A stretch of DNA of 64,000 nucleotides from a bacterium (GTDB lineage Bacteria > Zhuqueibacterota > Zhuqueibacteria > Residuimicrobiales > Residuimicrobiaceae). Numbering within the stretch: the first letter of the stretch is position 1; every line of letters begins with the position of its first letter. The notes beneath the pieces are model-generated. The model did no database searches, was not told where the DNA came from, and saw only the letters and a program-made list of their open reading frames with translations. The stretch is taken from the NCBI GenBank assembly GCA_029554865.1, contig JAKPUX010000056.1, positions 1 to 64,000 of the forward strand. Direction: 5' to 3'. The translations under genes and the position numbers were made by a program. This document shows, piece by piece, positions 1-64,000 of this stretch.

Positions 1-66
1 ACTTGATCGGCAGTCCGGGCCATACCCATGGCCATTTTAAATAGATCATTCGAAAGGAGATCCCGC

Positions 67-1038
67 ATGCATCACTACAAAGAGCTTGGCCTCGTGAACA
101 CCCGGGAGATGTTCGCCAAAGCCATGGCCGGCAAATACGCCATACCGGCTTACAATTTTAACAATATGGAGCAGCTGCAGGCGATCATCACGGCCTGCAT
201 CGAGACCAAATCCCCGGTGATTTTGCAGGTCTCCTCGGGCGCGCGCAAGTACGCCAACCAGATCCTGCTGCGCTACATGGCCATGGGCGCCATGGAGATC
301 ATCAAGGATGCGGGCGTGACCCTGCCGGTGGCCCTTCACCTCGACCATGGCGACACCTATGAACTCTGCGTCTCCTGCATCGAGTCCGGCTTCTCCTCGG
401 TCATGATCGATGGTTCGGCCCACTCTTTCGCGGATAATATGGCCCTGACAAAAAAAGTGGTTGAGTATGCCCACAGCCATGACGTCACCGTCGAGGGCGA
501 GCTCGGCGTCCTGGCCGGCATCGAGGATGAGGTCAGCCACGAGGCCAGCCACTACACCAATCCCGATGACGTCGAAGAGTTCGTCGCCAAAACCGGAGTC
601 GACAGCCTGGCGATCTCGATCGGCACCTCCCACGGCGCCTACAAGTTCAAGGTGAAACCGGGCGAAGAGGTTCCGCCTCTCCGTTTCGACATCCTCGAAG
701 AGGTCGAGCGCCGCATTCCCGGCTTCCCCATCGTCCTGCACGGGGCCAGCTCGGTGATGCCCGAGTATGTGGAGATGATCAATCAGTACGGCGGCAAAAT
801 GGAGAACGCCGCGGGCATTCCCGAAGAGCAGCTGCGCCGTGCCGCCGCCTCGTCGGTCTGCAAGATCAACATCGACAGCGATGGCCGCCTGGCCATGACC
901 GCCAAGATCCGCGAGGTCTTTGCGACCAAGCCCGCCGAATTCGATCCGCGCAAGTACCTCGGCCCGGCCCGCGACGCCCTGGTCGGGATGTACAAGCATA
1001 AAAACGAGCATGTGCTCGGCAGCGCCGGCAAGGCGTGA
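67..1038 (+). CDS. fba: Class II fructose-bisphosphate aldolase
   Basis: A 323-residue zinc-dependent aldolase, predicted to cleave fructose 1,6-bisphosphate to dihydroxyacetone phosphate and glyceraldehyde 3-phosphate in the cytoplasm. Visible family motifs are AYNFNNMEQLQAI near the N-terminus, the metal-binding HLDHGD, the EGELGVLAG stretch, SIGTSHGAYK and HGASS. The whole chain reads like the roughly 330-residue bacterial Fba type. An upstream ATG at position 28 is possible, but the ATG used here has AAAGGAGA just ahead of it. A strong terminator follows. It is convergent with the - strand inositol block, so it may be a housekeeping gene, although an aldolase could also serve a phosphorylated product of that block. 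The GatY/KbaY tagatose-bisphosphate type is less likely given the length and motif wording. Confidence 0.92.
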   Translation: MHHYKELGLVNTREMFAKAMAGKYAIPAYNFNNMEQLQAIITACIETKSPVILQVSSGARKYANQILLRYMAMGAMEIIKDAGVTLPVALHLDHGDTYELCVSCIESGFSSVMIDGSAHSFADNMALTKKVVEYAHSHDVTVEGELGVLAGIEDEVSHEASHYTNPDDVEEFVAKTGVDSLAISIGTSHGAYKFKVKPGEEVPPLRFDILEEVERRIPGFPIVLHGASSVMPEYVEMINQYGGKMENAAGIPEEQLRRAAASSVCKINIDSDGRLAMTAKIREVFATKPAEFDPRKYLGPARDALVGMYKHKNEHVLGSAGKA

Positions 1039-1053
1039 TCCCGATCCAGCAAT

Positions 1054-1082
1054 AAAAAAGGCGGCTCATGGCCGCCTTTTTT
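1054..1082. terminator. Bidirectional rho-independent terminator
   Basis: A near-perfect hairpin with a GGCGGC / GCCGCC core, flanked by six A on the left and six T on the right, loop TCATG. It can end both the aldolase gene and, read the other way, the GH43 gene that stops 46 bases downstream. Confidence 0.9.
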
Positions 1083-1127
1083 GTTTAACCGGGGTAATTT
1101 GCTCTCCCCTCGTGGAATCTCCCCATC

Positions 1128-3395
1128 TCACCTCAGCACTGCGAGCTTTTTGCTCTGCATAAAATCCCCCGCCTCGAGCCGATAAAGATAGAGCCCGGCC
1201 GCGATGTCGCGCGCATCCCAGCGGATCTGATGCGTGCCAGCCGGGAGAGAGCCATCGACGAGAATCGCAATCTCCTCACCTTTGATGTTGAATATACTGA
1301 GCTTAGTCCGGCCACTTCTTGGCAGGTAGTACTCAATGGTAGTCGCCGGATTGAAGGGATTGGGATAGTTTTGCTCCAGCCGGAACTGTTCCGGCCGGGC
1401 GGAGTGCGGCTGCTCCTGGATCGAGGTCATGGTGTCCATCACGGCGGTGAACTGAAACAGACGCAGCTGAAACAGCTTGCCGGTTTCCGTGCCGGTGAAT
1501 TTGAGATAGAGATCATGCCGGCCGGAGATCGGGGCCACCGCCGACGCGAAGGTTTGAAAGGTTCTCAAGCCGCCGGTGTGATTGATGGGGCAGTCGGCGA
1601 TTTTACGGCCGGTATCCAGAGAATCTATCCAGACCTCGATGCGGCTGCCGGTCGTGATGCAGGAAGCGACTACCTTCAGGGAGTCCGGCACCCTGTTGTA
1701 CTCGTCCTGGCCGAATTCGACACCCGCATAGAGCGCCCAGTCATTCGGATGGATGTTGTCCAGCACATACCCCGGGCTGTTATAGGAGCGGGTTGTGCCA
1801 AATTGATTGCAGGGCCAATCCGCCAGAATGGGCGAGTAGGCATCCCGGTAGATATAGCAATCAAACCACGCCGCAGCTGATCCCGCCACATACAATCCCT
1901 GCCGGGTGCCGGTAAAGGTCGTAAAATCGGAAAAGGAGTCGATCTGTGAGATATCCACCGCCTGGCCGACCTCGGTCCATTGCACCCCATCCCCGCTGAA
2001 CCAGCCGCTGATGGAGTGGTTGATACGGAGCAGCTTGAGCCACAGGGTGTCGCCGATGCTGTTTTCTGTCTCAAATTTGGCCGATAAAAATGTAAAGTTG
2101 ATCATCCTTTTTCCGGCGCTTGACAGCGAACTGGCGAGCTTGACAGACATGGTTTCATCTCCCCGTACGATCCAGAGTCCGGCTTCATCGGCTGTCGAAC
2201 CCGGGGCAAAGTCGAGGCGGGTGATCAACGAATAATTGTGCTCCGCGTCGTTCTTGATCACCGTCATTGCTTTATGCCTGCTTTTGGCGGAGAGGCGCAG
2301 CCATCCGGGACGCTCACTCAGGGATGATTTGCTGGCGGGGGTGTAGCCGAGGAATGACCACTCCGGGTGCAAACCGGCCGAAGTGAAAAAATCCGATTTG
2401 GGCACCATCCAGGGGATACCGCTGCCGGACAATCGCGGCGCCGTAAAGGGTTGATTAACGGGATAATCGGCCACCGGTTTGCCGCCGGCATTATAACGGA
2501 CCTGGTTGAGTAGGCCCTGCCTGCCCTGGCCTTTCCACTCCCCCTTGGCATAGAGCGGGTGCACAATCCACGAGGTGCTGTCGTCGAGCATAACCACAGG
2601 TGAGGCATGATTCGGATTTTCGAACAGTGAGCCGCCTTTCAGGGGATCATTTTCGTTGAAAAAGTCACCCGGCAACTCCCATGCTGAGGCTTCGGCGGTC
2701 AGGGTCCTGCTCCGCATCACTTTCTGTCCGCCGCCCAGGTCCCTGGCGAACGAGTAATAATAGTATCCGCCATGCTTCCACATTACCGGCCCTTCGGCCC
2801 AGCTGTAAGGATAGAGTGGATCGGGATTCAGCCACTTTAGATCGTAGACCACTCCGGTCGGCTGACCGTCCCTGCCCAACTCAACGATGCCGTTATTGGG
2901 CTTGCCGTTTTTTACGACCAGATACCATTTGTTGTCGTCGTCGATAAAAAGGGAGTTGTCATATCCCAGGCCGTAGGGCAGGCTTGCCGGATTTTTCACG
3001 CTCACAGGCATACTCCAGGGGCCTTTTGGATCCGGCGCTTTCGTAAAATGCATGGTATTGCCCCGTGAAAAGAAATACCAGCAGGTGTGGTCGTAGTATA
3101 CCAGATGGCCGCCCCAGCAGCCGCCTCCCGGTTTGTCTTCGTAGCCGGACCACGTCGCGCTCACCGGCTGGGCGATGGCCTCCCAGTGTACCAGATCGGT
3201 CGAATGATAGATCACCGGAGTCGGGTTGAAAGAGGAGCCGGCGGTATAGTAATCGTTGCCGATCCGGGTCAGCGTACAATCGGGGTGATCACCAGGGATC
3301 ACCGGATTCATATAACTCCTGAAGGATGGAGATTGCCCGATTGCAGCGCTCCACACCAGCAGGCCCATGGCAAGAATTATCCTGTATCGGACCAC
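1128..3395 (-). CDS. Secreted GH43 glycosidase with CBM6 and T9SS sorting domain
   Basis: A 755-residue exported enzyme, likely a beta-xylosidase or arabinofuranosidase acting on hemicellulose side chains. A signal peptide (residues 1-20, ending around AIGQ) leads into a five-bladed GH43 domain with NPVIPGDHPDCTL (candidate catalytic base Asp), DNSLFIDDD and WAEGPVMWK (candidate acid Glu). A beta-sandwich of the GH43 C-terminal type follows (about 330-520), then a CBM6-like module (about 530-660, with the typical TGGLRTFQ and GRHDLYLKF) and a FlgD-like type IX sorting domain starting at EQNYPNPFNPATTIEYY. The start is GTG; it gives the basic N-terminus a signal peptide needs. It is last in the - strand block, behind a TonB-dependent receptor. 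The exact substrate cannot be read from sequence. Confidence 0.88.
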   Translation of the reverse strand: MVRYRIILAMGLLVWSAAIGQSPSFRSYMNPVIPGDHPDCTLTRIGNDYYTAGSSFNPTPVIYHSTDLVHWEAIAQPVSATWSGYEDKPGGGCWGGHLVYYDHTCWYFFSRGNTMHFTKAPDPKGPWSMPVSVKNPASLPYGLGYDNSLFIDDDNKWYLVVKNGKPNNGIVELGRDGQPTGVVYDLKWLNPDPLYPYSWAEGPVMWKHGGYYYYSFARDLGGGQKVMRSRTLTAEASAWELPGDFFNENDPLKGGSLFENPNHASPVVMLDDSTSWIVHPLYAKGEWKGQGRQGLLNQVRYNAGGKPVADYPVNQPFTAPRLSGSGIPWMVPKSDFFTSAGLHPEWSFLGYTPASKSSLSERPGWLRLSAKSRHKAMTVIKNDAEHNYSLITRLDFAPGSTADEAGLWIVRGDETMSVKLASSLSSAGKRMINFTFLSAKFETENSIGDTLWLKLLRINHSISGWFSGDGVQWTEVGQAVDISQIDSFSDFTTFTGTRQGLYVAGSAAAWFDCYIYRDAYSPILADWPCNQFGTTRSYNSPGYVLDNIHPNDWALYAGVEFGQDEYNRVPDSLKVVASCITTGSRIEVWIDSLDTGRKIADCPINHTGGLRTFQTFASAVAPISGRHDLYLKFTGTETGKLFQLRLFQFTAVMDTMTSIQEQPHSARPEQFRLEQNYPNPFNPATTIEYYLPRSGRTKLSIFNIKGEEIAILVDGSLPAGTHQIRWDARDIAAGLYLYRLEAGDFMQSKKLAVLR

Positions 3396-3446
3396 AATTT
3401 TATCCCGTCACTAAAAAGACAACCTGATGGCGAAGGAACAGGGGTA

Positions 3447-3493
3447 TCACAACAAAACATCCCGGGACTGCCCTGGGGCAAGTTCCCGGGATG
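3447..3493 (-). terminator. Probable terminator after the TonB receptor gene
   Basis: A perfect 10-base inverted repeat (CATCCCGGGA / TCCCGGGATG) separated by 16 bases. Read on the - strand it is followed by GTTTTGTTG, a weak T-rich tail. It lies between the receptor stop and the GH43 start. Confidence 0.5.
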
Positions 3494-3553
3494 TGGTTGC
3501 GATTCTCCCACAGTATCAGCGGATTGGTTAATGCCTCCGCTTCAGCCAGATCC

Positions 3554-6358
3554 TTACATCTCGAACTTGAAGCCGGCGTGCATCCACCAGGAGTAGAATT
3601 CGCGCTGGATCGGCCGCAGGGTGTCGCCGAAATAGTAGCGCATCGGTTCGTTGTTGAGATTGATCGCCTGGAGATAGAATTGCACATTCCTGGTGATTTG
3701 CTGGCTGGCGGCCAGGTCCCACTGGATGTGGTTGTCATAGTAGACATCCTCATCCTCCGAATCGCCCAGTTCATAGAGGAACTTGCCGTGATAGTTGAGG
3801 CCGACGCGGCCGGTGAAGCCGCCCTTTTCGTAGCTGATGGCAAAGTTGGCTATATTGGCGGACTGCCCGGCGAGGGGGATGCCGGTGCGCTCTTCGCCGT
3901 CGAAGACGATCGAGGCGTCGGAGGAGGTCCAGGTATAGTTGGCATAGACACCGAATCCGCTCATCCAGCCGGGCAGGAAGGTCAGCTGCTGCTGCCAATT
4001 GAGCTCAAGCCCGGTCAGGGTGGCATCATCGCCCTGGACAATCTGTTCGACCTCATAACCTTCGTAAGCGCCCTCCTCCAGCTCATACTGCGAGGGGTAC
4101 ATGGTCTTCTTGAGCTGTTTGTGGAACACACCCCCGGAGAGAAGGCCGATGCCCTGGAAGTAGTGCTCGGCGAGGAGGTCGAGGTTCAGCGAGGTGGTTG
4201 GCTTGAGATCGGGATTGCCGATCGACATCTCCTCATCCTCGCGGTTGATGATGCGGAAGGGCACGAGGGCTTCGTAATTGGGCCGCGCCAGTCCGGTGGT
4301 CAAGGCCGCGCGCAGGTTGGTATTGGGGGTGACGCGGTAGCGCAGGTGGAGCATGGGCAAAAAGTTGTTGTAATCCGAGGTCTTGGTAATCTCGGTGGTG
4401 CTTTCGTAATCTCCCTCCTCGTTAAAAACCACCTCATGGCCAGTGTAATCGTTTTTGGTCATCTCGTCGCGGAAGCCTGCCAGGGCCATGAGGTTGCCGA
4501 AATTGAGGGTAGTCATGCCGTAAAAGGCATAGACATCCTCAGTGGCGTCATAGGTGGCGCCGTCCGAGTCCTCGTAGAGGATCTCACCTTCGAGCAGGTT
4601 GCCCTGGTTGGCATCGAAAAAGGCCCAGCTCTTGTCGGGGTCGAAGGCGGGGGGCTGGCGGTAGGCGTTATCGAGAAAACCTTCATTCTTGTAGTCCCCG
4701 ACGAAATCGGTCATCAGGACGTCGTCATCCCCCTCCCAGCCGTATTCCCAGATATTCTCGTTGCGGTTCTTGTTCTTGAGGGTCGCCTTGGCGCCGAGCT
4801 TGAAGGTGCCAGGATTGACGCCGAGCATGTAGGGGATCTCGAGGTTGAACTGGCCGTTGATGTCCTTGTCGGTGGTGAGGTTGTCATGCCATTCCAGCTT
4901 GTCGAAGGTGAAATGGCCGGGATCGTACTCGTAACCGGCGCCCAGGTTGGTGGTCCATTTCGGGATGTCGGGGTCGGAAAGGTCGAGTTCGAAGTCAGGA
5001 TCCTCGTCCATTTCAAAACCGGCTTCCATGTGCTTGGGTTCATCCTCAGCCGCATAGCTATAGGACAGGCGGTAGTCGAGTTTGACCTTGCTGAACTGGT
5101 GTTCGCCGCCGGCGGCAATGTTGTAGATGGTCTGGTTCTGGTCGCGATTGCGGAATGCGGCCTCGATTTTGCCCTCAGTAATCGAGGTGGCGGTCTGATA
5201 CTCGCCATCCTCGGGGAGGATCACCAGGGCGCGGCGGCTTTCGCTGTCATCGTAGCGGCTGAAGAGGCCGCTCAGGAAGAACTTGTGGCCGGGTTTGAGG
5301 AGATAGTCGGCGGTGCCGGAGAGGGTCAGGCGGTCGCGGATGAAGGCGTAATCACGCATCTCCATGTTCTGAAGGGCGAAATCGGCCTCGGAGCCGTCGG
5401 CCAGATCGGCGCCACCCCACTCCATCTCGTTGTTGTCCGAGCCGCGCTGGCTGCGCTGGAAGCTGGCGCTGAACATCAGGCCGATATTCTGGGCCTCGCC
5501 GAAATGGCTGCCGTAGGTGACGCCGCCCTGAAGGATCGGCTTGCCGCGCAGGTTGTCATAGCCGGAGCCGGCGGTGAGGCTGAAGACGCGGCCAGGATAG
5601 TCGAGGGCACTCTTGGTGCGCAGGTTGACCGAGCCGCCAATGGCGTTGGCATCCATGTCCGGAGTGATCGCCTTGGTGACCTCGATCCCGGCCAGTTGGT
5701 CGGCGGCGATAGCATCAAGGGCGACATAGCGGACATCGCCCTGGGGCGAGGGGATCTTTTCGCCATTGATGGTCACCGAGCTGAGCTGGGCGGACATGCC
5801 GCGTACGAGCACATAGCGGCCCTCGCCCTGGTCGCGTTCGACGGCGACGCCCGGGATGCGCTGCACCACCTCCGCCGAGTTGACGTCGGGGAAGCGCTGC
5901 ATCTGTTCAGAGTCGACGACATTCTCGATCTTGGCTGCCGTGCGCTGCTGGCTGAGGGCCTTGATCTGGCCGACGCGCAGGCCATTGACGACGACCTCGC
6001 CGCCCTCGATGTAGCTGATCTGGAGGGTGATGTCGCGCTTGACATCGGCACCGGCCGTGACCGTCACGTCCCCGGTGTACCTTTCATAACCCAGGTAGCT
6101 GACTACGAGCGTATGCGCTCCGGCCGGGACATTTTCGATGGTGTAGCGGCCCTGGCGGTCGCTCGCCGCACCCAGCTGCGTCCCCTGCACCAGGACATTG
6201 GCGCCGGGCAGAAAGGCCCCGGATTTGGCGTCGACCACCTTACCGGTGATGCGCCCGGATTGCGCCATCAGCGCTGTAGCGGCCAGCATCAGAGCCAGAA
6301 AAATAACCAGCGCTCCATTGAAATTAGCGAGCCCCCATCCTCTACTCCTTGTTCTCAT
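3554..6358 (-). CDS. TonB-dependent outer-membrane receptor (934 aa)
   Basis: An outer-membrane importer that would take up a ligand with TonB energy. After a signal peptide (ALMAQ end near residue 33) comes a carboxypeptidase-regulatory-like domain (about 36-110, GRITGKVVDAKSGAFLPGAN). The plug domain follows, with NSAEVVQRIPGVAVERDQGE and VLVRGM, and then a long beta-barrel rich in aromatic and acidic residues; it ends in GFKFEM, an aromatic C-terminal strand. The start was placed at the ATG preceded by AAAGGAGG, 11 codons inside the longest frame. The phytase gene lies directly upstream on the same strand, so an organic phosphate or a plant glycan are both reasonable ligands. The ligand is inference; the family call is firm. 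Confidence 0.9.
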   Translation of the reverse strand: MRTRSRGWGLANFNGALVIFLALMLAATALMAQSGRITGKVVDAKSGAFLPGANVLVQGTQLGAASDRQGRYTIENVPAGAHTLVVSYLGYERYTGDVTVTAGADVKRDITLQISYIEGGEVVVNGLRVGQIKALSQQRTAAKIENVVDSEQMQRFPDVNSAEVVQRIPGVAVERDQGEGRYVLVRGMSAQLSSVTINGEKIPSPQGDVRYVALDAIAADQLAGIEVTKAITPDMDANAIGGSVNLRTKSALDYPGRVFSLTAGSGYDNLRGKPILQGGVTYGSHFGEAQNIGLMFSASFQRSQRGSDNNEMEWGGADLADGSEADFALQNMEMRDYAFIRDRLTLSGTADYLLKPGHKFFLSGLFSRYDDSESRRALVILPEDGEYQTATSITEGKIEAAFRNRDQNQTIYNIAAGGEHQFSKVKLDYRLSYSYAAEDEPKHMEAGFEMDEDPDFELDLSDPDIPKWTTNLGAGYEYDPGHFTFDKLEWHDNLTTDKDINGQFNLEIPYMLGVNPGTFKLGAKATLKNKNRNENIWEYGWEGDDDVLMTDFVGDYKNEGFLDNAYRQPPAFDPDKSWAFFDANQGNLLEGEILYEDSDGATYDATEDVYAFYGMTTLNFGNLMALAGFRDEMTKNDYTGHEVVFNEEGDYESTTEITKTSDYNNFLPMLHLRYRVTPNTNLRAALTTGLARPNYEALVPFRIINREDEEMSIGNPDLKPTTSLNLDLLAEHYFQGIGLLSGGVFHKQLKKTMYPSQYELEEGAYEGYEVEQIVQGDDATLTGLELNWQQQLTFLPGWMSGFGVYANYTWTSSDASIVFDGEERTGIPLAGQSANIANFAISYEKGGFTGRVGLNYHGKFLYELGDSEDEDVYYDNHIQWDLAASQQITRNVQFYLQAINLNNEPMRYYFGDTLRPIQREFYSWWMHAGFKFEM

Positions 6359-6525
6359 TCCTGCCTCCTTTGGGTTAGCTTGATGATGCACATGGCTGGT
6401 AAGTATATGGGTGCAGCAATAATCTCTTCGGGAAAACGCTGTACTGCTTTACTGATGTGACGCCGCCTTGCGGGGATCGGCTCAGCTTTACAGGGGCGGC
6501 GTGATCATCAGGGTCAATTTGTTTG

Positions 6526-7626
6526 CTACCTGCCGGTCATCTCCAGTTCTGTGCCGGCGATATCGCTCCAGTCGTAGTAATGGAAGGTTTTGTTGTCCGA
6601 CATGGCTACGAAGAGACCGTGCGGGTAGGTCTGATTGAGGGCAACTGAGGTCACCTCGGAGCCGTCGCTCTCGCTGGTGGAGGTTTTGATCACCTTGACC
6701 AGGGTGTGCTGATGGGGCTGCCCGGGTTCGCCTTCGCGCTTGAAGATATGGAACTTGTTCGCTTGCTGATCGCTGACGAGGATATAGCCCCGTCCGCCGG
6801 GAAGGGTATAGATCGAGATGCCCTCGAGGTCCCCTGCAAAGCCCGTGCGGGCGAAGAAGGCGAGTTCGTTGTTTGCACCGGCTTGATCAGGGTCCGCAAG
6901 GTACTTGCGCACCCCGATCTGCTCGTCCGAATAATAGACGTAGCCCAGTTCATCATCCACGGCGATGGCTTCGATCTCCTTTTTGCCACTGTAGAGGCCG
7001 AATTCCCGCACCTTGGTCGCCTTGACCGTCCCGGAGCCGTCGTCCTCGAGCAAATACTGCCAGAGGTAGCGGCCGTCGGTGGGGCCGTCCTTGCGGCCGA
7101 CGATGGCGTAGATACGGCCGTCGGCGGGCCTTTTGTAGAGGGCGATGCCCATCGGATCACGCAGGGTTTCGCCCGCAAAGACCTCGATGCCGCCGCCGTC
7201 GACCGGCCGCATGTCTGGCAGGCTGAAGATGCGGATGCGGTTGAGCAACCGCTCGGTGGTGACAGCGATGTCGACTGGCCGGCCGCCGAGTATGAGGCCG
7301 TACTCGACATCGACATTATTGGGCCGCTGCAGGGGGCGCACGCACTTTTCCGGGATGATTTTGCCATTGAGATCAAAAACATAGAGGCCGCCGTTGGCCT
7401 CCTTGTCGGTGCCAATGACCAGGCTCTGCGCCGGGTCGCCGGGATGGATCCAGATGGCCGGATCGTCGGAATCGAACTGCACCGGCTCGGTCACGATCAC
7501 CGGTTTGAGGGGCTTGTCGGCGGAACAGAGTTTGCAGCGGGAACAATCGAGGGAGAAAAGGGAGAAGAGCAGCATGAGTGCTGCTAAAAAGTGGTAAAAA
7601 TGGGGGCGTCCGGATGTCACCTTCAT
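6526..7626 (-). CDS. Secreted beta-propeller phytase
   Basis: A 366-residue calcium-dependent phytase-like enzyme, predicted to remove phosphate from phytate (inositol hexakisphosphate) outside the cytoplasm. Family signs are the early DSDDPAIWIHPGDPAQS and IGTDKEANGGLYVFDLNGK, then RPNNVDVEYG, EIEAIAVDDELGYVYYSDE and LEGISIY, all typical of the six-bladed 3-phytase fold. The N-terminus has a hydrophobic export signal followed by CSRCKLC. The first of these cysteines might be a lipid site, but the residue before it is Asp, which is unusual. The start is at the ATG 8 bases after GGAGG; an ATG four codons upstream overlaps that ribosome-binding site. It sits between a PfkB kinase and a TonB receptor, in line with inositol catabolic genes, which gives the phytase an obvious purpose. 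Confidence 0.87.
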   Translation of the reverse strand: MKVTSGRPHFYHFLAALMLLFSLFSLDCSRCKLCSADKPLKPVIVTEPVQFDSDDPAIWIHPGDPAQSLVIGTDKEANGGLYVFDLNGKIIPEKCVRPLQRPNNVDVEYGLILGGRPVDIAVTTERLLNRIRIFSLPDMRPVDGGGIEVFAGETLRDPMGIALYKRPADGRIYAIVGRKDGPTDGRYLWQYLLEDDGSGTVKATKVREFGLYSGKKEIEAIAVDDELGYVYYSDEQIGVRKYLADPDQAGANNELAFFARTGFAGDLEGISIYTLPGGRGYILVSDQQANKFHIFKREGEPGQPHQHTLVKVIKTSTSESDGSEVTSVALNQTYPHGLFVAMSDNKTFHYYDWSDIAGTELEMTGR

Positions 7627-7644
7627 TCTATCCTCCAATGTCTT

Positions 7645-7673
7645 AAATTAGCACATATATTCATTTCCTGCAA
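7645..7673 (-). promoter_or_regulatory. Possible sigma70-type promoter of the phytase gene
   Basis: On the - strand TTGCAG is followed after 17 bases by TAATTT, ending about 19 bases upstream of the phytase start codon. The boxes are imperfect, so this is only suggestive of a promoter separate from the upstream genes. Confidence 0.35.
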
Positions 7674-7713
7674 ATTAATTCTTTGTTAAGAAAAACTTTC
7701 CTTTTCGGTGGAT

Positions 7714-7788
7714 GCGGCCTCTCAGGCCCCGCTCTGTGTCAGAAAGAACTTGTCTTCTCAGGGAATGGCGGCCTCTCAGGCCCCGCTC
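7714..7788. repeat. Pair of 21-base direct repeats with internal hairpin
   Basis: The sequence GCGGCCTCTCAGGCCCCGCTC occurs twice, at 7714-7734 and 7768-7788. Each copy contains the short palindrome GGCCT-CTC-AGGCC. About 30 bases before each copy are also partly alike, so this looks like a diverged 54-base tandem duplication. The second copy overlaps the last codons of the PfkB kinase gene. Confidence 0.75.
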
Positions 7789-8678
7789 CGGTTGTATTTA
7801 CGCGCGATTTTGGTCTCGACATCCGTGACGCTGCGCTTGATCGGGCCCTCAGCCTCCATCTTGAGGCTGGTCACTGCCGCGGCCCAGACCGTGGCCTCCG
7901 CAGGCGGGGCGGTCAGCCTTTTGCATACATAGGCGGCGATGCAGGTATCGCCGCGGCCGCTGCGGCCCACCAGGGGCTCGGGCAGGAAAGGCGCCTCAAA
8001 GCTCTCGCCTCCGGCCAGCACGAGCAGGCCGTCACGATGCGAAAGGACCACCTCCTTCGGCCCCAGGCCGGCAAGCAGACGCGCCGCCTTGTGGATATCC
8101 TCCTCGCCGGTCATGCTCTTCGCTTCCACCGCATCAGTCTTGAGGATGTCGAAATAGGGCAGCACTTCGCTCTTCGCCTCCCAGCTGTCGAACTCGAGCA
8201 CTCCCTCCCCGTTGATGATGCGCACAAAGCCCTGGGCATCAGCCGAGAGCAGGCCCTTCTTCCTGCGCAGGTAGCTGATCACATCCAGATCGACCTCGCC
8301 GCGGGCCGAGGCGTTGATGAGAAAAGCCCTCGCCTCGAGATCAGTGAACTGGTCGGGGGTGAAGGAGCCGGCGGTATGGGTGACCGAGAGGATGCGGTTG
8401 TCGACGTTGTCGGTGGGATAGTAGAGGCGCATGTCGGTGGACCAGGGGGTCCAGGTGGGGTAGGCGTCGACGCCGATGTCAGTGAGGGCGTCGACGACAT
8501 GGACGTCACTGCGGGCCAGGCGGGTCACTGCCGCGGTCCTCAGCCCCATCATCCGCGCCACGTGGGCGCCGTAATTGAATCCCCCGCCGTCGACCTGGCG
8601 GGTGCCGGTTTTGGAGATGATGGTGTCCTTGGTATAATTGCCGAGCAGGACGATGTCGTAGGGTCTGGTTTCGTTCAT
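7776..8678 (-). CDS. PfkB-family sugar/inositol kinase
   Basis: A 300-residue ribokinase-fold kinase. The N-terminal VDGGGFNYGAHVARMMGL is the substrate-binding glycine region. GRSGRGDTCIAAYV near residues 237-250 is the PfkB signature with the catalytic Asp (GxGD). The T. maritima inositol cluster also holds a PfkB kinase (TM0415), so an inositol or keto-sugar-acid substrate is plausible. It could alternatively play an IolC-like role. It lies between an organophosphate antiporter gene and the phytase gene on the same strand. The family is certain; the substrate is not. Confidence 0.82.
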   Translation of the reverse strand: MNETRPYDIVLLGNYTKDTIISKTGTRQVDGGGFNYGAHVARMMGLRTAAVTRLARSDVHVVDALTDIGVDAYPTWTPWSTDMRLYYPTDNVDNRILSVTHTAGSFTPDQFTDLEARAFLINASARGEVDLDVISYLRRKKGLLSADAQGFVRIINGEGVLEFDSWEAKSEVLPYFDILKTDAVEAKSMTGEEDIHKAARLLAGLGPKEVVLSHRDGLLVLAGGESFEAPFLPEPLVGRSGRGDTCIAAYVCKRLTAPPAEATVWAAAVTSLKMEAEGPIKRSVTDVETKIARKYNRSGA

Positions 8679-8700
8679 ACTGTTCTTTCCTGTGTAGTGT

Positions 8701-10053
8701 TCAATCTCTCATTTTCACCCGCCAGAGCAAGGCCGCCAGGATCAGGGAAGCGACCGAGCTGCCGAGCCAGAACCAGATGGCGCTGGAGAAATCATAATGG
8801 CGCACGCCGTCAACCATGGTGGTGCCCGCTTCGATCAGGCGGCCGCTGATCCGCTCCTGGATGGCGGCGCCGAGATAGCTGAAGACCCCGATAAAGCCCA
8901 TGGCCGCGCCCGCCGCTTTTTTGGGGGAGATATCGACGGCGAAGAGGCCGCCCAGGGCGGTGACCAGGCCGTTGATGGAGAAACCGTAGGCGAGAAAGGC
9001 AATGGTCAGCCAGACAGGATTGTTGCCGGGCATGAAAAAGATCACCAGCAGGGAGGCGATCTCCATCACGGCGCAGATCAGATTGACGGGCGGACGCCTC
9101 GCCTTGAAGAGCTTGTCGGAGATAAAGCCGTAGGCGGCGCAGCCGGCGATGCCGGCGACCGGATTCATCGCCAGCAGCCCCCCGGCCTGGAGATCGGAAA
9201 AGCCCCGCGCCTCCTGGAGAAAGAGCATGCCCCAGCTGTTCATGCCGTAGCGGGTCATATACATGGTGGCGCTGGCGAGGGCGAGAATCCAGATCGAGGG
9301 CATTTTCAGGATCGAGATCTGGGCCTGCCATGTGCTCTTCGCCGCCGCCGCGGCCGCCTGCGGCCCGGTGGCGAAATCATTGCGCCACTCGGCCACTGAG
9401 GGCAGCCCCAGGGTCTGCGGACGGTCCGAGACAAAGAGATAGGCGGCGACAGCGACCAGGACGCAGAGCAAACCCGGCCCGATGAATCCCGCCTGCCAGC
9501 CAAAAAAGGCGACCAGGGCCGCCGAACCGACAAAGGTCAGCCCCTCGCCGATGGAGTGGGCGGTGCTCCAGATGCCATAGTAGCGGCCGCGCTCGCGATT
9601 GCTGAACCAATGCGAAAGCGCGACTATACCCGCCGGCGACCCAAAGCCCTGGAACCAGCCGTTCAGGGCCCAGAGGGCGACCCAGACCCAGAGCAGGGTC
9701 GACCAGCCCATGGCGATATTGATCAGGGCGGACATGAGAATGCCGGTGGCGAGGAATTTCTTGACGTTGGCGTGGTCGGCGAGAAAACCGTTGACCAGCT
9801 TGCCAAAGGCATAGCCGTAAAAAATGCCTGATCCGATGAGGCCGAGCTGCTCGGCGGTGAAAATATTGCCGTCGATGAGGGGCTTTTTCACCACCGACAA
9901 CCCCAGCCGGCAGGTATAAGCGATGCCGTAGGTGAGGGTAATGGCGAGCATGACAGAGAGACGGCGGCGGCGGTAGAGCCGGTCGATCTCCGCCTGGTCC
10001 GTCAGGCGCGGGGCATCCGGTCCGGCGGCAAAAAAACGAAAGGGATTCCACAT
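8701..10053 (-). CDS. Organophosphate:phosphate antiporter (MFS, OPA family)
   Basis: A 450-residue inner-membrane transporter with about 12 hydrophobic segments. It matches the GlpT/UhpT family, whose members exchange an organic phosphate ester for inorganic phosphate. The diagnostic segment is WALNGWFQGFGSPAG followed by WFSNRERGRYYGIWSTAHSI, and the N-terminus has the usual YRRRR ahead of the first helix. The start has a GAGG element 12 bases upstream. Next to a phytase and inositol oxidation genes it could import an inositol phosphate in exchange for the phosphate released by phytase; that is inference. Hexose phosphate or glycerol phosphate are the standard alternatives. Confidence 0.85.
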   Translation of the reverse strand: MWNPFRFFAAGPDAPRLTDQAEIDRLYRRRRLSVMLAITLTYGIAYTCRLGLSVVKKPLIDGNIFTAEQLGLIGSGIFYGYAFGKLVNGFLADHANVKKFLATGILMSALINIAMGWSTLLWVWVALWALNGWFQGFGSPAGIVALSHWFSNRERGRYYGIWSTAHSIGEGLTFVGSAALVAFFGWQAGFIGPGLLCVLVAVAAYLFVSDRPQTLGLPSVAEWRNDFATGPQAAAAAAKSTWQAQISILKMPSIWILALASATMYMTRYGMNSWGMLFLQEARGFSDLQAGGLLAMNPVAGIAGCAAYGFISDKLFKARRPPVNLICAVMEIASLLVIFFMPGNNPVWLTIAFLAYGFSINGLVTALGGLFAVDISPKKAAGAAMGFIGVFSYLGAAIQERISGRLIEAGTTMVDGVRHYDFSSAIWFWLGSSVASLILAALLWRVKMRD

Positions 10054-10154
10054 GGGATGATATCCTCGACTAACTCATGAATGGACTTTACCCTCCCCCA
10101 TCCCGGTGCGGCCGGGCGCTCCACGCAGCGAGTCACCCGGCACAGACCGGCGGG

Positions 10155-11198
10155 TCAGGGCTTGAGGGTGATCTTCATCGCCTGCTTGGGCACATGGCTC
10201 AGGGTGGGGAGGTCCAGCCCCAGCTTGGCAAAGGCACTTCCACCCTGCTCCAGGGGGATAGTCTCGGTGAAGAAGGGGCCCATATCGATCTTTTTCTCCT
10301 GCAGGATCTTGATCGCCGGCAGCATGGTATTCTGGCCGATATAGGTGCCGAGGATCCTGACCGCCCGGCGGGTGATTTCGTAAGGGGTGATGGTCGCCTT
10401 GACGCTCGAGTCCATGCCGAAGGCGAGAACCTTGCCGCCGGGGGCGACATATTTCAGGGCGTTCTCGAGCTGGGTGCCGACGGCATCGATGACGATATCG
10501 AAGCCGTTGCCGCGAGTCCGCTCTTTGGCCATCTGCACCAGATCAGTCTGGTCAGGGTCATAGACCGGCACACCGAGCTGCCGGGCGACGCCGCGGCGGA
10601 AGGGGTCGATCTCGCTGACGGCCACCTGGGCGGCGATGTTTTTCGCCATACCGGTGAAAAGATAGCCGATCGGTCCGAAACCGAGGATGAGCACCGCATC
10701 CCAGGGCTGCATCTGCACGGTGTTCATGCCGTTGAGCACAGTGCCGAGGGTCTCGACCTGGGTGGCAACCATATTATCCAGAACATCAGGAAGCTTGAAA
10801 CAGACACTCTCCGGAGCGCGGCAGTACTCGGCATAGCCCCCGTTCTGAAAAATACCCAGGGTCTTCTCCTTGATGATTTCGCACTGGCTGCTCAGCCCCA
10901 TGCGGCAGAAATCGCACACCCCGCAGCGGGGGTTGTTGTCGACAGCGACGCGGTCGCCGGGCTTGACTGCAGTCACCGACTTGCCCACCTCCACCACCGT
11001 GCCGCAGAATTCATGGCCGAGGACGACCCCCTCCCTGTAGGCGTGCTTGCCTTCCATGATCTTGACATCCGAGCCGCAGATGCCGCAGGCCGCCACCTTG
11101 ACAATGACATCGTCGTGCTCCCGGACCTCCGGGATGGGGATCTCCTCAAGTTCGATGCAGCCCACCCTCTTGAAAACCAGCGCTTTCATCTTTGCCAT
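10155..11198 (-). CDS. Zinc-dependent polyol/sugar dehydrogenase (MDR family)
   Basis: A 347-residue medium-chain NAD(P)-dependent dehydrogenase. The catalytic zinc site shows as CGICGSD and GHEFCG, the structural zinc site as four Cys in NNPRCGVCDFCRMGLSSQC, and the Rossmann fold as ILGFGPIGYL. It resembles sorbitol, galactitol-phosphate and threonine dehydrogenases. The start chosen is the ATG of MAKMKALVF; longer frames lack family similarity upstream. It follows the ABC importer genes, and in this setting it might reduce or oxidise a sugar acid formed from inositol, for example tagaturonate; that role is a guess. Confidence 0.85.
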   Translation of the reverse strand: MAKMKALVFKRVGCIELEEIPIPEVREHDDVIVKVAACGICGSDVKIMEGKHAYREGVVLGHEFCGTVVEVGKSVTAVKPGDRVAVDNNPRCGVCDFCRMGLSSQCEIIKEKTLGIFQNGGYAEYCRAPESVCFKLPDVLDNMVATQVETLGTVLNGMNTVQMQPWDAVLILGFGPIGYLFTGMAKNIAAQVAVSEIDPFRRGVARQLGVPVYDPDQTDLVQMAKERTRGNGFDIVIDAVGTQLENALKYVAPGGKVLAFGMDSSVKATITPYEITRRAVRILGTYIGQNTMLPAIKILQEKKIDMGPFFTETIPLEQGGSAFAKLGLDLPTLSHVPKQAMKITLKP

Positions 11199-11254
11199 CT
11201 TTTTCTCGCTTTCCTTGAAGATAATATGAGTATTCGCGCCACGAGCGTAAAACA

Positions 11255-11371
11255 TCACTCTCACCAAGACACCAAGCCACAAAGAAATATATATTTAGAT
11301 CTTCTTTGCGCCTTTGCGGCTTTGCGAGAGACATTTCCTGTCTTTTCTTTGCGTCTCTGCGTCTCAGCGGG
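11255..11371. repeat. Intergenic palindromic repeat element
   Basis: A left arm of the type caccaagacaccaag followed by acaaagaa, an AT-rich centre (atatatattt), and a right arm of the type ctttgcgcctttgcggc. A second right-type copy (ctttgcgtctctgcgtctca) follows 10 bases later. The arms are imperfectly complementary and each is a short tandem of an 8-9 base unit. Elements of this wording occur between genes in many environmental bacteria. It lies between the dehydrogenase and the binding-protein genes. Confidence 0.6.
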
Positions 11372-11392
11372 AGGCCGCTGCTATGACTTATT

Positions 11393-12304
11393 CTACTTTC
11401 TCACCAGCTCGATCGGGACCGGGATGTAGGCCGGAATTTGCTCGCCCCGCATGAAGCGGGCGGCGTTTTCAATCGCCAGCCGGCCCATCTCGCGCGGATT
11501 CTGGGCGATCGAGGCCTCCATGCGGCCGGCGGCGATGGCCTCACGGGCATCCGTGATGGCGTCAAAGCCGATCACAAGGATATCCGCGCTGCGCCCCGCC
11601 GCAGCGATCGCCTCTACCGCCCCCAGGGCCATCATGTCGTTGCAGCCAAAGACCGCCTGGACATCGGGATGGGACTGGAGAATATTCTGAAAGACATTGT
11701 AGCCCTGATCCCGTTCCCAGTTGGCGGTCTGGGAGGCGACGATGCGGATCCCCGGCGCCTTGTCGATCGCGGCATGGAAGCCGCGCAGGCGAGAATCGCC
11801 GGTCTCATGGCCGGGGATGCCCTCGAGGATGGCTACCCGGCCGATTCCGCCCAGTTTTTCGATGATGCGCTCGCCGGCGATGCGGCCGCCGTCAAAATTG
11901 TCGGAGCCGATGAAGGTGGCCACTTTTCCACCGGCCTCGGCCAGGGCCGTCGAATCCACGCGCGTATCCAGGATCAGCACCGGGATGCCGGCCCGGTTGG
12001 CCTTGAGAATGGCCGGAATCACCTCGCGCGAACCGGCGGGGGTGAGGCAGATCGCCGCGACCTTGCGCTGGATGAGATTCTCGATGATCTGCATCTGCTT
12101 TTCGACATCCAGCTCGCGTTCAGCCGCCTGGACGATGAGCGGCAGCTGCAGGCGTTGAGCCGCCTCTTCGGCCCCAAGCTGCATATCCATGAAGAAGGGG
12201 TTGTTGAGGGTCTTCATGACCAGGGCCACCGCCGGGGCGGACTTGTCCTGGCTGCAGCCGATGCAAAGCCCGAGGAGGGCGAGTGACAGGATTGCTTTTT
12301 TCAT
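11393..12304 (-). CDS. Sugar ABC transporter substrate-binding lipoprotein
   Basis: A 303-residue periplasmic-binding protein of the RbsB type. The lipobox LCIGC (residues 13-17) predicts a lipid-anchored protein facing the periplasm. The ligand-binding fold starts with VALVMKTLNNPFF and contains ICLTPAGSREVIP, GSDNFDGGRIAGE and GCNDMMALGAVEA, all ribose-family signatures. AGGAG precedes the ATG. It forms a full CUT2-type importer with the permease and ATPase genes directly upstream. Since the next genes encode inositol oxidation, myo-inositol or a derivative is the likely cargo; CUT2 inositol importers are known in other bacteria. Confidence 0.9.
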   Translation of the reverse strand: MKKAILSLALLGLCIGCSQDKSAPAVALVMKTLNNPFFMDMQLGAEEAAQRLQLPLIVQAAERELDVEKQMQIIENLIQRKVAAICLTPAGSREVIPAILKANRAGIPVLILDTRVDSTALAEAGGKVATFIGSDNFDGGRIAGERIIEKLGGIGRVAILEGIPGHETGDSRLRGFHAAIDKAPGIRIVASQTANWERDQGYNVFQNILQSHPDVQAVFGCNDMMALGAVEAIAAAGRSADILVIGFDAITDAREAIAAGRMEASIAQNPREMGRLAIENAARFMRGEQIPAYIPVPIELVRK

Positions 12305-12319
12305 GGTCTTCTCCTGATT

Positions 12320-13267
12320 TCAGGATCGTCTTTTTTTCATCATCATGTCGAGGAGAACAGCGACGATGATCACCGCCCCGATCACCGTCTGCTGGACAAA
12401 CGAGGAGACGCCGAGAAGATTGAGTCCGTTGCGCAAAACCCCCATGATAAAGGCCCCGATCAGGGTGCCGAAGATCTGCCCCTCACCCCCGAGCAGGCTG
12501 GTGCCGCCGATCACAGTGGCGGCGATGGCGTCCAGCTCATAATTCATCCCGGCGATGGGCTGCGCCGAATTGAGGCGGGCGGTGAGCAGGATGGCCGCCA
12601 GGGCGCTGAGCAGCCCGGCGAGGCTGTAGACCAGGGTTTTGTGCAGTTTGACGTTCACGCCCGAAAGCAGGGTCGCCTCCTCGTTGCCGCCGATGGCATA
12701 GGTGTAGCGTCCCAACCGGGTCCGGCTGAGCACCAGATGGGCGATGAGATAGACCGCCGCCATGATCCAGACCGGGAGGGGGATGGCGAGAAACTCCCCG
12801 TTGGCGATCGCCCTGAAGCCGGGCGCAAAGCCCGAGACCGGCCGGCCGTCACTGAAGATGAGGGCGGCGCCGCGCGCGACGCTCATCATGCCGAGGGTGG
12901 CGATGAAAGGTGGCAATTTGCCGCGGGCGATGAGAAGACCGTTGGCGCTCCCGCACAGGGCGCCAACCACCAGGCAGAGGAGGAGGGCCAGCGGGACCGG
13001 CGCCCCCGCTTGCAGAGCACTGGCCATGACCACCCCCGAGAGGGCAAGGATGGAGCCCACCGAGAGGTCGATGCCGGCGCTGATGATGACAAAAGTCATA
13101 CCCGCAGCGATGATCGCATTGATGGCCGTCTGCTGGGCGATGTTGAGCCAGTTCGAGAGCGACATGAAATGGGGGGAGAGCGCCCAGAGGGCTGCCGAGA
13201 GCAGGATGAGGACGAACAGGGTGGTGAGTTGGCGTCCGTGCTGCAGGAAAAGGCTTTTTACACGCAC
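12320..13267 (-). CDS. Sugar ABC transporter permease (RbsC type)
   Basis: A 315-residue inner-membrane permease of the CUT2 family, with about 8-10 hydrophobic helices. Typical segments are SAGIDLSVGSILALSGVV, the conserved GKLPPFIATLGMMSVARG loop, and IAATVIGGTSLLGGEGQIFGT. The start is GTG, placed directly after the TGA of the upstream ATPase gene with no spacer, and GGGAGG lies inside the end of that gene. The pair is therefore translationally coupled. It would form the channel for the ligand brought by the binding lipoprotein. Confidence 0.92.
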   Translation of the reverse strand: MRVKSLFLQHGRQLTTLFVLILLSAALWALSPHFMSLSNWLNIAQQTAINAIIAAGMTFVIISAGIDLSVGSILALSGVVMASALQAGAPVPLALLLCLVVGALCGSANGLLIARGKLPPFIATLGMMSVARGAALIFSDGRPVSGFAPGFRAIANGEFLAIPLPVWIMAAVYLIAHLVLSRTRLGRYTYAIGGNEEATLLSGVNVKLHKTLVYSLAGLLSALAAILLTARLNSAQPIAGMNYELDAIAATVIGGTSLLGGEGQIFGTLIGAFIMGVLRNGLNLLGVSSFVQQTVIGAVIIVAVLLDMMMKKRRS

Positions 13268-14764
13268 TCAGTTGCCTCCCAAAGCGAGGTTCAAAATCTT
13301 TTGCTGGGTAGCCTCGGCGGCGGAGAGCTCCCCGGCGATGCGCCCCTGGCACATCACCAGCACCCGGTCGCTCATGCCGATGATTTCCGCCAGCTCGGAG
13401 GAGATCATCAGAATGGCGGCGCCGTCGGCCGCAAGCTTGTTCATGAGCTGGTAGATCTCCACCTTGGCCCCGACATCGATGCCGCGGGTGGGCTCGTCGA
13501 AAAGGAGGATTCGCGACTCGGAGCAGAGCCACTTGCTCATCACCACTTTCTGCTGGTTGCCCCCGCTCAGGTAACGGACCTGCTGCCCCAGGCCGGGGGT
13601 GCGGATGCGCAGCTTGTCGACGAAACCGGAGGCCGCGTTGCTCTCCCGCGTCCGGCTCACCCAACCCAGGCGCGAGAACCTGGCCAGACTGGCCAGGCAG
13701 ATATTCTCCCGGACCGCGAGATTGAGGACCAGTCCCTGGCCCTTGCGGTCCTCGGTGAGATAACCGATCCCCTGGTGGATGGCGTCACGGGGCGAGCCGA
13801 TGCGGACCGGCTTGCCCTTGATGAAGATGCGGCCGCCGTCGACGGGATCAGCCCCGAACAGGGCCCGCGCCAGTTCCGTGCGGCCGGAACCCAGCAGCCC
13901 GGCGATTCCCAGCACCTCGCCCCGGCGCAGGGTGAAGGAGATCTCCTCCAGCACGCCGCGACGGCTGAGCTTTTCCACCCGCAGGGCCTCTGCGCCCGGC
14001 TCGACCCGCACCTTGGGAAAATGCTCCTTGAGCTCGCGGTTAACCATGAGGCGGACCAGTTCCTCCCGGGAGGTGCCGGCGATTGGCCTGGTTTCGATGT
14101 GACGGCCGTCGCGCAGCACCGTGACCCGCTCCCCGATCTCAAAGATCTCCTCCATGCGGTGCGAGATGTAAATGACCGATACCCCCCGTTGTGTCAGGCG
14201 GCGGATCAGGGCGAAGAGCTCGCCGATCTCCTGCCCGGTCAAGGCCGAGGTGGGCTCATCCATGATGAGAATGCGGGCCTGGAGCGAAAGCGCCCGCGCC
14301 ACCTCCACCATCTGCTGCTGGGCTACGCTGAGCTCGCACACGCGCCTGCTGGCGTCGATCCCGGCATGGAGTTCGTCAAGCAGGGACTGGGCATCAGTGA
14401 CCACTCTTTTCTGATCGATGAATCCGGAGCGGCGCCGCGGCTCGCGGCCGAGAAAAATGTTCTCCGCTGCGGTGAGGGCGGGAATGAGATTGAGCTCCTG
14501 GTAGATGATGGCGATGCCCAGTTCCTGGGCCCGGCGCGGGGTTTCGATCCTCACCTCGACACCATCGAGCAGGATCTGCCCGCTGCTGCGCGGATTGGCG
14601 CCACTGAGGATCTTGACCAGGGTCGATTTTCCGGCGCCGTTTTCCCCAAGCAGCACATGGACCTCGCCCTGCATGAGATCGAAATGGACGTCATCGAGGG
14701 CCACAACACCGGGAAAAACCTGGCCGATGTGGTGCATCTCCAACACGGGCCGGCCGCTGATCAC
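13268..14764 (-). CDS. Sugar ABC transporter ATP-binding protein (RbsA type)
   Basis: A 498-residue protein with two fused ABC domains, as in RbsA/MglA. Domain 1 has Walker A GENGAGKS, signature LSVAQQQMVEVARAL and Walker B ILIMDEPTSAL. Domain 2 has the degenerate Walker A GLLGSGRTE, signature LSGGNQQKV and Walker B ILLFDEPTRGID. It energises the CUT2 importer. The start is a GTG that overlaps the TGA of the upstream epimerase gene (GTGA), with GGAGG at a good distance. Tight coupling to an inositol-pathway gene ties the importer to that pathway. Confidence 0.94.
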   Translation of the reverse strand: MISGRPVLEMHHIGQVFPGVVALDDVHFDLMQGEVHVLLGENGAGKSTLVKILSGANPRSSGQILLDGVEVRIETPRRAQELGIAIIYQELNLIPALTAAENIFLGREPRRRSGFIDQKRVVTDAQSLLDELHAGIDASRRVCELSVAQQQMVEVARALSLQARILIMDEPTSALTGQEIGELFALIRRLTQRGVSVIYISHRMEEIFEIGERVTVLRDGRHIETRPIAGTSREELVRLMVNRELKEHFPKVRVEPGAEALRVEKLSRRGVLEEISFTLRRGEVLGIAGLLGSGRTELARALFGADPVDGGRIFIKGKPVRIGSPRDAIHQGIGYLTEDRKGQGLVLNLAVRENICLASLARFSRLGWVSRTRESNAASGFVDKLRIRTPGLGQQVRYLSGGNQQKVVMSKWLCSESRILLFDEPTRGIDVGAKVEIYQLMNKLAADGAAILMISSELAEIIGMSDRVLVMCQGRIAGELSAAEATQQKILNLALGGN

Positions 14765-15567
14765 GTGAACCTCCGCATATGCACAATGGTGTTGCGGGCG
14801 GCGCTGTCGGCGTCCGGCAGGGGCAGGATCTCGGCGGAGAGCCAGCCGCGGTAGCCGGCGCGGTCGAGGGCCTCGATGACCGCGCCGAAGTCAATGTGGC
14901 CGGCGTCCGGGTGCCAGCGGTTGGAGTCGGCGATGTGAAAATGAAAAATCCGCTCCCCCGCCATGGCGATGCTGCGGGTCGGGGAGGGCTCTTCGATATT
15001 CATGTGAAAAGTGTCGAGCAGCAGCCCGACATTGTCCAGCTTGAGGCGGTCGAGAAAGCGCAGTCCGGCATCAACGGTGTTGATGAATTCGGTCTCGTAG
15101 CGGTTGATGGGCTCGACGGCGAATTTTTGCGCGGGATGGCCCAAGGCGATGTCCCGCATCGCCTCGAGGATGAGTTCCTCCGCCCGGGATTTGTCCTGGG
15201 CGCCGGCCGATTTGCCGCGGATGAGGCCGACGATGAGGAGGGCCCCCAGCTTCTCCGCCAGGGGCACATGGGCGTGCATGCGCGCCACTGCGCGGGCGCG
15301 CACGTTCCGGTCCGGATCGGTGAAAGAGAGCCCCTCCTCCCCGAAGGCCTGTCCGGTGCCGATGGCCGGCACCGGCAGCCCGGCGGCTTCGAGGGCCGAC
15401 AGCACCCGGCCCCGGTCGAGCAGACCGGGATCGCGGATGGCCAGTTCAACGCCGTCGTAGCCGAGGGCCTTGATCCGGCCCAGGTCCTCCTCCAGTCCGC
15501 CGCGGTAGACCATCGCCGCAAACGAGGCGGGCTGGAGCGAGAGGACGATGCTCAGTCTGCAGCGCAT
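14761..15567 (-). CDS. iolO: 5-keto-L-gluconate epimerase (IolO type)
   Basis: A 268-residue TIM-barrel protein of the xylose-isomerase/AP-endonuclease-2 superfamily. In T. maritima, IolO (TM0416) converts 5-keto-L-gluconate to D-tagaturonate. This protein shares the recognisable wording of that family: ELAIRDPGLLD, PAIGTGQAF, VEPINRYETEFINT, LLDTFHMNIEEP and HFHIADSNRWHPDAGHIDF, which supply the usual Glu, Asp, His and Glu metal ligands. Its ATG shares one base with the TGA of the upstream iolN-like gene and its own stop overlaps the ATPase start, so the operon is tightly packed. A generic sugar-phosphate isomerase is the fallback call. Confidence 0.82.
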   Translation of the reverse strand: MRCRLSIVLSLQPASFAAMVYRGGLEEDLGRIKALGYDGVELAIRDPGLLDRGRVLSALEAAGLPVPAIGTGQAFGEEGLSFTDPDRNVRARAVARMHAHVPLAEKLGALLIVGLIRGKSAGAQDKSRAEELILEAMRDIALGHPAQKFAVEPINRYETEFINTVDAGLRFLDRLKLDNVGLLLDTFHMNIEEPSPTRSIAMAGERIFHFHIADSNRWHPDAGHIDFGAVIEALDRAGYRGWLSAEILPLPDADSAARNTIVHMRRFT

Positions 15568-16661
15568 CAGAGCCCCATTTTCTGGATGCTGTAGATCGGC
15601 CGCCAGCCCGGCGAAAAGGGCTCCCTGAGATAGGGTTCCATCTCGGCGGCCGTGCGCATGGTGGTCTTTTCGACCGGCGGCAGCTGCCCCGGAGGAAAGG
15701 CGGCGAGGATCTCGTCGTTGATCAGGGTCAGATAGGAGAGGATGGCCGCGATCGTGCGTTTGGCCTTCTGTGCGCTGCCGATGGTCGGGCGTCCAACCAC
15801 CCCCTCGGGCACCGAGGCGAGCTCGATCGGGGAGTGGCCCTGGCCCTCGCTCCAGCGGCTCGGCCGGCCGAAGGGATCGACCGCCTTGTCGAAATGGCCG
15901 TCCGGCAAAAAGCCCTCCACTTTGGTCTCCTCGGCATAGTTCATCTCGACGAAGCGCGGCTCCAGCAGCAGCATCACGGAGGTCTCAGCCTCGTCGGCAT
16001 GGACAAAATCGTCATCCCATTCCCCGCCGCGCGCCTTGGTGCGGAAGAACTCGCGCACCGAACGGTGCCAGTCGAGGGTGCGGAAAATACCCGGCAGGTT
16101 CCAGCGTTTCTGCAGCTCCTGGATCGCCGCCTCCATCAGCCAGGAGTGGCCGTGGTTATTGACCAGGATCTGTTTGCGAAAGCCGTCGTTCCAGAGGCCG
16201 ACCATGACATCGATGAGGTTGCGCTTGACCACCTCATCCTCGAGATGGACGGTGCCGGGCATGCCGATGTGGTGGTGGGGATGGCCGCCGTAATTGAGGG
16301 GCGAAAAGACCAGATTGCAGGCCGCTCCCTTTTTGGCGGTGTAGCGGCGGACCCCCTCGAGGATCTGGGTCACCATAAAGGTGTCGAGGGCGGTGACGGT
16401 GTGGTCGCCGTGCTGCTCGGTGCAGCCGATGGGGATGAAGACAATGTCGTTCTTTTTACGGTTCTCCACCACCCGGTGGCGGATGGTGTTCTGGATATAG
16501 GTGCCGGGCTTGCCCAGCTCGGAGGGTGAAGGAATCTCGTACTCCTGCAGGATGTGGTCGATCTCCTCGGGAGAGGCCTCCCAGATCCGTTTTTTCATGC
16601 GGCCGACCGAGGTGTCTTCGAAGTTCAGATCGGGCCGGTTGGTTGTCAGCCATCCACTCAT
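15567..16661 (-). CDS. iolN: 3-dehydro-scyllo-inosose hydrolase (IolN, creatininase family)
   Basis: A 364-residue creatininase-family hydrolase. Metal-binding and active-site signs are IPIGCTEQHGDHTVTALDTF, NYGGHPHHHIGMPGT, VNNHGHSW and HADEAETS. In T. maritima, IolN (TM0413) opens the ring of the diketo-inositol made by IolM and yields 5-keto-L-gluconate. The protein is longer than ordinary creatininases because of an N-terminal extension (about 60 residues), as expected for the IolN type. It lies between the IolM-like and IolO-like genes, in pathway order. AGGATAG precedes the ATG. The family call is firm; the exact reaction rests on gene context. Confidence 0.8.
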   Translation of the reverse strand: MSGWLTTNRPDLNFEDTSVGRMKKRIWEASPEEIDHILQEYEIPSPSELGKPGTYIQNTIRHRVVENRKKNDIVFIPIGCTEQHGDHTVTALDTFMVTQILEGVRRYTAKKGAACNLVFSPLNYGGHPHHHIGMPGTVHLEDEVVKRNLIDVMVGLWNDGFRKQILVNNHGHSWLMEAAIQELQKRWNLPGIFRTLDWHRSVREFFRTKARGGEWDDDFVHADEAETSVMLLLEPRFVEMNYAEETKVEGFLPDGHFDKAVDPFGRPSRWSEGQGHSPIELASVPEGVVGRPTIGSAQKAKRTIAAILSYLTLINDEILAAFPPGQLPPVEKTTMRTAAEMEPYLREPFSPGWRPIYSIQKMGL

Positions 16662-16676
16662 GGTACTATCCTTTCG

Positions 16677-17861
16677 CTATCTTGGCAACACCGTGATTTT
16701 CACCTGCTCGCGGTTGGTCTGCAGCAGCTTGATATGCTCTGCCGTCTCCTCCAGGGTGATCTTTTTGGTGATCAATGGGGTCATGTCCATGCCGTCGGCC
16801 ATGGAGTTGATGACATTCGGGAAGATGCCGTGGCCGGAGTGGCCCTGGGCTCCGACGACGTTGGCGCGCCGCACCTGAAAGACCTCGCCGTTCATGATGA
16901 TGCGGTCGTCAGCGCGCGCCACCAGCACCACGGTGGCGTTTAGCTGTCGCCCCTCCCAGATGATCTTTTCGATGTCGGGCCAGACCACACTCGGCAGGCC
17001 GGTCGCCTCGAGGATGATCTTGACGCCCATCCCCTCGGTGATGTCGAGCACCGCGCCAGGGACGTCGCCCGCGGCCGGGTCGATGGCGTGAGTGGCGCCG
17101 AGGGCCAGGGCCATCTCCCGCCGCGACCTGGAGGGCTCGGAGATGATCACCTTGGCCGCCCCCGCCCGCCGCAGTTCTGCACAGGCGGCGATCCCGACCG
17201 GCCCGCTGCCCATGATCAACACGCTTTCGCCCGGCAGCACCCCGCCGCCGCGCACGATGACCGCGTTGTAGGCGACCGAGGAGGGCTCGACCAGGCTGCC
17301 GAGCAGAAACATCTTTTCCTCGCCGTAGATCGGCCGGAAGGCCTCGATGCTCCAGAGATAGCGGGCATCCATTCGGATGTATCTGGCATAGGCGCCGTCG
17401 ATCGAAAAACCGATCTCCTGCAGCCGCTCGCAGTGGTTGGGCAGGCCGTCGGCGCAGGGCCGGCACTGCGCACACCACATCATCTCCTCCGCGCAGACCG
17501 CCTCGCCGGGCAGAAAACGTTTGCCTGTCCGCTTGTTAAAGGCCTCGGGACCGGCCTCGGCCACCACGCCGGAAAACTCGTGGCCGAGGGTGCAGGGAAA
17601 GGCAGTCAGCCCGGGATAAAAGATGTAGCCCTGCTCGTCCGACTGCAGCATGTGGACGTCGCTGCCGCAGATGCCGCAGGCCTTGACCTCGATCAGCACC
17701 TCCGTCGGTCCGGGCACCGGCACCTCCTTCTCCACCATCTCGATGCGGGGGTTGCACCAGACCTTGCTGCCAAGATAGCTCAGCTTGCCCTCGATATCCT
17801 TGGCTCCCAATTGAAAGCCCGGCCTGGGTTTCCAGTCGGCAAAAAGCGTGACGGCTTTCAT
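16677..17861 (-). CDS. iolM: scyllo-Inosose 3-dehydrogenase (IolM type)
   Basis: A 394-residue zinc-dependent MDR dehydrogenase. It has the catalytic-site pair CGICGSDVHML and GHEFSGVV, a cysteine cluster for structural zinc (CAEEMMWCAQCRPCADG and following), and the nucleotide fold IMGSGPVGIAACAE. It is about 40 residues longer than standard MDR enzymes, mainly from the N-terminal extension with GAKDIEGKLSYLGSKVW. That length fits IolM (TM0412) of T. maritima, which oxidises 2-keto-myo-inositol with NAD. GGAAAAGGT precedes the ATG. Neighbours in pathway order (IolG upstream, IolN downstream) support the assignment. Confidence 0.8.
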   Translation of the reverse strand: MKAVTLFADWKPRPGFQLGAKDIEGKLSYLGSKVWCNPRIEMVEKEVPVPGPTEVLIEVKACGICGSDVHMLQSDEQGYIFYPGLTAFPCTLGHEFSGVVAEAGPEAFNKRTGKRFLPGEAVCAEEMMWCAQCRPCADGLPNHCERLQEIGFSIDGAYARYIRMDARYLWSIEAFRPIYGEEKMFLLGSLVEPSSVAYNAVIVRGGGVLPGESVLIMGSGPVGIAACAELRRAGAAKVIISEPSRSRREMALALGATHAIDPAAGDVPGAVLDITEGMGVKIILEATGLPSVVWPDIEKIIWEGRQLNATVVLVARADDRIIMNGEVFQVRRANVVGAQGHSGHGIFPNVINSMADGMDMTPLITKKITLEETAEHIKLLQTNREQVKITVLPR

Positions 17862-17972
17862 ACCTTTTCCTTTCCATGATAAAACCGGGCGGACAAGATC
17901 AACCGGCCCGCCGGCTGGTACAATTCACTGCAATGGGTGCACTCCGGTATTATCGCGACCCCGGCGGGCGCC

Positions 17973-18986
17973 CTAGAAATCCTTCACCCGGGCGATCTGG
18001 TCATGGTGCAGCGACCAGGTCGCCGCCGTGCCTATCTGCAGGGCCTTGATGCCATCCTCCAGCTTGATCATGGGCTCGAGCCCCGCGCTGAGGTTGGTTA
18101 AAAAATCATTGAGCTGGGTGACATACGCCTCGCCGAAACGCTCCGGGAAGTAGGGAACCACATCGTGGGTCACCCCCGCCTTGGTCATCACCTGGATGGG
18201 GGTGTCACGCAGGTAGCCGGCCATCACCGTCCCTTGTGAGCCCAGCACCTCGGCGCGGATGTCATAGCCATAGACCCCGTTGCGGCTGATGTCGATCTCG
18301 CCCAGGGCGCCGCTCTCGAAGCGCAGGGCCATGATGACATTGTCGGTATCGTTGACCTCTTTGATCTCGGGATAGGCCAGCACCGTGCCCATGGAATAGA
18401 CGGTGGCGACTTCACCCATGTACCAGCGGGCGATGTCGATGTCGTGGATGGCCATATCGAGGATCTGGCCGCCGCTGTTCTCGGGTTTGAGATAGTCGAG
18501 GCTGGGCCGGTAGGGATCGCGCGATGAGCCGCGGAAGGTGACCGGAATGCCAACGACGCCTTCATCGATTTTCTGTTTGGCGGCCGCAAAGCCCTTGTCG
18601 AAACGGCGCATGTAGCCCATCTGGAAAAAAATCCCCGCTTTTTCCACGGCGCGTTCGATCTCGCGGGCGTCCGCAAGGTTGAGGGTGAGGGGCTTTTCAC
18701 TGAACACCGCCTTGCCGGCCGCCGCCGCATCGATGATGATCTCCTTGTGGCTCTGGGTGGTGGCGGTCACGATCACCGCCTCCACCTCCGGATCGTTATT
18801 AAGGTCGTGATGGTTGTCGTACCACCTGGCCTCCCCATACTCCTCCGCGGCCGTGGAGGCACGCTCGGGGATGATATCCGCATAAGCCACCACCCGCGCC
18901 TGCGGCACGCGCTGGGCGAGAAATCCGGCGTACATCTTTCCCAGGCGGCCGACGCCAACCAGGCCGACATTGATTTTCTTTTTCAT
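17973..18986 (-). CDS. iolG: myo-Inositol 2-dehydrogenase (Gfo/Idh/MocA family)
   Basis: A 337-residue NAD-dependent oxidoreductase, predicted to oxidise myo-inositol to scyllo-inosose, the entry step. The N-terminal NAD fold shows as GLVGVGRLGKMYAGF, the Lys motif as SEKPLTLN, and the catalytic Asp/His pair as GGQILDMAIHDIDIARW. The length is normal for IolG. The start is the ATG after GAAGGAAGCC, ten codons inside the longest frame. It is the first enzyme gene after the regulator. Other members of this large family act on different sugars, so the substrate depends on context. Confidence 0.85.
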   Translation of the reverse strand: MKKKINVGLVGVGRLGKMYAGFLAQRVPQARVVAYADIIPERASTAAEEYGEARWYDNHHDLNNDPEVEAVIVTATTQSHKEIIIDAAAAGKAVFSEKPLTLNLADAREIERAVEKAGIFFQMGYMRRFDKGFAAAKQKIDEGVVGIPVTFRGSSRDPYRPSLDYLKPENSGGQILDMAIHDIDIARWYMGEVATVYSMGTVLAYPEIKEVNDTDNVIMALRFESGALGEIDISRNGVYGYDIRAEVLGSQGTVMAGYLRDTPIQVMTKAGVTHDVVPYFPERFGEAYVTQLNDFLTNLSAGLEPMIKLEDGIKALQIGTAATWSLHHDQIARVKDF

Positions 18987-19012
18987 GGCTTCCTTCGTGA
19001 AATGGTTAATCG

Positions 19013-20122
19013 TCAAGACTGCAGGCCGAGGGCTTGCACAGACCGCCGCTCAACCAGATAGGATTTCAATACCACCCGCTGCGGCTCACCCCCCTCACCC
19101 TCGATGCGGCGGAGCAGCAGCTTGATGCTCTCCTGCCCCATCTCGTAGATGGGCTGATGCACTGTCGTCAGCTCCATCGGGTGAGAGTTGGAGAAGGCGA
19201 GGTCGTCGTAGCCCGCCAGGGAGAGCTCGGCGGGTACGGCAATGCCCATCTCCGTAGCGGCATTATAGAGAATATAGGCGATAGGATCGTTGCCGGCGAA
19301 GAGGGCGGTATAGTGATGGCGCTGAGCCAGAATGATGCGCGCATACTGCTGATAATGTTTGTCTATGAAACGCTCCTCGAGGGTGAAGAGGAGGCCGGGA
19401 TCGACCACAAGACTGTGGTCGAGCATGGCCTGCTTGTAGCCGGCGAGGCGGGACCGTTCGCTGCTGAAGGAGGTGCTCAGAGTGATGGCGATGCGCCGGT
19501 GGCCCATGCGGATAAGATAGGCAGTCAGGTCATAAGCCCCCTGAAAATTATCGGTGGTAACGATGTCGTGGTCATGCTCCGGGATCTCGCGGTCGAACAG
19601 GACCACCGGGATGTTCTTCTGATGAAAGGTCTCGATGAGCTGCAGGTTCTTCTCCGCCGGCGCCGCTGTGGGCATGAAGATCAGGCCGTTGATCTCCTGG
19701 CGGATGAGCTGGCTGGCGTGGAACTCGGCGCGGCTGTAGAGGTCATCGGTGTTGCAGAGAATGACGCTGTAGTTATGGCGCGCGGCCTCATCACCGATGC
19801 CGCGCAGAAACTCGGGGGCGTAGCCGCTGCGGATGTCGTGCACCAGCACCCCGATGATACGGTTCCTGCCCGCCGCTGCCGCCGTCTGCGAGAGGACAAA
19901 GGTGCCAAACCGGCGCTTGCGGTAAAGGTAGCCCATGTTGACCAGATTCTGGATGGCCTGGCGGATGGTGGCGCGGGCCATGCCGGTCTGGCGGGCGAGC
20001 TCCTCTTCGGTGGGAATCTTGTCGTTGGGCTTGAAAAAGCCCCCGTCGATCTGACCGATCAGCCAGGTCTGCAGCTGGAAGTATTGCGGCACAGGACTGT
20101 TGCGGTCGATGATCACAGGCAT
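19013..20122 (-). CDS. GntR-type DNA-binding / LacI-type sensor repressor
   Basis: A 369-residue transcription factor with the AraR-like domain fusion. Residues about 5-75 form a GntR winged helix (PVPQYFQLQTWLIGQI, KIPTEEELARQTGMARAT, RRFGTFVL). Residues about 90-360 form a LacI/ribose-binding-like sensor (GVLVHDIRSGYAPEFLRGI, GHRRIAITLS, LSLAGYDDLAFSN). It most likely represses the inositol block, which it heads, and is released by a pathway sugar. Its own promoter overlaps a 16-base palindrome, fitting autorepression. An alternative TTG start ten codons upstream exists; neither has a strong ribosome-binding site. Confidence 0.88.
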   Translation of the reverse strand: MPVIIDRNSPVPQYFQLQTWLIGQIDGGFFKPNDKIPTEEELARQTGMARATIRQAIQNLVNMGYLYRKRRFGTFVLSQTAAAAGRNRIIGVLVHDIRSGYAPEFLRGIGDEAARHNYSVILCNTDDLYSRAEFHASQLIRQEINGLIFMPTAAPAEKNLQLIETFHQKNIPVVLFDREIPEHDHDIVTTDNFQGAYDLTAYLIRMGHRRIAITLSTSFSSERSRLAGYKQAMLDHSLVVDPGLLFTLEERFIDKHYQQYARIILAQRHHYTALFAGNDPIAYILYNAATEMGIAVPAELSLAGYDDLAFSNSHPMELTTVHQPIYEMGQESIKLLLRRIEGEGGEPQRVVLKSYLVERRSVQALGLQS

Positions 20123-20204
20123 CTCAAAGATGGGGCCGGCCGGTGCGCTCAACAGTGCAGGAGTTTCTTGCCCCGGTCAGTGGGGTTTGGGCCAACTTCG
20201 ATTC

Positions 20205-20220
20205 AATTGTCTATACAATT
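20205..20220 (-). promoter_or_regulatory. Candidate operator for the GntR/LacI regulator
   Basis: The palindrome AATTGT-CTAT-ACAATT overlaps the -10 box and expected transcription start of the operon promoter. The TTGT-N4-ACAA layout is typical of GntR and AraR-type operators, and a further ACAAT half-site follows at once. Binding here would block RNA polymerase. Confidence 0.65.
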
Positions 20221-20246
20221 ATACAATAAAAAGGAATTTGAGTCAA
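20218..20246 (-). promoter_or_regulatory. Strong sigma70-type promoter of the inositol operon
   Basis: On the - strand TTGACT (20241-20246) is followed after exactly 17 bases by a perfect TATAAT (20218-20223). Transcription would begin near 20211 and leave a leader of about 90 bases before the regulator ATG. It is the best promoter match in the window. Confidence 0.8.
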
Positions 20247-20276
20247 GGCTTTTTTGCCCAGCGCTGCATTTTTTTC

Positions 20277-20305
20277 TTGTTCCCTCACCTGGAATTCTGT
20301 ATACT
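20277..20305 (+). promoter_or_regulatory. Divergent sigma70-type promoter of the epimerase gene
   Basis: TTGTTC, 17 bases, then TATACT on the + strand, about 70 bases before the ATG of the SDR39U1-type gene. It lies about 60 bases from the operator of the divergent operon, so the two could influence each other. Confidence 0.5.
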
Positions 20306-20373
20306 TGATCAATATAGCCGGCGGCGGCAGGCAGGACAGCTGGAGCGGAACACACAAGAGGGGAGAGCGAACG

Positions 20374-21285
20374 ATGAAAATAGCCATCACGGGGGCAACT
20401 GGCCTGGTGGGCGCGGGATTGGTCCGCCATCTGACCCGGCAGGGCCACGAGATCCATCCCCTGGTGCGGCGGCCGCCTCTGGCAGCGGCGCACGAAATCT
20501 TCTGGGATCCCCAGAAGGATGAAATCGATCATGCTGCACTGGAGGGAATGGATGCCGTCATCCATCTCGCCGGTGAAAATCTCTCCGGCTACTGGAGCGC
20601 GGCCAAGAAGGAACGCATCATGGCCAGCCGCAGTCGCGGGACCCGCCTGCTCAGCCAGGCCCTGGCCGTCCTCCATCGCAAACCGGGGCTCCTCATCAGC
20701 GCCTCGGCGATCGGCTTTTACGGCGATCGCGGCGCGGAGGCGCTGGACGAATTCTCGGCACGCGGCGAGGGTTTTCTGGCTGACGTCTGCATGGAGTGGG
20801 AGAACGCAGCCGACCCGGCCCGCGAGGCGGGCATCCGCGTCCTCCACAGCCGCTTCGGCATCATCCTCGACCCTGGTGGAGGGGCCCTGGCCAGGCTGCT
20901 GCCCCTCCTGCACCTGGGACTGGGGGGCAGGCTCGGCAGCGGACGTCAGTACTGGAGCTGGATCACCATGCAGGACGTCCACAGCGCCCTGGCCTTCTGC
21001 CTGGATCATCCCGACCTCGAAGGCGCGGTCAATTTCACCGCCCCCGGCGCGGTCACCAATGCCGAATTTACACGGGCTGCAGCGCGATTCCTCCACCGCC
21101 CCGCTTTTTTCGCTGTGCCGGCCTTCGCCCTGCGCCTGGTGATGGGCGAGATGGCCCAGGAGATGCTCCTCAGCAGCACGCGGGCCGAGCCCAAAAAACT
21201 CCTCGCCAGCGGATTCCGCTTCGATCACACCGATCTCCGCGCCGCCTTCGCCGCCGTTCTCGGCCCCAACCTGCCAGCCCGTTAA
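20374..21285 (+). CDS. TIGR01777-family NAD-dependent epimerase (YfcH/SDR39U1)
   Basis: A 303-residue extended short-chain dehydrogenase-like protein. The nucleotide-binding start is MKIAITGATGLVGAGLVRHL. The family-specific DAVIHLAGENL, RSRGTRLLSQAL, SASAIGFYGDRG, EWENAADPAREAG and the C-terminal SSTRAEPKKLLASGFRF are all present. The substrate of this family is not well established. The start follows GGGGAGAG. It diverges from the inositol operon and ends at a strong terminator, so it looks like a single-gene unit. Confidence 0.9.
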   Translation: MKIAITGATGLVGAGLVRHLTRQGHEIHPLVRRPPLAAAHEIFWDPQKDEIDHAALEGMDAVIHLAGENLSGYWSAAKKERIMASRSRGTRLLSQALAVLHRKPGLLISASAIGFYGDRGAEALDEFSARGEGFLADVCMEWENAADPAREAGIRVLHSRFGIILDPGGGALARLLPLLHLGLGGRLGSGRQYWSWITMQDVHSALAFCLDHPDLEGAVNFTAPGAVTNAEFTRAAARFLHRPAFFAVPAFALRLVMGEMAQEMLLSSTRAEPKKLLASGFRFDHTDLRAAFAAVLGPNLPAR

Positions 21286-21308
21286 CAAAGACAGCGGCGG
21301 ATGCAATA

Positions 21309-21336
21309 AAAAAGCCCGGTTTGCACCGGGCTTTTT
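21309..21336. terminator. Bidirectional rho-independent terminator
   Basis: Hairpin GCCCGGT / ACCGGGC with a short loop, flanked by A5 and T5. It separates the epimerase gene from the convergent TonB receptor gene that stops 24 bases away, and can serve both. Confidence 0.9.
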
Positions 21337-21359
21337 CATTTCAAGCTGAGTTGAGGAGG

Positions 21360-23654
21360 CTAGAATTCGGCGCTGATGCCGATCGAGGGCAGGATGCCGA
21401 TGCTGGCGCGCTCGTCCAGCTCCTGCCTGAAGGTGTCCCAGCGCGGGACGTCGCGATAGGCCCGGTTGTAGATGTTTTGAATGTCAACATAGGTGATCAG
21501 ATCCACGCCGGGGAGGCTCCAGCGCCGGTCGGCGCGAAGGTCGAGCGAGTGGTTGACCGCGATACGGGCGGTATTGTAACTCTCCGCCGAACGGCTGTAA
21601 TCGGCGTTGTAGGGGGTATAGGGGCGGCCGGTGGCGAGGCGGAACTTGGCGCTGAACTCCCACCGGTTATTGGGGATATAGCCGCCGCCGAAATTGACAA
21701 TCCAGCGCTGGTCGAAGCTGCTCGGGCGCAGCACCCCGTCCAGTCCCCTGAATTTGGACTCGTTATAGCTGACGCTGAGCAGGGCGTAGTGGGGCACCTC
21801 GGCGATGCGTTTTTGCAGAAAGAGCTCGACTCCGCGCGCCCAACCGCTCCCCTCGCTGACCAGGGGATCGAGGCCGAAGGAGGCAAAGCCCTCCTCGGCG
21901 CCGCCGAATCCCGCTCCGGTGTTGACCATCACCAGCCAGGGCTGGAGGGTGCTGACCGGATAGCGGTCGTAATCCTTGTAATAACCCTCGAGGCTGATTT
22001 TGACATCCTCCTTGAGATAGCGCTGGAGGCCGAGGATGAACTGGTCGACCTGGATGTGGCGCAGGCTGCGGTTCTCCGGGTTGGCGACCAGCCAGACATA
22101 GGCGGGGGCCTGATGGTAGCGCCCAACACTGGCGCTCAATTTGGTGATCGGATCCAGGGCATATTCGAGGGCAAGGCGCGGCGAGAAGGCACTGCCCTGG
22201 TCGATGAGATTGAAATAGTCAAAGCGACCGCCGGCGGTGAGAGTAAAGGGGCCGCTCTTCTGGACGAACTGCAGCCAGGCGGCGCTCTTGACGGCGGTGG
22301 TGTCGAGCAGGGCATCCACTTCGAGGAGTTGGCCGAAGGGAGTAACAAATGGGGGCAGCTTGATATCGCTCTCGAAAAAGACCGCGCGCGCCTGGGCGCC
22401 GAGGGTCACCTCGCTGCTCTTGGCCGGTTTAAAGACCAGGTTGGCGGTGATCAGGGTTTCCCGCTCCAGGGAGTTGTTGATGAAGATGGGATTCCGGCTG
22501 GTGTCCGACTGGACCAGGTCGTAGCGGAAGCGGTTGTTGCTGAGGGTGACCGTGGAGTAGCCTGCCTTGTAAAGCCGCCGCCAGGTCAGCCCCGCAACCG
22601 CCTGGTACTGGTCGCTGGCGATGACGCGCGAGTTGTCGTAGCGTTTCTCGGCGGTATCGTTGAAGAGCTTGACGTCGTCGATAGCCGATAGCGCAGTCAG
22701 GGTGAGCTGGTCGCGGTCGCTGAGGCGGTAATCGCCCTTGATGAGGAAATCCCAGTACTCCGGCACAAAAGCGAAGCCGGCCGCCTTGAAGATAAAGTCC
22801 AGATAGCTGCGCCGGGCGGAGAAGACCAGGCTGCCCTTGTCGGCGAGGGGGCCTTCGAGGTTGAGGCCGAACTGGGAGGCCGATATGGTCGCTTTGCCGC
22901 CCCAGCGGTCGGTGCGGCCCTCGCGCAGTTCGATGCTGGTCACCGAGGAGAGGCGGTCGCCGAAGCGCACCCCGAAGCCGCCGGTCGAGAAGGTGGTATT
23001 GGCGACATAGTCAAGGTTGACGAAACTGAGGGGCCCACCGGTCGCCCCCTGGGTGCCGAAGTGGTTGATATTGGGGACCTCGATGCCGTCGATGGCGTAG
23101 AGGTTTTCCGAGGGGGCGCCGCCGCGCACGATCAGGTCGTTGCGGCCGTTCTGGACCTGGGCCACGCCCGGCAAGATCGAAATGGCGCGCACGACATCCT
23201 CGAGTCCGCCGGGCAGACGGCGGATCTCGGCATAGTTCTGGGTCTGCACACTCAGGGGCTTGTCGCTGACGCTCTCGAAATAGTTGGGTTTGATGGTTAC
23301 GCTGGCGCCCTCGAGAACGGTCTGATTGAGGCCGATGCGGACATCGAGAGGTTTAACTGCGGAGACAATGAGGTCAGGTTCGACGATCGGCTTGTAACCG
23401 ATCATGGTCACTTGCAGGCGGATGGTCCCTTCGGGGACCCTTTCGATGCGAAACGCGCCGTTGACATCAGAGATGGCGCCAAATGTGGTGCCGACGATCT
23501 GGATATTGGCGCCGATCAGGGCTTCCCGGGTGGCGGCGTCGAAGATGAGGCCGGTGATGCGTCCGATGCGCTCCGCCGGAACGGAGGGTGTTTCCGCCCG
23601 CAGCGGCAGTGCGGATATGGCCGATAGTATCAAGAGTACAAACAGCTTTTTCAT
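21360..23654 (-). CDS. TonB-dependent outer-membrane receptor (764 aa)
   Basis: An outer-membrane receptor with a signal peptide ending near LPLRAE, then a carboxypeptidase-like domain (GRITGLIFDAATREALIGAN). The plug (RRLPGGLEDVVRAISILPGVA, then NDLIVRGGAPSENLYAIDGI) is unusually close to the FCB-type consensus with PSENLYAIDGIEVPNINHF. A beta-barrel follows and ends with an aromatic final strand (GISAEF). The start follows CGAGGAAAA. It stands alone between a terminator and the first bd-like complex, so no ligand can be proposed. It is about 170 residues shorter than the first receptor. Confidence 0.9.
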   Translation of the reverse strand: MKKLFVLLILSAISALPLRAETPSVPAERIGRITGLIFDAATREALIGANIQIVGTTFGAISDVNGAFRIERVPEGTIRLQVTMIGYKPIVEPDLIVSAVKPLDVRIGLNQTVLEGASVTIKPNYFESVSDKPLSVQTQNYAEIRRLPGGLEDVVRAISILPGVAQVQNGRNDLIVRGGAPSENLYAIDGIEVPNINHFGTQGATGGPLSFVNLDYVANTTFSTGGFGVRFGDRLSSVTSIELREGRTDRWGGKATISASQFGLNLEGPLADKGSLVFSARRSYLDFIFKAAGFAFVPEYWDFLIKGDYRLSDRDQLTLTALSAIDDVKLFNDTAEKRYDNSRVIASDQYQAVAGLTWRRLYKAGYSTVTLSNNRFRYDLVQSDTSRNPIFINNSLERETLITANLVFKPAKSSEVTLGAQARAVFFESDIKLPPFVTPFGQLLEVDALLDTTAVKSAAWLQFVQKSGPFTLTAGGRFDYFNLIDQGSAFSPRLALEYALDPITKLSASVGRYHQAPAYVWLVANPENRSLRHIQVDQFILGLQRYLKEDVKISLEGYYKDYDRYPVSTLQPWLVMVNTGAGFGGAEEGFASFGLDPLVSEGSGWARGVELFLQKRIAEVPHYALLSVSYNESKFRGLDGVLRPSSFDQRWIVNFGGGYIPNNRWEFSAKFRLATGRPYTPYNADYSRSAESYNTARIAVNHSLDLRADRRWSLPGVDLITYVDIQNIYNRAYRDVPRWDTFRQELDERASIGILPSIGISAEF

Positions 23655-23755
23655 TTTTCCTCGATTCCGTGTCATGTGTTTGTGTTTATGTTCACAGCGG
23701 TTAACAGCGGATCGAGGTAAAATATTTCATCATGGTGGCAGAGTCCGCCACCTGG

Positions 23756-25057
23756 TTACTTCCCTTCCAGTATCCAGGTGGCGATCTCCTGAAGCACCTT
23801 TTCCGGGAGATGGTTGAAGGAGGGCATGGGAGCACCGCCGCGTTTGACCTGAGGGGCCCTGGCCCAGGCGATCAGGTTCTGCGGATTGCCGGCATAGAGC
23901 CCCCTCACCTCGGTCAGGGGCGGGCCGACAATGGTGGTGTTTTCCGCATGACAGGCGGCGCAGTTGGCTTTGAATTCCTTCTCCCCAGAGCTTTTATAGA
24001 CCTCCCGGGTCATCCCCATGCGGGCGCGCGTCTGGGCCGCTTTGGCATCCCACATGAACGCCTCAGTCTTGGCCATCATCGCCTGGCGGTGGGGGTTCAC
24101 CGCCCGTTCGCGGTAATAGTGGCGGCCATAGGCCATAAAGAGGGCGGTGAAGGTCAGCAGGGTGAGCATGACCAGGTAGCTGCGGCCGAGAACGGCGGGG
24201 GCACGGCCCAGCTCCCTGTAAATGATCCAGGCCATTACTCCGGCGATGGTGGCGCCGGTGAGGAGGAGCAGCCAAACGGCCAGAGAGTGGCCATGCACGG
24301 GCAGGGAGAGGAGCAGGGACGGCCCGATGACAAACTGCAGCAGGGTGACGATAAAGGCGATGCGCAGAAAGAGTGCAATGACCTCTGTGCGGGTGAAATC
24401 GGGCAGCCGAGCGAGGTCATAGCCCTTGCGGCCGAACCAGCCGGCGGCGAAGAGGGCCGATATGGCGAGGGTGGCGAGGATGAAATGGAAATAGCGCAGC
24501 AGAGCGCTCGGCAGCAGCACGGCCGAGAGAAAGCCCGCCACCCGCGGCCAGTAGGCGGGCAGGACCATCAGGTTGATATTGGTGATGAAGACCATGGCGA
24601 CGGCGAGAAAGAGCACCATCGCCGCGGCGCCGACGGTCAGATGCAGGGCGCGCTGGCTGCCTCCCCAACTCTCCCAGGTGTATTTGTGCAGATAGGTGAG
24701 CAGAAAGGCGGCGCTGGCCATGATGATGATCATCAGCCAGGCAAAGCCGATGAGAACGGTCGAGGAGTAAAAATAGGTGGTATAGGCGACGTTGATGGCG
24801 AGCAGGGGCGCCACGCCCAGGACCACAGCCAGGCTCTTGCTGACCGTAACCGTGGAGGAAATCTCATAGGCGAGCCGATCGTATTTTTTGCGGCGGAGGC
24901 CGATGATCTCCAGGATCACCGCCAGGCTCTGGCCGCCGAGCATGAAATTGACGAAGAGGATGTGAATGAGGAAGAGCAGCACCAGCAGGTGCTTGACCAG
25001 CCCTTCGGGCAGGGGCAGCTGCAGAGGGAGATCATGAGGCAGAGGCTGTGGATTCAT
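23756..25057 (-). CDS. bd-like complex small subunit with C-terminal cytochrome c
   Basis: A 433-residue membrane protein with about eight to nine hydrophobic helices and one haem-c site, CAACH, near residue 370, followed by the usual Met-containing tail (GGAPMPSFNHLP). The first helix has LLFLIHILFVNFMLGGQ. The same His...LGG arrangement appears in the small subunit of the second bd-like complex and, less exactly, in the first helix of the CydA-like subunits. It lies 106 bases after a CydA-like gene and probably forms a two-subunit complex with it in the inner membrane. The start was put at the second Met, 7 bases after AGGA. No single named family was recognised. Confidence 0.7.
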   Translation of the reverse strand: MNPQPLPHDLPLQLPLPEGLVKHLLVLLFLIHILFVNFMLGGQSLAVILEIIGLRRKKYDRLAYEISSTVTVSKSLAVVLGVAPLLAINVAYTTYFYSSTVLIGFAWLMIIIMASAAFLLTYLHKYTWESWGGSQRALHLTVGAAAMVLFLAVAMVFITNINLMVLPAYWPRVAGFLSAVLLPSALLRYFHFILATLAISALFAAGWFGRKGYDLARLPDFTRTEVIALFLRIAFIVTLLQFVIGPSLLLSLPVHGHSLAVWLLLLTGATIAGVMAWIIYRELGRAPAVLGRSYLVMLTLLTFTALFMAYGRHYYRERAVNPHRQAMMAKTEAFMWDAKAAQTRARMGMTREVYKSSGEKEFKANCAACHAENTTIVGPPLTEVRGLYAGNPQNLIAWARAPQVKRGGAPMPSFNHLPEKVLQEIATWILEGK

Positions 25058-25163
25058 CGTCATATCCTGAGTGAGCGGTTAGGCAACCATCCGTTGATTT
25101 TGATCGGCACAGAAGGGGGCGCGGCGGCCGGTTTGATGGCCCAACCACCGGTTGTGAGGCCTC

Positions 25164-26573
25164 CTACTTGAGCACCGGTGCGCTGGGCAGGAGGGCGGTC
25201 TGCCCTCCCTCGGCGCGCATGGCGTAGTGCTGGTTTGCGGCCAGCCAGGCGCTCAGGGCCTTGAGTTCGGCGTCGCTGCCGGGAAATGGCGGCATGAAGA
25301 TGCGGATATTGTGCATGGTGCTGATATAGGCCGCCAGCTGCTCCTCATCCCATTTCTGTACAGGAAAGAGCTTCTGAAAGCGGGTGCGCACGCTGTTTAC
25401 CCCGCCAACGGTGTGGCAGCGGCTGCAGGTGAGCATGAAGAGCTCCCCTCCCGCCTCGAGCTTGTTCTCTTCGGTCACCTGGTGGTGGCGCACCCAGGTG
25501 GCGCGGGAGAGCACTCCCTCCTCCTTGAAGAGAGGATAGTCCTGGGCGCGCAGCCCGTTGGCGTAGAGGTAGCCCTGGATCACCCAGGGTTTGCGCACAA
25601 ATTCGCGCAGCCGTTCAAAGGTGCCGAGCAGGGTGGCCACAGCTATGAAAGGGATGACCAGGGCGGCGGCGGGCAGCCGCTTCGGTTTGACCACCCCCCA
25701 GAGGGCGGCGAGGGGGACAATGGCCGCCATGCCGAGCAGGAACCAGAGGATGGTCTGGTACCAGCGGGTAAAGTCCTGAGTCGCCAGTGCGACCGGGGCG
25801 TTGGCCTGCATGTAGACCGGGATGCGCTGCCAGTAAAAGATCGCGCCGGCGATGGCCACGGGCAGCCAGGCCAGCACCCAGAGGCTGATCGGGCGCACAG
25901 CGCGGCCGCGCACCTCCGCGGTGAGCTTTTTGAAGAAGGGGATGAGAAAGAGGAAAAACAACCCGGCGCCCAGAAAGGCCACGGCGGTGCGAAAGATGAG
26001 CTGGGGCAGATAAAGCGGGTTAAAAAAGGCGGTGAACATGCTCGATTCGGGCACCCACTCGTAGGAGAAGGGCACCCATTTACCGGTGTTCATCATAAAA
26101 CCGAGGATGCCGGTGATGACCGCCATGGTCAGCCATGAGAAGATGCTGAGAAAGAGGCCGACCCCGAGGTGCAGCCGCTTCTTCTCACCGCTCCAGGGCT
26201 TCCAGGTGAGAAAATAGATCATGATAAAGACCACCTCGAGGAAAAAGACCACCCATTCGGAAAACCAGGCCCAGAAAAAGACCCGGATCAGGCTGCCGAT
26301 GGCGTCGGGATTGACCAGGGCGGTGGTGAACCAGATGCCGACTCCGGTCATCGCACCGAGCGAGGTGGTGATGACGAAAAAGACGAAGGTGATTTTATAA
26401 GCCAGGTCGTCAAGTGCAGACCATTTTTTGCGGTGGGCGATCCATTCAAGCAGGGTCGCCATGGGGATGGCTCCGACCGCCATGGGATGGTTGATGATGA
26501 CATGCACGATGGCGGTGATGGCGATGAGCATGCGGTTGCCGATGAAATCGAGATGGAAAATGGGGAAATCCAT
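25164..26573 (-). CDS. CydA-like bd-superfamily subunit I with fused cytochrome c
   Basis: A 469-residue membrane protein related to cytochrome bd subunit I. ITAIVHVIINHPMAVG keeps the haem-ligand His of the first CydA helix, and WFSEWVVFFLEV matches the conserved Glu region. However the canonical [12 protein letters not shown] segment is replaced by AMTGVGIWFTTALV, so one quinol-oxidase Glu is absent. A C-terminal c-type domain with CSRCH (about residue 382) and a PPFPG tail is attached. It likely exchanges electrons with a c-type cytochrome rather than only quinol. The chosen ATG has GGAGACG upstream; a TTG 13 codons earlier is possible. Confidence 0.75.
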   Translation of the reverse strand: MDFPIFHLDFIGNRMLIAITAIVHVIINHPMAVGAIPMATLLEWIAHRKKWSALDDLAYKITFVFFVITTSLGAMTGVGIWFTTALVNPDAIGSLIRVFFWAWFSEWVVFFLEVVFIMIYFLTWKPWSGEKKRLHLGVGLFLSIFSWLTMAVITGILGFMMNTGKWVPFSYEWVPESSMFTAFFNPLYLPQLIFRTAVAFLGAGLFFLFLIPFFKKLTAEVRGRAVRPISLWVLAWLPVAIAGAIFYWQRIPVYMQANAPVALATQDFTRWYQTILWFLLGMAAIVPLAALWGVVKPKRLPAAALVIPFIAVATLLGTFERLREFVRKPWVIQGYLYANGLRAQDYPLFKEEGVLSRATWVRHHQVTEENKLEAGGELFMLTCSRCHTVGGVNSVRTRFQKLFPVQKWDEEQLAAYISTMHNIRIFMPPFPGSDAELKALSAWLAANQHYAMRAEGGQTALLPSAPVLK

Positions 26574-26619
26574 AACGCGCGTCTCCGTGGGGGGTACGGA
26601 TGCCTGTTTCAATCCCTAA

Positions 26620-26648
26620 AGTATAAAGAAAAAGAGGATTATTGGCAA
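26620..26648 (-). promoter_or_regulatory. Sigma70-type promoter of the first bd-like operon
   Basis: On the - strand TTGCCA, 17 bases, then TATACT, giving a leader of about 40 bases before the CydA-like start codon. Spacing is ideal. Confidence 0.6.
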
Positions 26649-26817
26649 GAACTAATCGCTTTTTTTGCCATTTTTCAGCCTAATTCTGCAAACCGGAAGG
26701 GCTATCTACAGCGCAGCGGCAGAAAAAGTCCCTGTACAATCAAGTATTCAACTCAAGGAATGCACTCCGGAATTCTGCTGTTATGAAGTGAGTACTCAAA
26801 CCAAGAGGAGTGATTTT

Positions 26818-27750
26818 ATGGCACAAACCAGGCCCGGTCTCTTCGCCCTGATGCGGGCGCCTTTTTTCTCCTCCATCCTCGCTCCCCTCTTCGCCGGCAC
26901 CTTGCTGGCAGTGATCGCTACCGGCCGCTTCTCCCCCGTCGGATTCGCCGTCGTGCTGGTGATGGGCCTTGCCCTGCACGCGGCTACCAACGTCTACAAT
27001 GATATTTTTGATACCCTGCAGGGGACCGACCGGATCAACCTCCACCGCAACGATTTCAGCGGGGGGAGCGGCTTCCTGCTCGAGCACCCCCACCTCCTGC
27101 CGGGGATGTACCGTATCGCCCGGGTCAGCCTGATCGTCGCCGCTGGCGCGGCGATGCTTCTCCTCTTCTTCACCCGCCACACGCTCTGGCCCTGGCTGGC
27201 CGGACTCTACCTGCTCGCGGCCTTTTTCAGCAAGTATTACACCGCCGCACCGGTTAAGCTGGCCTATCGCGGACTTGGCGAGCTGGCGGTATGGTTCGCC
27301 TTCGGGCCGATGGCCATCCTGGTCGCCGCCGTGAGCCAAAACACCCTCTTCCACCCCTTCATCATTGCCGCCATGCCGATCACCGGACTGAGCACCTCCT
27401 CCATCCTCTGGATGGGGCAGTTGATCGATCTGCAGGCCGACAGCAGCTCCGGCAAGCGCGGGCTGGTCGCCCGCACCGGCAGCAGGTTGGGCCGCTGGGG
27501 CTTTCTGGTCATCCATCTCCTTCTCATCGCCAACCTGATCGTCCTGGCCCTGATCGTTCTGCCTCAGGGTTGGCCCCTCCTCGCAGCCCTGCTCCCGTAC
27601 CTCCTCCTGCCCCGCACCTGGAAACAGGTTCTGCGCTATCACGACCAGCCCGGGGAGCTCAAGGCCGCAGCGGGATGGAATGTGCAGATTCATCTCGGCA
27701 TGACCGTCCTACTGGTCCTCGGCCTGTGCGCCGTACTCCTGTTGCACTAA
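26818..27750 (+). CDS. UbiA-family prenyltransferase (MenA-like)
   Basis: A 310-residue integral membrane enzyme with about eight to nine helices that would attach a prenyl chain to an aromatic acceptor. The first Asp-rich motif is NVYNDIFDTLQGTD, and the second is LIDLQADSSSGKRGL, both lying on the cytoplasmic side in this family. The pattern fits 1,4-dihydroxy-2-naphthoate prenyltransferase (menaquinone synthesis) but other quinone or tocochromanol acceptors are possible. AGAGGAG precedes the ATG. It is directly followed by a tocopherol-cyclase-like gene and surrounded by respiratory oxidase genes, which supports a quinone role. Confidence 0.82.
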   Translation: MAQTRPGLFALMRAPFFSSILAPLFAGTLLAVIATGRFSPVGFAVVLVMGLALHAATNVYNDIFDTLQGTDRINLHRNDFSGGSGFLLEHPHLLPGMYRIARVSLIVAAGAAMLLLFFTRHTLWPWLAGLYLLAAFFSKYYTAAPVKLAYRGLGELAVWFAFGPMAILVAAVSQNTLFHPFIIAAMPITGLSTSSILWMGQLIDLQADSSSGKRGLVARTGSRLGRWGFLVIHLLLIANLIVLALIVLPQGWPLLAALLPYLLLPRTWKQVLRYHDQPGELKAAAGWNVQIHLGMTVLLVLGLCAVLLLH

Positions 27751-27771
27751 TCCTTCACCCTGCGGAGAGCC

Positions 27772-28773
27772 ATGCTCACCTCCATACGAACGTTCCTCCA
27801 TCCGGAGGGTTATCACGGAAAAAAGCGCAGGCCGCCCTTTTTCGAGGGCTGGTTCTACAAATGCGTCGATGCCCGCGGTGAAAACCGCCTGGCGGTGATC
27901 CCCGGCATCGCTCTGCACCGGGAGCCGGAACAGGACCACGCCTTCATCCAGATCCTGGATGGCCGCAGCGGCCGCAGCTATTACCATCGCCTGCAGGCCA
28001 GCCAATTCAGCGCCTCGCCTCGCAGCCTTGAGCAGTGCATCGGTTCCAACCGCTTCAGCCGTGGGGGCATGGCTCTCGAGATCACAGGCGAAGAATGGCA
28101 GCTCAAGGGGGAGCTCTGTTTCGGCCCTTTCACCCCATGGCCGGTCACGCTGCGCTCCCCAGGCGCCATGGGCTGGTACGCCTGGGCCCCCTTCATGGAG
28201 TGCAATCACGGGGTAGTCAGCTTCGACCACGAACTCGGCGGGAAGGTGATCCTCAACGGTGAGGAGATCGACTTTAACGGCGGCCGCGGCTATATCGAAA
28301 AAGATTGGGGCCGTTCCTTCCCCCAAGCCTACATCTGGCTGCAGAGCAACCATTTCCCGGTCCCGGGGACCAGCTTCATGGCCTCAGTCGCCATCATCCC
28401 CTGGCTGGGCAGAGCCTTTCCGGGCTTCATCATCGGGCTGCACCACCGCCACCACCTCTACCGCCTCGCCACCTATACTGGCGCCCTTCTTGAGGCCCTC
28501 GAGGTCGGCGATGCAGAGATCCTGCTGCAGATCTGCGACCGCCAGCACCGCCTCTCCGTCCGCGCCGAGCGCTCCGCCACCGGTCTGCTGCACTCGCCCA
28601 CGCCGCAGGGCATGCAGGGCCGCATCGCCGAAACCCTCGGCGGCACCATCTCGCTGCGGCTCGACCGCATGGACACCAGAGAGACCATCCTGGAGCAGAC
28701 CGGGCTGCACGCCGGCATCGACGCCGCCGGGGATCTGCCTGCCCTGCTCGCGCTCCTGCATCGTAATTCCTAG
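27772..28773 (+). CDS. Tocopherol cyclase-like protein
   Basis: A 333-residue protein of the tocopherol cyclase (VTE1) family. Signature stretches are HPEGYHGKKRRPPFFEGWFY near the N-terminus, GWYAWAPFMECNHGVVS, and GRGYIEKDWGRSFPQAYIW followed by LQSNHF. Plant and cyanobacterial members close the chromanol ring on prenylated quinols. Homologues in non-photosynthetic bacteria have unclear roles. It begins 21 bases after the UbiA-family gene with GGAGAG as ribosome-binding site, so the two form an operon. Together they suggest modification of a prenylated quinone; the product is unknown. Confidence 0.82.
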   Translation: MLTSIRTFLHPEGYHGKKRRPPFFEGWFYKCVDARGENRLAVIPGIALHREPEQDHAFIQILDGRSGRSYYHRLQASQFSASPRSLEQCIGSNRFSRGGMALEITGEEWQLKGELCFGPFTPWPVTLRSPGAMGWYAWAPFMECNHGVVSFDHELGGKVILNGEEIDFNGGRGYIEKDWGRSFPQAYIWLQSNHFPVPGTSFMASVAIIPWLGRAFPGFIIGLHHRHHLYRLATYTGALLEALEVGDAEILLQICDRQHRLSVRAERSATGLLHSPTPQGMQGRIAETLGGTISLRLDRMDTRETILEQTGLHAGIDAAGDLPALLALLHRNS

Positions 28774-28969
28774 GGTCCGCTCCCAACTGCCGCCACAGCG
28801 CCCAGCCCTCACAAGAACACACCTCACGGAAGCTGGCGCTATCGCCCGGTTCAAAAGAGTCGGAGTTGCCGCCCTTACGGTGCATTCCCGCAAGATTCCC
28901 GTTGCCTTTTTCCTCCGGATTGCCTAATTTGGCAGGTCAGAGTGCCCATTCAGCAGCCAGGAAATGCCC

Positions 28970-30037
28970 ATGCCTCTTTTTTACCGTTGGACCACCGTCA
29001 TCCTGCCCTGTCTTGTCGCCGCCCTGCTCGCCGGCAGCGGCTGCGAAAAACAGAGCACCGCTCCCAAAAAAAGCGCACCCAAATACCAGCCGATCACCGC
29101 GCCCCTCGATCCCTTCGCCGTCAACCAGCGCCTTGCCAAATCGGTCAATTTCGGCAATGCCCTCGAGGCCCCCAACGAGGGGGAGTGGGGCCTCACCCTC
29201 GAGGCGCGCTATTTCCAGCTCCTCGACGAGGCCGGCTTTTCCGGCATCCGCCTGCCCGTCCGCTGGTCGACGCACGCCCAGAACGCCAGCCCCTACACCA
29301 TCTCCCCCGCTTTTTTCGACCGCATCGACTGGGCGGTGGAACAGGCCCTCGACCGCGGCATGGCCATCGTCATCAATATGCACCACTATGAGGAGATCTT
29401 TACCGATCCCCCCAGCCACAAGGAGCGCTTTCTGGGGATGTGGCGGCAGATCGCCGAGCATTACAAGGAGTATCCGGCCGACCTGCTCTTTGAGCCCCTC
29501 AACGAGCCCAATACCAATCTGACCTCCCCCCTTTGGAACCAGTACCTGGCCGAGGTGATCGCCGTCATCCGCGAGTCCAACCCCTACCGCACCATTGTGA
29601 TCGGCCCAGTGGACTGGAACAGCTACGCTTCACTGAACAAGCTGGTGCTGCCAGCCGGTGAGAACAACCTCATCATCACCTTTCATTACTACAATCCCTT
29701 CCACTTCACCCACCAGGGAGCGAGCTGGGCCTCCGGCTCCGATGCCTGGCTGGGGACAACCTGGGGATCTGCGGCCGACATGACCACCCTGCAAAACGAG
29801 CTGGAGGTGGCGCGGAACTGGGCGCGCACCAACAACCGGCCCCTCTTCATGGGGGAATTCGGCGCCTTTAACAAGGCGGACATGAACAGCCGCAAACTCT
29901 GGACCGAGGCAGTGGCGCGGCAGGCGGAGAATCGCGCCATGAGCTGGGGCTATTGGGAGTTCGGTTCGGGCTTCGCCATCTACAACCTCAGCAAAAATGA
30001 ATGGTACCTGCCGCTGCTCAAGGCCCTCATCCCCTGA
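28970..30037 (+). CDS. GH5 endoglucanase-like lipoprotein
   Basis: A 355-residue exported glycoside hydrolase family 5 enzyme, probably a cellulase or related beta-1,4-glucanase. A lipoprotein signal ends at LLAGSGC. The (beta/alpha)8 barrel shows GIRLPVRWS, VINMHHYEE, LFEPLNEPN (acid/base Glu), ITFHYYNPFHFTH and LFMGEFGAF (nucleophile Glu). The start was set at the second of two close ATG codons, because AGGA lies 7 bases ahead of it. It stands between the tocopherol-cyclase-like gene and cydA. With the GH43 and phytase genes it points to use of plant material. Confidence 0.88.
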   Translation: MPLFYRWTTVILPCLVAALLAGSGCEKQSTAPKKSAPKYQPITAPLDPFAVNQRLAKSVNFGNALEAPNEGEWGLTLEARYFQLLDEAGFSGIRLPVRWSTHAQNASPYTISPAFFDRIDWAVEQALDRGMAIVINMHHYEEIFTDPPSHKERFLGMWRQIAEHYKEYPADLLFEPLNEPNTNLTSPLWNQYLAEVIAVIRESNPYRTIVIGPVDWNSYASLNKLVLPAGENNLIITFHYYNPFHFTHQGASWASGSDAWLGTTWGSAADMTTLQNELEVARNWARTNNRPLFMGEFGAFNKADMNSRKLWTEAVARQAENRAMSWGYWEFGSGFAIYNLSKNEWYLPLLKALIP

Positions 30038-30109
30038 CGGGCGGCGCCCCACAGGACCGGCAGCAGCGGGCTGACCGCAAAGCCGCTAACCCAACACGGG
30101 AGTGACCCC

Positions 30110-31456
30110 ATGGATGTTTTCCTGCTCTCGCGACTGCAGTTCGCCTTCACTATTGCCTTTCACTACATCTTTCCGCCGCTGAGCATTGGCCTGGGCGTGC
30201 TGCTGGTGATCATGGAGGCGCGCTGGCTTAAGACCAGAGATCCGCTCTATCTGGAGATGACCAAATTCTGGGCGCGTATTTTCGGGCTCATTTTCGCCCT
30301 GGGGGTTGCTTCCGGAATCGTCATGGAGTTTCAGTTCGGCACCAACTGGTCGATCTACTCCCGCTACGTCGGGGACGTCTTCGGCAGCGCCCTGGCCGCA
30401 GAGGGGATCTTTGCCTTCTTTCTTGAATCGGGCTTTCTCGCCATCCTGCTCTTCGGCTGGAACCGGGTCAAGCCCGTCACCCATTTCCTCGCCACCTGCA
30501 TGGTCGCGCTGGGGGCCCATTTCAGTGCTGTGTGGATCATCGTCGCCAACTCCTGGCAGCAGACCCCGGCGGGGCACCATATCGTCGGCTTCGGCACTGG
30601 CCTGCGCGCCGAGATTGTCGATTTCTGGCAGGTGGTATTCAATCCCTCCTCCCTGCACCGCCTCAGCCACACCCTCGCGGGAGCCTGGCAGGCCGGGGCT
30701 TTTCTCGCCCTCAGTGTCGCCGCCTATTATCTACTGCGTAATAAACACATCGCCTTCAGCAAGGCCACCCTCAGGATTGCCCTGCCCGTGGCCATGATCG
30801 CCTCACTGCTGCAGCTTCTGACCGGCCACGCCAGCGCCAGCGGCGTCGCCCGCAACCAGCCGGCCAAACTGGCCGCCTTCGAGGGACACTATCCCGCCAG
30901 CGCCCCGGCCGACATGTACCTCTTCGGCTGGGTCAATCAGGAGAAGGAGCGGGTGCAGCTCGGTCTCAGGATCCCCGGCATGCTGAGCTGGATGGTCCAT
31001 GGCGACAGCAAAGCCCCGCTGACTGGCCTGCAGGCCTTCCCGCCGGACGATCGCCCACCGGTCAATCTGGTCTTCCAAACCTACCATCTCATGGTCCTGC
31101 TCGGCATGGGTCTGATCGGACTCTCCCTGCTCGCGCTGCTGCTCCAGTTCCGGAATCGTCTCAGTGAACAGCGCTGGCTGCTCTGGATCTTCGTTTTCGC
31201 TGTGCTTGGGCCGCAAGCGGCCAACCAGCTCGGCTGGGCCTCCGCCGAGGTCGGGCGCCAGCCCTGGATCGTGCAGAACCTGCTCAGGACTCGCGACGCT
31301 TTTTCACCCAACGTTTCGGGAGGCGAGCTTCTCTTCTCCCTGGTGATGTTTTTCATCGTTTACGCGCTGCTTCTGGCCCTGTTCATCTACCTGCTCAATG
31401 ATAAAATCCAGCATGGGCCCGAAGAACGCACCAGCATGGAGGGACACCGCGCATGA
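30110..31456 (+). CDS. cydA: Cytochrome bd ubiquinol oxidase subunit I
   Basis: A 448-residue canonical CydA. It shows the first-helix His in [17 protein letters not shown], the Glu-bearing [46 protein letters not shown] with a haem His, and a short Q-loop beginning [20 protein letters not shown], which keeps the quinol-site Lys and Glu. It reduces oxygen to water with quinol electrons at the inner membrane and has high oxygen affinity. GGGAG precedes the ATG. Its TGA overlaps the cydB start (ATGA). It contrasts with the two haem-c bd-like proteins nearby, which lack the MEFQFGTNW motif. Confidence 0.96.
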
Positions 31457-32481
31457 ACCTGGCCTTCGATCTCAATACCATCTGGTTTTTCCTGGTGGGT
31501 GTTCTCTTCGCCGGCTATGCCATGCTCGACGGCTTTGATCTTGGCGTCGGCGCCCTCCACCTCTTCACCCGCGGCGACGAGAACCGCCGCATCCTGCTCA
31601 ACGCCATCGCCCCGATCTGGGACGGCAACGAGGTCTGGCTGGTCACCGGCGGGGGCGCGCTTTTCGCCGCCTTCCCCGAGGTCTACGCGACCGCTTTCTC
31701 CGGTTTTTACGTCGCCTTTATGCTTCTGCTCTTCGGGCTGATTTTCCGGGCGGTGGCTATCGAGTTCCGCAGCAAACAGCCGATGGCCTGGTGGCGACGA
31801 TTCTGGGATATAAGCTTCAGCCTCAGCAGCATCCTCTCGAGCCTGCTCATCGGGGTGGCCCTCGGCAACATGGCCTGGGGTGTCCCCCTCGACGCCCAGG
31901 GCAATTTCAACGGCTCTTTCTGGAGCCTGATTCATCCCTACAGCGTGCTGGTCGGCCTCTGCACCGTCGCCCTCTTCACCATGCACGGCTCGATCTACCT
32001 GGTGTTGAAAACCGAAGGGGCGCTGCAGCAGCAGGTCCGCGAGTGGAGCCGGTCGACCATCATCTCCTTTGTCCTTTTTTATATCACCGTCACCATGTTC
32101 ACCCTGCTCTACGTGCCGCACATGACCGATACCATCCGCGCCAATCCCTGGCTCTTCCTGGTCGCACTGGTCAACATGCTCGCCATCGCCAATATCCCGC
32201 GCGAGATTTTTCACGGCCGTGAGATGCGCGCCTTTCTGTCGAGCTGCGCGGCGGTGATCGCCCTGCTCCTGCTCTTCGGCATCGGCACCTATCCGAACCT
32301 GGTCTATTCCAACCCCCAACCCGCCAACAGCCTGACTATCTACAACGCCGCCTCCTCGCGAAAGACCCTGCAGATCATGCTCATCATCGCCCTCTGCGGG
32401 GTGCCAATGGTGCTCGCCTATACCGGCAGCATCTACTGGATCTTCCGCGGCAAGGTCAAACTCGACGCACACAGTTATTAG
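31453..32481 (+). CDS. cydB: Cytochrome bd ubiquinol oxidase subunit II
   Basis: A 342-residue membrane subunit with about eight to nine helices that pairs with CydA. Hallmarks are GYAMLDGFDLGVGALHLF and IAPIWDGNEVWLVTGGGALFAAFPEVYA, including the conserved acidic residue used for proton uptake. The chain length is normal for the family. It overlaps cydA by four bases, so the two are translated together. No small CydX-type gene was evident right after it. Confidence 0.96.
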   Translation: MNLAFDLNTIWFFLVGVLFAGYAMLDGFDLGVGALHLFTRGDENRRILLNAIAPIWDGNEVWLVTGGGALFAAFPEVYATAFSGFYVAFMLLLFGLIFRAVAIEFRSKQPMAWWRRFWDISFSLSSILSSLLIGVALGNMAWGVPLDAQGNFNGSFWSLIHPYSVLVGLCTVALFTMHGSIYLVLKTEGALQQQVREWSRSTIISFVLFYITVTMFTLLYVPHMTDTIRANPWLFLVALVNMLAIANIPREIFHGREMRAFLSSCAAVIALLLLFGIGTYPNLVYSNPQPANSLTIYNAASSRKTLQIMLIIALCGVPMVLAYTGSIYWIFRGKVKLDAHSY

Positions 32482-32612
32482 AGGAGTGGGGTGCAGAATG
32501 CAGCAGGATGAGGCGGACGCCCGCCATCGACCCTGCCGGGACGAATAAATGCGAGATCGTTTGTGTTTAAGCAATCACACGCCACAAACAGCCTTGCTTT
32601 TTGGAGAATAAC

Positions 32613-33179
32613 ATGACCAGAATCCTGCTCATCACCCTTTTGCTCATCGGGGCCGCCATGGCCCAGGAGCCGCCCGTAACGACAGCGGTTGTACCGGTGA
32701 CGGCCGCCGCGTCCGACAGCCTCAACCCCCATCTCCTCCCCTTCAAGCCCTATTTGAACCGGACCTGGAAGGGCACCTTCGCACAGGAGCCCGGCCAGGC
32801 CCTGGTCACCGACATCTCCCGTTGGGAGCGCATACTTAACGGCCAGGCCATCCGCATGACCCACTCGGTGGATGAGGGCGTCTATGGCGGCGAGACCATC
32901 CTCTTCTGGGACCCGAGCCTGGGGAGCCTGGTCTACTACTATTTTACCACGGCCGGCTTTTTCACCCATGGCACCATGAGCTTCAACGGGGACAAATGGG
33001 TGGCCCATGAGATGGTCGAGAACAACGCCAACGGCATCACCGAGGTGCGCAGCACCAGCGAATTTCTGCCCGACGGCACCATGCAGTCCGTCGCCGAGTT
33101 TCTGCAGAACGGTCAATGGGTGCACGGCCACACCATCCGCTACGTCGAATCCCCCGGCAGCCCCCTGATCTTCAAATAG
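32613..33179 (+). CDS. Small secreted protein of unknown function
   Basis: A 188-residue protein with a clear signal peptide (MTRILLITLLLIGAAMAQ). The mature part begins with a Pro/Thr/Val-rich linker and then a beta-rich domain: LLPFKPYLNRTWKG, WERILNGQAIRMTHSV, ETILFWDPSLGSLVYYYF, GTMSFNGDKW and MQSVAEFLQNGQWV. This looks like a lipocalin-type small-molecule barrel similar to DUF1579-like proteins, but I cannot name the family with certainty. GGAG lies 6 bases before the ATG. It is followed by a strong terminator. Confidence 0.7.
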   Translation: MTRILLITLLLIGAAMAQEPPVTTAVVPVTAAASDSLNPHLLPFKPYLNRTWKGTFAQEPGQALVTDISRWERILNGQAIRMTHSVDEGVYGGETILFWDPSLGSLVYYYFTTAGFFTHGTMSFNGDKWVAHEMVENNANGITEVRSTSEFLPDGTMQSVAEFLQNGQWVHGHTIRYVESPGSPLIFK

Positions 33180-33220
33180 GCCGCCTGGCAGCGTTTGATC
33201 CAGGACGATTCGCCTGTAAT

Positions 33221-33255
33221 AAAAAAAGGCCTCCCCAGCGGGAGGCCTTTTTTTT
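33221..33255. terminator. Bidirectional rho-independent terminator
   Basis: Hairpin GGCCTCCC / GGGAGGCC with loop CAGC, flanked by A7 and T8. It lies between the convergent small secreted protein and ferritin-like genes and works in both directions. Confidence 0.92.
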
Positions 33256-33282
33256 GGCAGCGTTTCAAAAAGAAGGGCGGAT

Positions 33283-33777
33283 CTACTTCTTGAGCATGAA
33301 ATTCAGATCCTCGAGCAGGGCCTGCAGATCCTCCTCGTGCATCACTTCATCCTGGAGGATTTGCACCGCCATGTTGTAGGTGACCGGATCCTTCATGCCG
33401 ACCTCCTGGAGCAGGGCGTTGTAGACAGAGATGGCGCACTGCTCGCCCTTGATGTTCTGGCCGAGGATCATCTTGACAAAGGGATCAGCGGGTTCATCAT
33501 AGCCGCAGGTGCTCATTTTGAACCACTGCTGCGGCGTCGTCAGGGGGGTGCCGCCGAGCTGGATGATGCGGTTGGCGACCATATCCGCATGGCGCAGTTC
33601 GTCGGCAGCGTGCTGGATCAGCTCAGCAATCACCGCATCCTTCATCGGTCCGGCGATGACCTTGGCCCCAAGCCAGTACTGATAGTAGGCCAGCCACTCA
33701 TCGGCGAAGGCCTTGTTGAGCAGCTCGATGACATGGTCGACATTCATGCCGACGATTTCGCGTCCTTTTGTTCCCAT
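33283..33777 (-). CDS. Ferritin-like DPSL/bacterioferritin-type protein
   Basis: A 164-residue four-helix-bundle iron protein. The di-iron ligands are visible as Glu in AFADEWLAYYQYW, the ExxH in AADELRHADM, Glu in IKGEQCAISVYN and the second ExxH in QDEVMHEEDL. Two cysteines, in MSTCGYDEPADP and GEQCAI, lie close to the di-iron site. That pair is a feature of Dps-like (DPSL, or thioferritin) proteins that consume hydrogen peroxide while storing iron. AAGGAG precedes the ATG. Its neighbours are oxygen reductases, consistent with oxidative-stress defence. Plain bacterioferritin is the alternative. Confidence 0.8.
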   Translation of the reverse strand: MGTKGREIVGMNVDHVIELLNKAFADEWLAYYQYWLGAKVIAGPMKDAVIAELIQHAADELRHADMVANRIIQLGGTPLTTPQQWFKMSTCGYDEPADPFVKMILGQNIKGEQCAISVYNALLQEVGMKDPVTYNMAVQILQDEVMHEEDLQALLEDLNFMLKK

Positions 33778-33843
33778 AACGTCTCCTTGGTTGCATGGGC
33801 CCGCGCAGGACGAGGCCCGGTTTTGTTCACTGCCCGCTTTGGA

Positions 33844-36498
33844 TTAAAAATCAAAGGGATTCCGGACCATGCCTAGCATGTTCTCGTGGTGAACCGGATC
33901 GGTCATCACTTTTTTATGGCAGACCGCACAGTTCTTGTTGGCGCCGATGGCATAGGAGCTCCCCGTGTACTGCCGCGGCTGGATATTGTCACGCCAGAGC
34001 ACGAAGGGGTTATCGGCCGGATAGAGGGCGTGGGTGGCACTGTGACAGGCCTCGCAGCGGATGCCGGCGTTGTCGGTGCGCACGCGGAAGAGGCCGGTGA
34101 ATCCGGGCGTCCATTTGTTGAAACTGACGATATCCTCCGGGATGTTAAAACCGGCATGGCAGTTGAGGCAGTCGGGTTCCTGCAGCCAGGGGGTGCGTGG
34201 ATGGACCTCGCTGGCGCTGGCGACCTGGTCCGATTTCAGATGGCGGACCAGCCGTGCTGCCCCGGGCTTGGCCTCTTCGCCGCGCAGCAGGGCCATGGCA
34301 TGCTCCTCGAGGCTGCCGTGGCACTCGCTGCAGGTGATGCCGATCTCCTTGTGAAAATCGCGTGCGCAGCGGGTGGCGCCGTCGGGCCTGGCCGGATGGC
34401 AGGCGGCACAGGCGGCCGCTCCCTCCAGATGCATATAATTGGCATGCCAGCCATGCATGGCGGCCGAGAAATTGAGGCGGAGGCTGTCGCCTTTGGCGCC
34501 GACCGCCGGATCGGCGTGGCAGCTCTGGCAGAGGGCCGGCTTGCCCTGTTTTGCCTGTTCCAAAAGGGTGGTGCCGCTGTTGCGGTCGTGGGCGGCAAGG
34601 ATGTTGACAGCGGTCTCGTCGCTCACCCCGGCGACGCCCCGCTTCCAGGTCCCGCCGTGGCAGGTGCGGCAGCCCATCTCCGATGAGACCGGCGCCACCA
34701 CCCGGGTGGAGGCGAGCAGGCGGCCGCCGACTTTCTCCCTGGCTTCCACCGTGAAGGTGGGGAAGGCGTTGAAGGCGCCGTCGTCGCTGTAGGGGCCGAC
34801 CGGGATCATCTCGGCGGCAAAGCTGGCGAAATCGGCCTTGTACTCCATCTCGCCCGATAGCCCCTTGCCCGCCAGGCCGATATTCTCCGGCAGGTCGACG
34901 CCGAAATTGGCCTTGACATGTTTCCAGAAAGGCATCTGGCCGGCCGGATTCTCAAAGCCCTCCTCCACCTTGTAGCTCAGGGTCACCCCGTCTGATATCA
35001 GGGCCGGAAGGGCGCCGCGGCGGATGAGCTGGGCATGCAGGGTGTTGGCCGGGGGCAGGATGACAAACCAGGCGTCGCAGTCGGTCATGCAGTGCATCCC
35101 CAGGTCATTCCAGGCCAGCAAGAGATAGTCATCCTTGCGGCTGTCGAAGGGGGGAATCTTTTCGGCTTTACGGGCAGCAGGAGCGCTGGCGGTGGTGGTG
35201 GCCGCCTCAGGGGCCTTGCCATGGAGCCCCTGCACGATCCAGGCCGCCAGGGCCTCCCGTTCTGCGGGAGTCCCGGCCACCGGAGGCATGTAGCTGTTGA
35301 TCCGGCCCTGGCCATGGAGAAAGGCAAGCATCCCCTCCTGCGGAAACATACCAGTGCGGCTGAGGATGTCGTTGCGCACCCCGCCGACGGTATGGCAGGG
35401 CAGGCATTGGATATCGAAGAGATCCTTGCCCGCCTGCAGCTGGTTGTCGGGTGTGATCTCCTTGTGCTGCGTCCAGCGGGCATTCGGCAGCACCCCCTCC
35501 TCATTGAGGCGGGCGCCATCCGCGGCATGGATCGAGGTGCTGTACATGTAGCCGTGGATAACCCAGGGCTTGCGGGCGATCTCGCGCAGGTACTCGAACC
35601 CGCCGTAAAAGCCCAGTCCCGCCAGCACCAGAAGCACGGCCAGCACCTGCTGCAACCCGCGCGGGGATCTGAGCAGATAGTAGAGGGCGAGGAGGAAAAT
35701 CGCCGCTGCAGCCGCCAGGGCGATCAGAATGAAGGGCTCGCTCTGGGGATTGAGCCCAAAGGCCACCTCCCGTGTTGCGGCGGGAATGCTCATGTAATAC
35801 CAGTAGCCGGTCGCCGCCATGATTGGAAGGGCCAACAGCAGCCACTTGCTGCAGTAGCGCAGAATCTGGTCGCGGGAAAAACCGTTGGGTATGCGCACTG
35901 CTGTAAAAATGCCGAAAAGTCCCGCGATCATCACCGCCACCCCGGTGCGGAAGCAGGTGGAGGCGAAGTAGGTGGGATTGAGGAAGCCATGCCAGAAGCT
36001 GCCGGTCTGCAGCCATTTGCCCGGGGTGAGCATAAAGGCAAGGATGCCGTTGATGACGACCAGGCTGAGCCAGGCGAAGAGGGCATAGAGAAAGGCGATA
36101 TTGAGGCGAGGCCTCTTGTCCAGTTTGCTGAAATTGTAATGATAGATGAGCAGGGCGGTGATCTCGCCGAGGAAGAAAACCCACTCGATCGCCCAGCCGA
36201 AGACGAAGGAATGGATCAGGGCGGAGGTGGCCGCAGGCTGGACCAGGGCGATGACGAACCAGATGCCCACGCCGGTAATGCCGCCGAAGACCATGGTCAG
36301 AAGCAGGAAAAACCAGGTGTACCGGCGCACATAGACGTGGATCTCGGGATTGTTCTCGCGGAATCCCTTCCAGTCCATCAGCCAGATGAAGATGCCGCCG
36401 CCGACGGCGAGATGGGAAATATAGGCATGCAGCACGGCGATGAGGGCGATCATCGAACTCCCGCCGAACCAGGTCAGCTCCCAGATTGGATAGTTCAT
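33844..36498 (-). CDS. CydA-like subunit fused to an octahaem cytochrome c region
   Basis: An 884-residue fusion. Residues 1-340 are a CydA-like membrane part (MIALIAVLHAYISHLAVGGG with the haem His, GITGVGIWFVIALV in place of the canonical [24 protein letters not shown]). A monohaem domain follows (CLPCH, about residue 365), then an Ala/Thr linker and a globular extracytoplasmic domain. The C-terminal part carries seven more haem-c sites: CRTCH, CQSCH, CAACH, CSECH, CLNCH, CEACH and CAVCH, with several extra His as possible distal ligands. Its ATG overlaps the stop of the partner gene. It probably links membrane electron flow to periplasmic cytochromes. Direction and terminal acceptor are unknown. 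Confidence 0.82.
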   Translation of the reverse strand: MNYPIWELTWFGGSSMIALIAVLHAYISHLAVGGGIFIWLMDWKGFRENNPEIHVYVRRYTWFFLLLTMVFGGITGVGIWFVIALVQPAATSALIHSFVFGWAIEWVFFLGEITALLIYHYNFSKLDKRPRLNIAFLYALFAWLSLVVINGILAFMLTPGKWLQTGSFWHGFLNPTYFASTCFRTGVAVMIAGLFGIFTAVRIPNGFSRDQILRYCSKWLLLALPIMAATGYWYYMSIPAATREVAFGLNPQSEPFILIALAAAAAIFLLALYYLLRSPRGLQQVLAVLLVLAGLGFYGGFEYLREIARKPWVIHGYMYSTSIHAADGARLNEEGVLPNARWTQHKEITPDNQLQAGKDLFDIQCLPCHTVGGVRNDILSRTGMFPQEGMLAFLHGQGRINSYMPPVAGTPAEREALAAWIVQGLHGKAPEAATTTASAPAARKAEKIPPFDSRKDDYLLLAWNDLGMHCMTDCDAWFVILPPANTLHAQLIRRGALPALISDGVTLSYKVEEGFENPAGQMPFWKHVKANFGVDLPENIGLAGKGLSGEMEYKADFASFAAEMIPVGPYSDDGAFNAFPTFTVEAREKVGGRLLASTRVVAPVSSEMGCRTCHGGTWKRGVAGVSDETAVNILAAHDRNSGTTLLEQAKQGKPALCQSCHADPAVGAKGDSLRLNFSAAMHGWHANYMHLEGAAACAACHPARPDGATRCARDFHKEIGITCSECHGSLEEHAMALLRGEEAKPGAARLVRHLKSDQVASASEVHPRTPWLQEPDCLNCHAGFNIPEDIVSFNKWTPGFTGLFRVRTDNAGIRCEACHSATHALYPADNPFVLWRDNIQPRQYTGSSYAIGANKNCAVCHKKVMTDPVHHENMLGMVRNPFDF

Positions 36499-37556
36499 TC
36501 GCTTTCCCTCCCCTCACCCGCAGAGATCATCGTGCGCACCATATACCATACCGCCGCCAGACCGATGAGAAGGATGATGACGAAGAGGATGAGCAAGTCA
36601 TACTGCGGCTTGAGAGTCAGCTCCGAAACCTTGAAAAAGCGGCCGATATAGAGATCGCGCAGGGCCAGGCGGTTGAGGACCATAACCAGGGTAAGGGCGA
36701 TGAGATGCCAGAAAGTGGGCCAAAATTTTCCCAGAAAGGCCAGCACGAGGGCGCCGATGGCAAGGATGATCCCCACAATCAGGATGAGAGTGTAGAGGAG
36801 ATTCCCGCCCATGAAAGCGAGCATAAAGTCGCGCGGCAGGGCAATGAGAAACCAGATCCCCACCGCCACCTGCACGCTGGTGGCAATGGCGAAGATGCGC
36901 AGCCCGTTCCTGACCTCCTCCCCGCTGCCGGGCACCCCCTTGCGGGCGCGGATCTGCCAGACCAGGCTGCTGAAGAGCCCGGCGACCGCCACGGAGGCGA
37001 TGACGAAGTGGAGGTAGCGCGGCCAGAGGGCCGGATCCGAGAGATTGAGAATGGTGCCGCTGCGGTTGGTGAAATAGGCGGACCATTTTTCCGGCTGCAG
37101 CATCAGGGTCATATTGTTTGAGTAAATGAAAGTGATATAGAGGAAAATAAGCGCGGCCAGGCCAATAGCCGTCCTGCCGAGCCAGTTCACGGCGCTGCGG
37201 GCGTGGATGTAGGTGCCGTAATAGGCGATGATCAGCAGGGGAATGACCAGCAGCCAGTAGAGCGCCATCAGCACCGAACTGCTGTAGATGAGGTGGCCGT
37301 AGAGGACCTGCAGAAAGAGCAGCGGGGCAACACCGAGGGTGACCCCGATCGCCAGGGTCGAGGGGATTTTTTTATAGATTGCCGAGGCTGCACCGTTTTC
37401 GCGGGGAGCTTTGCTGAAAAAGGCAAGAAGCGAACCGCCAAGGACCACATTGATGAAGAGGATATGGAGCATGAAAAGCAGGACCCCGAGGACTTCAAAA
37501 ACCGGCCATGGCGCAGGAATGGCCTCGAGTGTGGGAATGAGAGGTATGCCATCCAT
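36495..37556 (-). CDS. Membrane partner subunit of the octahaem bd-like complex
   Basis: A 353-residue protein with about nine hydrophobic helices and no haem-c motif. VLLFMLHILFINVVLGGSLLA in its first helix parallels the corresponding segment of the 433-residue subunit of the first bd-like complex, and TLGVAPLLFLQVLYGHLIYSS parallels LGVAPLLAINVAYTTYFYSS there. So the two complexes share both subunit types. AGAGGAGG precedes the ATG. It overlaps the downstream CydA-like gene by four bases (ATGA). The role is inferred as subunit II or a CydA-like second half. Confidence 0.7.
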   Translation of the reverse strand: MDGIPLIPTLEAIPAPWPVFEVLGVLLFMLHILFINVVLGGSLLAFFSKAPRENGAASAIYKKIPSTLAIGVTLGVAPLLFLQVLYGHLIYSSSVLMALYWLLVIPLLIIAYYGTYIHARSAVNWLGRTAIGLAALIFLYITFIYSNNMTLMLQPEKWSAYFTNRSGTILNLSDPALWPRYLHFVIASVAVAGLFSSLVWQIRARKGVPGSGEEVRNGLRIFAIATSVQVAVGIWFLIALPRDFMLAFMGGNLLYTLILIVGIILAIGALVLAFLGKFWPTFWHLIALTLVMVLNRLALRDLYIGRFFKVSELTLKPQYDLLILFVIILLIGLAAVWYMVRTMISAGEGRESE

Positions 37557-37643
37557 GAAAGAACCTCCTCTGCCGCTTGGTGTTGAAGGTGTGGAAGAGC
37601 ATCGATGAAAAACAGCCCGGTGAGCGGTGGCTGGACTGCACCT

Positions 37644-37672
37644 ATATTAAGGATAGAATTTGACTTTATCAA
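37644..37672 (-). promoter_or_regulatory. Sigma70-type promoter of the octahaem bd-like operon
   Basis: On the - strand TTGATA is followed after 17 bases by TAATAT, with a leader of about 80 bases before the membrane-subunit start codon. Confidence 0.6.
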
Positions 37673-37701
37673 CAATAAAATGGAGGGCGGTTTGACGGGA
37701 G

Positions 37702-38616
37702 TCAACCCGCCAGGGCGCGCAGCAAGGCCGGAGCAACGTCGGTGAGGCTGTGCAGGCGGGAGGCGATCTCCTCACGCCCGCAGCCAAAGAGGAGGGTCAT
37801 GACGGGATTGCGGGTGTGGCCCTTGACAGCGAGATCCTCGATGTTGCCATGGTCACTGGTGACCAGCACCAGGGTGTGGTCGAGATCGACGACGGCGAGA
37901 ATACCCGCCAGGTTATCCTCGAGGCGGGTGAGCACACCCAGGGCGCGCGCGAAATCGCGGCTGTGGCCGGCGACATCACTCTGGAAAAACTCGAAGAGGC
38001 TGAAATCGTACTCCCTGCTCGCCGCCCCGATGATCTCCCCCGCCTCCTGCGGGGTGTAAAGGGGCACATCGAAACCGTGGTCGATCAGTCCGGCGCCGGT
38101 GATGTCGTGATAGACCGAACGGCGGGCGCGGAGGTCGTCGAGATCGAAGAAACGCAGCCCCGCATAAAGATTACTCACTGTGGTGACCGAGAGACGATTG
38201 ATGATCTGGAAGGGATCGAGATCGAAAAAGGGCGGCCGGAAGGTGTTGAGGAAAGCGGCGCGGAAGCCGTGATCGGTGAAGCGTTTGAGGATGTTGTGTT
38301 CGGCGATGACCTGACGCAGCGCCTTGTTGGGGAAGGCATTGAGATGGCGGCCCAGCAGCCGGGCCCCGTTGACTCCGGTCAGCAGCGAGGTCTGGCCGGT
38401 GGCGCTCTGCGGCAGCCCCTCCACACCGAGATTGGCGTCGAGCCCCATCGCCAGCCCCTCCGAGGCAGTCGGGCGCGGGAAAATCCCGGTGTGGCACTGC
38501 CGGAACAGGTTCAGGCTCGGGTGGCAGCAGGGATTGATCTCCGGATCATCCGCCCCGATCCCCAGCCCGTCGATGAAAAAGAGCAGGAGATGGCGCAGCT
38601 CGGGGATCCGGCTCAT
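37702..38616 (-). CDS. Alkaline-phosphatase-superfamily metalloenzyme (phosphomutase-like)
   Basis: A 304-residue metalloenzyme-domain protein related to phosphopentomutase and cofactor-independent phosphoglycerate mutase. Metal and nucleophile regions are LLFFIDGLGIGADD, LPQSATGQTSLLTGVN, SDVAGHSRD, TSDHGNIEDL and KGHTRNPV. It is much shorter than true iPGM (about 510 residues), so a simpler phosphatase or mutase is likely. The ATG overlaps the TGA of the upstream TauE/SafE-like gene, which fixes the start. A longer open frame upstream is only an out-of-frame reading of that gene. The substrate cannot be stated. Confidence 0.75.
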   Translation of the reverse strand: MSRIPELRHLLLFFIDGLGIGADDPEINPCCHPSLNLFRQCHTGIFPRPTASEGLAMGLDANLGVEGLPQSATGQTSLLTGVNGARLLGRHLNAFPNKALRQVIAEHNILKRFTDHGFRAAFLNTFRPPFFDLDPFQIINRLSVTTVSNLYAGLRFFDLDDLRARRSVYHDITGAGLIDHGFDVPLYTPQEAGEIIGAASREYDFSLFEFFQSDVAGHSRDFARALGVLTRLEDNLAGILAVVDLDHTLVLVTSDHGNIEDLAVKGHTRNPVMTLLFGCGREEIASRLHSLTDVAPALLRALAG

Positions 38617-39008
38617 TTGTGCAGTTTGGCCCAGGAGTTGAAAACCATGAACAAACCGAGCAGCACCATCACTACTCCGAAGGCCAGGCGCAGGTGGAGC
38701 TGATTGAGGCGGTTGGCGATGTGGGAAGCGGCCCAGGCCCCGATGAAAAGACAGATCGCGATGATGACAGCGGCCTTGAGATTGACATTGTTGTTCTGAT
38801 AGTAAACCAGAACCGCAGCCAGACCGACCGGCGGCAGGAGGACGGCCAGGCTGGTGCCGGTGGCCATCTGCTGGCTGAAGCCGGCGAAATAGACCAGGGC
38901 CGGCACAATGATGATGCCGCCGCCGATGCCGAAAAAGCCGGAGAGGGTTCCGGCGGCCAGGCCGAGAAGGATATAGAGCCAAAGCGAGGGTTCGGAACCG
39001 GTCAGCAT
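38613..39008 (-). CDS. Half-size TauE/SafE-family membrane protein
   Basis: A 131-residue integral membrane protein with about four helices. LGLAAGTLSGFFGIGGGIIIVP is the TauE/SafE anion-exporter motif (G-G-G-x-x-x-x-P), followed by TSLAVLLPPVGLAA and a C-terminal GVVMVLLGLFMVF. Typical members are 240-270 residues with two such halves; this is a single half and would need to dimerise. TGGAG precedes the ATG and it is coupled by a four-base overlap to the metalloenzyme gene. Transport of sulfite or a similar oxyanion is the family role; the actual cargo is unknown. Confidence 0.8.
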   Translation of the reverse strand: MLTGSEPSLWLYILLGLAAGTLSGFFGIGGGIIIVPALVYFAGFSQQMATGTSLAVLLPPVGLAAVLVYYQNNNVNLKAAVIIAICLFIGAWAASHIANRLNQLHLRLAFGVVMVLLGLFMVFNSWAKLHK

Positions 39009-39072
39009 AAATTCTCCAGGATCGGGGTGAAGCCGGCACCCGGGTTCATCACATCGGGCGCCGGCATGGAAT

Positions 39073-40689
39073 CTAGTAGAGCTGCTTGATCTGGGTGCCG
39101 GGGTAGTAATGCTTGAGGATCGCGCTCACACTGTCGCCCCGTTTGGCGCGGACGGCGGCACCGAGCTGGCAAAGTCCTACGCCGTGCCCCCAGCCGGCGC
39201 CCCGGAAGATAAAGCTCTCAGCCAGGCCATCCTTCACCCCCTCCTTCTCGATGGTGAAACAGGCGGAATAGAGGGTCGATTTGGAGAGGGCGCGGCGGAT
39301 GTTGAGCTCCTTGTGGATCTTTACGCTCTCCTCAGTGCCGATGCAGTTGATGCTGATCAGGCGGCCCGAGGTGCCGCGCTCGAGGGGGATGATGTCGACC
39401 AGCTGGCCAATGGAGGCGCCGGCATAATCGGCGATCGATTTTTCCAGATCGGTGCGTGCGATGCGCTGCTCCCAGCGGAAATATTTCTCCGCATAGCGGC
39501 CGAAATCGGGATTACCGGCGGCCTCGAGGTTGCAGCAGACCTCAGGGCGGGAGTTGACCCAGACCCGCACATTCTCCTCGCGGGTGAGGTCGAACCGGCC
39601 AATCTCGGTGGGAGTGTCGAGCCGTCCGGTCAGATAGGGCTCGCCGTCGCTGTCCCAAACCTCGGCAGCGCTGGCGGTATGGCCGCCGCACATCGCCGAG
39701 TAGCTGGCTGTACAGAGGGCGTCGTTGTAGGTCAGGACCAGCCCCTTGGTGTCGTGCACGGCCTTTTCGACGGGATCGCTGTTCTTGCCGATGCCGATGT
39801 AGGCCTGGCAGTGGACATCATCGCAGACATCGAATTCGGCACCGCGATGGAAACGGCCGAAGCTGTTGAGAAACATCGTCCTCGAGATGATCGCCTGGGC
39901 CTTGAGGGCCTCCTCGGGAAAGGAGTTGGCCATCTCGCCGGCCACCACCCCGCGCAGATAGAGCTCGAGGGGGACGACGTTGATGGCGGTCAGCCTGCCT
40001 TTGGCATTGATGCGCAGTTCCATCTCCCCGCCGTAGGTGCGGGCCTCGTTGCGCGCCCAGTGGTAACCGCTGCCCACCTCGACATCGCGCAGGGTGATGT
40101 TGGCGCCGGTCAGGCGCAGGGCCTGGGTAAGAATGATGGTCCGCCCGGCCGGGGTCTGCAGGGCGATCTTGCCCATTACCACATCATCCATGCTGCGGAC
40201 CACCTTGCCCTGCGCAAGGGCGGGTGTAGCGGCGAGATGACGCTCGGCCTCCGCTGTGGTGGCGAAAGAGCGGTCGAGGAGAACCCGGTGATAGATGCGG
40301 TCGATCAGGTTCTTTGTGCCCGCCTTGAGCTGCTCACCCTGGCTCTTCACGGTCACCGCAAGCCCCTTGGCGCGCAGGGCCTTGGCCCGTTCCGCTGCGC
40401 GGTCGCTGTCCAGCGACTCGTAGAGCTGAATCTGATAGGTCAGTGCGCCGGGCACGAGGGTGTGCACGGTCGCCTTCCAGAGCCCCTTTTCCAGGGCCTC
40501 GAAATTTTCCTTCTCGTCATAGCAGACGACGGAAAATTCGCCCGCCGGCTCGAAATAGACCGCCTCCTGATCCTCGAGAATGCCGACGCGGATGATCGGA
40601 TCGCCCGCTACCGGCACATAGCGCATCTGGGTACATCCGGCGGCCACAAGCAGCACCGCCCCGGCCAGAAGCTTGCAGAGTGTTTTCAT
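39073..40689 (-). CDS. SpoIID/LytB-domain lipoprotein
   Basis: A 538-residue envelope protein. The lipobox is LLVAAGC (Cys 19). After an N-terminal SPOR-like region (TYQIQLYESLDSDRAAERAK) the SpoIID domain spans about 215-520, with LELYLRGVVAGEMANSFPEEALKAQAI split over the motif, SYSAMCGGHTASAAEVW, and the C-terminal GWGHGVGLCQLGAAV. In spore formers SpoIID cleaves denuded peptidoglycan; homologues in Gram-negative bacteria act on peptidoglycan during growth or division. GAGGGAAG precedes the ATG. It lies 10 bases downstream of era. Confidence 0.87.
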   Translation of the reverse strand: MKTLCKLLAGAVLLVAAGCTQMRYVPVAGDPIIRVGILEDQEAVYFEPAGEFSVVCYDEKENFEALEKGLWKATVHTLVPGALTYQIQLYESLDSDRAAERAKALRAKGLAVTVKSQGEQLKAGTKNLIDRIYHRVLLDRSFATTAEAERHLAATPALAQGKVVRSMDDVVMGKIALQTPAGRTIILTQALRLTGANITLRDVEVGSGYHWARNEARTYGGEMELRINAKGRLTAINVVPLELYLRGVVAGEMANSFPEEALKAQAIISRTMFLNSFGRFHRGAEFDVCDDVHCQAYIGIGKNSDPVEKAVHDTKGLVLTYNDALCTASYSAMCGGHTASAAEVWDSDGEPYLTGRLDTPTEIGRFDLTREENVRVWVNSRPEVCCNLEAAGNPDFGRYAEKYFRWEQRIARTDLEKSIADYAGASIGQLVDIIPLERGTSGRLISINCIGTEESVKIHKELNIRRALSKSTLYSACFTIEKEGVKDGLAESFIFRGAGWGHGVGLCQLGAAVRAKRGDSVSAILKHYYPGTQIKQLY

Positions 40690-40699
40690 AAACTTCCCT

Positions 40700-41629
40700 C
40701 TACCCCTGATAACCAAATTCCCGTAAAAAAGTATCATTCTTGCGCCATTTATCGCGTACCGCTACCCACAGTTCCAGAAAAACAGGCCGGTCGAGAAAGG
40801 CTTCAATGTCAGCGCGCGCCTCCTCCCCCACCCGGCGCAGCATCGCCCCGCCCCGGCCGATGATGATTCCCTTCTGGCTCTGCCGTTCGACGACGATGCG
40901 AGCCTTGATGAGATCCTTGCGGTCGGGCCGGCCTTCCCTGAACTCGTCGATGATCACAGCGGTCGAATAGGGGATTTCCTCGCCAAAATGGGCGAAAATC
41001 TTTTCGCGAATAATCTCGCTGACAAAAAATCGCTCGGGATGCTCGGTCAGGGCATCCTGATCATAAAAAGGGACGCCCGCCGGCAGGCGCGCCGTCAGGG
41101 TGTCGAGCAGGAGATCGCAGTTTTCGCCGGTGTGGGCCGAAAAAGGGACGATGCCGGTGAAGGGATGCAGGGCGCTCCAGGCCTGTTCCAGAGCAGGCAA
41201 CAGCCCCCTCTCGACCAGATCGATCTTGTTGATGCCGAGGAGGAGGGGTTTGCGGGCGGCGGCAAGCTCGGCCAGGATTTCACGATCGCGCTCCTCTGGC
41301 CTGGCCGCGGCGGCAACCATGAAGAGGAGCAGATCACTGTCCAGGACGGCACGTCGGGCCGTCTCCATCATCACCTCCTGCAGACGATAGCTGGGGGTGA
41401 TCAGACCCGGGGTGTCGAGAAAGATGATCTGATAGCTCTCCCCGGTCAGAATCCCCATGATCCGGTGACGGGTCGTCTGCGGCTTGGGCGTGGTGATCGA
41501 GAGCTTGAACTGCAACAGCCGGTTGATAATGGTCGATTTGCCGACATTGGGCTGGCCGGCGACCGCAACATAGCCGGAACGGAAGGGTTCAGCCCCCTTC
41601 CGGCTCTCCTGCACCCTGGTCGTGCTCAC
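40700..41629 (-). CDS. era: GTPase Era
   Basis: A 309-residue GTPase for 16S rRNA maturation and small-subunit assembly. G1 is GQPNVGKST, G2 has TTPKPQTTRHRI, G3 is DTPG, G4 is NKID, and G5 has FSAHTGEN. The C-terminal KH RNA-binding domain shows KARIVVERQSQKGIIIGRGG. The length is normal. The start is a GTG overlapping the TGA of the upstream zinc-ribbon gene (GTGA), so the two are coupled. Extra N-terminal residues precede the G1 motif but fit the coupling. Confidence 0.95.
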   Translation of the reverse strand: MSTTRVQESRKGAEPFRSGYVAVAGQPNVGKSTIINRLLQFKLSITTPKPQTTRHRIMGILTGESYQIIFLDTPGLITPSYRLQEVMMETARRAVLDSDLLLFMVAAAARPEERDREILAELAAARKPLLLGINKIDLVERGLLPALEQAWSALHPFTGIVPFSAHTGENCDLLLDTLTARLPAGVPFYDQDALTEHPERFFVSEIIREKIFAHFGEEIPYSTAVIIDEFREGRPDRKDLIKARIVVERQSQKGIIIGRGGAMLRRVGEEARADIEAFLDRPVFLELWVAVRDKWRKNDTFLREFGYQG

Positions 41630-42078
41630 AGATAGGAGTCGAGGCTGTAGGATTCGTAAAGCCTCTTCACCAGCTCATCGCTGCTGACCAGCTTGAGGCT
41701 GTGGAACTGGCAGCCATTGCGCAGGCAGCCCTCGACGATTCCCCCCTTGGGCAGCTGCATGGCGAACATCGGGGCTGAACAGACCGAACAACGCTGGTCG
41801 GCATCCTGAAGGGAGACGCTGCAGGTTGGGCAGAGAAACTCGACCAGCTCGCCGTCCGGGACCGTGATCTGGGAGATATTTTTAAAACTGCCATAAATCG
41901 GATCGAGATGGATGAGGCCGGTTTCGTCATGATAGCGGGCCAGCACCGAGACCGATGGGTAGCCGTTGATGAGGTGGTTTTCATCCATAAGGCTGTGGCC
42001 GTTGGGGCAGCTTGCATTCTGGATGCGCAGCACCTTGCTGGGCACCTCCAGTTCGACGACATCTTTGTTTTTGTGCAT
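41626..42078 (-). CDS. Zinc-ribbon protein of unknown function
   Basis: A 150-residue protein. It has an N-terminal Cys/His region (ASCPNGHSLMDE), then a domain with two CxxC knuckles (FLCPTCSVSL and QRCSVCSAPM), which together look like a zinc ribbon, and a late CLRNGCQFH. No known family was recognised. GGAGG lies 6 bases before the ATG. It is translationally coupled to era and lies 62 bases downstream of proS, so it may be connected with translation or ribosome assembly; that is only context. Confidence 0.75.
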   Translation of the reverse strand: MHKNKDVVELEVPSKVLRIQNASCPNGHSLMDENHLINGYPSVSVLARYHDETGLIHLDPIYGSFKNISQITVPDGELVEFLCPTCSVSLQDADQRCSVCSAPMFAMQLPKGGIVEGCLRNGCQFHSLKLVSSDELVKRLYESYSLDSYL

Positions 42079-42140
42079 AACGCCTCCGCACACAAGAGAG
42101 AATGGGGGCGGCGCGCGGGCAGGCCGCCGTCCCGGTTGGA

Positions 42141-43571
42141 TTAGTAGGATTTGGCCACGAGCACGCGCTGGCCTGATCGGCCGCCGCAGACGATGCAGGC
42201 GCCCTCTTCCTTCTCTTCATCGATGGGCACCAGGCGGATGGTCGCCTTGTGCTCCTCCTGGAATCTGGCTTCGCAGTCCGGGGATCCGCACCAGTGGACC
42301 CAGAAAAAGCCGCCCGGTTTTTCGATCTGCTCCGCCAGTTCTGCATAGCGATCCACATGGAAGGTGTTGGCATCGCGGAAGGCCCTGGCGCGCACAAAGA
42401 GGTTGTGCTGCATCTCCTCGAGCAGGGCTTCGATGCGTGCGAGCAGGTTCTCCTGCGGCACGGCGATCTTTTCCCCGGTATCCCGGCGCACCAGGACCAC
42501 CTGATTGGCCTCCACATCCTTGGGCCCCATCTCGATCCGGAGCGGCACCCCCTTCTTTTCCCACTCGTTAAACTTGTAACCGGGCCGGTACTGGTCGCGA
42601 TCGTCGATCTTGAAGGAGATGCTCTCCTCCCAGCCGGAGGTCAGTGCGCGCGCTTTGGCGAGCATCATCTCGCGCTCGGAATCCTCCTTCCAGATCGGCA
42701 CCAGCACCGCCTTGATCGGCGCGAGCCGGGGCGGCAGCACCAGCCCCTTGTCGTCGCTGTGGGTCATGATCAGGGCGCCGATCAGACGCGTGGAGACTCC
42801 CCAGCTCGTCGCATAGACCAGCTCCAGCTTGCCCTGCTCATTCTGAAAGGTGACGTCGAAGGCGCGGGCGAAATTCTGGCCGAGATTGTGCGAGGTACCG
42901 GCCTGGAGGGCCTTGCGGTCCTGCATCATCGCCTCGATGCAGTAGGTGCGCAGGGCGCCGGCGAAACGCTGCGATTCGGTCTTGACCCCGTAAAAGACCG
43001 GCGCGGCCATATACTCCTCGGCGAAACGGCGATAGACATCGAGTATCTTCAGAGTCTCCTCCTCCGCCTCCTCAGCAGTGGCATGAGCAGTGTGGCCCTC
43101 CTGCCAGAGAAACTCGGTGGTGCGCAGAAAAAGACGGGTGCGCATCTCCCAGCGCACCACATTAGCCCACTGATTGATGAGAATAGGCAGATCGCGGTAG
43201 CTCTGAATCCAGTTCTTGTAGGCGGACCAGATGATGGTCTCCGAGGTGGGGCGCACCACCAGAGGCTCGTCCAGCTTTTTACCGCCGCCGTGGGTGACCA
43301 CTGCGCATTCGGGCGCAAACCCCTCAACGTGCTCTGCTTCCTTCTTCATAAAACTCTCGGGGATGAAAAGCGGGAAGTAGGCGTTGACGTGGCCGGTGGC
43401 CTTGAACATCTTGTCCAGGTGTCCCTGGATCATCTCCCAGATGGCATATCCCGTGGGCTTGATGACCATGCATCCCTTGACGGCGGCGTGCTCTGCCAGA
43501 TCGGCGGCGGCCACGACATCGAGATACCACTGTGAATAATCGGCTGCGCGCGTGGTGATTTCTTTAGCCAT
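42141..43571 (-). CDS. proS: Prolyl-tRNA synthetase (archaeal/eukaryotic type)
   Basis: A 476-residue class II synthetase that charges tRNA-Pro with proline. Class II motifs include [36 protein letters not shown] and [14 protein letters not shown]. It lacks the long editing insertion of the Escherichia coli type and ends with the zinc-bearing C-terminal domain (CGSPDC, CIVCGG) and a terminal Tyr, all signs of the short type-3 ProRS. The ATG of [16 protein letters not shown] is preceded by AGGATA; sequence upstream of it is not conserved-looking. Confidence 0.94.
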
Positions 43572-43594
43572 AGTATCCTGTTCTTTTTTTTCCG

Positions 43595-44482
43595 TTAGTG
43601 GTTTGAGCCGGGCCGGGAGGTGCATCCGGCCGGCTCGGCAGCGAGCTGCTGCCTGACCTGAAAATAGCACGCCTCCGCACTCGCCATCCCCTCCAGGCAG
43701 AGCAGTTCGCGGCGGCGGCGCTCCTGGCCGTTGCTGCGGTCGATGACATCGACAAGGGCGCCCTGCGGACAGTGCAGGCACTTGTCCGGCTGCCTGGGCA
43801 GGGCGAGGGCACTCTGCCGGGCCACCAGGGCGCTGCTGTTGTGCCAGGTCTCCACCCCTGAACGCGACATCACCTCGATGGCGCGCAGGCGGGGAAAGAG
43901 CAGGCGGCCCTGATCGATGGTAAAGGCGGCGCGGGCATCCATCTCGTCCCCGGGCGCGAGGGCGAGGCGCTCCTGCTGCTGGGGGGAGATGGCAGCGTAG
44001 AAATAATCCTCAAAGGCATCCAGACCGATAAAGCCCTCCCGGGCAATGAGAAGATAGCCGTGGAGGTGCAGCCGGGCGCCGTGGACATCGATCTGCTTGT
44101 GAAAGCGCGGCTTGAGCGAGTCGATGCGGAAGGAGATCTCCCGCTCCCGCCCCTGGTTCTCCTCCACCCACTCGTCGAAGGCGGCCAGATCCTGCTGAAA
44201 GAGGGCGTACTCGGCGGGTGAGAGGGTGATACGCGGCTGATAATGGATCTTTTCGTCGCGATAGTGGGCGCAGCCGGGACAGAGTCTCCCCATGCGGTTG
44301 TAGCCGCGGCTGCAGCGCTTGCCCTTGTTGAGCAGGGCGCAGGACCAGCGGAACTCAAGGCAGCCCTGGGGGTAGCACTTTCTGGCACCCAGCACATGCC
44401 AGGCGGAAACCCGGTGGGCAAAGGCGGCATGACGGGCGTAATGGCAGGTGAAAACGTCGGTCCTTTTGTAGGGATTCTTCAT
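43595..44482 (-). CDS. Cys-rich protein of unknown function
   Basis: A 295-residue protein I do not recognise. The N-terminal third has nine cysteines, among them [24 protein letters not shown] and [12 protein letters not shown], a pattern suited to zinc or an iron-sulfur cluster. A beta-rich middle (about 100-200) resembles a small nucleic-acid-binding fold ([38 protein letters not shown]). A C-terminal pair CLHCPQG precedes a short helical tail. GAGGGCAGG lies before the ATG. It is placed just upstream of proS on the same strand. Confidence 0.75.
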
Positions 44483-44859
44483 GCCCTGCCCTCATAACTC
44501 CTTTAAATAATTTGAAATATAATTACTCTGGCCCTGAGAAGCAAGAAAATTCTTGTTCCCGTGTCTCGGGGGCACCCTGGCCAGTTTCATTGCTACCCCC
44601 AAAAATCTCGGTCCCACCCAGAGTCAATTAATTAAAAAATAGTTTTATGCTTGCCAGAAACACCTTGTAAAGAAGGTTGCCTCATTGCCCAGGGCGCAAG
44701 CCGTGAGTATGCTGAAAATCGAACGGAGGATTGTGGTATGCGGCGCCAGGAGGCAAGTGGGATCCAGATTTAGGGGGCACCCTGGCCAGTTTCTCCTTGC
44801 AATTGAGTTGAATTTTCATAAATTAAGAAAATTTAATCTTCCCGGAAAAGGACCGGATC
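44483..44859. other. Gene-free 377-base gap between divergent genes
   Basis: No credible coding frame is present. The stretch is more AT-rich than its surroundings and holds two copies of a 21-base repeat. A weak promoter-like pair TTGCAA, 16 bases, TAAATT (44797-44824) sits ahead of the symporter gene. No tRNA or riboswitch pattern was recognised. Confidence 0.6.
44568..44793 (+). repeat. Pair of 21-base direct repeats, 184 bases apart
   Basis: GGGGGCACCCTGGCCAGTTTC occurs at 44568-44588 and again, identically, at 44773-44793. The interval has no gene. Such a layout could be the remains of a mobile element or a regulatory repeat; nothing further supports either. Confidence 0.85.
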
Positions 44860-46440
44860 ATGAACTTTTCGCCCCTCGATTTCGCCATCATCTTCGCCTA
44901 TCTCGCCGGGGTCACAGCCCTGGGGGCATGGTTCGGCAAGAAGCAGAGCAGCACCACCGACTATTTTCTTGGCGGCCGCGACCTGCCCTGGCTGGCCATC
45001 TGCATTTCAGTGGTCGCCACGGAGACCAGTGTGCTGACCTTCATCAGCATCCCCGGTCTGGCCTATCTCACCAACCTCAACTTTCTCCAGATCGCGGCCG
45101 GCTATCTGCTCGGCCGCATCGTCATCTCTTTTGTGCTTCTGCCCCGCTACTATCGCGGAGAGATCCAGACCGCATACCACCTGCTCGGTAACCGCTTCGG
45201 CTCGCGCATGCGCAGCTTCTCCTCGATCGTCTTCCAGCTGACGCGCCTGCTCGCTGACGGGGTCCGCCTCTTCGCCGCCTCCATCCCGCTGCACGTGATC
45301 ACAGGCTGGGATTACAGTACCAGCATCATCGTCATCGCCATGGTCACCATCATCTACACCTTCATCGGCGGCATCCGCGCCGTAGTCTGGCTCGACGTGC
45401 TGCAATGGACGGTCTATATCACCGGCGCTCTCCTCGCCCTGGCGGTGATCCTCGACAAGCTGCCGCAGGGGTGGCAAAGCGTGGTTGCAGCGGCCGCACC
45501 CGGCAACAAATTCGACATCATCGAGCTCGGATTCGACCGCTCCCTTAAAGAGTTCTTCACCATCAACTATACCCTGGTCTCAGGCCTGCTTGGCGGGGCC
45601 TTTCTCTCCATGGCCTCGCATGGCACCGACCAGCTGATCGTCCAGCGGCTGCTCACCTGCCGGAACGCCCGTGCGAGTCAAAAGGCCCTCATCGGCAGCG
45701 GCTTCGTCGTCATCATCCAGTTTGCCCTCTTTCTTGTGCTCGGCCTCGCCCTTTACGCCTATTACCAGGGTGCGGTGATGCGCTCGGATGAGGTGCTGCC
45801 GCGTTTCATCGTCGAGGGGCTGCCGAACGGGGTGTCGGGGATCATCATCGCCGGCGTATTCGCCGCCGCCATGGGCAACCTGAGCGGCTCCCTCAACTCG
45901 CTGGCCTCCTCCACCATGCTCGACCTCTACAAACCGAGATGGGGGAAAGACAAAAGTCCAGGGCAGGACCTGATGACTTCGCGCCTCTTCACGGTGATGT
46001 GGGGCGTGATCTTTGTCTTCAGCGCCCTCATGTTCACCGACAACAAGAGCCCTGTCGTCGAACTGGGTCTCGCCATCGCCTCCTTCACCTACGGTGGGCT
46101 GCTCGGCACCTTCTTCCTCGGCATCACCAATGCCAGGGCCAGGGAGGATGAGGGGCTGCTGGCGATGTGGAGCGCGATCTTTTTCATGATCTGGATCATC
46201 GGACAAAGGGGGGCGGGATTGTGGGTGCCGGTGCTGCTCGCTTGTGCGGCCGGGGTGTGGCTCTTCCTGCGGCTGCAGAGCTGGACGGGGCGGCTCTTCG
46301 TGGTGCTCTGGAGCCTCTTCATGCTACTGCTCATCGCCACAGTCGGCTCACCCCATATCGCCTGGCCCTGGTATGTACTCATCGGCTGCACGATCGGCTA
46401 TGCCAACGGCACCCTGCTGAGCTTGCTGCACCGGGAATAG
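44860..46440 (+). CDS. Sodium:solute symporter (SSF family)
   Basis: A 526-residue inner-membrane transporter with about 13-14 helices, coupling sodium influx to uptake of a sugar, vitamin or other solute. Family features are FAIIFAYLAGVTALGAWFGK, STTDYFLGGRDLPWLAI, ETSVLTFISIPGLAY, SMASHGTDQLIVQRLLTC and the LSGSLNSLASSTMLDLYKP sodium-site segment. AAAAGGA precedes the ATG. It is a single-gene unit closed by a terminator. The substrate is not deducible. Confidence 0.9.
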   Translation: MNFSPLDFAIIFAYLAGVTALGAWFGKKQSSTTDYFLGGRDLPWLAICISVVATETSVLTFISIPGLAYLTNLNFLQIAAGYLLGRIVISFVLLPRYYRGEIQTAYHLLGNRFGSRMRSFSSIVFQLTRLLADGVRLFAASIPLHVITGWDYSTSIIVIAMVTIIYTFIGGIRAVVWLDVLQWTVYITGALLALAVILDKLPQGWQSVVAAAAPGNKFDIIELGFDRSLKEFFTINYTLVSGLLGGAFLSMASHGTDQLIVQRLLTCRNARASQKALIGSGFVVIIQFALFLVLGLALYAYYQGAVMRSDEVLPRFIVEGLPNGVSGIIIAGVFAAAMGNLSGSLNSLASSTMLDLYKPRWGKDKSPGQDLMTSRLFTVMWGVIFVFSALMFTDNKSPVVELGLAIASFTYGGLLGTFFLGITNARAREDEGLLAMWSAIFFMIWIIGQRGAGLWVPVLLACAAGVWLFLRLQSWTGRLFVVLWSLFMLLLIATVGSPHIAWPWYVLIGCTIGYANGTLLSLLHRE

Positions 46441-46473
46441 CTGCGGAATAATCAAGAGAAGCGGCCGGGGCAA

Positions 46474-46511
46474 AAAAAAGCCGTTGTTCCCTCACGGCAA
46501 CAACGGTTTTT
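46474..46511. terminator. Rho-independent terminator after the symporter gene
   Basis: Stem GCCGTTGTT with AACAACGGT, an irregular CCCTCACGGC top, A-rich left flank and T5 right flank. It mainly serves the symporter gene but is symmetric enough to stop - strand transcription from the PTS genes as well. Confidence 0.8.
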
Positions 46512-46695
46512 CCCCCCCTGGGGCTTTATGTCTCCCTCGGCGCTCTTTCTATTGCAATTTCCACGCCAAAATTGGCCGTAATATATATTTTATTGTTTTA
46601 ACAAGGGTTGCCGTGTTCCGCAGCCCGCCCATTACGCTCTGTTTGTGATTTTTTTGCAACACCGTACAGGCTTTTTGTGCAAAATATACACAAAT

Positions 46696-47184
46696 TCAGA
46701 TTGGCTCAAAACGAAGCGCCCGGGCGATATCGATCGGCGTCCGCGTCGGTACATCCCGCCCTTCCAGCTTGATGCCCTTGTCATGCAGGATGCGGAAATT
46801 GCTGACGTCCTCCTCATCGACGAAGATGAAGGGCGTGATCTGGTTCTTGCCGGCGCGAAAGTGCATGCCCCCGACGTTGACCTCGCTGATGGGCACTCCC
46901 GCCTCCACCAGCTGCACCAGCCGCTTTGGTGAATCGACCAGCAGCAGGATGCGCTCCCTCTCGAGGAGGCCGCTGCCCAACTCGGCGATCGTCTCCTGCA
47001 GGGTGAGCACGGAGGCGGCGATATCGCTGGTCACCGCCGACATGTAAATCGTCTTTTGCCAATCCGAATTGGCCACCTCATCACTGCACAACATGATCCG
47101 CTGCGGATCAAGCACATGGCGCCACCCCACCACCACCTGTCCGTGAATCAATCGGTCATCTATTCTCACTTGCACTAGTGGCAT
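46696..47184 (-). CDS. PTS system mannose-type IIB component
   Basis: A 162-residue phosphotransfer protein. VRIDDRLIHGQVVVGW near the N-terminus holds the phospho-accepting His 14 of the mannose-family IIB domain, and RILLLVDSPKRLVQLVEAG and VNVGGMHF follow as usual. AAGGAGAG precedes the ATG. The IIA gene lies 52 bases upstream. No IIC or IID permease gene follows: the next gene downstream is convergent. The protein may therefore act in regulation, or with a permease encoded elsewhere. Confidence 0.88.
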   Translation of the reverse strand: MPLVQVRIDDRLIHGQVVVGWRHVLDPQRIMLCSDEVANSDWQKTIYMSAVTSDIAASVLTLQETIAELGSGLLERERILLLVDSPKRLVQLVEAGVPISEVNVGGMHFRAGKNQITPFIFVDEEDVSNFRILHDKGIKLEGRDVPTRTPIDIARALRFEPI

Positions 47185-47236
47185 ATCGCTCTCTCTCCTT
47201 GCTTCCGCTTGCCGCAATATCCTTTGGGAGCTCTCT

Positions 47237-47638
47237 TCAACACCCCTTGTCCTGACTGAGCAGGCAGATGCCGCGGGCACCATCATGCTGCACCTCGGCG
47301 GCCAGGGCTTCCAGGGACAGGCTCTCCCGTTTGGTGATGAAGGAGAGCACCATGGGCAGGTTGACCCCGGAGAGGACCCTGACGTGTTTATAATCGCTGG
47401 CGATGGAGACGGCCACGTTCCAGCAGCTGCCGCCCCGCAGGCTCGCCATGATGAGGACGCCGTCCTGCCGTTCATCCGGACCCGAGACGAGAGCACTCAA
47501 CCGCGAAGCGATCTCCGTGATGGACATGTCGGTCACAGCGAGGGCGTGCAGTCCTTCATCGAATCCCATGATTCCACGCACAGCCTCGATCAGGGCCTCA
47601 CCGATTGGGCCGTGGGTGAGCAGGATGGCATGTTTCAT
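47237..47638 (-). CDS. PTS system mannose-type IIA component
   Basis: A 133-residue IIA domain. ILLTHGPIGEALIEA carries the phospho-accepting His 9, and VLIMASLRGGSCWNVA and LSGVNLPMVLSF match the dimer core of the family. GAGGAAAAAG precedes the ATG. It follows hprK by 49 bases and precedes the IIB gene, giving a phosphotransfer set without a visible transporter, as in the regulatory PTS of several Gram-negative groups. Confidence 0.9.
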   Translation of the reverse strand: MKHAILLTHGPIGEALIEAVRGIMGFDEGLHALAVTDMSITEIASRLSALVSGPDERQDGVLIMASLRGGSCWNVAVSIASDYKHVRVLSGVNLPMVLSFITKRESLSLEALAAEVQHDGARGICLLSQDKGC

Positions 47639-47687
47639 CTTTTTCCTCGGTATGGTGGAGGCCGCGGGCGAATCACCGGCGGCGGGG

Positions 47688-48647
47688 CTAACCGTTTTCC
47701 TGATCCTTCATCGCATTGATGAGGTTTTTGTTGAAATCCTCGGCCGAGTTCTCGCCGAGATCGCGCATTTTTTGATTGGTCGCAATCACCTCGGCGATGA
47801 CGGTGATATTCTTGCCGGGCAGGATCGGCAGCTCGACGAGCGGAACCTGCACGCCGAGGATCTCGCGGAATTTGCCGTCGATGCCGATCCGTTCATAATC
47901 GCGGTCTTCGGTGAATTTTTCGAGATGGACGACGACGGAGATCACCTTTTTGCCCCGGATGGCCCGGATACCGAACATGCTGCGGATGTTGATGATGCCC
48001 AATCCGCGGATTTCCATATAGTGTTTGATGCGGCCGGTCGGGGCCCCCTCGAGGCGATTCATGCCGAGGCGGGTGATCTGCACAACGTCGTCGGCGACCA
48101 GTTGATGGCCGCGCTCGATGAGATCGAGCGCCAGCTCGCTCTTGCCGACCGCGGGCTCTCCGGTGATGAGCATGCCGACGCCGTAGACATCAACCAGCGC
48201 CCCGTGGATGATGGTCTTTTCAGCGAAAACTGTCTCCAGGTACTCGCTGAGGTGGTGGGTCACCGTGGTGGTATCGAGCGGCGTCGAAAAAAGGGTGATA
48301 CCGTGCTTGTTGGCGACCTCGAGAAGCTCTCCGGGCGGGGTGTGGTTATTGGTGATGATCACACAGGGCAGCTCGAAGCCGAGCACGGTCTCGAGGGAGC
48401 GCCGCCGTTCATCCGGGGGCAGGGTGGTGAGGTAGCCGATTTCGGTATTGCCCATGATCTGGACGCGCCAGAAGGTGAAGACATCGACAAAGCCGCTCAT
48501 GGCCAGGCCGGGGCGGTGCAGCTCGCGTTCCCGGATCTTGCGGGAGAAGCTGGCCGTATTGTTGAGGATGCTGAGCGCTACCCGCTGCTGGCTCTTCTGG
48601 TAGAGCTCCTCGACCGTGATAAAGGGTTTTTCGATCTGTTCTGTCAT
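47688..48647 (-). CDS. hprK: HPr kinase/phosphorylase
   Basis: A 319-residue bifunctional enzyme that phosphorylates and dephosphorylates a serine of HPr, tuning carbon regulation. The N-terminal domain runs to about residue 130. The catalytic domain has the P-loop GEPAVGKSELALDLIERGH, LVADDVVQI and the family signature MEIRGLGIINIRSMFGIRAI. The ribosome-binding site is weak. It sits in the order hpf, hprK, IIA, IIB. HPr and enzyme I genes are not in this window. Confidence 0.94.
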   Translation of the reverse strand: MTEQIEKPFITVEELYQKSQQRVALSILNNTASFSRKIRERELHRPGLAMSGFVDVFTFWRVQIMGNTEIGYLTTLPPDERRRSLETVLGFELPCVIITNNHTPPGELLEVANKHGITLFSTPLDTTTVTHHLSEYLETVFAEKTIIHGALVDVYGVGMLITGEPAVGKSELALDLIERGHQLVADDVVQITRLGMNRLEGAPTGRIKHYMEIRGLGIINIRSMFGIRAIRGKKVISVVVHLEKFTEDRDYERIGIDGKFREILGVQVPLVELPILPGKNITVIAEVIATNQKMRDLGENSAEDFNKNLINAMKDQENG

Positions 48648-48706
48648 GGGGTGGGGGTCTCAAGGAAAGGAAGGCCGGGGCCCCCGAACGGGCCCCGGCC
48701 GTTCGC

Positions 48707-49036
48707 TCAGGATTCAATATTTTCCACGTTCTCTGCGATCCGGTCGTTGGTGAATTCGCGCAGCTTGTCCTTGTGCTTCGCGAGCTGCCGCTCCATCTTT
48801 TCCATCGCCAGATCGATCGATTTGTACATATCCTCACTCTCTTCGACGACGGTCAGCCGGGTGCCATAGACCTTGGCCACCAGCTCCGCCTTCTGAACCT
48901 GCTTAATATAATCCAAAATAATCTCTATGTCAAGGATCCCGTCGCTGAATTTTTTCAGCTTTTCCGCCTGCAAATGAGCGTGCTCCTTGAGCCGTTCAGA
49001 GGGTTTGAAGTGACGGGCCGTGAATGTAATACGCAT
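48707..49036 (-). CDS. hpf: Ribosome hibernation-promoting factor (short HPF)
   Basis: A 109-residue ribosome-associated protein that blocks the decoding and tRNA sites in non-growing cells. It matches the short HPF/RaiA type: MRITFTARHFKPSERLKEHA, the acidic/basic alternation in VEESEDMYKSIDLAMEKMER and a short Glu-rich tail, without the dimerisation domain of long HPF. A very strong AAAGGAGG lies 7 bases before the ATG; a longer frame upstream is not supported. Confidence 0.92.
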   Translation of the reverse strand: MRITFTARHFKPSERLKEHAHLQAEKLKKFSDGILDIEIILDYIKQVQKAELVAKVYGTRLTVVEESEDMYKSIDLAMEKMERQLAKHKDKLREFTNDRIAENVENIES

Positions 49037-49154
49037 GGTAGACCTCCTTTCAAATAGTGCAGTGGACAGGGACGCCTGATAGGTGAGCTGGATATTCTTT
49101 TGCACCTCCTTCTGACTGCGTGCGCGCCGGAGAAGAACTCCAAATCGCGCCGTT

Positions 49155-50087
49155 CTACTCCTCCTCCGCGCGCGGATGGGCCTGCCGGTAGACGCGGCGA
49201 AGATGCTCCGCGGAAAGATGGGTATAAATCTGGGTGGTTGAAAGGCTGGCATGCCCGAGCAGCTCCTTCACCGAGAGGATGTCCGCACCCTCGTCCAGGA
49301 GATGAGTGGCGAAGGTGTGGCGGAGGGCATGCGGATGGGCCTTGCGCTTGTCAGCGATGCGCAGCATATAGCCGCGGATGAGACACGCCAGCTGCTGCCG
49401 GGTATAGGATTTGCCCTCGTCGGTGAGCAGAAGAAAATCGGCTGAATTCGGATCGAGAGCGGCGACGGGCTCGCGCAGCCGGAGATACTCTTGCAGGGTT
49501 TGCGTCATGTGGCGTCCCAGGGGCAGCAGACGCGTCTTGTCGCGTTTGCCATGCACGCGCAGCGTGCCTTCCCAGAGCTGCAGGTCGCCGGTTTTAAGCC
49601 CTGCCGCCTCACTGATTCTGACGCCGGTTGCATAAAAGAGCTGCAGGATCGCGCGGTCGCGCAGCCCGGCAAATCCCTTGTCCTCCGGCAGACGCAGGAG
49701 CTGCTGAACCTCCTCGCGGGTGAGGAAATCGGGCAGCCGTTTGGGCAGCCGGGGGGAATGGATGGCGAGGAGGGGGTTGACGGTCAGTGCCGACTCCCGC
49801 ACCAGAAAACGGGCGAAGGAGCGCAGGGTGGCCTGCTTGCGCGCGATCGAGCGGGGCGCATAGCCCTGTCTTAAAAGATGGGAGAGGAAGCCTCGCACCG
49901 AGGAGCGGCTCAGATCCTCAACAGACGGGATCTCACGGCGAAAACGTTCGGCCAGATAGGCCTCCAGCTGGCCGAGATCCCGCAAATAGCCTTGACGAGT
50001 ATGGAGGGAACAATTTCGTTCGACTTCCAGGGAGAGAGCAAAGCGTTGGATCCAGAAATGAAGGGTATCAGGTGATGAGATCGCCAT
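49155..50087 (-). CDS. xerC: Tyrosine recombinase XerC/XerD
   Basis: A 310-residue site-specific recombinase that resolves chromosome dimers. The N-terminal SAM-like domain spans about 1-100. The catalytic residues are Arg in YATGVRISEAAGL, Lys in HGKRDKTRLLPLG, His and Arg in HPHALRHTFATHLL, His in LLGHASLSTTQ and Tyr in IYTHLS. The ATG of MAISSPDTLHFW is used because sequence before it, though open to a GTG 33 codons upstream, looks non-conserved. Choosing XerC over XerD is tentative. Neighbours (smg, hpf) are housekeeping, so an integron or phage role is unlikely. Confidence 0.88.
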   Translation of the reverse strand: MAISSPDTLHFWIQRFALSLEVERNCSLHTRQGYLRDLGQLEAYLAERFRREIPSVEDLSRSSVRGFLSHLLRQGYAPRSIARKQATLRSFARFLVRESALTVNPLLAIHSPRLPKRLPDFLTREEVQQLLRLPEDKGFAGLRDRAILQLFYATGVRISEAAGLKTGDLQLWEGTLRVHGKRDKTRLLPLGRHMTQTLQEYLRLREPVAALDPNSADFLLLTDEGKSYTRQQLACLIRGYMLRIADKRKAHPHALRHTFATHLLDEGADILSVKELLGHASLSTTQIYTHLSAEHLRRVYRQAHPRAEEE

Positions 50088-50200
50088 GTAGAGCCCAGAT
50101 TTACCCGTCTGCTCTTCAGCGCGGGAGCCCTCTCCCGCCGCCGCGAGGCCACCAAGGCGCCACCTTTCCTGACCGGCTGCGGTCACATCAATTCCGCTGC

Positions 50201-50668
50201 TCAGTTGGGGAGGTGGTTGGCCGTGTATTGGAAATAACCCTCGGATGCACTGTTCTCGAAATCGAGAACCACGATTGCGATCAAATCCTGCATATCCTCG
50301 ATGTCAAGGGAAGGCAATTTGATATTCACTGCGCGCTCAATGATCGTCTCCATGTCATCATCATTGAGCAGCTCCATCTCGCGCAGATGAAAAAGATAGC
50401 TGTAGGCCTCCGGCGATATCGACTGACGCTCCGTCTCATTCAGCTGCCGCCAGACCGGCCGCGGCACCCCGTCATTCTGCTTCTTGATGAGACGGTCAAT
50501 GGTTTCACCGTGATGGACCAGCCAGGCCATCGCGCTGGAGATCTCGTCCTCGGAAAAACCGCGCTCGAGCAAAACATCCATTATAAACTGCAAATCAATA
50601 TTTTCAATTGAATTATCCCTGATCTCCTTCATGGCATATGCGATAATCTCAAGCAGTCTTTTATTCAT
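50201..50668 (-). CDS. smg: DUF494/Smg-family protein
   Basis: A 155-residue, all-helical protein of the Smg (DUF494) family. Recognisable parts are the N-terminal LLEIIAYAMKEI, a winged-helix-like segment GFSEDEISSAMAWLVHHGE, ISPEAYSYLFHLREMELLND and MQDLIAIVVLDFEN. The function is not established; the gene is often found near dprA, topA or xerC. The start was set to the ATG with GGAG 8 bases upstream. A promoter-like TTGCTT, 16 bases, TATATT lies upstream. Confidence 0.8.
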   Translation of the reverse strand: MNKRLLEIIAYAMKEIRDNSIENIDLQFIMDVLLERGFSEDEISSAMAWLVHHGETIDRLIKKQNDGVPRPVWRQLNETERQSISPEAYSYLFHLREMELLNDDDMETIIERAVNIKLPSLDIEDMQDLIAIVVLDFENSASEGYFQYTANHLPN

Positions 50669-50718
50669 CCAGTTCTCCATTCCACCGATCGGGGTTAACC
50701 GGAACGGTCTCCCAATTC

Positions 50719-50746
50719 AATATAAGAAATATATTTGCAAAAGCAA
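50719..50746 (-). promoter_or_regulatory. Possible promoter of smg-xerC
   Basis: On the - strand TTGCTT is followed after 16 bases by TATATT in an AT-rich island between secA and smg. It would start transcription about 45 bases upstream of the smg ATG. Confidence 0.45.
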
Positions 50747-50802
50747 GCGCTTTCGGAGCCCGCCCCCGCATTTCTGCCGCACGATCCCCGCTGGGGCTCC
50801 GC

Positions 50803-56991
<6,189 letters not shown>

Positions 56992-57116
56992 GTGCAGCAT
57001 TCCTCTGTTCGGAAAATTCAAGCCGGGTGAACGGCGGCAGGTGCTAAAAAAAAGGCGCCGCCCGGAGTGCGAGCGGCAACCGAATGGGCTGAATATTAAA
57101 ACGTCCGAAGGGGCGT

Positions 57117-57656
57117 TTATGTTTCCTGTTTTTCTCCGCTGCTGGCGTTTTGAAGGCCGCGTCCGCTCTTGACGAGCTGACCGCTCTTCTTGAGATCGAG
57201 CAGCACCGCGTCGAGGATGCCGTTGACGAAGCGTCCACTCTGGTCGGTGCTGTAAAGTTTGGACATCTCGATCGCCTCGTCGATGGAGACCTTGGGCGGT
57301 ATGTCAAAAAAATAGAGAAATTCGCAGATCGCCATGCGCAGGATAATGCGGTCGATGATGGCGATGCGGTCGAAATCCCAGTTGGTGACATGACGGCGGA
57401 TATGGCCGTCGAGTTCATCATGATGTTCGGCCGCCCTGGTCACCATATCGCGGGCGAAATCGCGGATGATGCTCTCCTCCTCGTGGAAGCTGAGGACGTC
57501 GCGCAGCACCTTGGCCGGGGAATCGCCGGAGAGCTCAAGGGCATAGAGCCCCTGCAGGGCAATTTCACGGCCGCGACGGCGGGAGCCCGGCGCCGAGGCG
57601 TTATAGACGTCCTCGTCCTCGAGGTTGTGGTTATCTGACGTAGTGGTTCCAGCCAT
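57117..57656 (-). CDS. nusB: Transcription antitermination factor NusB
   Basis: A 179-residue all-helical protein that binds boxA RNA with NusE in rRNA transcription. Family features are [39 protein letters not shown] and the strongly conserved [20 protein letters not shown] followed by [10 protein letters not shown]. An acidic N-terminal extension of about 25 residues and a short C-terminal tail exceed the usual 140-160 residues. The ATG used follows GGGAAG and lies inside the end of ilvE by 26 bases; another ATG seven codons upstream is possible. Confidence 0.92.
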
Positions 57657-58557
57657 AGTTATCTTCCCGCTCGCCATTGATATAGGCGAAAAAGCGTGTC
57701 TGAAGCTCAGCCGCCACCGGGCCGCACTTGCCGCTGCCGATGACGACGTGATCTATGGAGCGAATCGGGGTGATCTCCGCGGCCGAGCCGGTGAAAAAGA
57801 CCTCGTCGGCGATATAGAGCAGCTCGCGCGGCAGGACGGTCTCCTTGACCGGCAAAGCCATTTCGGCGCAGAGCTTGATCACGCTGTCGCGGGTGATGCC
57901 GCTGAGGATGCTGGCCGAAACCGGCGGGGTATAGACGACGCCGTCACGGACGACAAAAAGATTCTCGCCGCTGCCCTCGCTCACCTGGCCATTGACATCC
58001 AGGGCGATGCCCTCGACGTAATGGTCGGCGAGGGCCTCCTGCTTGATCAGAGCCGAATTCATATAATTGCCGGCCGCCTTGGCCATGGCCGGCAGGGTGT
58101 TGGGGGCCATGCGCTGCCAGGAGGAGACGCGCACATCCACGCCCGCGGCGAGGGCCTCGTCGCCGAGATACTTGCCCCAGTTGAGGCCGCCAATGGCGAC
58201 ATCGACCGGGCATTTGCGCGGATCAACGCCGAGGGAGTGATAGCCGCGGTAGACGATCGGCCGCAGATAGGCGGCAGGGAACTGGTTGATTTTAATGAGG
58301 TCGTTGCAAGCCTGCACCAGCTCCTCCACGGAGTAGGGCACGGTCATGCGGTAAATCTTGGCGGAATCGACAAGCCGGCGGATATGCTCCCGCAGGCGGA
58401 AAATCATCGGCCCCTTGGGCGTGTCGTAACAGCGCAGCCCTTCAAAAACGCTGGAACCGTAATGGACGACATGGGACATGACATGAATTGTGGCCTCCTG
58501 CCAGGGGATGAAGCGGCCGTTCATCCAGATCTTGCTCTTTTCATCTCTTGCATCCAT
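57631..58557 (-). CDS. ilvE: Branched-chain amino acid aminotransferase
   Basis: A 308-residue class IV PLP enzyme that makes leucine, isoleucine and valine from their keto acids. Motifs are IWMNGRFIPWQEATIHVMSH, HYGSSVFEGLRCY, AYLRPIVYRGY, and NYMNSALIKQEA with the PLP-binding Lys. ALDVNGQVSEGSGENLFVV and FFTGSAAEITPI hold the phosphate-binding residues. AGGAG lies 7 bases before the ATG; a GTG directly ahead is an alternative. A D-amino-acid aminotransferase is less likely given the FEGLRCY and Gly-Ser-Gly-Glu-Asn pattern. Confidence 0.93.
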   Translation of the reverse strand: MDARDEKSKIWMNGRFIPWQEATIHVMSHVVHYGSSVFEGLRCYDTPKGPMIFRLREHIRRLVDSAKIYRMTVPYSVEELVQACNDLIKINQFPAAYLRPIVYRGYHSLGVDPRKCPVDVAIGGLNWGKYLGDEALAAGVDVRVSSWQRMAPNTLPAMAKAAGNYMNSALIKQEALADHYVEGIALDVNGQVSEGSGENLFVVRDGVVYTPPVSASILSGITRDSVIKLCAEMALPVKETVLPRELLYIADEVFFTGSAAEITPIRSIDHVVIGSGKCGPVAAELQTRFFAYINGEREDNYGWNHYVR

Positions 58558-58600
58558 CACCTACTCCTCTTTTCGGGTTCGCGATATGCCAGACGGCTGC

Positions 58601-60298
58601 TCAGCGCAGATCCTTGGCGCGAAGCTGTATCGTCTTGCGGCCGTTGTATTCATTCTCTTCGATGACGTAGACCAGGTCCAGGCCGCTCTCCGCCTGCTGC
58701 ACCCTGGGCAGGTAGTGGCCCATGCCGAAGCCGATCACCTCGAAAGCGGCCCCGGCGTCGCGGACCTTGAATTTGAGATGGTTGCCGCCGACGATAGTGG
58801 GGGTGCCCAGGACCTGAAGATTGCGGCTCATGAAAACCGGGCGCGTGTTGAGCGGCCCGAAGGGGGCGAACATGCGCAGCAGTTTGAGAAAGAGGGCGTC
58901 GATTTCGTGCAGGCGAAGCTCCGCGTCGATGGTCAGCTTGGGGATGAGCTGCTCCGGCACAAGCCGGCCGGCCGCCACTTTCTCGAAGCGCTCGTGAAAG
59001 GCCGGAATGTTCTCCTCGGCGATGGAGAGCCCGGCGGCATATTTATGCCCCCCGAAGCCGATGAGCAGATCCTCGCACTGCTTGAGGGCGTCATGCAGAT
59101 CAAACCCCTCGATGCTGCGCGCCGAGCCCTTGCCGACGCCGTTGTCGACCGAGATCAGCACCGTCGGCCGGTAAAAGCGTTCGACCACCCGCGAGGCAAC
59201 GATGCCGATCACCCCCGGATGCCAGCCGCGTTGATGGAGAATAAGGGAGCGGGCGCGGCCCTCCGCGTACTGTTCCTCAGCGATGGTGAGGGCCTGGCGG
59301 AAGGTCTCCTCGTCGACATTCTTGCGGTGACGGTTTTCCATTTCCAGGACATTGGCGATTTCGGCCGCCTCGGCGGGGTCCTCAGTCGTGAGCAGCTTGA
59401 CTGCCCGCTCGGCATCCCCCATACGGCCGACGGCATTGATCCTCGGCGCGACGATGAAGACGATATGGCCGGTGCTGACCTCCTTGCCGCCGAGCCCCGC
59501 CACCTGGAGCAGGGCCTTGATGCCGATGTTCTCGCTCTCGTTGAGGCGTTCGATCCCCTCCTTGACGAAAACGCGGTTTTCGTCGACCAGGGGGACAATG
59601 TCCGCGGCTGTGCCGATGGCCACCAGCTCGAGATAGTTTTCGAGGATGGAGAGGTCGATCTCCATGCGCAGCAGCAGCCCCTGACAGAGCTTGTAGGTCA
59701 CACCGACCCCGGCGAGTTCACGGAAGGGATAGGGCGAATCCCCCACCTTGGGATCGATGACAGCATAGGCATCGGGAAGGGTCTCCCCCGGCTCGTGATG
59801 GTCGCAGACGATGACATCGATGCCCAGATTGCGTGCGGCATCGATCTCAAGATGGCCGGTGATGCCGCAGTCGACGGTGATGATCAGGTTGGTCCCCGAC
59901 TTTTGCGCCGCCTCGATGCCAGCGATCGAAAGGCCGTAGCCCTCGCTCTGCCGGTCCGGGATGTAATAGCCGACCTGCGCTCCCAGCTCCTTGAGGATCA
60001 GATAGAGGAAGGAGACCGAGGTGATGCCATCGACATCGTAATCCCCGTAGATGAGGATCTTTTCGTCGGAGAGGACAGCCCTGCGCAGCCGGTCGACGCC
60101 GCGCTGCATATCATCCAGAATGAAGGGATCGTAGAGCAGATCAAGGGAGGGTTCGAAAAAGCGGCGCGCCGTATCGACCTCGGTGATGCCCCGGCAGAGC
60201 AGCATTCTGGCGATGACAGGAGGAATGCGCAGCGACTGCGAGAGCTTGTTCACCTCATCCGCTGAAACCTGATCCAGGACGTCCCACCTGAGTTCCAT
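58601..60298 (-). CDS. recJ: Single-stranded-DNA exonuclease RecJ
   Basis: A 565-residue 5'-3' exonuclease for recombination and mismatch repair. DHH-family motifs are YGDYDVDGITSVSF, ITVDCGITG, VCDHHEPGE, AVIDPKVGDSPYPFRELAG and the DHHA1 motif GFGGHKYAAGLS. A C-terminal OB-fold completes the usual layout. ACAGGGG lies before the ATG of MELRWDVLDQVSADEVNKL; the open frame continues upstream without conserved sequence. The next gene upstream is rnpB. Confidence 0.94.
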   Translation of the reverse strand: MELRWDVLDQVSADEVNKLSQSLRIPPVIARMLLCRGITEVDTARRFFEPSLDLLYDPFILDDMQRGVDRLRRAVLSDEKILIYGDYDVDGITSVSFLYLILKELGAQVGYYIPDRQSEGYGLSIAGIEAAQKSGTNLIITVDCGITGHLEIDAARNLGIDVIVCDHHEPGETLPDAYAVIDPKVGDSPYPFRELAGVGVTYKLCQGLLLRMEIDLSILENYLELVAIGTAADIVPLVDENRVFVKEGIERLNESENIGIKALLQVAGLGGKEVSTGHIVFIVAPRINAVGRMGDAERAVKLLTTEDPAEAAEIANVLEMENRHRKNVDEETFRQALTIAEEQYAEGRARSLILHQRGWHPGVIGIVASRVVERFYRPTVLISVDNGVGKGSARSIEGFDLHDALKQCEDLLIGFGGHKYAAGLSIAEENIPAFHERFEKVAAGRLVPEQLIPKLTIDAELRLHEIDALFLKLLRMFAPFGPLNTRPVFMSRNLQVLGTPTIVGGNHLKFKVRDAGAAFEVIGFGMGHYLPRVQQAESGLDLVYVIEENEYNGRKTIQLRAKDLR

Positions 60299-60384
60299 AA
60301 ACCCCTGTCTCCATCCAATTATCCGGTGACTTGCCACCATGATTGAGGACCGGAAGAGGAACCCTCCGGTCACGAAATAAAAAT

Positions 60385-60763
60385 GCTCCAAAGCGGGACG
60401 ATAAGCCGAATTCTGTCCCCCCGCCTGGGCGGGGGTGGTGATCATCTATCTGGGATGCGGATTGCTCCGCACCTCGAGCAGCCTACCCGAGGGTCAAGCG
60501 AGGCGAGCAGCCTCTTCCCTCTTATTTGGCCTTGCTCCGGGTGGGGTTTACCCTGCTCCCGATGTCGCCATCGGGACGGTGAGCTCTTACCTCGCCCTTT
60601 CACCTTAACCCCGGCCTGAGCCGGGGATGTCTGCTTTCTGTGGCACTTTCCCCGCCTCACGGCGGGTCCGCGTTACGGACCACCCTGCTCTGCGGAGTTC
60701 GGACTTTCCTCACCCCCTCCTGCATGGCAGAAAGGAGCGCGATCACCTGTCCTGCTTTGGAGC
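60385..60763 (-). ncRNA. rnpB: RNase P RNA (bacterial type A)
   Basis: The catalytic RNA that trims the 5' ends of precursor tRNAs. The ends pair as a perfect 10-base P1 helix (GCTCCAAAGC with GCTTTGGAGC). On the - strand the 5' half has the universal GAGGAAAGTCCGAACTC and GCAGGGTGG, and the 3' half has AGGCTGCTCGAGG and the terminal ACAGAATTCGGCTTA. The loops GGGTAAACCCC and the hairpins rich in GGGG/CCCC fit the other helices. The T-rich ATTTTTATTT after P1 probably ends transcription. Short frames inside it are not genes. Confidence 0.96.
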
Positions 60764-60773
60764 AAATACTCGC

Positions 60774-61511
60774 TTACTGCTGATGCCCTTCGCAAACCGT
60801 CATGCGCTCGGGGTCGTAGAGCATGATGCGCCCGCACACCTCGCAGAGGAAGAGGTGGTTCATCATGCGGATCTCGAGGCCGCGCTGGGGCGGGATGCGG
60901 GTGGAGCATTGGCTGCACGAACCCTCCTTGAGAAAGGCGACGGCGATGCCGCCGCGACCGATGCGGGTCCGTTCGTAGGTACTGTAGACCGGTCTGGGGA
61001 TGCGGGCGACAATTTCCTGCCGCTGCTGCTGCAGCCTCTCCTCTTTCGCCCGCGTCACCGCCAGCATGGCCTGCAATCGGCTCTCGGCCTCATCCCGCTG
61101 CCCCTGCAGCTCGGCCAGCCCGGGCTGCAGACCCTCGATCTCGCTGTGCAGCTGCTTTTCCCTCTCCTCCATCTCCAGCATCTCGAATTCGCGGTTCTCG
61201 ATGGCGGACTGGGTGGTCTCAATCTCGAGGGTAATGGCGTCATATTCCTTGTTGGTCTTGACCTGATAGAGCTGGTTCTGGTATTTTTTCAGCTTGTCGC
61301 GCAGGGAGGCCACCTCCAGGGCCCCGCTCTCGCGTCCGAGCCGGCTGGTCTTGAGCTGGTCGTGCTTCTCCGCGATGCTCTCTTCCAGCTGGGCAATCTC
61401 CCGGTTGAGGCTGGCGATGCGTTGGGGGAGATCGCCCTTGGACTGTTCCAGGGCGCGCAGTTCGCAATCGACATCCTGCAAATTGATTAAAGCTGCCAGG
61501 GTATCTCTCAA
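60774..61511 (-). CDS. Coiled-coil C4 zinc-ribbon protein
   Basis: A 245-residue protein with a long coiled coil (about 10-170, rich in Glu, Lys, Gln and Leu) and a C-terminal zinc ribbon: CSQCSTRIPPQ and CEVCGRIMLYD. It belongs to the zf-RING_7/CdsZ-like group, which is often encoded near rnpB; members have been proposed to act on the ribosome or cell division, without firm proof. The start is TTG with GGAG 8 bases upstream. It ends only 11 bases before rnpB, so both may be co-transcribed. Confidence 0.85.
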   Translation of the reverse strand: MRDTLAALINLQDVDCELRALEQSKGDLPQRIASLNREIAQLEESIAEKHDQLKTSRLGRESGALEVASLRDKLKKYQNQLYQVKTNKEYDAITLEIETTQSAIENREFEMLEMEEREKQLHSEIEGLQPGLAELQGQRDEAESRLQAMLAVTRAKEERLQQQRQEIVARIPRPVYSTYERTRIGRGGIAVAFLKEGSCSQCSTRIPPQRGLEIRMMNHLFLCEVCGRIMLYDPERMTVCEGHQQ

Positions 61512-61932
61512 GGTTTTTTCTCCTGTCTTTCCGGATGGCGGCCGGAATAATATACATAAAAAAAGTGCACCTGGACGGGATGCACTTTCAAATCAGAACC
61601 GGCTGGCGCGCGGCGCCGCAAGGCCTTCTTTTTCGGGCGATTTCACAAGGGGGGTATTTATCACGCGCACGACCAACTTCATGGCTGCAAAGAACTAGAG
61701 GTCAAGTCTCCCTCCTGCAATCCTGGAACTGTACACTTTTGCTGTAATCGATAAAACGGAGCTGCTTCGCTTCAGAATCCCGAATGAGGCATCTTGTGGC
61801 GGTTGATCACGCAAAAGGCAAGTGCGATTGCAGGGGTGGGGAAACGGTTTATTCAAAAAGTAATCAAAAGTACAGCTTTATAGGCTAAAATGCAAGAGAA
61901 AACTTGCCGGAAGCGGGGAGATGATGAAAAAA
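61512..61932. other. Gene-free 421-base gap
   Basis: No convincing coding frame. It holds a - strand terminator-like hairpin at its left end and some AT-rich sequence. A small RNA or a long 3' untranslated region of the gene to the right are both possible; no known RNA family was recognised. Confidence 0.5.
61558..61588 (-). terminator. Rho-independent terminator on the - strand
   Basis: Stem AAAGTGCA / TGCACTTT with an 11-base loop; read on the - strand it is followed by seven T. It lies 345 bases after the stop of the M29-like gene, unusually far, and just upstream of the zinc-ribbon gene. Confidence 0.65.
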
Positions 61933-63099
61933 TCAGGCCGTGGGTGTGAAATCGAGATAGCGCCCGCTGCGGATGACCTCATCCTCGCGGCCGTCGGGAT
62001 AGTGCAGCTTGACCGAGGCGACCTCGATCAGGGGCTGGGTCTGGGGGATGTAGATGCGGTCGATGTGGACCAGGGCCTGGGGCGAAGAAAACTGGCCCGC
62101 TCCGACGAATCCCCCAAAATGGTCGCTGCGGCCGAAGGCGATATGCAGCCCCAGCTTCTCGTCGAGGAGGATCTCACCGACCGGTTCGACCCCAAAGTCA
62201 GCGAGCACTCCGAATCCCAGCTCGGCGATATTGCCATAGGCCGGTTCGGCCAGGAGCCGCTCGTTCTCGACCCGGGCGGCCGGGCCGGAGCCGAAGGCGC
62301 TGCGGGCGCGGTTCTTCTCCACATGGTAGAGGACGATCTCGCCGCCGAACTGGACCGGAAGTTCGCCGCGGGTGCGGCTCGGGGGCTCATTCTCCCCCTC
62401 GTAGGGGACGATGTAGGCCTCGCCGCTGGGGAGATTGCCGACCATGCCCGCCTCGGGAAATCGGCCTGCGCTGATGTGGGTGGCGCGATAGCGCAGATCG
62501 ATGTCAAAAAAGTAGTGGTCGATGCCGCGCACCAGGAAAAGGATGCTGGCGGATTCAGCCGGATCCAGTTTCTCCTTGAGCAGATTCAGCCGGCGCGCCA
62601 CTTCGGCATAATCGATCTGCAGGGCGGGAATCATCTCAGCGGAAAAGCCGGGCATGGTCGCGGCCCGAAAACCGTGGCTCCGCGCCGCGATTTTCAGGGG
62701 TGCGGTGGCCGAATATTCGGTGGGGGCGATGAAGAGCTGGCAGCCGGCAAAGAGGGCGGCGGTTTCGGTGCGGCCGGGACGGCCGCGCAGCCCCTGCGCC
62801 GTCTCCGGCAGAGGCCCCTCGAGAAGGTAGCAGAATTCGGGCAGATCTCCGTTGTTGGTGCCGACCGCCTCATAGGCGACAAGCAGAACCTCCTCCAGCC
62901 TGAGCTGGCTGGCGCCTGCGGCCAGGCTCGCTTTCATCTCGGCGGCAAAGTCGCGGCGGGTCCGCCAGGGCTCATTATCGGCCTCGCGGGCGGAGGGGAG
63001 ATCGACCAGAACGGCCAGCTTCCGGTCCTGCGGCAGCGGCGGAAACACCGATGAAACGAGACTGATCAGCTGCGCTGAGGTCAGCTTGTGCGGCGCCAT
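61933..63099 (-). CDS. M29-aminopeptidase/NicX-like metalloprotein
   Basis: A 388-residue protein resembling the thermophilic aminopeptidase (M29) and NicX fold. The suggestive segments are GNLPSGEAYIVPYEGE, ENERLLAEPAYGNIAELGFG, EILLDEKLGLHIAFGRSDHF and FGG, which hold candidate Glu, His and Asp metal ligands in the family order, and a C-terminal LVHIDRIYIP. The N-terminal half is more divergent and shows no motif I know. Peptidase or dioxygenase activity cannot be decided. AGGAAAAG precedes the ATG. Confidence 0.6.
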   Translation of the reverse strand: MAPHKLTSAQLISLVSSVFPPLPQDRKLAVLVDLPSAREADNEPWRTRRDFAAEMKASLAAGASQLRLEEVLLVAYEAVGTNNGDLPEFCYLLEGPLPETAQGLRGRPGRTETAALFAGCQLFIAPTEYSATAPLKIAARSHGFRAATMPGFSAEMIPALQIDYAEVARRLNLLKEKLDPAESASILFLVRGIDHYFFDIDLRYRATHISAGRFPEAGMVGNLPSGEAYIVPYEGENEPPSRTRGELPVQFGGEIVLYHVEKNRARSAFGSGPAARVENERLLAEPAYGNIAELGFGVLADFGVEPVGEILLDEKLGLHIAFGRSDHFGGFVGAGQFSSPQALVHIDRIYIPQTQPLIEVASVKLHYPDGREDEVIRSGRYLDFTPTA

Positions 63100-63449
63100 A
63101 CTTTTCCTGTTCTGTCAGTGCTCTGGATGCAGAATTGTTATAACTTAGCCGCAAATTGCCATAAAAACAAGAATTTTTTTACCCAAAATGCGCCGGAATT
63201 GAAGAGTGGGGGTGCCGGTGCGCAGGGCCAGGTGTCAGGTGAGAGCCAGAGTTCAATTCAGGAGTGGGGGTGCCGGTGCGCAGGGTGCACCCGCACAGGG
63301 GGCTGAGTTGATTATCTGCTTGCGCGGAATCCATATTATCGCTATTTTCATGCGTGGGACGGCTTTAACCGCACACGCTCCTGATCCGGCCCGTCGTCCT
63401 GCCGCAAATGACCCGACTTACCAGTCTTTTTTCATAGTGGAGGTTCCCC
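63100..63449. other. Gene-free 350-base gap between divergent genes
   Basis: It contains an AT-rich stretch near the M29-like gene start, a 58-base tandem repeat, and then the upstream region of the aldo/keto reductase gene. No open frame looks real. Confidence 0.6.
63204..63285 (+). repeat. Two copies of a 24-base direct repeat
   Basis: The block starting GAGTGGGGGTGCCGGTGCGC and ending AGGG is identical at 63204-63227 and 63262-63285. The preceding AATT context is also shared, so this is a 58-base tandem duplication whose spacer has diverged. Confidence 0.85.
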
Positions 63450-64000
63450 ATGAAAGATCAGATCAGCCGCAGAGGTTTTCTCAGGGATGCCGCGGCCGCA
63501 GGGCTGCTCCTCGGCGCCGCCAGCTTGCCGGCCTCTGCCCCGGCCCAGGACAAGGAGAAGAAAGAGGAACCAGCCATCCGTCATCGCACCCTCGGCAAAA
63601 CCGGCCTGGAGATGACCATCCTCGGCTATGGGGCCATGCGCACCTCCGATCCCGCCGTCATCCGGCAGGCCATCGATATGGGCATCAACAACATCGATAC
63701 CGCACGCGGCTATATGGACGGCCACAACGAGGAGATCGTCGCCAAGGCCGTCGGCGAACTGCGCAAGCGGGTGGTCATCACCACCAAGATCCGCGTCGGC
63801 ACCAAAGAACGGATGAGCGCCGACCTCGACGCCAGCCTCGCCGCCCTCAATACCGATTATATCGATATCCTGCTCCTGCACGGTCTCAAACGCGACGAGG
63901 AGGTGCTGAACGAGGAGTGGATCGGCATGCTGACCGAGGCCAAAAAAGCGGGCAAGGTGCGCTTCGCCGGCTTTTCGACCCACAACAACATGGCCGGAAC
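63450..64000 (+). CDS. Tat-exported aldo/keto reductase (partial, cut by window end)
   Basis: The first 183 residues of an aldo/keto reductase. The N-terminus is a twin-arginine signal (SRRGFLRDAAAAGLLLGAAS, then ASAPAQ), so it is folded in the cytoplasm and exported. The barrel begins with RTLGKTGLEMTILGYGAMR and keeps the catalytic Asp and Tyr (NNIDTARGYMDG), Lys (ITTKIRV) and His (LLLHGL). AKR proteins with Tat signals in FCB bacteria often carry a C-terminal ferredoxin domain, which here would lie beyond the edge. GTGGAGG precedes the ATG. Confidence 0.9.
   Translation, partial: MKDQISRRGFLRDAAAAGLLLGAASLPASAPAQDKEKKEEPAIRHRTLGKTGLEMTILGYGAMRTSDPAVIRQAIDMGINNIDTARGYMDGHNEEIVAKAVGELRKRVVITTKIRVGTKERMSADLDASLAALNTDYIDILLLHGLKRDEEVLNEEWIGMLTEAKKAGKVRFAGFSTHNNMAG

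Follow-up and report, generated by a model that had tools for sequence, protein, structure and literature searches.

A predicted phytate and inositol phosphate regulon joins a phytase to the Thermotoga-type IolGMNO route in an uncultured KSB1 bacterium

In the 64,000-nucleotide stretch of DNA analyzed here (the window), from an uncultured KSB1 bacterium, a minus-strand block at 6526-20152 joins a beta-propeller phytase to IolG, IolM, IolN, and IolO, together with a GntR/LacI regulator, a CUT2 importer, a zinc dehydrogenase, a GlpT-type antiporter, and a PfkB kinase. A sequence-only reading had described the phytase, antiporter, importer, and IolGMNO as one block. Family scores from profile and sequence searches confirm these genes at the coordinates and on the strand claimed, and they add two parts that the reading left out: the regulator (19013-20152) and a TonB-dependent outer-membrane receptor (3554-6391; TIGR01782, 545 bits), which lies directly downstream of the phytase on the same strand. 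We consider it likely that the locus is a phytate/inositol phosphate utilization regulon feeding IolGMNO. This view is built on gene identities, signature residues, synteny, independent recruitment of the phytase, and an operator, from which we infer the substrates and flux, the directions of transport and of the kinase, repression, and the inducer. The pathway itself, a rare one, is already known from Thermotoga; what appears to be new, judging by gene content, is a phytase joined to it. As the earlier reading supposed, no description of such a phytase-iol gene cluster, or of a phytase joined to IolMNO, was found in the open-licence literature.

The Thermotoga-type identity first read from the sequence is borne out by curated models. 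IolM, the scyllo-inosose 3-dehydrogenase (16677-17861), scores 487.7 bits against NF041097 (cut-off 450) and matches PDB 3ip1 with E=2e-172; IolN, the 3-dehydro-scyllo-inosose hydrolase of the creatininase family (15567-16661), scores 307.9 bits against NF041098 (cut-off 245) and has metal-ligand-type motifs conserved across relatives; and IolO, the 5-keto-L-gluconate epimerase (14761-15567), scores 308.1 bits against NF041099 (cut-off 300). All three, which exceed NCBIfam equivalog cut-offs, are clustered with IolG (17973-19016), the inositol 2-dehydrogenase, which uses free inositol and here scores just below the TIGR04380 cut-off (336.6 versus 355 bits). These genes, like the others of the block described below, are on the minus strand, and no IolB, IolC, IolD, or IolE gene was found among the genes scanned in it. 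The classical iol pathway of Bacillus and Salmonella also begins with IolG, whereas in the IolGMNO route IolN opens the ring after a second oxidation, by IolM. That these homologues act instead on another sugar, for example in an L-glucose or L-galactose route that also runs via 5-keto-L-gluconate, seems to us highly improbable: for L-glucose, Luteolibacter LG18 does employ LguG, a homologue of IolO, along with a KDG kinase that uses PPi (PMC12632266), but that route as described is without IolG, IolM, and IolN, and here all four Iol enzymes score above or near equivalog cut-offs alongside a TM0415-type kinase.

The four enzymes would convert inositol to D-tagaturonate, and enzymes of a uronate locus elsewhere in the genome would take it onward. 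This locus encodes UxaE, the tagaturonate epimerase (179 bits; C89:74851-75987), next to UxaC, a mannonate-type SDR, Gnd, and a KDG-kinase-like PfkB. The UxaE search was positive in T. maritima alone among 14 control genomes. Family searches of the source genome (94% complete, 408 contigs, so that absence is weak) for a mannonate/altronate dehydratase gave no match to UxuA or UxaA and only 20 bits with the ManD model, leaving a gap before KDG in the proposed route.

The phytase gene (6526-7638, with a probable start at ATG 7626) scores 165.5 bits against PF02333 (cut-off 21) and encodes a signal/lipoprotein-type segment at the N terminus. The protein aligns with the Bacillus phytase 1cvm (E=6e-35), with the acidic and basic residues of the Ca/phosphate sites aligned and conserved, and its AlphaFold model (pLDDT 88.7) matches 1poo with a TM score of 0.77. 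Fold and site residues are thus shared with the Bacillus beta-propeller phytases (1poo, 3amr) at only ~26% identity. Unlike the Bacillus enzyme, the window phytase adjoins a TonB receptor, as do those of G002, G005, G069, G011, G003, L071, and L073, and most relatives have a lipoprotein-type N terminus. We predict that the receptor brings phytate, a plant-seed phosphate (or Ca-phytate or lower inositol phosphates), across the outer membrane and that the phytase, outside the inner membrane, strips phosphates from it.

The link between phytase and iol genes is beyond chance in a census of 82 KSB1 genomes and 80 named loci. The order iolGMNO-(ABC)-adh2-MFS-pfkB-phytase/TonB receptor is kept in G002, G005, and G069, the last of which belongs to another class, lacks the ABC importer inside the block, and has two MFS copies. 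The same order continues across a contig break in G011, and many further genomes carry parts of it. Among the 82 genomes, IolN occurs in 15, phytase in 27, and both in 10 (Fisher P=0.003). The co-occurrence that the sequence-only reading put forward as a check, a phytase within 20 kb of IolN on one contig, is found in 6 of the 15 IolN genomes versus ~0.12 expected; some IolN loci (G004, G039, and G068) have no phytase nearby. Phytases also adjoin iol genes in a Bacteroidales MAG (L071) and a Neomarinimicrobiota MAG (L073), and these fall, with strong support, in a clade different from that of the KSB1 phytases, indicating that phytase was recruited more than once. Four antiporter-bearing loci (L051, L061, L062, and L067) have no phytase and encode secreted purple-acid-phosphatase-like (PAP-like) phosphoesterases instead. 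Overall, 8 of the 12 loci that carry the antiporter have an outside phosphatase, versus 3 of the 68 that lack it (Fisher P=2e-6).

The regulator that heads the block is of the GntR-LacI (AraR) type (PF00392 and PF13377), probably starts at an in-frame ATG near 20122, and has orthologues heading the iol operon in relatives. Upstream of it, the best promoter-like site within 3400-20400, and the single strong promoter there, is TTGACT-17-TATAAT (20218-20246, minus strand; 11/12 match), whose -10 box shares one base with an operator at 20207-20218 (minus-strand reading TTGTATAGACAA). The operator is the one exact match to TTGTNTANACAA in the window. Its conserved form, TTGTMTAKACAA, lies just upstream of gntR orthologues in ~25 loci, and it is also found before adh2-MFS(-pfkB) in L061 and L062 and before TonB receptor-phytase in L073. 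The regulator would control the block via TTGTMTAKACAA, with repression and an inducer both predicted. A minus-strand ORF at 20203-21339 is without family and was taken as a shadow of the plus-strand epimerase gene at 20254-21285.

Directly before the phytase there is no operator in the window and no strong promoter within 3400-20400, and co-regulation there rests on co-transcription through the intergenic gaps of 101-137 bases on the way to it. With gaps of 137 bases before the phytase and 134 before the TonB receptor, these two genes could be a phosphate-scavenging pair merely beside an inositol operon, with carbon and phosphate acquisition separate; TonB receptor-phytase pairs do occur away from iol genes (G046 and G006), as does an iol-unlinked phytase in G004. 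We regard this explanation as quite unlikely, given that phytase and iol genes were joined independently in several lineages, that their proximity exceeds chance, that other secreted phosphatases take the same place in relatives, and that an iol-type operator precedes TonB receptor-phytase in L073. The phytase, far from being absent from related loci, is conserved, independently recruited, and operator-co-regulated in at least one relative, which upholds the functional link to the iol route that had been proposed.

The transport genes required more revision of the earlier reading. The importer is of the CUT2 type, as claimed, and comprises an ATPase (13268-14764; RbsA/XylG/AraG-like, 578 bits), a permease (12320-13267; RbsC-like, 340 bits), and an allose/ribose-binding-like substrate-binding lipoprotein (11393-12304). 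Lower down its match list, the lipoprotein matches 4irx, which we take to be the Caulobacter inositol-binding protein, with E=2e-30. The inositol phosphate ligand ascribed to the importer by analogy with T. maritima InoEFGK, by its naming probably a CUT1 type, cannot be transferred to a ribose/allose-like CUT2 set. We predict that this importer takes in free inositol. The zinc MDR dehydrogenase adh2 (10155-11282, probably starting at ~11198; PF08240/PF00107) is IolM-like at 193.7 bits, under the cut-off of 450.

The antiporter (8701-10053; TIGR00881, 283 bits; glpT, 247; PDB 1pw4, E=3e-58) belongs to the MFS GlpT/UhpC/PgtP family of organophosphate:phosphate antiporters and is most like GlpT. 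It keeps the GlpT/UhpT residues R45, K80, H165, and R269, including both substrate-binding arginines. Unlike known GlpT/UhpT proteins, it is paired with an inositol kinase and lies under every substrate-assigned NCBIfam equivalog cut-off, which places it as a family-level relative only. The antiporter is not exclusive to iol genomes; close homologues lie beside unrelated genes in KSB1 genomes without IolN, and its substrate may therefore be another organophosphate. The family assignment of the earlier reading is retained, whereas phosphate export alone is replaced by what we find most plausible from sequence: the antiporter pairs with the kinase and would bring residual inositol monophosphates in against Pi.

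The PfkB gene (7776-8678), previously read as a generic kinase, encodes by its sequence an orthologue of the pyrophosphate-dependent inositol kinase TM0415, of the PfkB/ribokinase family. Its top PDB matches are TM0415 structures, and all five PPi-signature residues are kept (K171, F221, R229, R232, and M266), including RXGRGD. A KDG kinase assignment was set aside, since the protein has no close PDB relatives other than TM0415 structures and the UxaE locus has a KDG-kinase-like PfkB of its own. The two proteins are 36% identical and have the acceptor residues D11, Q141, and R145 in common, but acceptor pocket positions 76/78/89/116 are M-L-L-S here and I-N-S-L in TM0415. The substitutions at 78, 89, and 116 match those of homologue No. 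49 (Levilinea), the nearest assayed relative by pocket residues, whose three inositol monophosphate products did not include Ins(1)P (PMC5931981).

Inside the cell, a TM0415-type enzyme would interconvert inositol monophosphate and inositol with PPi/Pi, and the direction useful in catabolism would be InsP + Pi -> inositol + PPi. The kinase may thus run backwards. We tentatively propose, while regarding it as somewhat doubtful, that antiporter and kinase form an energy-conserving entry module in which InsP1 from the outside phosphatase is swapped for Pi and the last phosphate is removed phosphorolytically, not hydrolyzed. The genome also has an ordinary IMPase gene, so reverse flux could be unnecessary. 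Within the same regulon, it is quite conceivable, if short of an even chance, that the kinase runs forward, phosphorylating incoming inositol with PPi either to trap it or to supply phospholipids or osmolytes, and that glycerol-3-phosphate or some other organophosphate is the cargo of the antiporter. TM0415 was indeed assayed in the direction PPi + inositol -> Ins(1)P (Nagata et al. 2018, PMC5931981). The antiporter's likeness to GlpT and the occurrence of its relatives without IolN fit this explanation as well, whereas the pairing of antiporter and kinase, a separate divergent two-gene unit in G015 and near neighbors away from iolN in G004 and G001, points to a common organophosphate substrate. 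Forward flux would, moreover, compete with catabolism, since IolG uses free inositol. The entry module, if true, would account for the poor Km of TM0415 for inositol, the regio-promiscuous pocket variant, and the role of the T. maritima cluster.

In that cluster (TM0411-TM0416; Rodionova et al. 2013, doi 10.1111/1462-2920.12096), IolG, IolM, IolN, and IolO are likewise grouped with a TM0415-type kinase, with UxaE elsewhere in the genome; neither a phytase nor a TonB receptor nor a GlpT-type antiporter is reported for the regulon, versus all three here. The T. maritima importer was reported in 2013 to bind inositol phosphate. A pathway with such an importer and no known phytase in its regulon could mean that the natural substrate is another inositol phosphate, such as glycerophosphoinositol or lower inositol phosphates from phosphoinositides, with the phytases and the PAP-like proteins acting as broad phosphatases. 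In fold, the PAP-like proteins found in relatives are also similar to GpdQ, a glycerophosphodiesterase. We think this alternative unlikely, for phytate is the family substrate of beta-propeller phytases, their residues are conserved here, and unrelated phytases were recruited repeatedly. The T. maritima regulator is a ROK-family IolR (PMC3750489), in contrast to the GntR/LacI protein of the window.

Overall, the interpretation of the sequence-only reading is partly supported, and the retention in relatives of a phytate-stripping block feeding the Thermotoga route suggests what the IolGMNO route is for. Inositol does not support growth of T. maritima, and neither inositol nor inositol phosphate elicited a response from its IolR (PMC3750489), which makes the natural substrate of IolGMNO and the role of TM0415 live questions. 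With a phytase or substitute phosphatase, an outer-membrane receptor, an organophosphate antiporter, and a PPi-kinase placed before IolGMNO, the conserved regulon opens both to direct test. It also suggests how uncultured bacteria of sediments and the ocean may draw carbon as well as phosphate from phytate.

The sequence-only reading had placed a phytase, an antiporter, an importer and IolGMNO in a single minus-strand block, and this arrangement holds. Running from 20152 to 3554 in the window, a GntR/LacI regulator gene (gntR) is followed by those for IolG, IolM, IolN, IolO and a three-part CUT2 importer, and then, on the same strand, for a zinc dehydrogenase (adh2), a GlpT-type antiporter, a PfkB kinase, a beta-propeller phytase and a TonB receptor. 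IolM, IolN and IolO pass the NCBIfam equivalog cut-offs, which IolG narrowly misses. From gntR to the binding protein gene, neighboring genes overlap or almost abut, apart from iolM, which follows a gap of 111 bases; beyond the binding protein gene, the successive gaps are 110, 101, 22, 137 and 134 bases. Upstream of gntR lie a single strong promoter (TTGACT-17-TATAAT) and a single exact copy of the operator TTGTATAGACAA. An operator search within the window found none directly before the phytase, and co-regulation here therefore depends on read-through.

Elsewhere in the window are genes for a UbiA prenyltransferase and, after it, a tocopherol-cyclase-like protein (26665-28773, plus strand), an ordinary cydAB pair (30110-32481) and, nearby, an 884-residue protein in which a region weakly similar to cytochrome bd subunit I is combined with several c-type haem domains (33844-36498, minus strand). 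A 2072-residue open frame (50803-57021, minus strand) lies opposite one of 992 residues (52528-55506).

The window genome groups with candidate phylum KSB1/Zhuqueibacterota. Among 82 genomes of the phylum, IolN occurs in 15, phytase in 27 and both in 10 (Fisher P=0.003). The sequence-only reading had proposed searching for phytase within 20 kb of IolN/IolO homologues; six genomes have phytase that close to IolN on one contig: the window's own, its same-family relatives G002 and G005, and G069, G015 (17.8 kb) and G026. Random phytase placement predicts about 0.12 cases (Poisson P about 4e-9, or about 8e-6 when just four families count as independent); this null is approximate and takes no account of where contigs end. 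G011 has the window's gene order split by a contig break, with antiporter at the end of L039 and the start of L128, and in G003 a phytase-TonB receptor pair sits at the end of a contig. Beyond the phylum, the gene order in L071 (Bacteroidales) is TonB receptor-phytase-iolM-iolN-iolO; in L073 (Neomarinimicrobiota) TonB receptor-phytase-phytase diverges from gntR-iolGMNO-adh2-antiporter. The phytases of these two loci fall in a fully supported clade separate from the KSB1 ones; thus, iol genes recruited different phytases.

In several antiporter-bearing loci that lack phytase, its place is taken by calcineurin-type secreted phosphoesterases. One adjoins pfkB in L051, L061 and L067 (where there are two, with a third between iolN and iolO), another precedes adh2-antiporter in L062, and that of L056 lies beside pfkB at the contig start. 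Their best profile match is to purple acid phosphatases (E=2e-8), and a medium-confidence predicted structure (pLDDT 78) agrees, with GpdQ-type phosphodiesterases close behind. Over 80 named loci, with relatedness of genomes ignored, an outside phosphatase accompanies 8 of 12 antiporter loci versus 3 of 68 others (P=2e-6; P=0.006 inside the window's own IolN clade). In the remaining four antiporter loci, the contig ends within or shortly past the antiporter.

The operator precedes gntR in about 25 loci. It also lies before adh2-antiporter(-pfkB), as an exact copy in L061 and with one mismatch in L062, and, again with one mismatch, before TonB receptor-phytase in L073. GlcD-type FAD oxidases adjoin iol clusters at L067:1638-5084 (with an ETF gene), L070:4907-6487, L033:804-2453 and L062:15373-18234. 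Because those of L067 and L070 also have exact upstream operators, a hydroxyacid dehydrogenase may be part of the regulon.

The only close solved relatives of the window PfkB are structures of TM0415, a PPi-dependent inositol kinase with five signature residues (Nagata et al., PMC5931981). The window PfkB has all five, as do the antiporter-linked relatives of its subtype, apart from one F-to-W change in L061. Acceptor positions 78, 89 and 116 are L, L and S, identical to the substitutions in homologue No. 49, which makes three monophosphates, none Ins(1)P, from inositol and PPi, and whose true acceptor the authors suspected to be different (PMC5931981). Kinase and antiporter genes stay associated across these genomes. 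They are adjacent in the window, G002, G005, G069, G011 and L051; L061 has a single gene between them, G015 carries them as a separate two-gene unit, and in G004 and G001 they lie close together, remote from iolN. A DUF6454 gene accompanies the G004 pair (L145:7601-10864, about 90 kb from iolN), and its product may be a further partner. The window antiporter keeps GlpT residues R45, K80, H165 and R269.

Receptor, outside phosphatase, two uptake routes and IolGMNO probably act in that order, with free inositol entering via the CUT2 importer and inositol monophosphate (InsP) via the antiporter. We propose that the kinase works in reverse on imported InsP. Assuming hydrolysis energies of -9 to -14 kJ/mol (InsP) and -19 to -23 kJ/mol (PPi), and 1 mM InsP, 10 mM Pi, 0.1 mM inositol and 0.01 mM PPi, we calculate -9 to -18 kJ/mol for the reverse reaction, which shows plausibility only, because these inputs are assumptions. 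H+-PPase fragments were found in the window genome. So was an ordinary IMPase gene, and an IMPase acting on InsP is the simpler alternative to the reverse kinase.

In relatives adh2 often directly follows iolO, and, judging by position, its product may act on 5-keto-L-gluconate or tagaturonate. Another contig of the window genome carries a LacI-UxaC-UxaE-SDR-Gnd-PfkB locus (L142:6388-13647; SDR mannonate-type, PfkB KDG-kinase-like) that resembles the T. maritima uronate genes but has no dehydratase. UxuA, UxaA and ManD were not found in this genome; therefore, the step to KDG lacks an assigned enzyme, or the gene was lost in assembly.

IolN and Thermotoga both go unmentioned in a large survey of inositol utilisation and in a review of gut inositol metabolism, as do phytase and inositol in a KSB1 genome paper. 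The regulator of the T. maritima regulon gave no response to inositol or inositol phosphate (PMC3750489). The window block shares its catabolic core with the T. maritima route, whereas the regulon described there lacks the front end found here. Overall, we regard the system as a variant form of a known pathway, to which the proposed kinase direction adds a new and testable idea.

What the first reader, a model, noticed from the sequence alone, without database searches (positions are those of the whole stretch)
33844..37556. CydA-like oxidase subunit fused to an eight-haem cytochrome c region
The CydA-like membrane part keeps the haem His but replaces the canonical MEFQFGTNW quinol-oxidase segment, and is joined to a monohaem domain and seven further CXXCH sites. 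Haem-c-bearing branches of the bd superfamily are recognised, but an octahaem fusion of this size is unusual. The complex may link quinone to an external acceptor or accept electrons from periplasmic cytochromes.
Basis: partly seen in the sequence, partly recalled or inferred. Interest (0 to 1): 0.68.

Follow-up and report, generated by a model that had tools for sequence, protein, structure and literature searches.

The report
Eight-haem cytochrome-linked bd-type oxidase
Two adjacent genes encode an uncharacterised but widespread membrane enzyme of the cytochrome bd kind that keeps the oxygen-reacting centre, has lost the quinone-feeding parts, and carries a built-in chain of eight c-type haems, so it probably burns oxygen with electrons taken from periplasmic cytochromes instead of from quinones.

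Summary
The fusion is real: 33844-36498 (-) encodes one 884-aa protein with a CydA-like membrane core, a c6-like monohaem domain, a beta-sandwich and seven more CXXCH sites. The rest of the reported interval (36495-37556) is a separate overlapping gene for a second bd-fold subunit. The pair is no oddity: 55 of 58 loci not cut by a contig end keep it as one reading frame, mostly with the partner gene upstream, in KSB1, Calditrichota, Bacteroidota, Ignavibacteria, Desulfobacterota and others, and in one cultured strain (Desulfogranum japonicum). All 52 aligned relatives have exactly eight CXXCH. The residues of the oxygen site match canonical CydA. The Q-loop is gone, the haem b558 His is replaced in all sampled relatives and the Met in nearly all, so a quinol oxidase is unlikely. 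A cytochrome c-fed oxygen reductase, near the published OR-C branch of the bd superfamily, is the best reading; OR-C placement could not be tested against the published models. The octahaem clade is sister to one- to four-haem relatives; in Desulfobulbales the seven-haem module seems to have been lost again. I found no description in the papers searched. Electron donor, direction and substrate are inferred, not shown.

The parts
33844..36498 (-). CydA-like octahaem subunit, 884 aa (P0001)
   Evidence: single ORF; Foldseek hits only bd-oxidase chains, best 5doq_A E 1.3e-7; 53-sequence alignment A2
35563..36498 (-). membrane core, residues 1-312, eight predicted TM helices; H24, E105, E112, E306, R309 conserved with canonical CydA
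   Evidence: model pLDDT 91.4; residue table; alignment to 5doq_A
35224..35466 (-). c6-like monohaem domain, residues 345-425, C365-x-x-C368-H369 with candidate Met ligand M404
   Evidence: Pfam PF13442; cytochrome c6 matches in PDB
34693..35136 (-). beta-sandwich domain with NDLGMHC motif, residues 455-602
   Evidence: secondary structure of the model; no Pfam match in this stretch
33847..34683 (-). seven-haem module, residues 606-884, CXXCH at 610, 657, 697, 723, 777, 815, 857
   Evidence: all 52 full-length relatives have 8 CXXCH in all; conserved H637, H682, H685, H716, H733, H823, H870, H871; dN/dS 0.076
36495..37556 (-). partner subunit, 353 aa (P0002), bd fold, CydA-prime-like, invariant H31 aligned with H24 of P0001
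   Evidence: model pLDDT 92.7; Foldseek top hits all bd chains, E about 1e-3; hhalign to A2 prob 96.6, E 6.6e-10; adjacent in most loci where the upstream side is held

Best explanation
A two-subunit oxygen reductase of the cytochrome bd superfamily, fed by cytochrome c and not by quinol. The 884-aa subunit holds the oxygen-reacting haem pair in its membrane core; its C-terminus, on the periplasmic side, carries a c6-like haem and then a seven-haem wire. Electrons from periplasmic or outer-membrane multihaem cytochromes enter the seven-haem module, pass to the monohaem domain beside the membrane, and go on to the b595/d-type haem pair, where O2 is reduced to water. The 353-aa partner is a paralogous bd-fold subunit that takes the place of CydB. 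Shown: gene structure, architecture, conserved ligands, loss of Q-loop and b558 ligands, conservation of the pair. Inferred: O2 as substrate, direction of flow, identity of the donor, haem type at the active site, and heterodimer formation.
For: O2-site residues equal canonical CydA in all sampled relatives: H24, E105, E112, E306, R309, P311, with the Glu-Glu spacing of the Geobacillus enzyme. The b558 His is Phe (occasionally Tyr) in all sampled octahaem relatives and the b558 Met is kept in only one; the Q-loop is absent in all; PMC6853902 gives His186/Met393 as b558 ligands and Glu99/Glu445 as axial ligands at d and b595. Both subunits have the bd fold. Canonical cydAB lies within 10 kb in this window and in three of 65 other loci (L071, L092, L096), and about 4 kb away in three Desulfobulbales genomes. 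The own genome has no haem-copper oxidase; 21 of 30 genomes carrying the family have none, while 28 of 30 have CydB, so quinol oxidation is already covered. Stand-alone relatives of the seven-haem module are exported: one has a T9SS sorting tail, one a borderline MtrC/MtrF-like match.
Against: No biochemistry. bd-type centres also react with NO and H2O2, so O2 is not proven. No donor cytochrome is conserved next to the genes. Two gained residues (E302, invariant, and H29, nearly so) are unexplained and could mean altered haem ligation or chemistry.
Confidence: 0.62

Rival explanations
1. The complex runs the other way: a quinol dehydrogenase that passes electrons from the membrane pool through eight haems to external acceptors (metals, partner cells), like a bd-derived CbcL-type gate.
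For: Multihaem module; relatives of the module are exported; many hosts are anaerobes; the cable bacteria papers propose such a role for their own CydA homologue.
Against: No Q-loop and no b558 His; the oxygen-site Glu and His are kept instead.
Confidence: 0.13
2. Same chemistry, but the role is removal of O2 in anaerobes rather than respiration.
For: Rubrerythrin genes within 10 kb in four of 65 loci; a ferritin gene 66 bases downstream in the window; frequent in Desulfobulbales.
Against: The ferritin is not found beside the relatives, including the closest one; an eight-haem intake seems costly for pure scavenging.
Confidence: 0.15
3. The active site reduces another small molecule (NO, nitrite, peroxide) with electrons from cytochromes.
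For: bd oxidases handle NO and peroxide; the gained residues E302 and H29 near the site could change the substrate.
Against: The whole canonical ligand set for O2 is kept; the seven further haems look bis-His and give no free catalytic site.
Confidence: 0.08
4. Chance fusion or decayed gene in one draft genome.
For: The window comes from a fragmented draft assembly (408 contigs).
Against: Intact in 55 of 58 uncut loci from many phyla; dN/dS 0.122 against the 77% relative.
Confidence: 0.01

Closest known systems
Cytochrome bd OR-C family (Murali, Gennis and Hemp 2021, as cited in PMC10839748 and PMC13189123)
   Same: bd-superfamily core without quinol site; from my own knowledge, a C-terminal haem c domain
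   Different: Seven further haems and a beta-sandwich fused behind the monohaem domain; placement against the published OR-C models not tested because neither paper nor models are held
OR-N type CydAA' oxidases of Nitrospira and Nitrospina (PMC12342949, PMC10839748, PMC3578206)
   Same: two CydA-like subunits, no quinol site, cytochrome c proposed as donor
   Different: Here the large subunit carries eight haem c
Canonical cytochrome bd quinol oxidase CydAB (same window, 30110-32481)
   Same: fold and oxygen-site residues
   Different: no Q-loop, no b558 ligands, no CydB family match, eight haem c added
Solo CydA homologue of cable bacteria (found here in G195, G177 and kin)
   Same: bd core plus C-terminal monohaem domain
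   Different: no seven-haem module, no partner gene, keeps the b558 His and Met, has Leu in place of E112

Membership tests
cytochrome bd superfamily | bd fold of subunit I | tested here: met
   the 20 best Foldseek matches are all bd-oxidase chains
cytochrome bd superfamily | ligands of the oxygen-reacting haem pair (His19, Glu99, Glu445 in E. coli numbering) | tested here: met
   H24, E105, E306 aligned with canonical CydA in all sampled relatives
canonical bd quinol oxidase (qOR) | Q-loop with conserved Lys and Glu | tested here: not met
   gap in all octahaem rows
canonical bd quinol oxidase (qOR) | b558 ligands His186 and Met393 | tested here: not met
   Phe and Ala in P0001; His lost in all sampled relatives, Met kept in one (L051)
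canonical bd quinol oxidase (qOR) | CydB partner (PF02322) | tested here: not met
   P0002 has no CydB match by Pfam; by profile it aligns with the CydA-like core
OR-C family | no quinol site plus covalently bound haem c at the C-terminus (definition partly from memory) | tested here: met
   (haem attachment sites, not haem itself, were seen)
OR-C family | falls in the published OR-C clade or hits the OR-C profile | not testable with these tools
   paper and HMM profiles not held
OR-N CydAA' | two CydA-like subunits | tested here: met
   hhalign P0001 family to P0002 family, E 6.6e-10; physical association not shown
OR-N CydAA' | no haem c in CydA | tested here: not met
   eight CXXCH
known multihaem enzymes (NrfA, HAO, octahaem tetrathionate reductase) | same fold in the C-terminal module | tested here: inconclusive
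   no match among the best 50 fold hits of the whole-chain model; weak sequence match to 1sp3, E 0.08; module not searched alone by fold

The most novel reading that the evidence does not exclude
A separate respiratory route: an inner-membrane oxygen reductase hard-wired to the extracellular or periplasmic multihaem cytochrome network, so that cells can pass electrons from outside sources (minerals, partner cells, sulfide-oxidising cytochromes) straight to O2 without the quinone pool.
Probability: 0.3. Interest if true: 0.78.

Novelty: new variant of a known kind. Interest (0 to 1): 0.6.

Why it matters
If right, a large group of supposed anaerobes (Desulfobulbales, KSB1, Calditrichota, Bacteroidota) owns an oxygen reductase that annotation misses: Pfam PF01654 scores it just under its cut-off (26.1 against 26.2) and the partner has no family. 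It would tie bd-type oxygen chemistry to multihaem cytochrome wiring, give a second way to reduce O2 besides quinol oxidation in genomes without haem-copper oxidases, and a cultured strain (Desulfogranum japonicum DSM 18378) makes it testable. The same comparison shows that the 'CydA homologue' of cable bacteria is a haem c-bearing relative with b558 ligands kept, which bears on how those organisms move electrons.

Tried and rejected
One-gene reading of the whole interval: rejected, two genes. Quinol oxidase: rejected on ligands. Known octahaem enzymes: only weak sequence match, no fold match. Split-fusion test: 55 of 58 uncut loci are a single frame; three are interrupted (L066 by an in-frame stop, L102 and L107 by frame changes), as are a few Desulfobulbales genomes; taken as assembly errors or decay, not checked. 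Monohaem to tetrahaem relatives in Desulfobulbales as a split form: 14 of 16 genomes searched have no separate module. Cable bacteria as carriers of the octahaem form: looked for, not found. Ferritin downstream as a functional partner: not conserved. Conserved neighbours: none beyond the partner in most loci. Sequence search of the partner profile in PDB: nothing. Murali 2021 not held.

Full report
What is there. The interval holds two genes on the minus strand. 36495-37556 encodes 353 aa and overlaps by four bases the start of 33844-36498, which encodes 884 aa. The 884-aa protein has eight CXXCH; residue shuffles give 0.016 on average and never more than 2 in 5000. Pfam finds a cbb3-subunit-III-type monohaem domain at 353-421, cytochrome c7/c3-type matches from 606 on, and the bd subunit I family just under its cut-off.

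Structure. AlphaFold2 models with the families' own alignments are confident (884 aa: pLDDT 91.4, pTM 0.87; 353 aa: 92.7 and 0.90). In the PDB the best 20 fold matches of the large subunit are all bd-oxidase chains (5doq_A, E 1.3e-7), and so are the 16 best of the small subunit, although at E of 1e-3 or weaker. Profile comparison joins the two subunits over 273 columns (prob 96.6, E 6.6e-10), so the small one is a CydA-like paralogue and its invariant His31 lines up with His24. Order in the large subunit: eight TM helices (1-312), c6-like haem domain (345-425), beta-sandwich (455-602), seven haems (606-884). Haem c attachment happens on the periplasmic side, and the Lys/Arg in the loops between helices 1-2, 3-4, 5-6 and 7-8 agree with that orientation (read by eye from the sequence).

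Active site. Against canonical CydA from the same window and three other loci, His24, Glu105, Glu112, Glu306, Arg309 and Pro311 are kept in every sampled octahaem relative. The b558 His is Phe (Tyr in L092), the b558 Met is replaced in all but one (L051), and the Q-loop is absent. PMC6853902 names His186/Met393 as b558 ligands and Glu99/Glu445 as axial ligands of haems d and b595 in E. coli. Residues gained are His29 (Gln in some) and Glu302; their role is unknown. In the seven-haem module eight His besides those of CXXCH are invariant or nearly so (637, 682, 685, 716, 733, 823, 870, 871), enough for bis-His ligation, and the monohaem domain has invariant Met404. Selection is strongest on the module: dN/dS 0.076 against 0.112 for the membrane core, versus the 77% relative; dS is above 1, so values are rough.

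Distribution. A scan of named genomes returned 65 loci (L045-L109) matching across the fusion or up to a contig end; 55 hold all eight motifs in one ORF, seven are cut by contig ends, three have broken frames. Record titles name Calditrichaceae, KSB1, Bacteroidetes, Ignavibacteria, Kapabacteria, Verrucomicrobia, Glassbacteria, Gemmatimonadales, Zixiibacteriota, Thermodesulfovibrio, Myxococcales and many Desulfobacterota; nearly all are MAGs, so single assignments may be wrong. All 52 aligned full-length relatives have exactly eight CXXCH. In the order Desulfobulbales 140 of 243 genomes have a relative at E<=1e-20, about 75 of them the octahaem form by my count of the listing.

Evolution. In a tree of the CydA-like and monohaem parts, octahaem proteins and a set of monohaem Desulfobulbales proteins with the same gene order (partner upstream) form one clade (100/100 in the focused tree), sister to two- to four-haem forms whose partner gene lies downstream. 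The monohaem forms sit inside the octahaem ones, and holding the octahaem rows together is rejected (AU p 0.0155), which fits loss of the module; independent gain is not excluded. Fourteen of 16 genomes with one- to four-haem forms carry no separate module. The module also exists alone: a secreted-type 407-aa protein in D. japonicum (L169) and one with a type IX secretion tail in a genome of the window's own order (L038).

Function. The kept oxygen site, missing quinol site and fused haems point to a cytochrome c-fed oxygen reductase. Context agrees: canonical cydAB lies beside the pair in the window, in L071, L092 and L096 (3 of 65 loci over 787 kb of flank, where I would expect about 0.2 for one copy per 3.5 Mb), and about 4 kb away in three Desulfobulbales genomes; rubrerythrin genes occur in four loci. 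These counts are small and related genomes are not independent. The own genome (94% complete) has no haem-copper oxidase. No donor gene is conserved nearby.

Known or new. Papers held describe qOR, OR-C and OR-N families of the bd superfamily. Searches for octahaem or multihaem CydA fusions found no description; the defining 2021 paper is not held and could mention it. I therefore call it a new variant of a known kind.

Noticed in passing
23756-25063 and 25164-26612 (-): A second cytochrome c-type bd pair: a 482-aa CydA-like protein with one CXXCH and the same oxygen-site residues, and a 435-aa bd-like partner that also ends in a monohaem domain. With cydAB at 30110-32481 this makes three bd-superfamily systems within 14 kb.
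   Followed up: partly
L175-L185 (G195, G177 and kin, taken as cable bacteria from the 16S primer site ELF645wF in G195, G177, G252): The lone 'CydA homologue' of cable bacteria ends in a haem c domain, keeps the b558 His and Met, lacks the Q-loop and has Leu in place of the second TM3 Glu; no partner gene lies beside it in the five loci examined.
   Followed up: partly
L169:5093-6316, L038:2191-3693: Stand-alone exported multihaem proteins built on the same beta-sandwich (NDLGMHC) and haem module; one has a T9SS sorting tail.
   Followed up: partly
L111:10001-13729, L113:5378-9090: Tandem pairs of monohaem CydA-like genes followed by the partner gene, so three bd-fold subunits in a row.
   Followed up: no
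26665-28773 (+): UbiA-type prenyltransferase followed by a tocopherol-cyclase family gene, an odd pair in a bacterium of this kind.
   Followed up: no
50803-57021 (-): A 2072-aa open reading frame, not examined.
   Followed up: no
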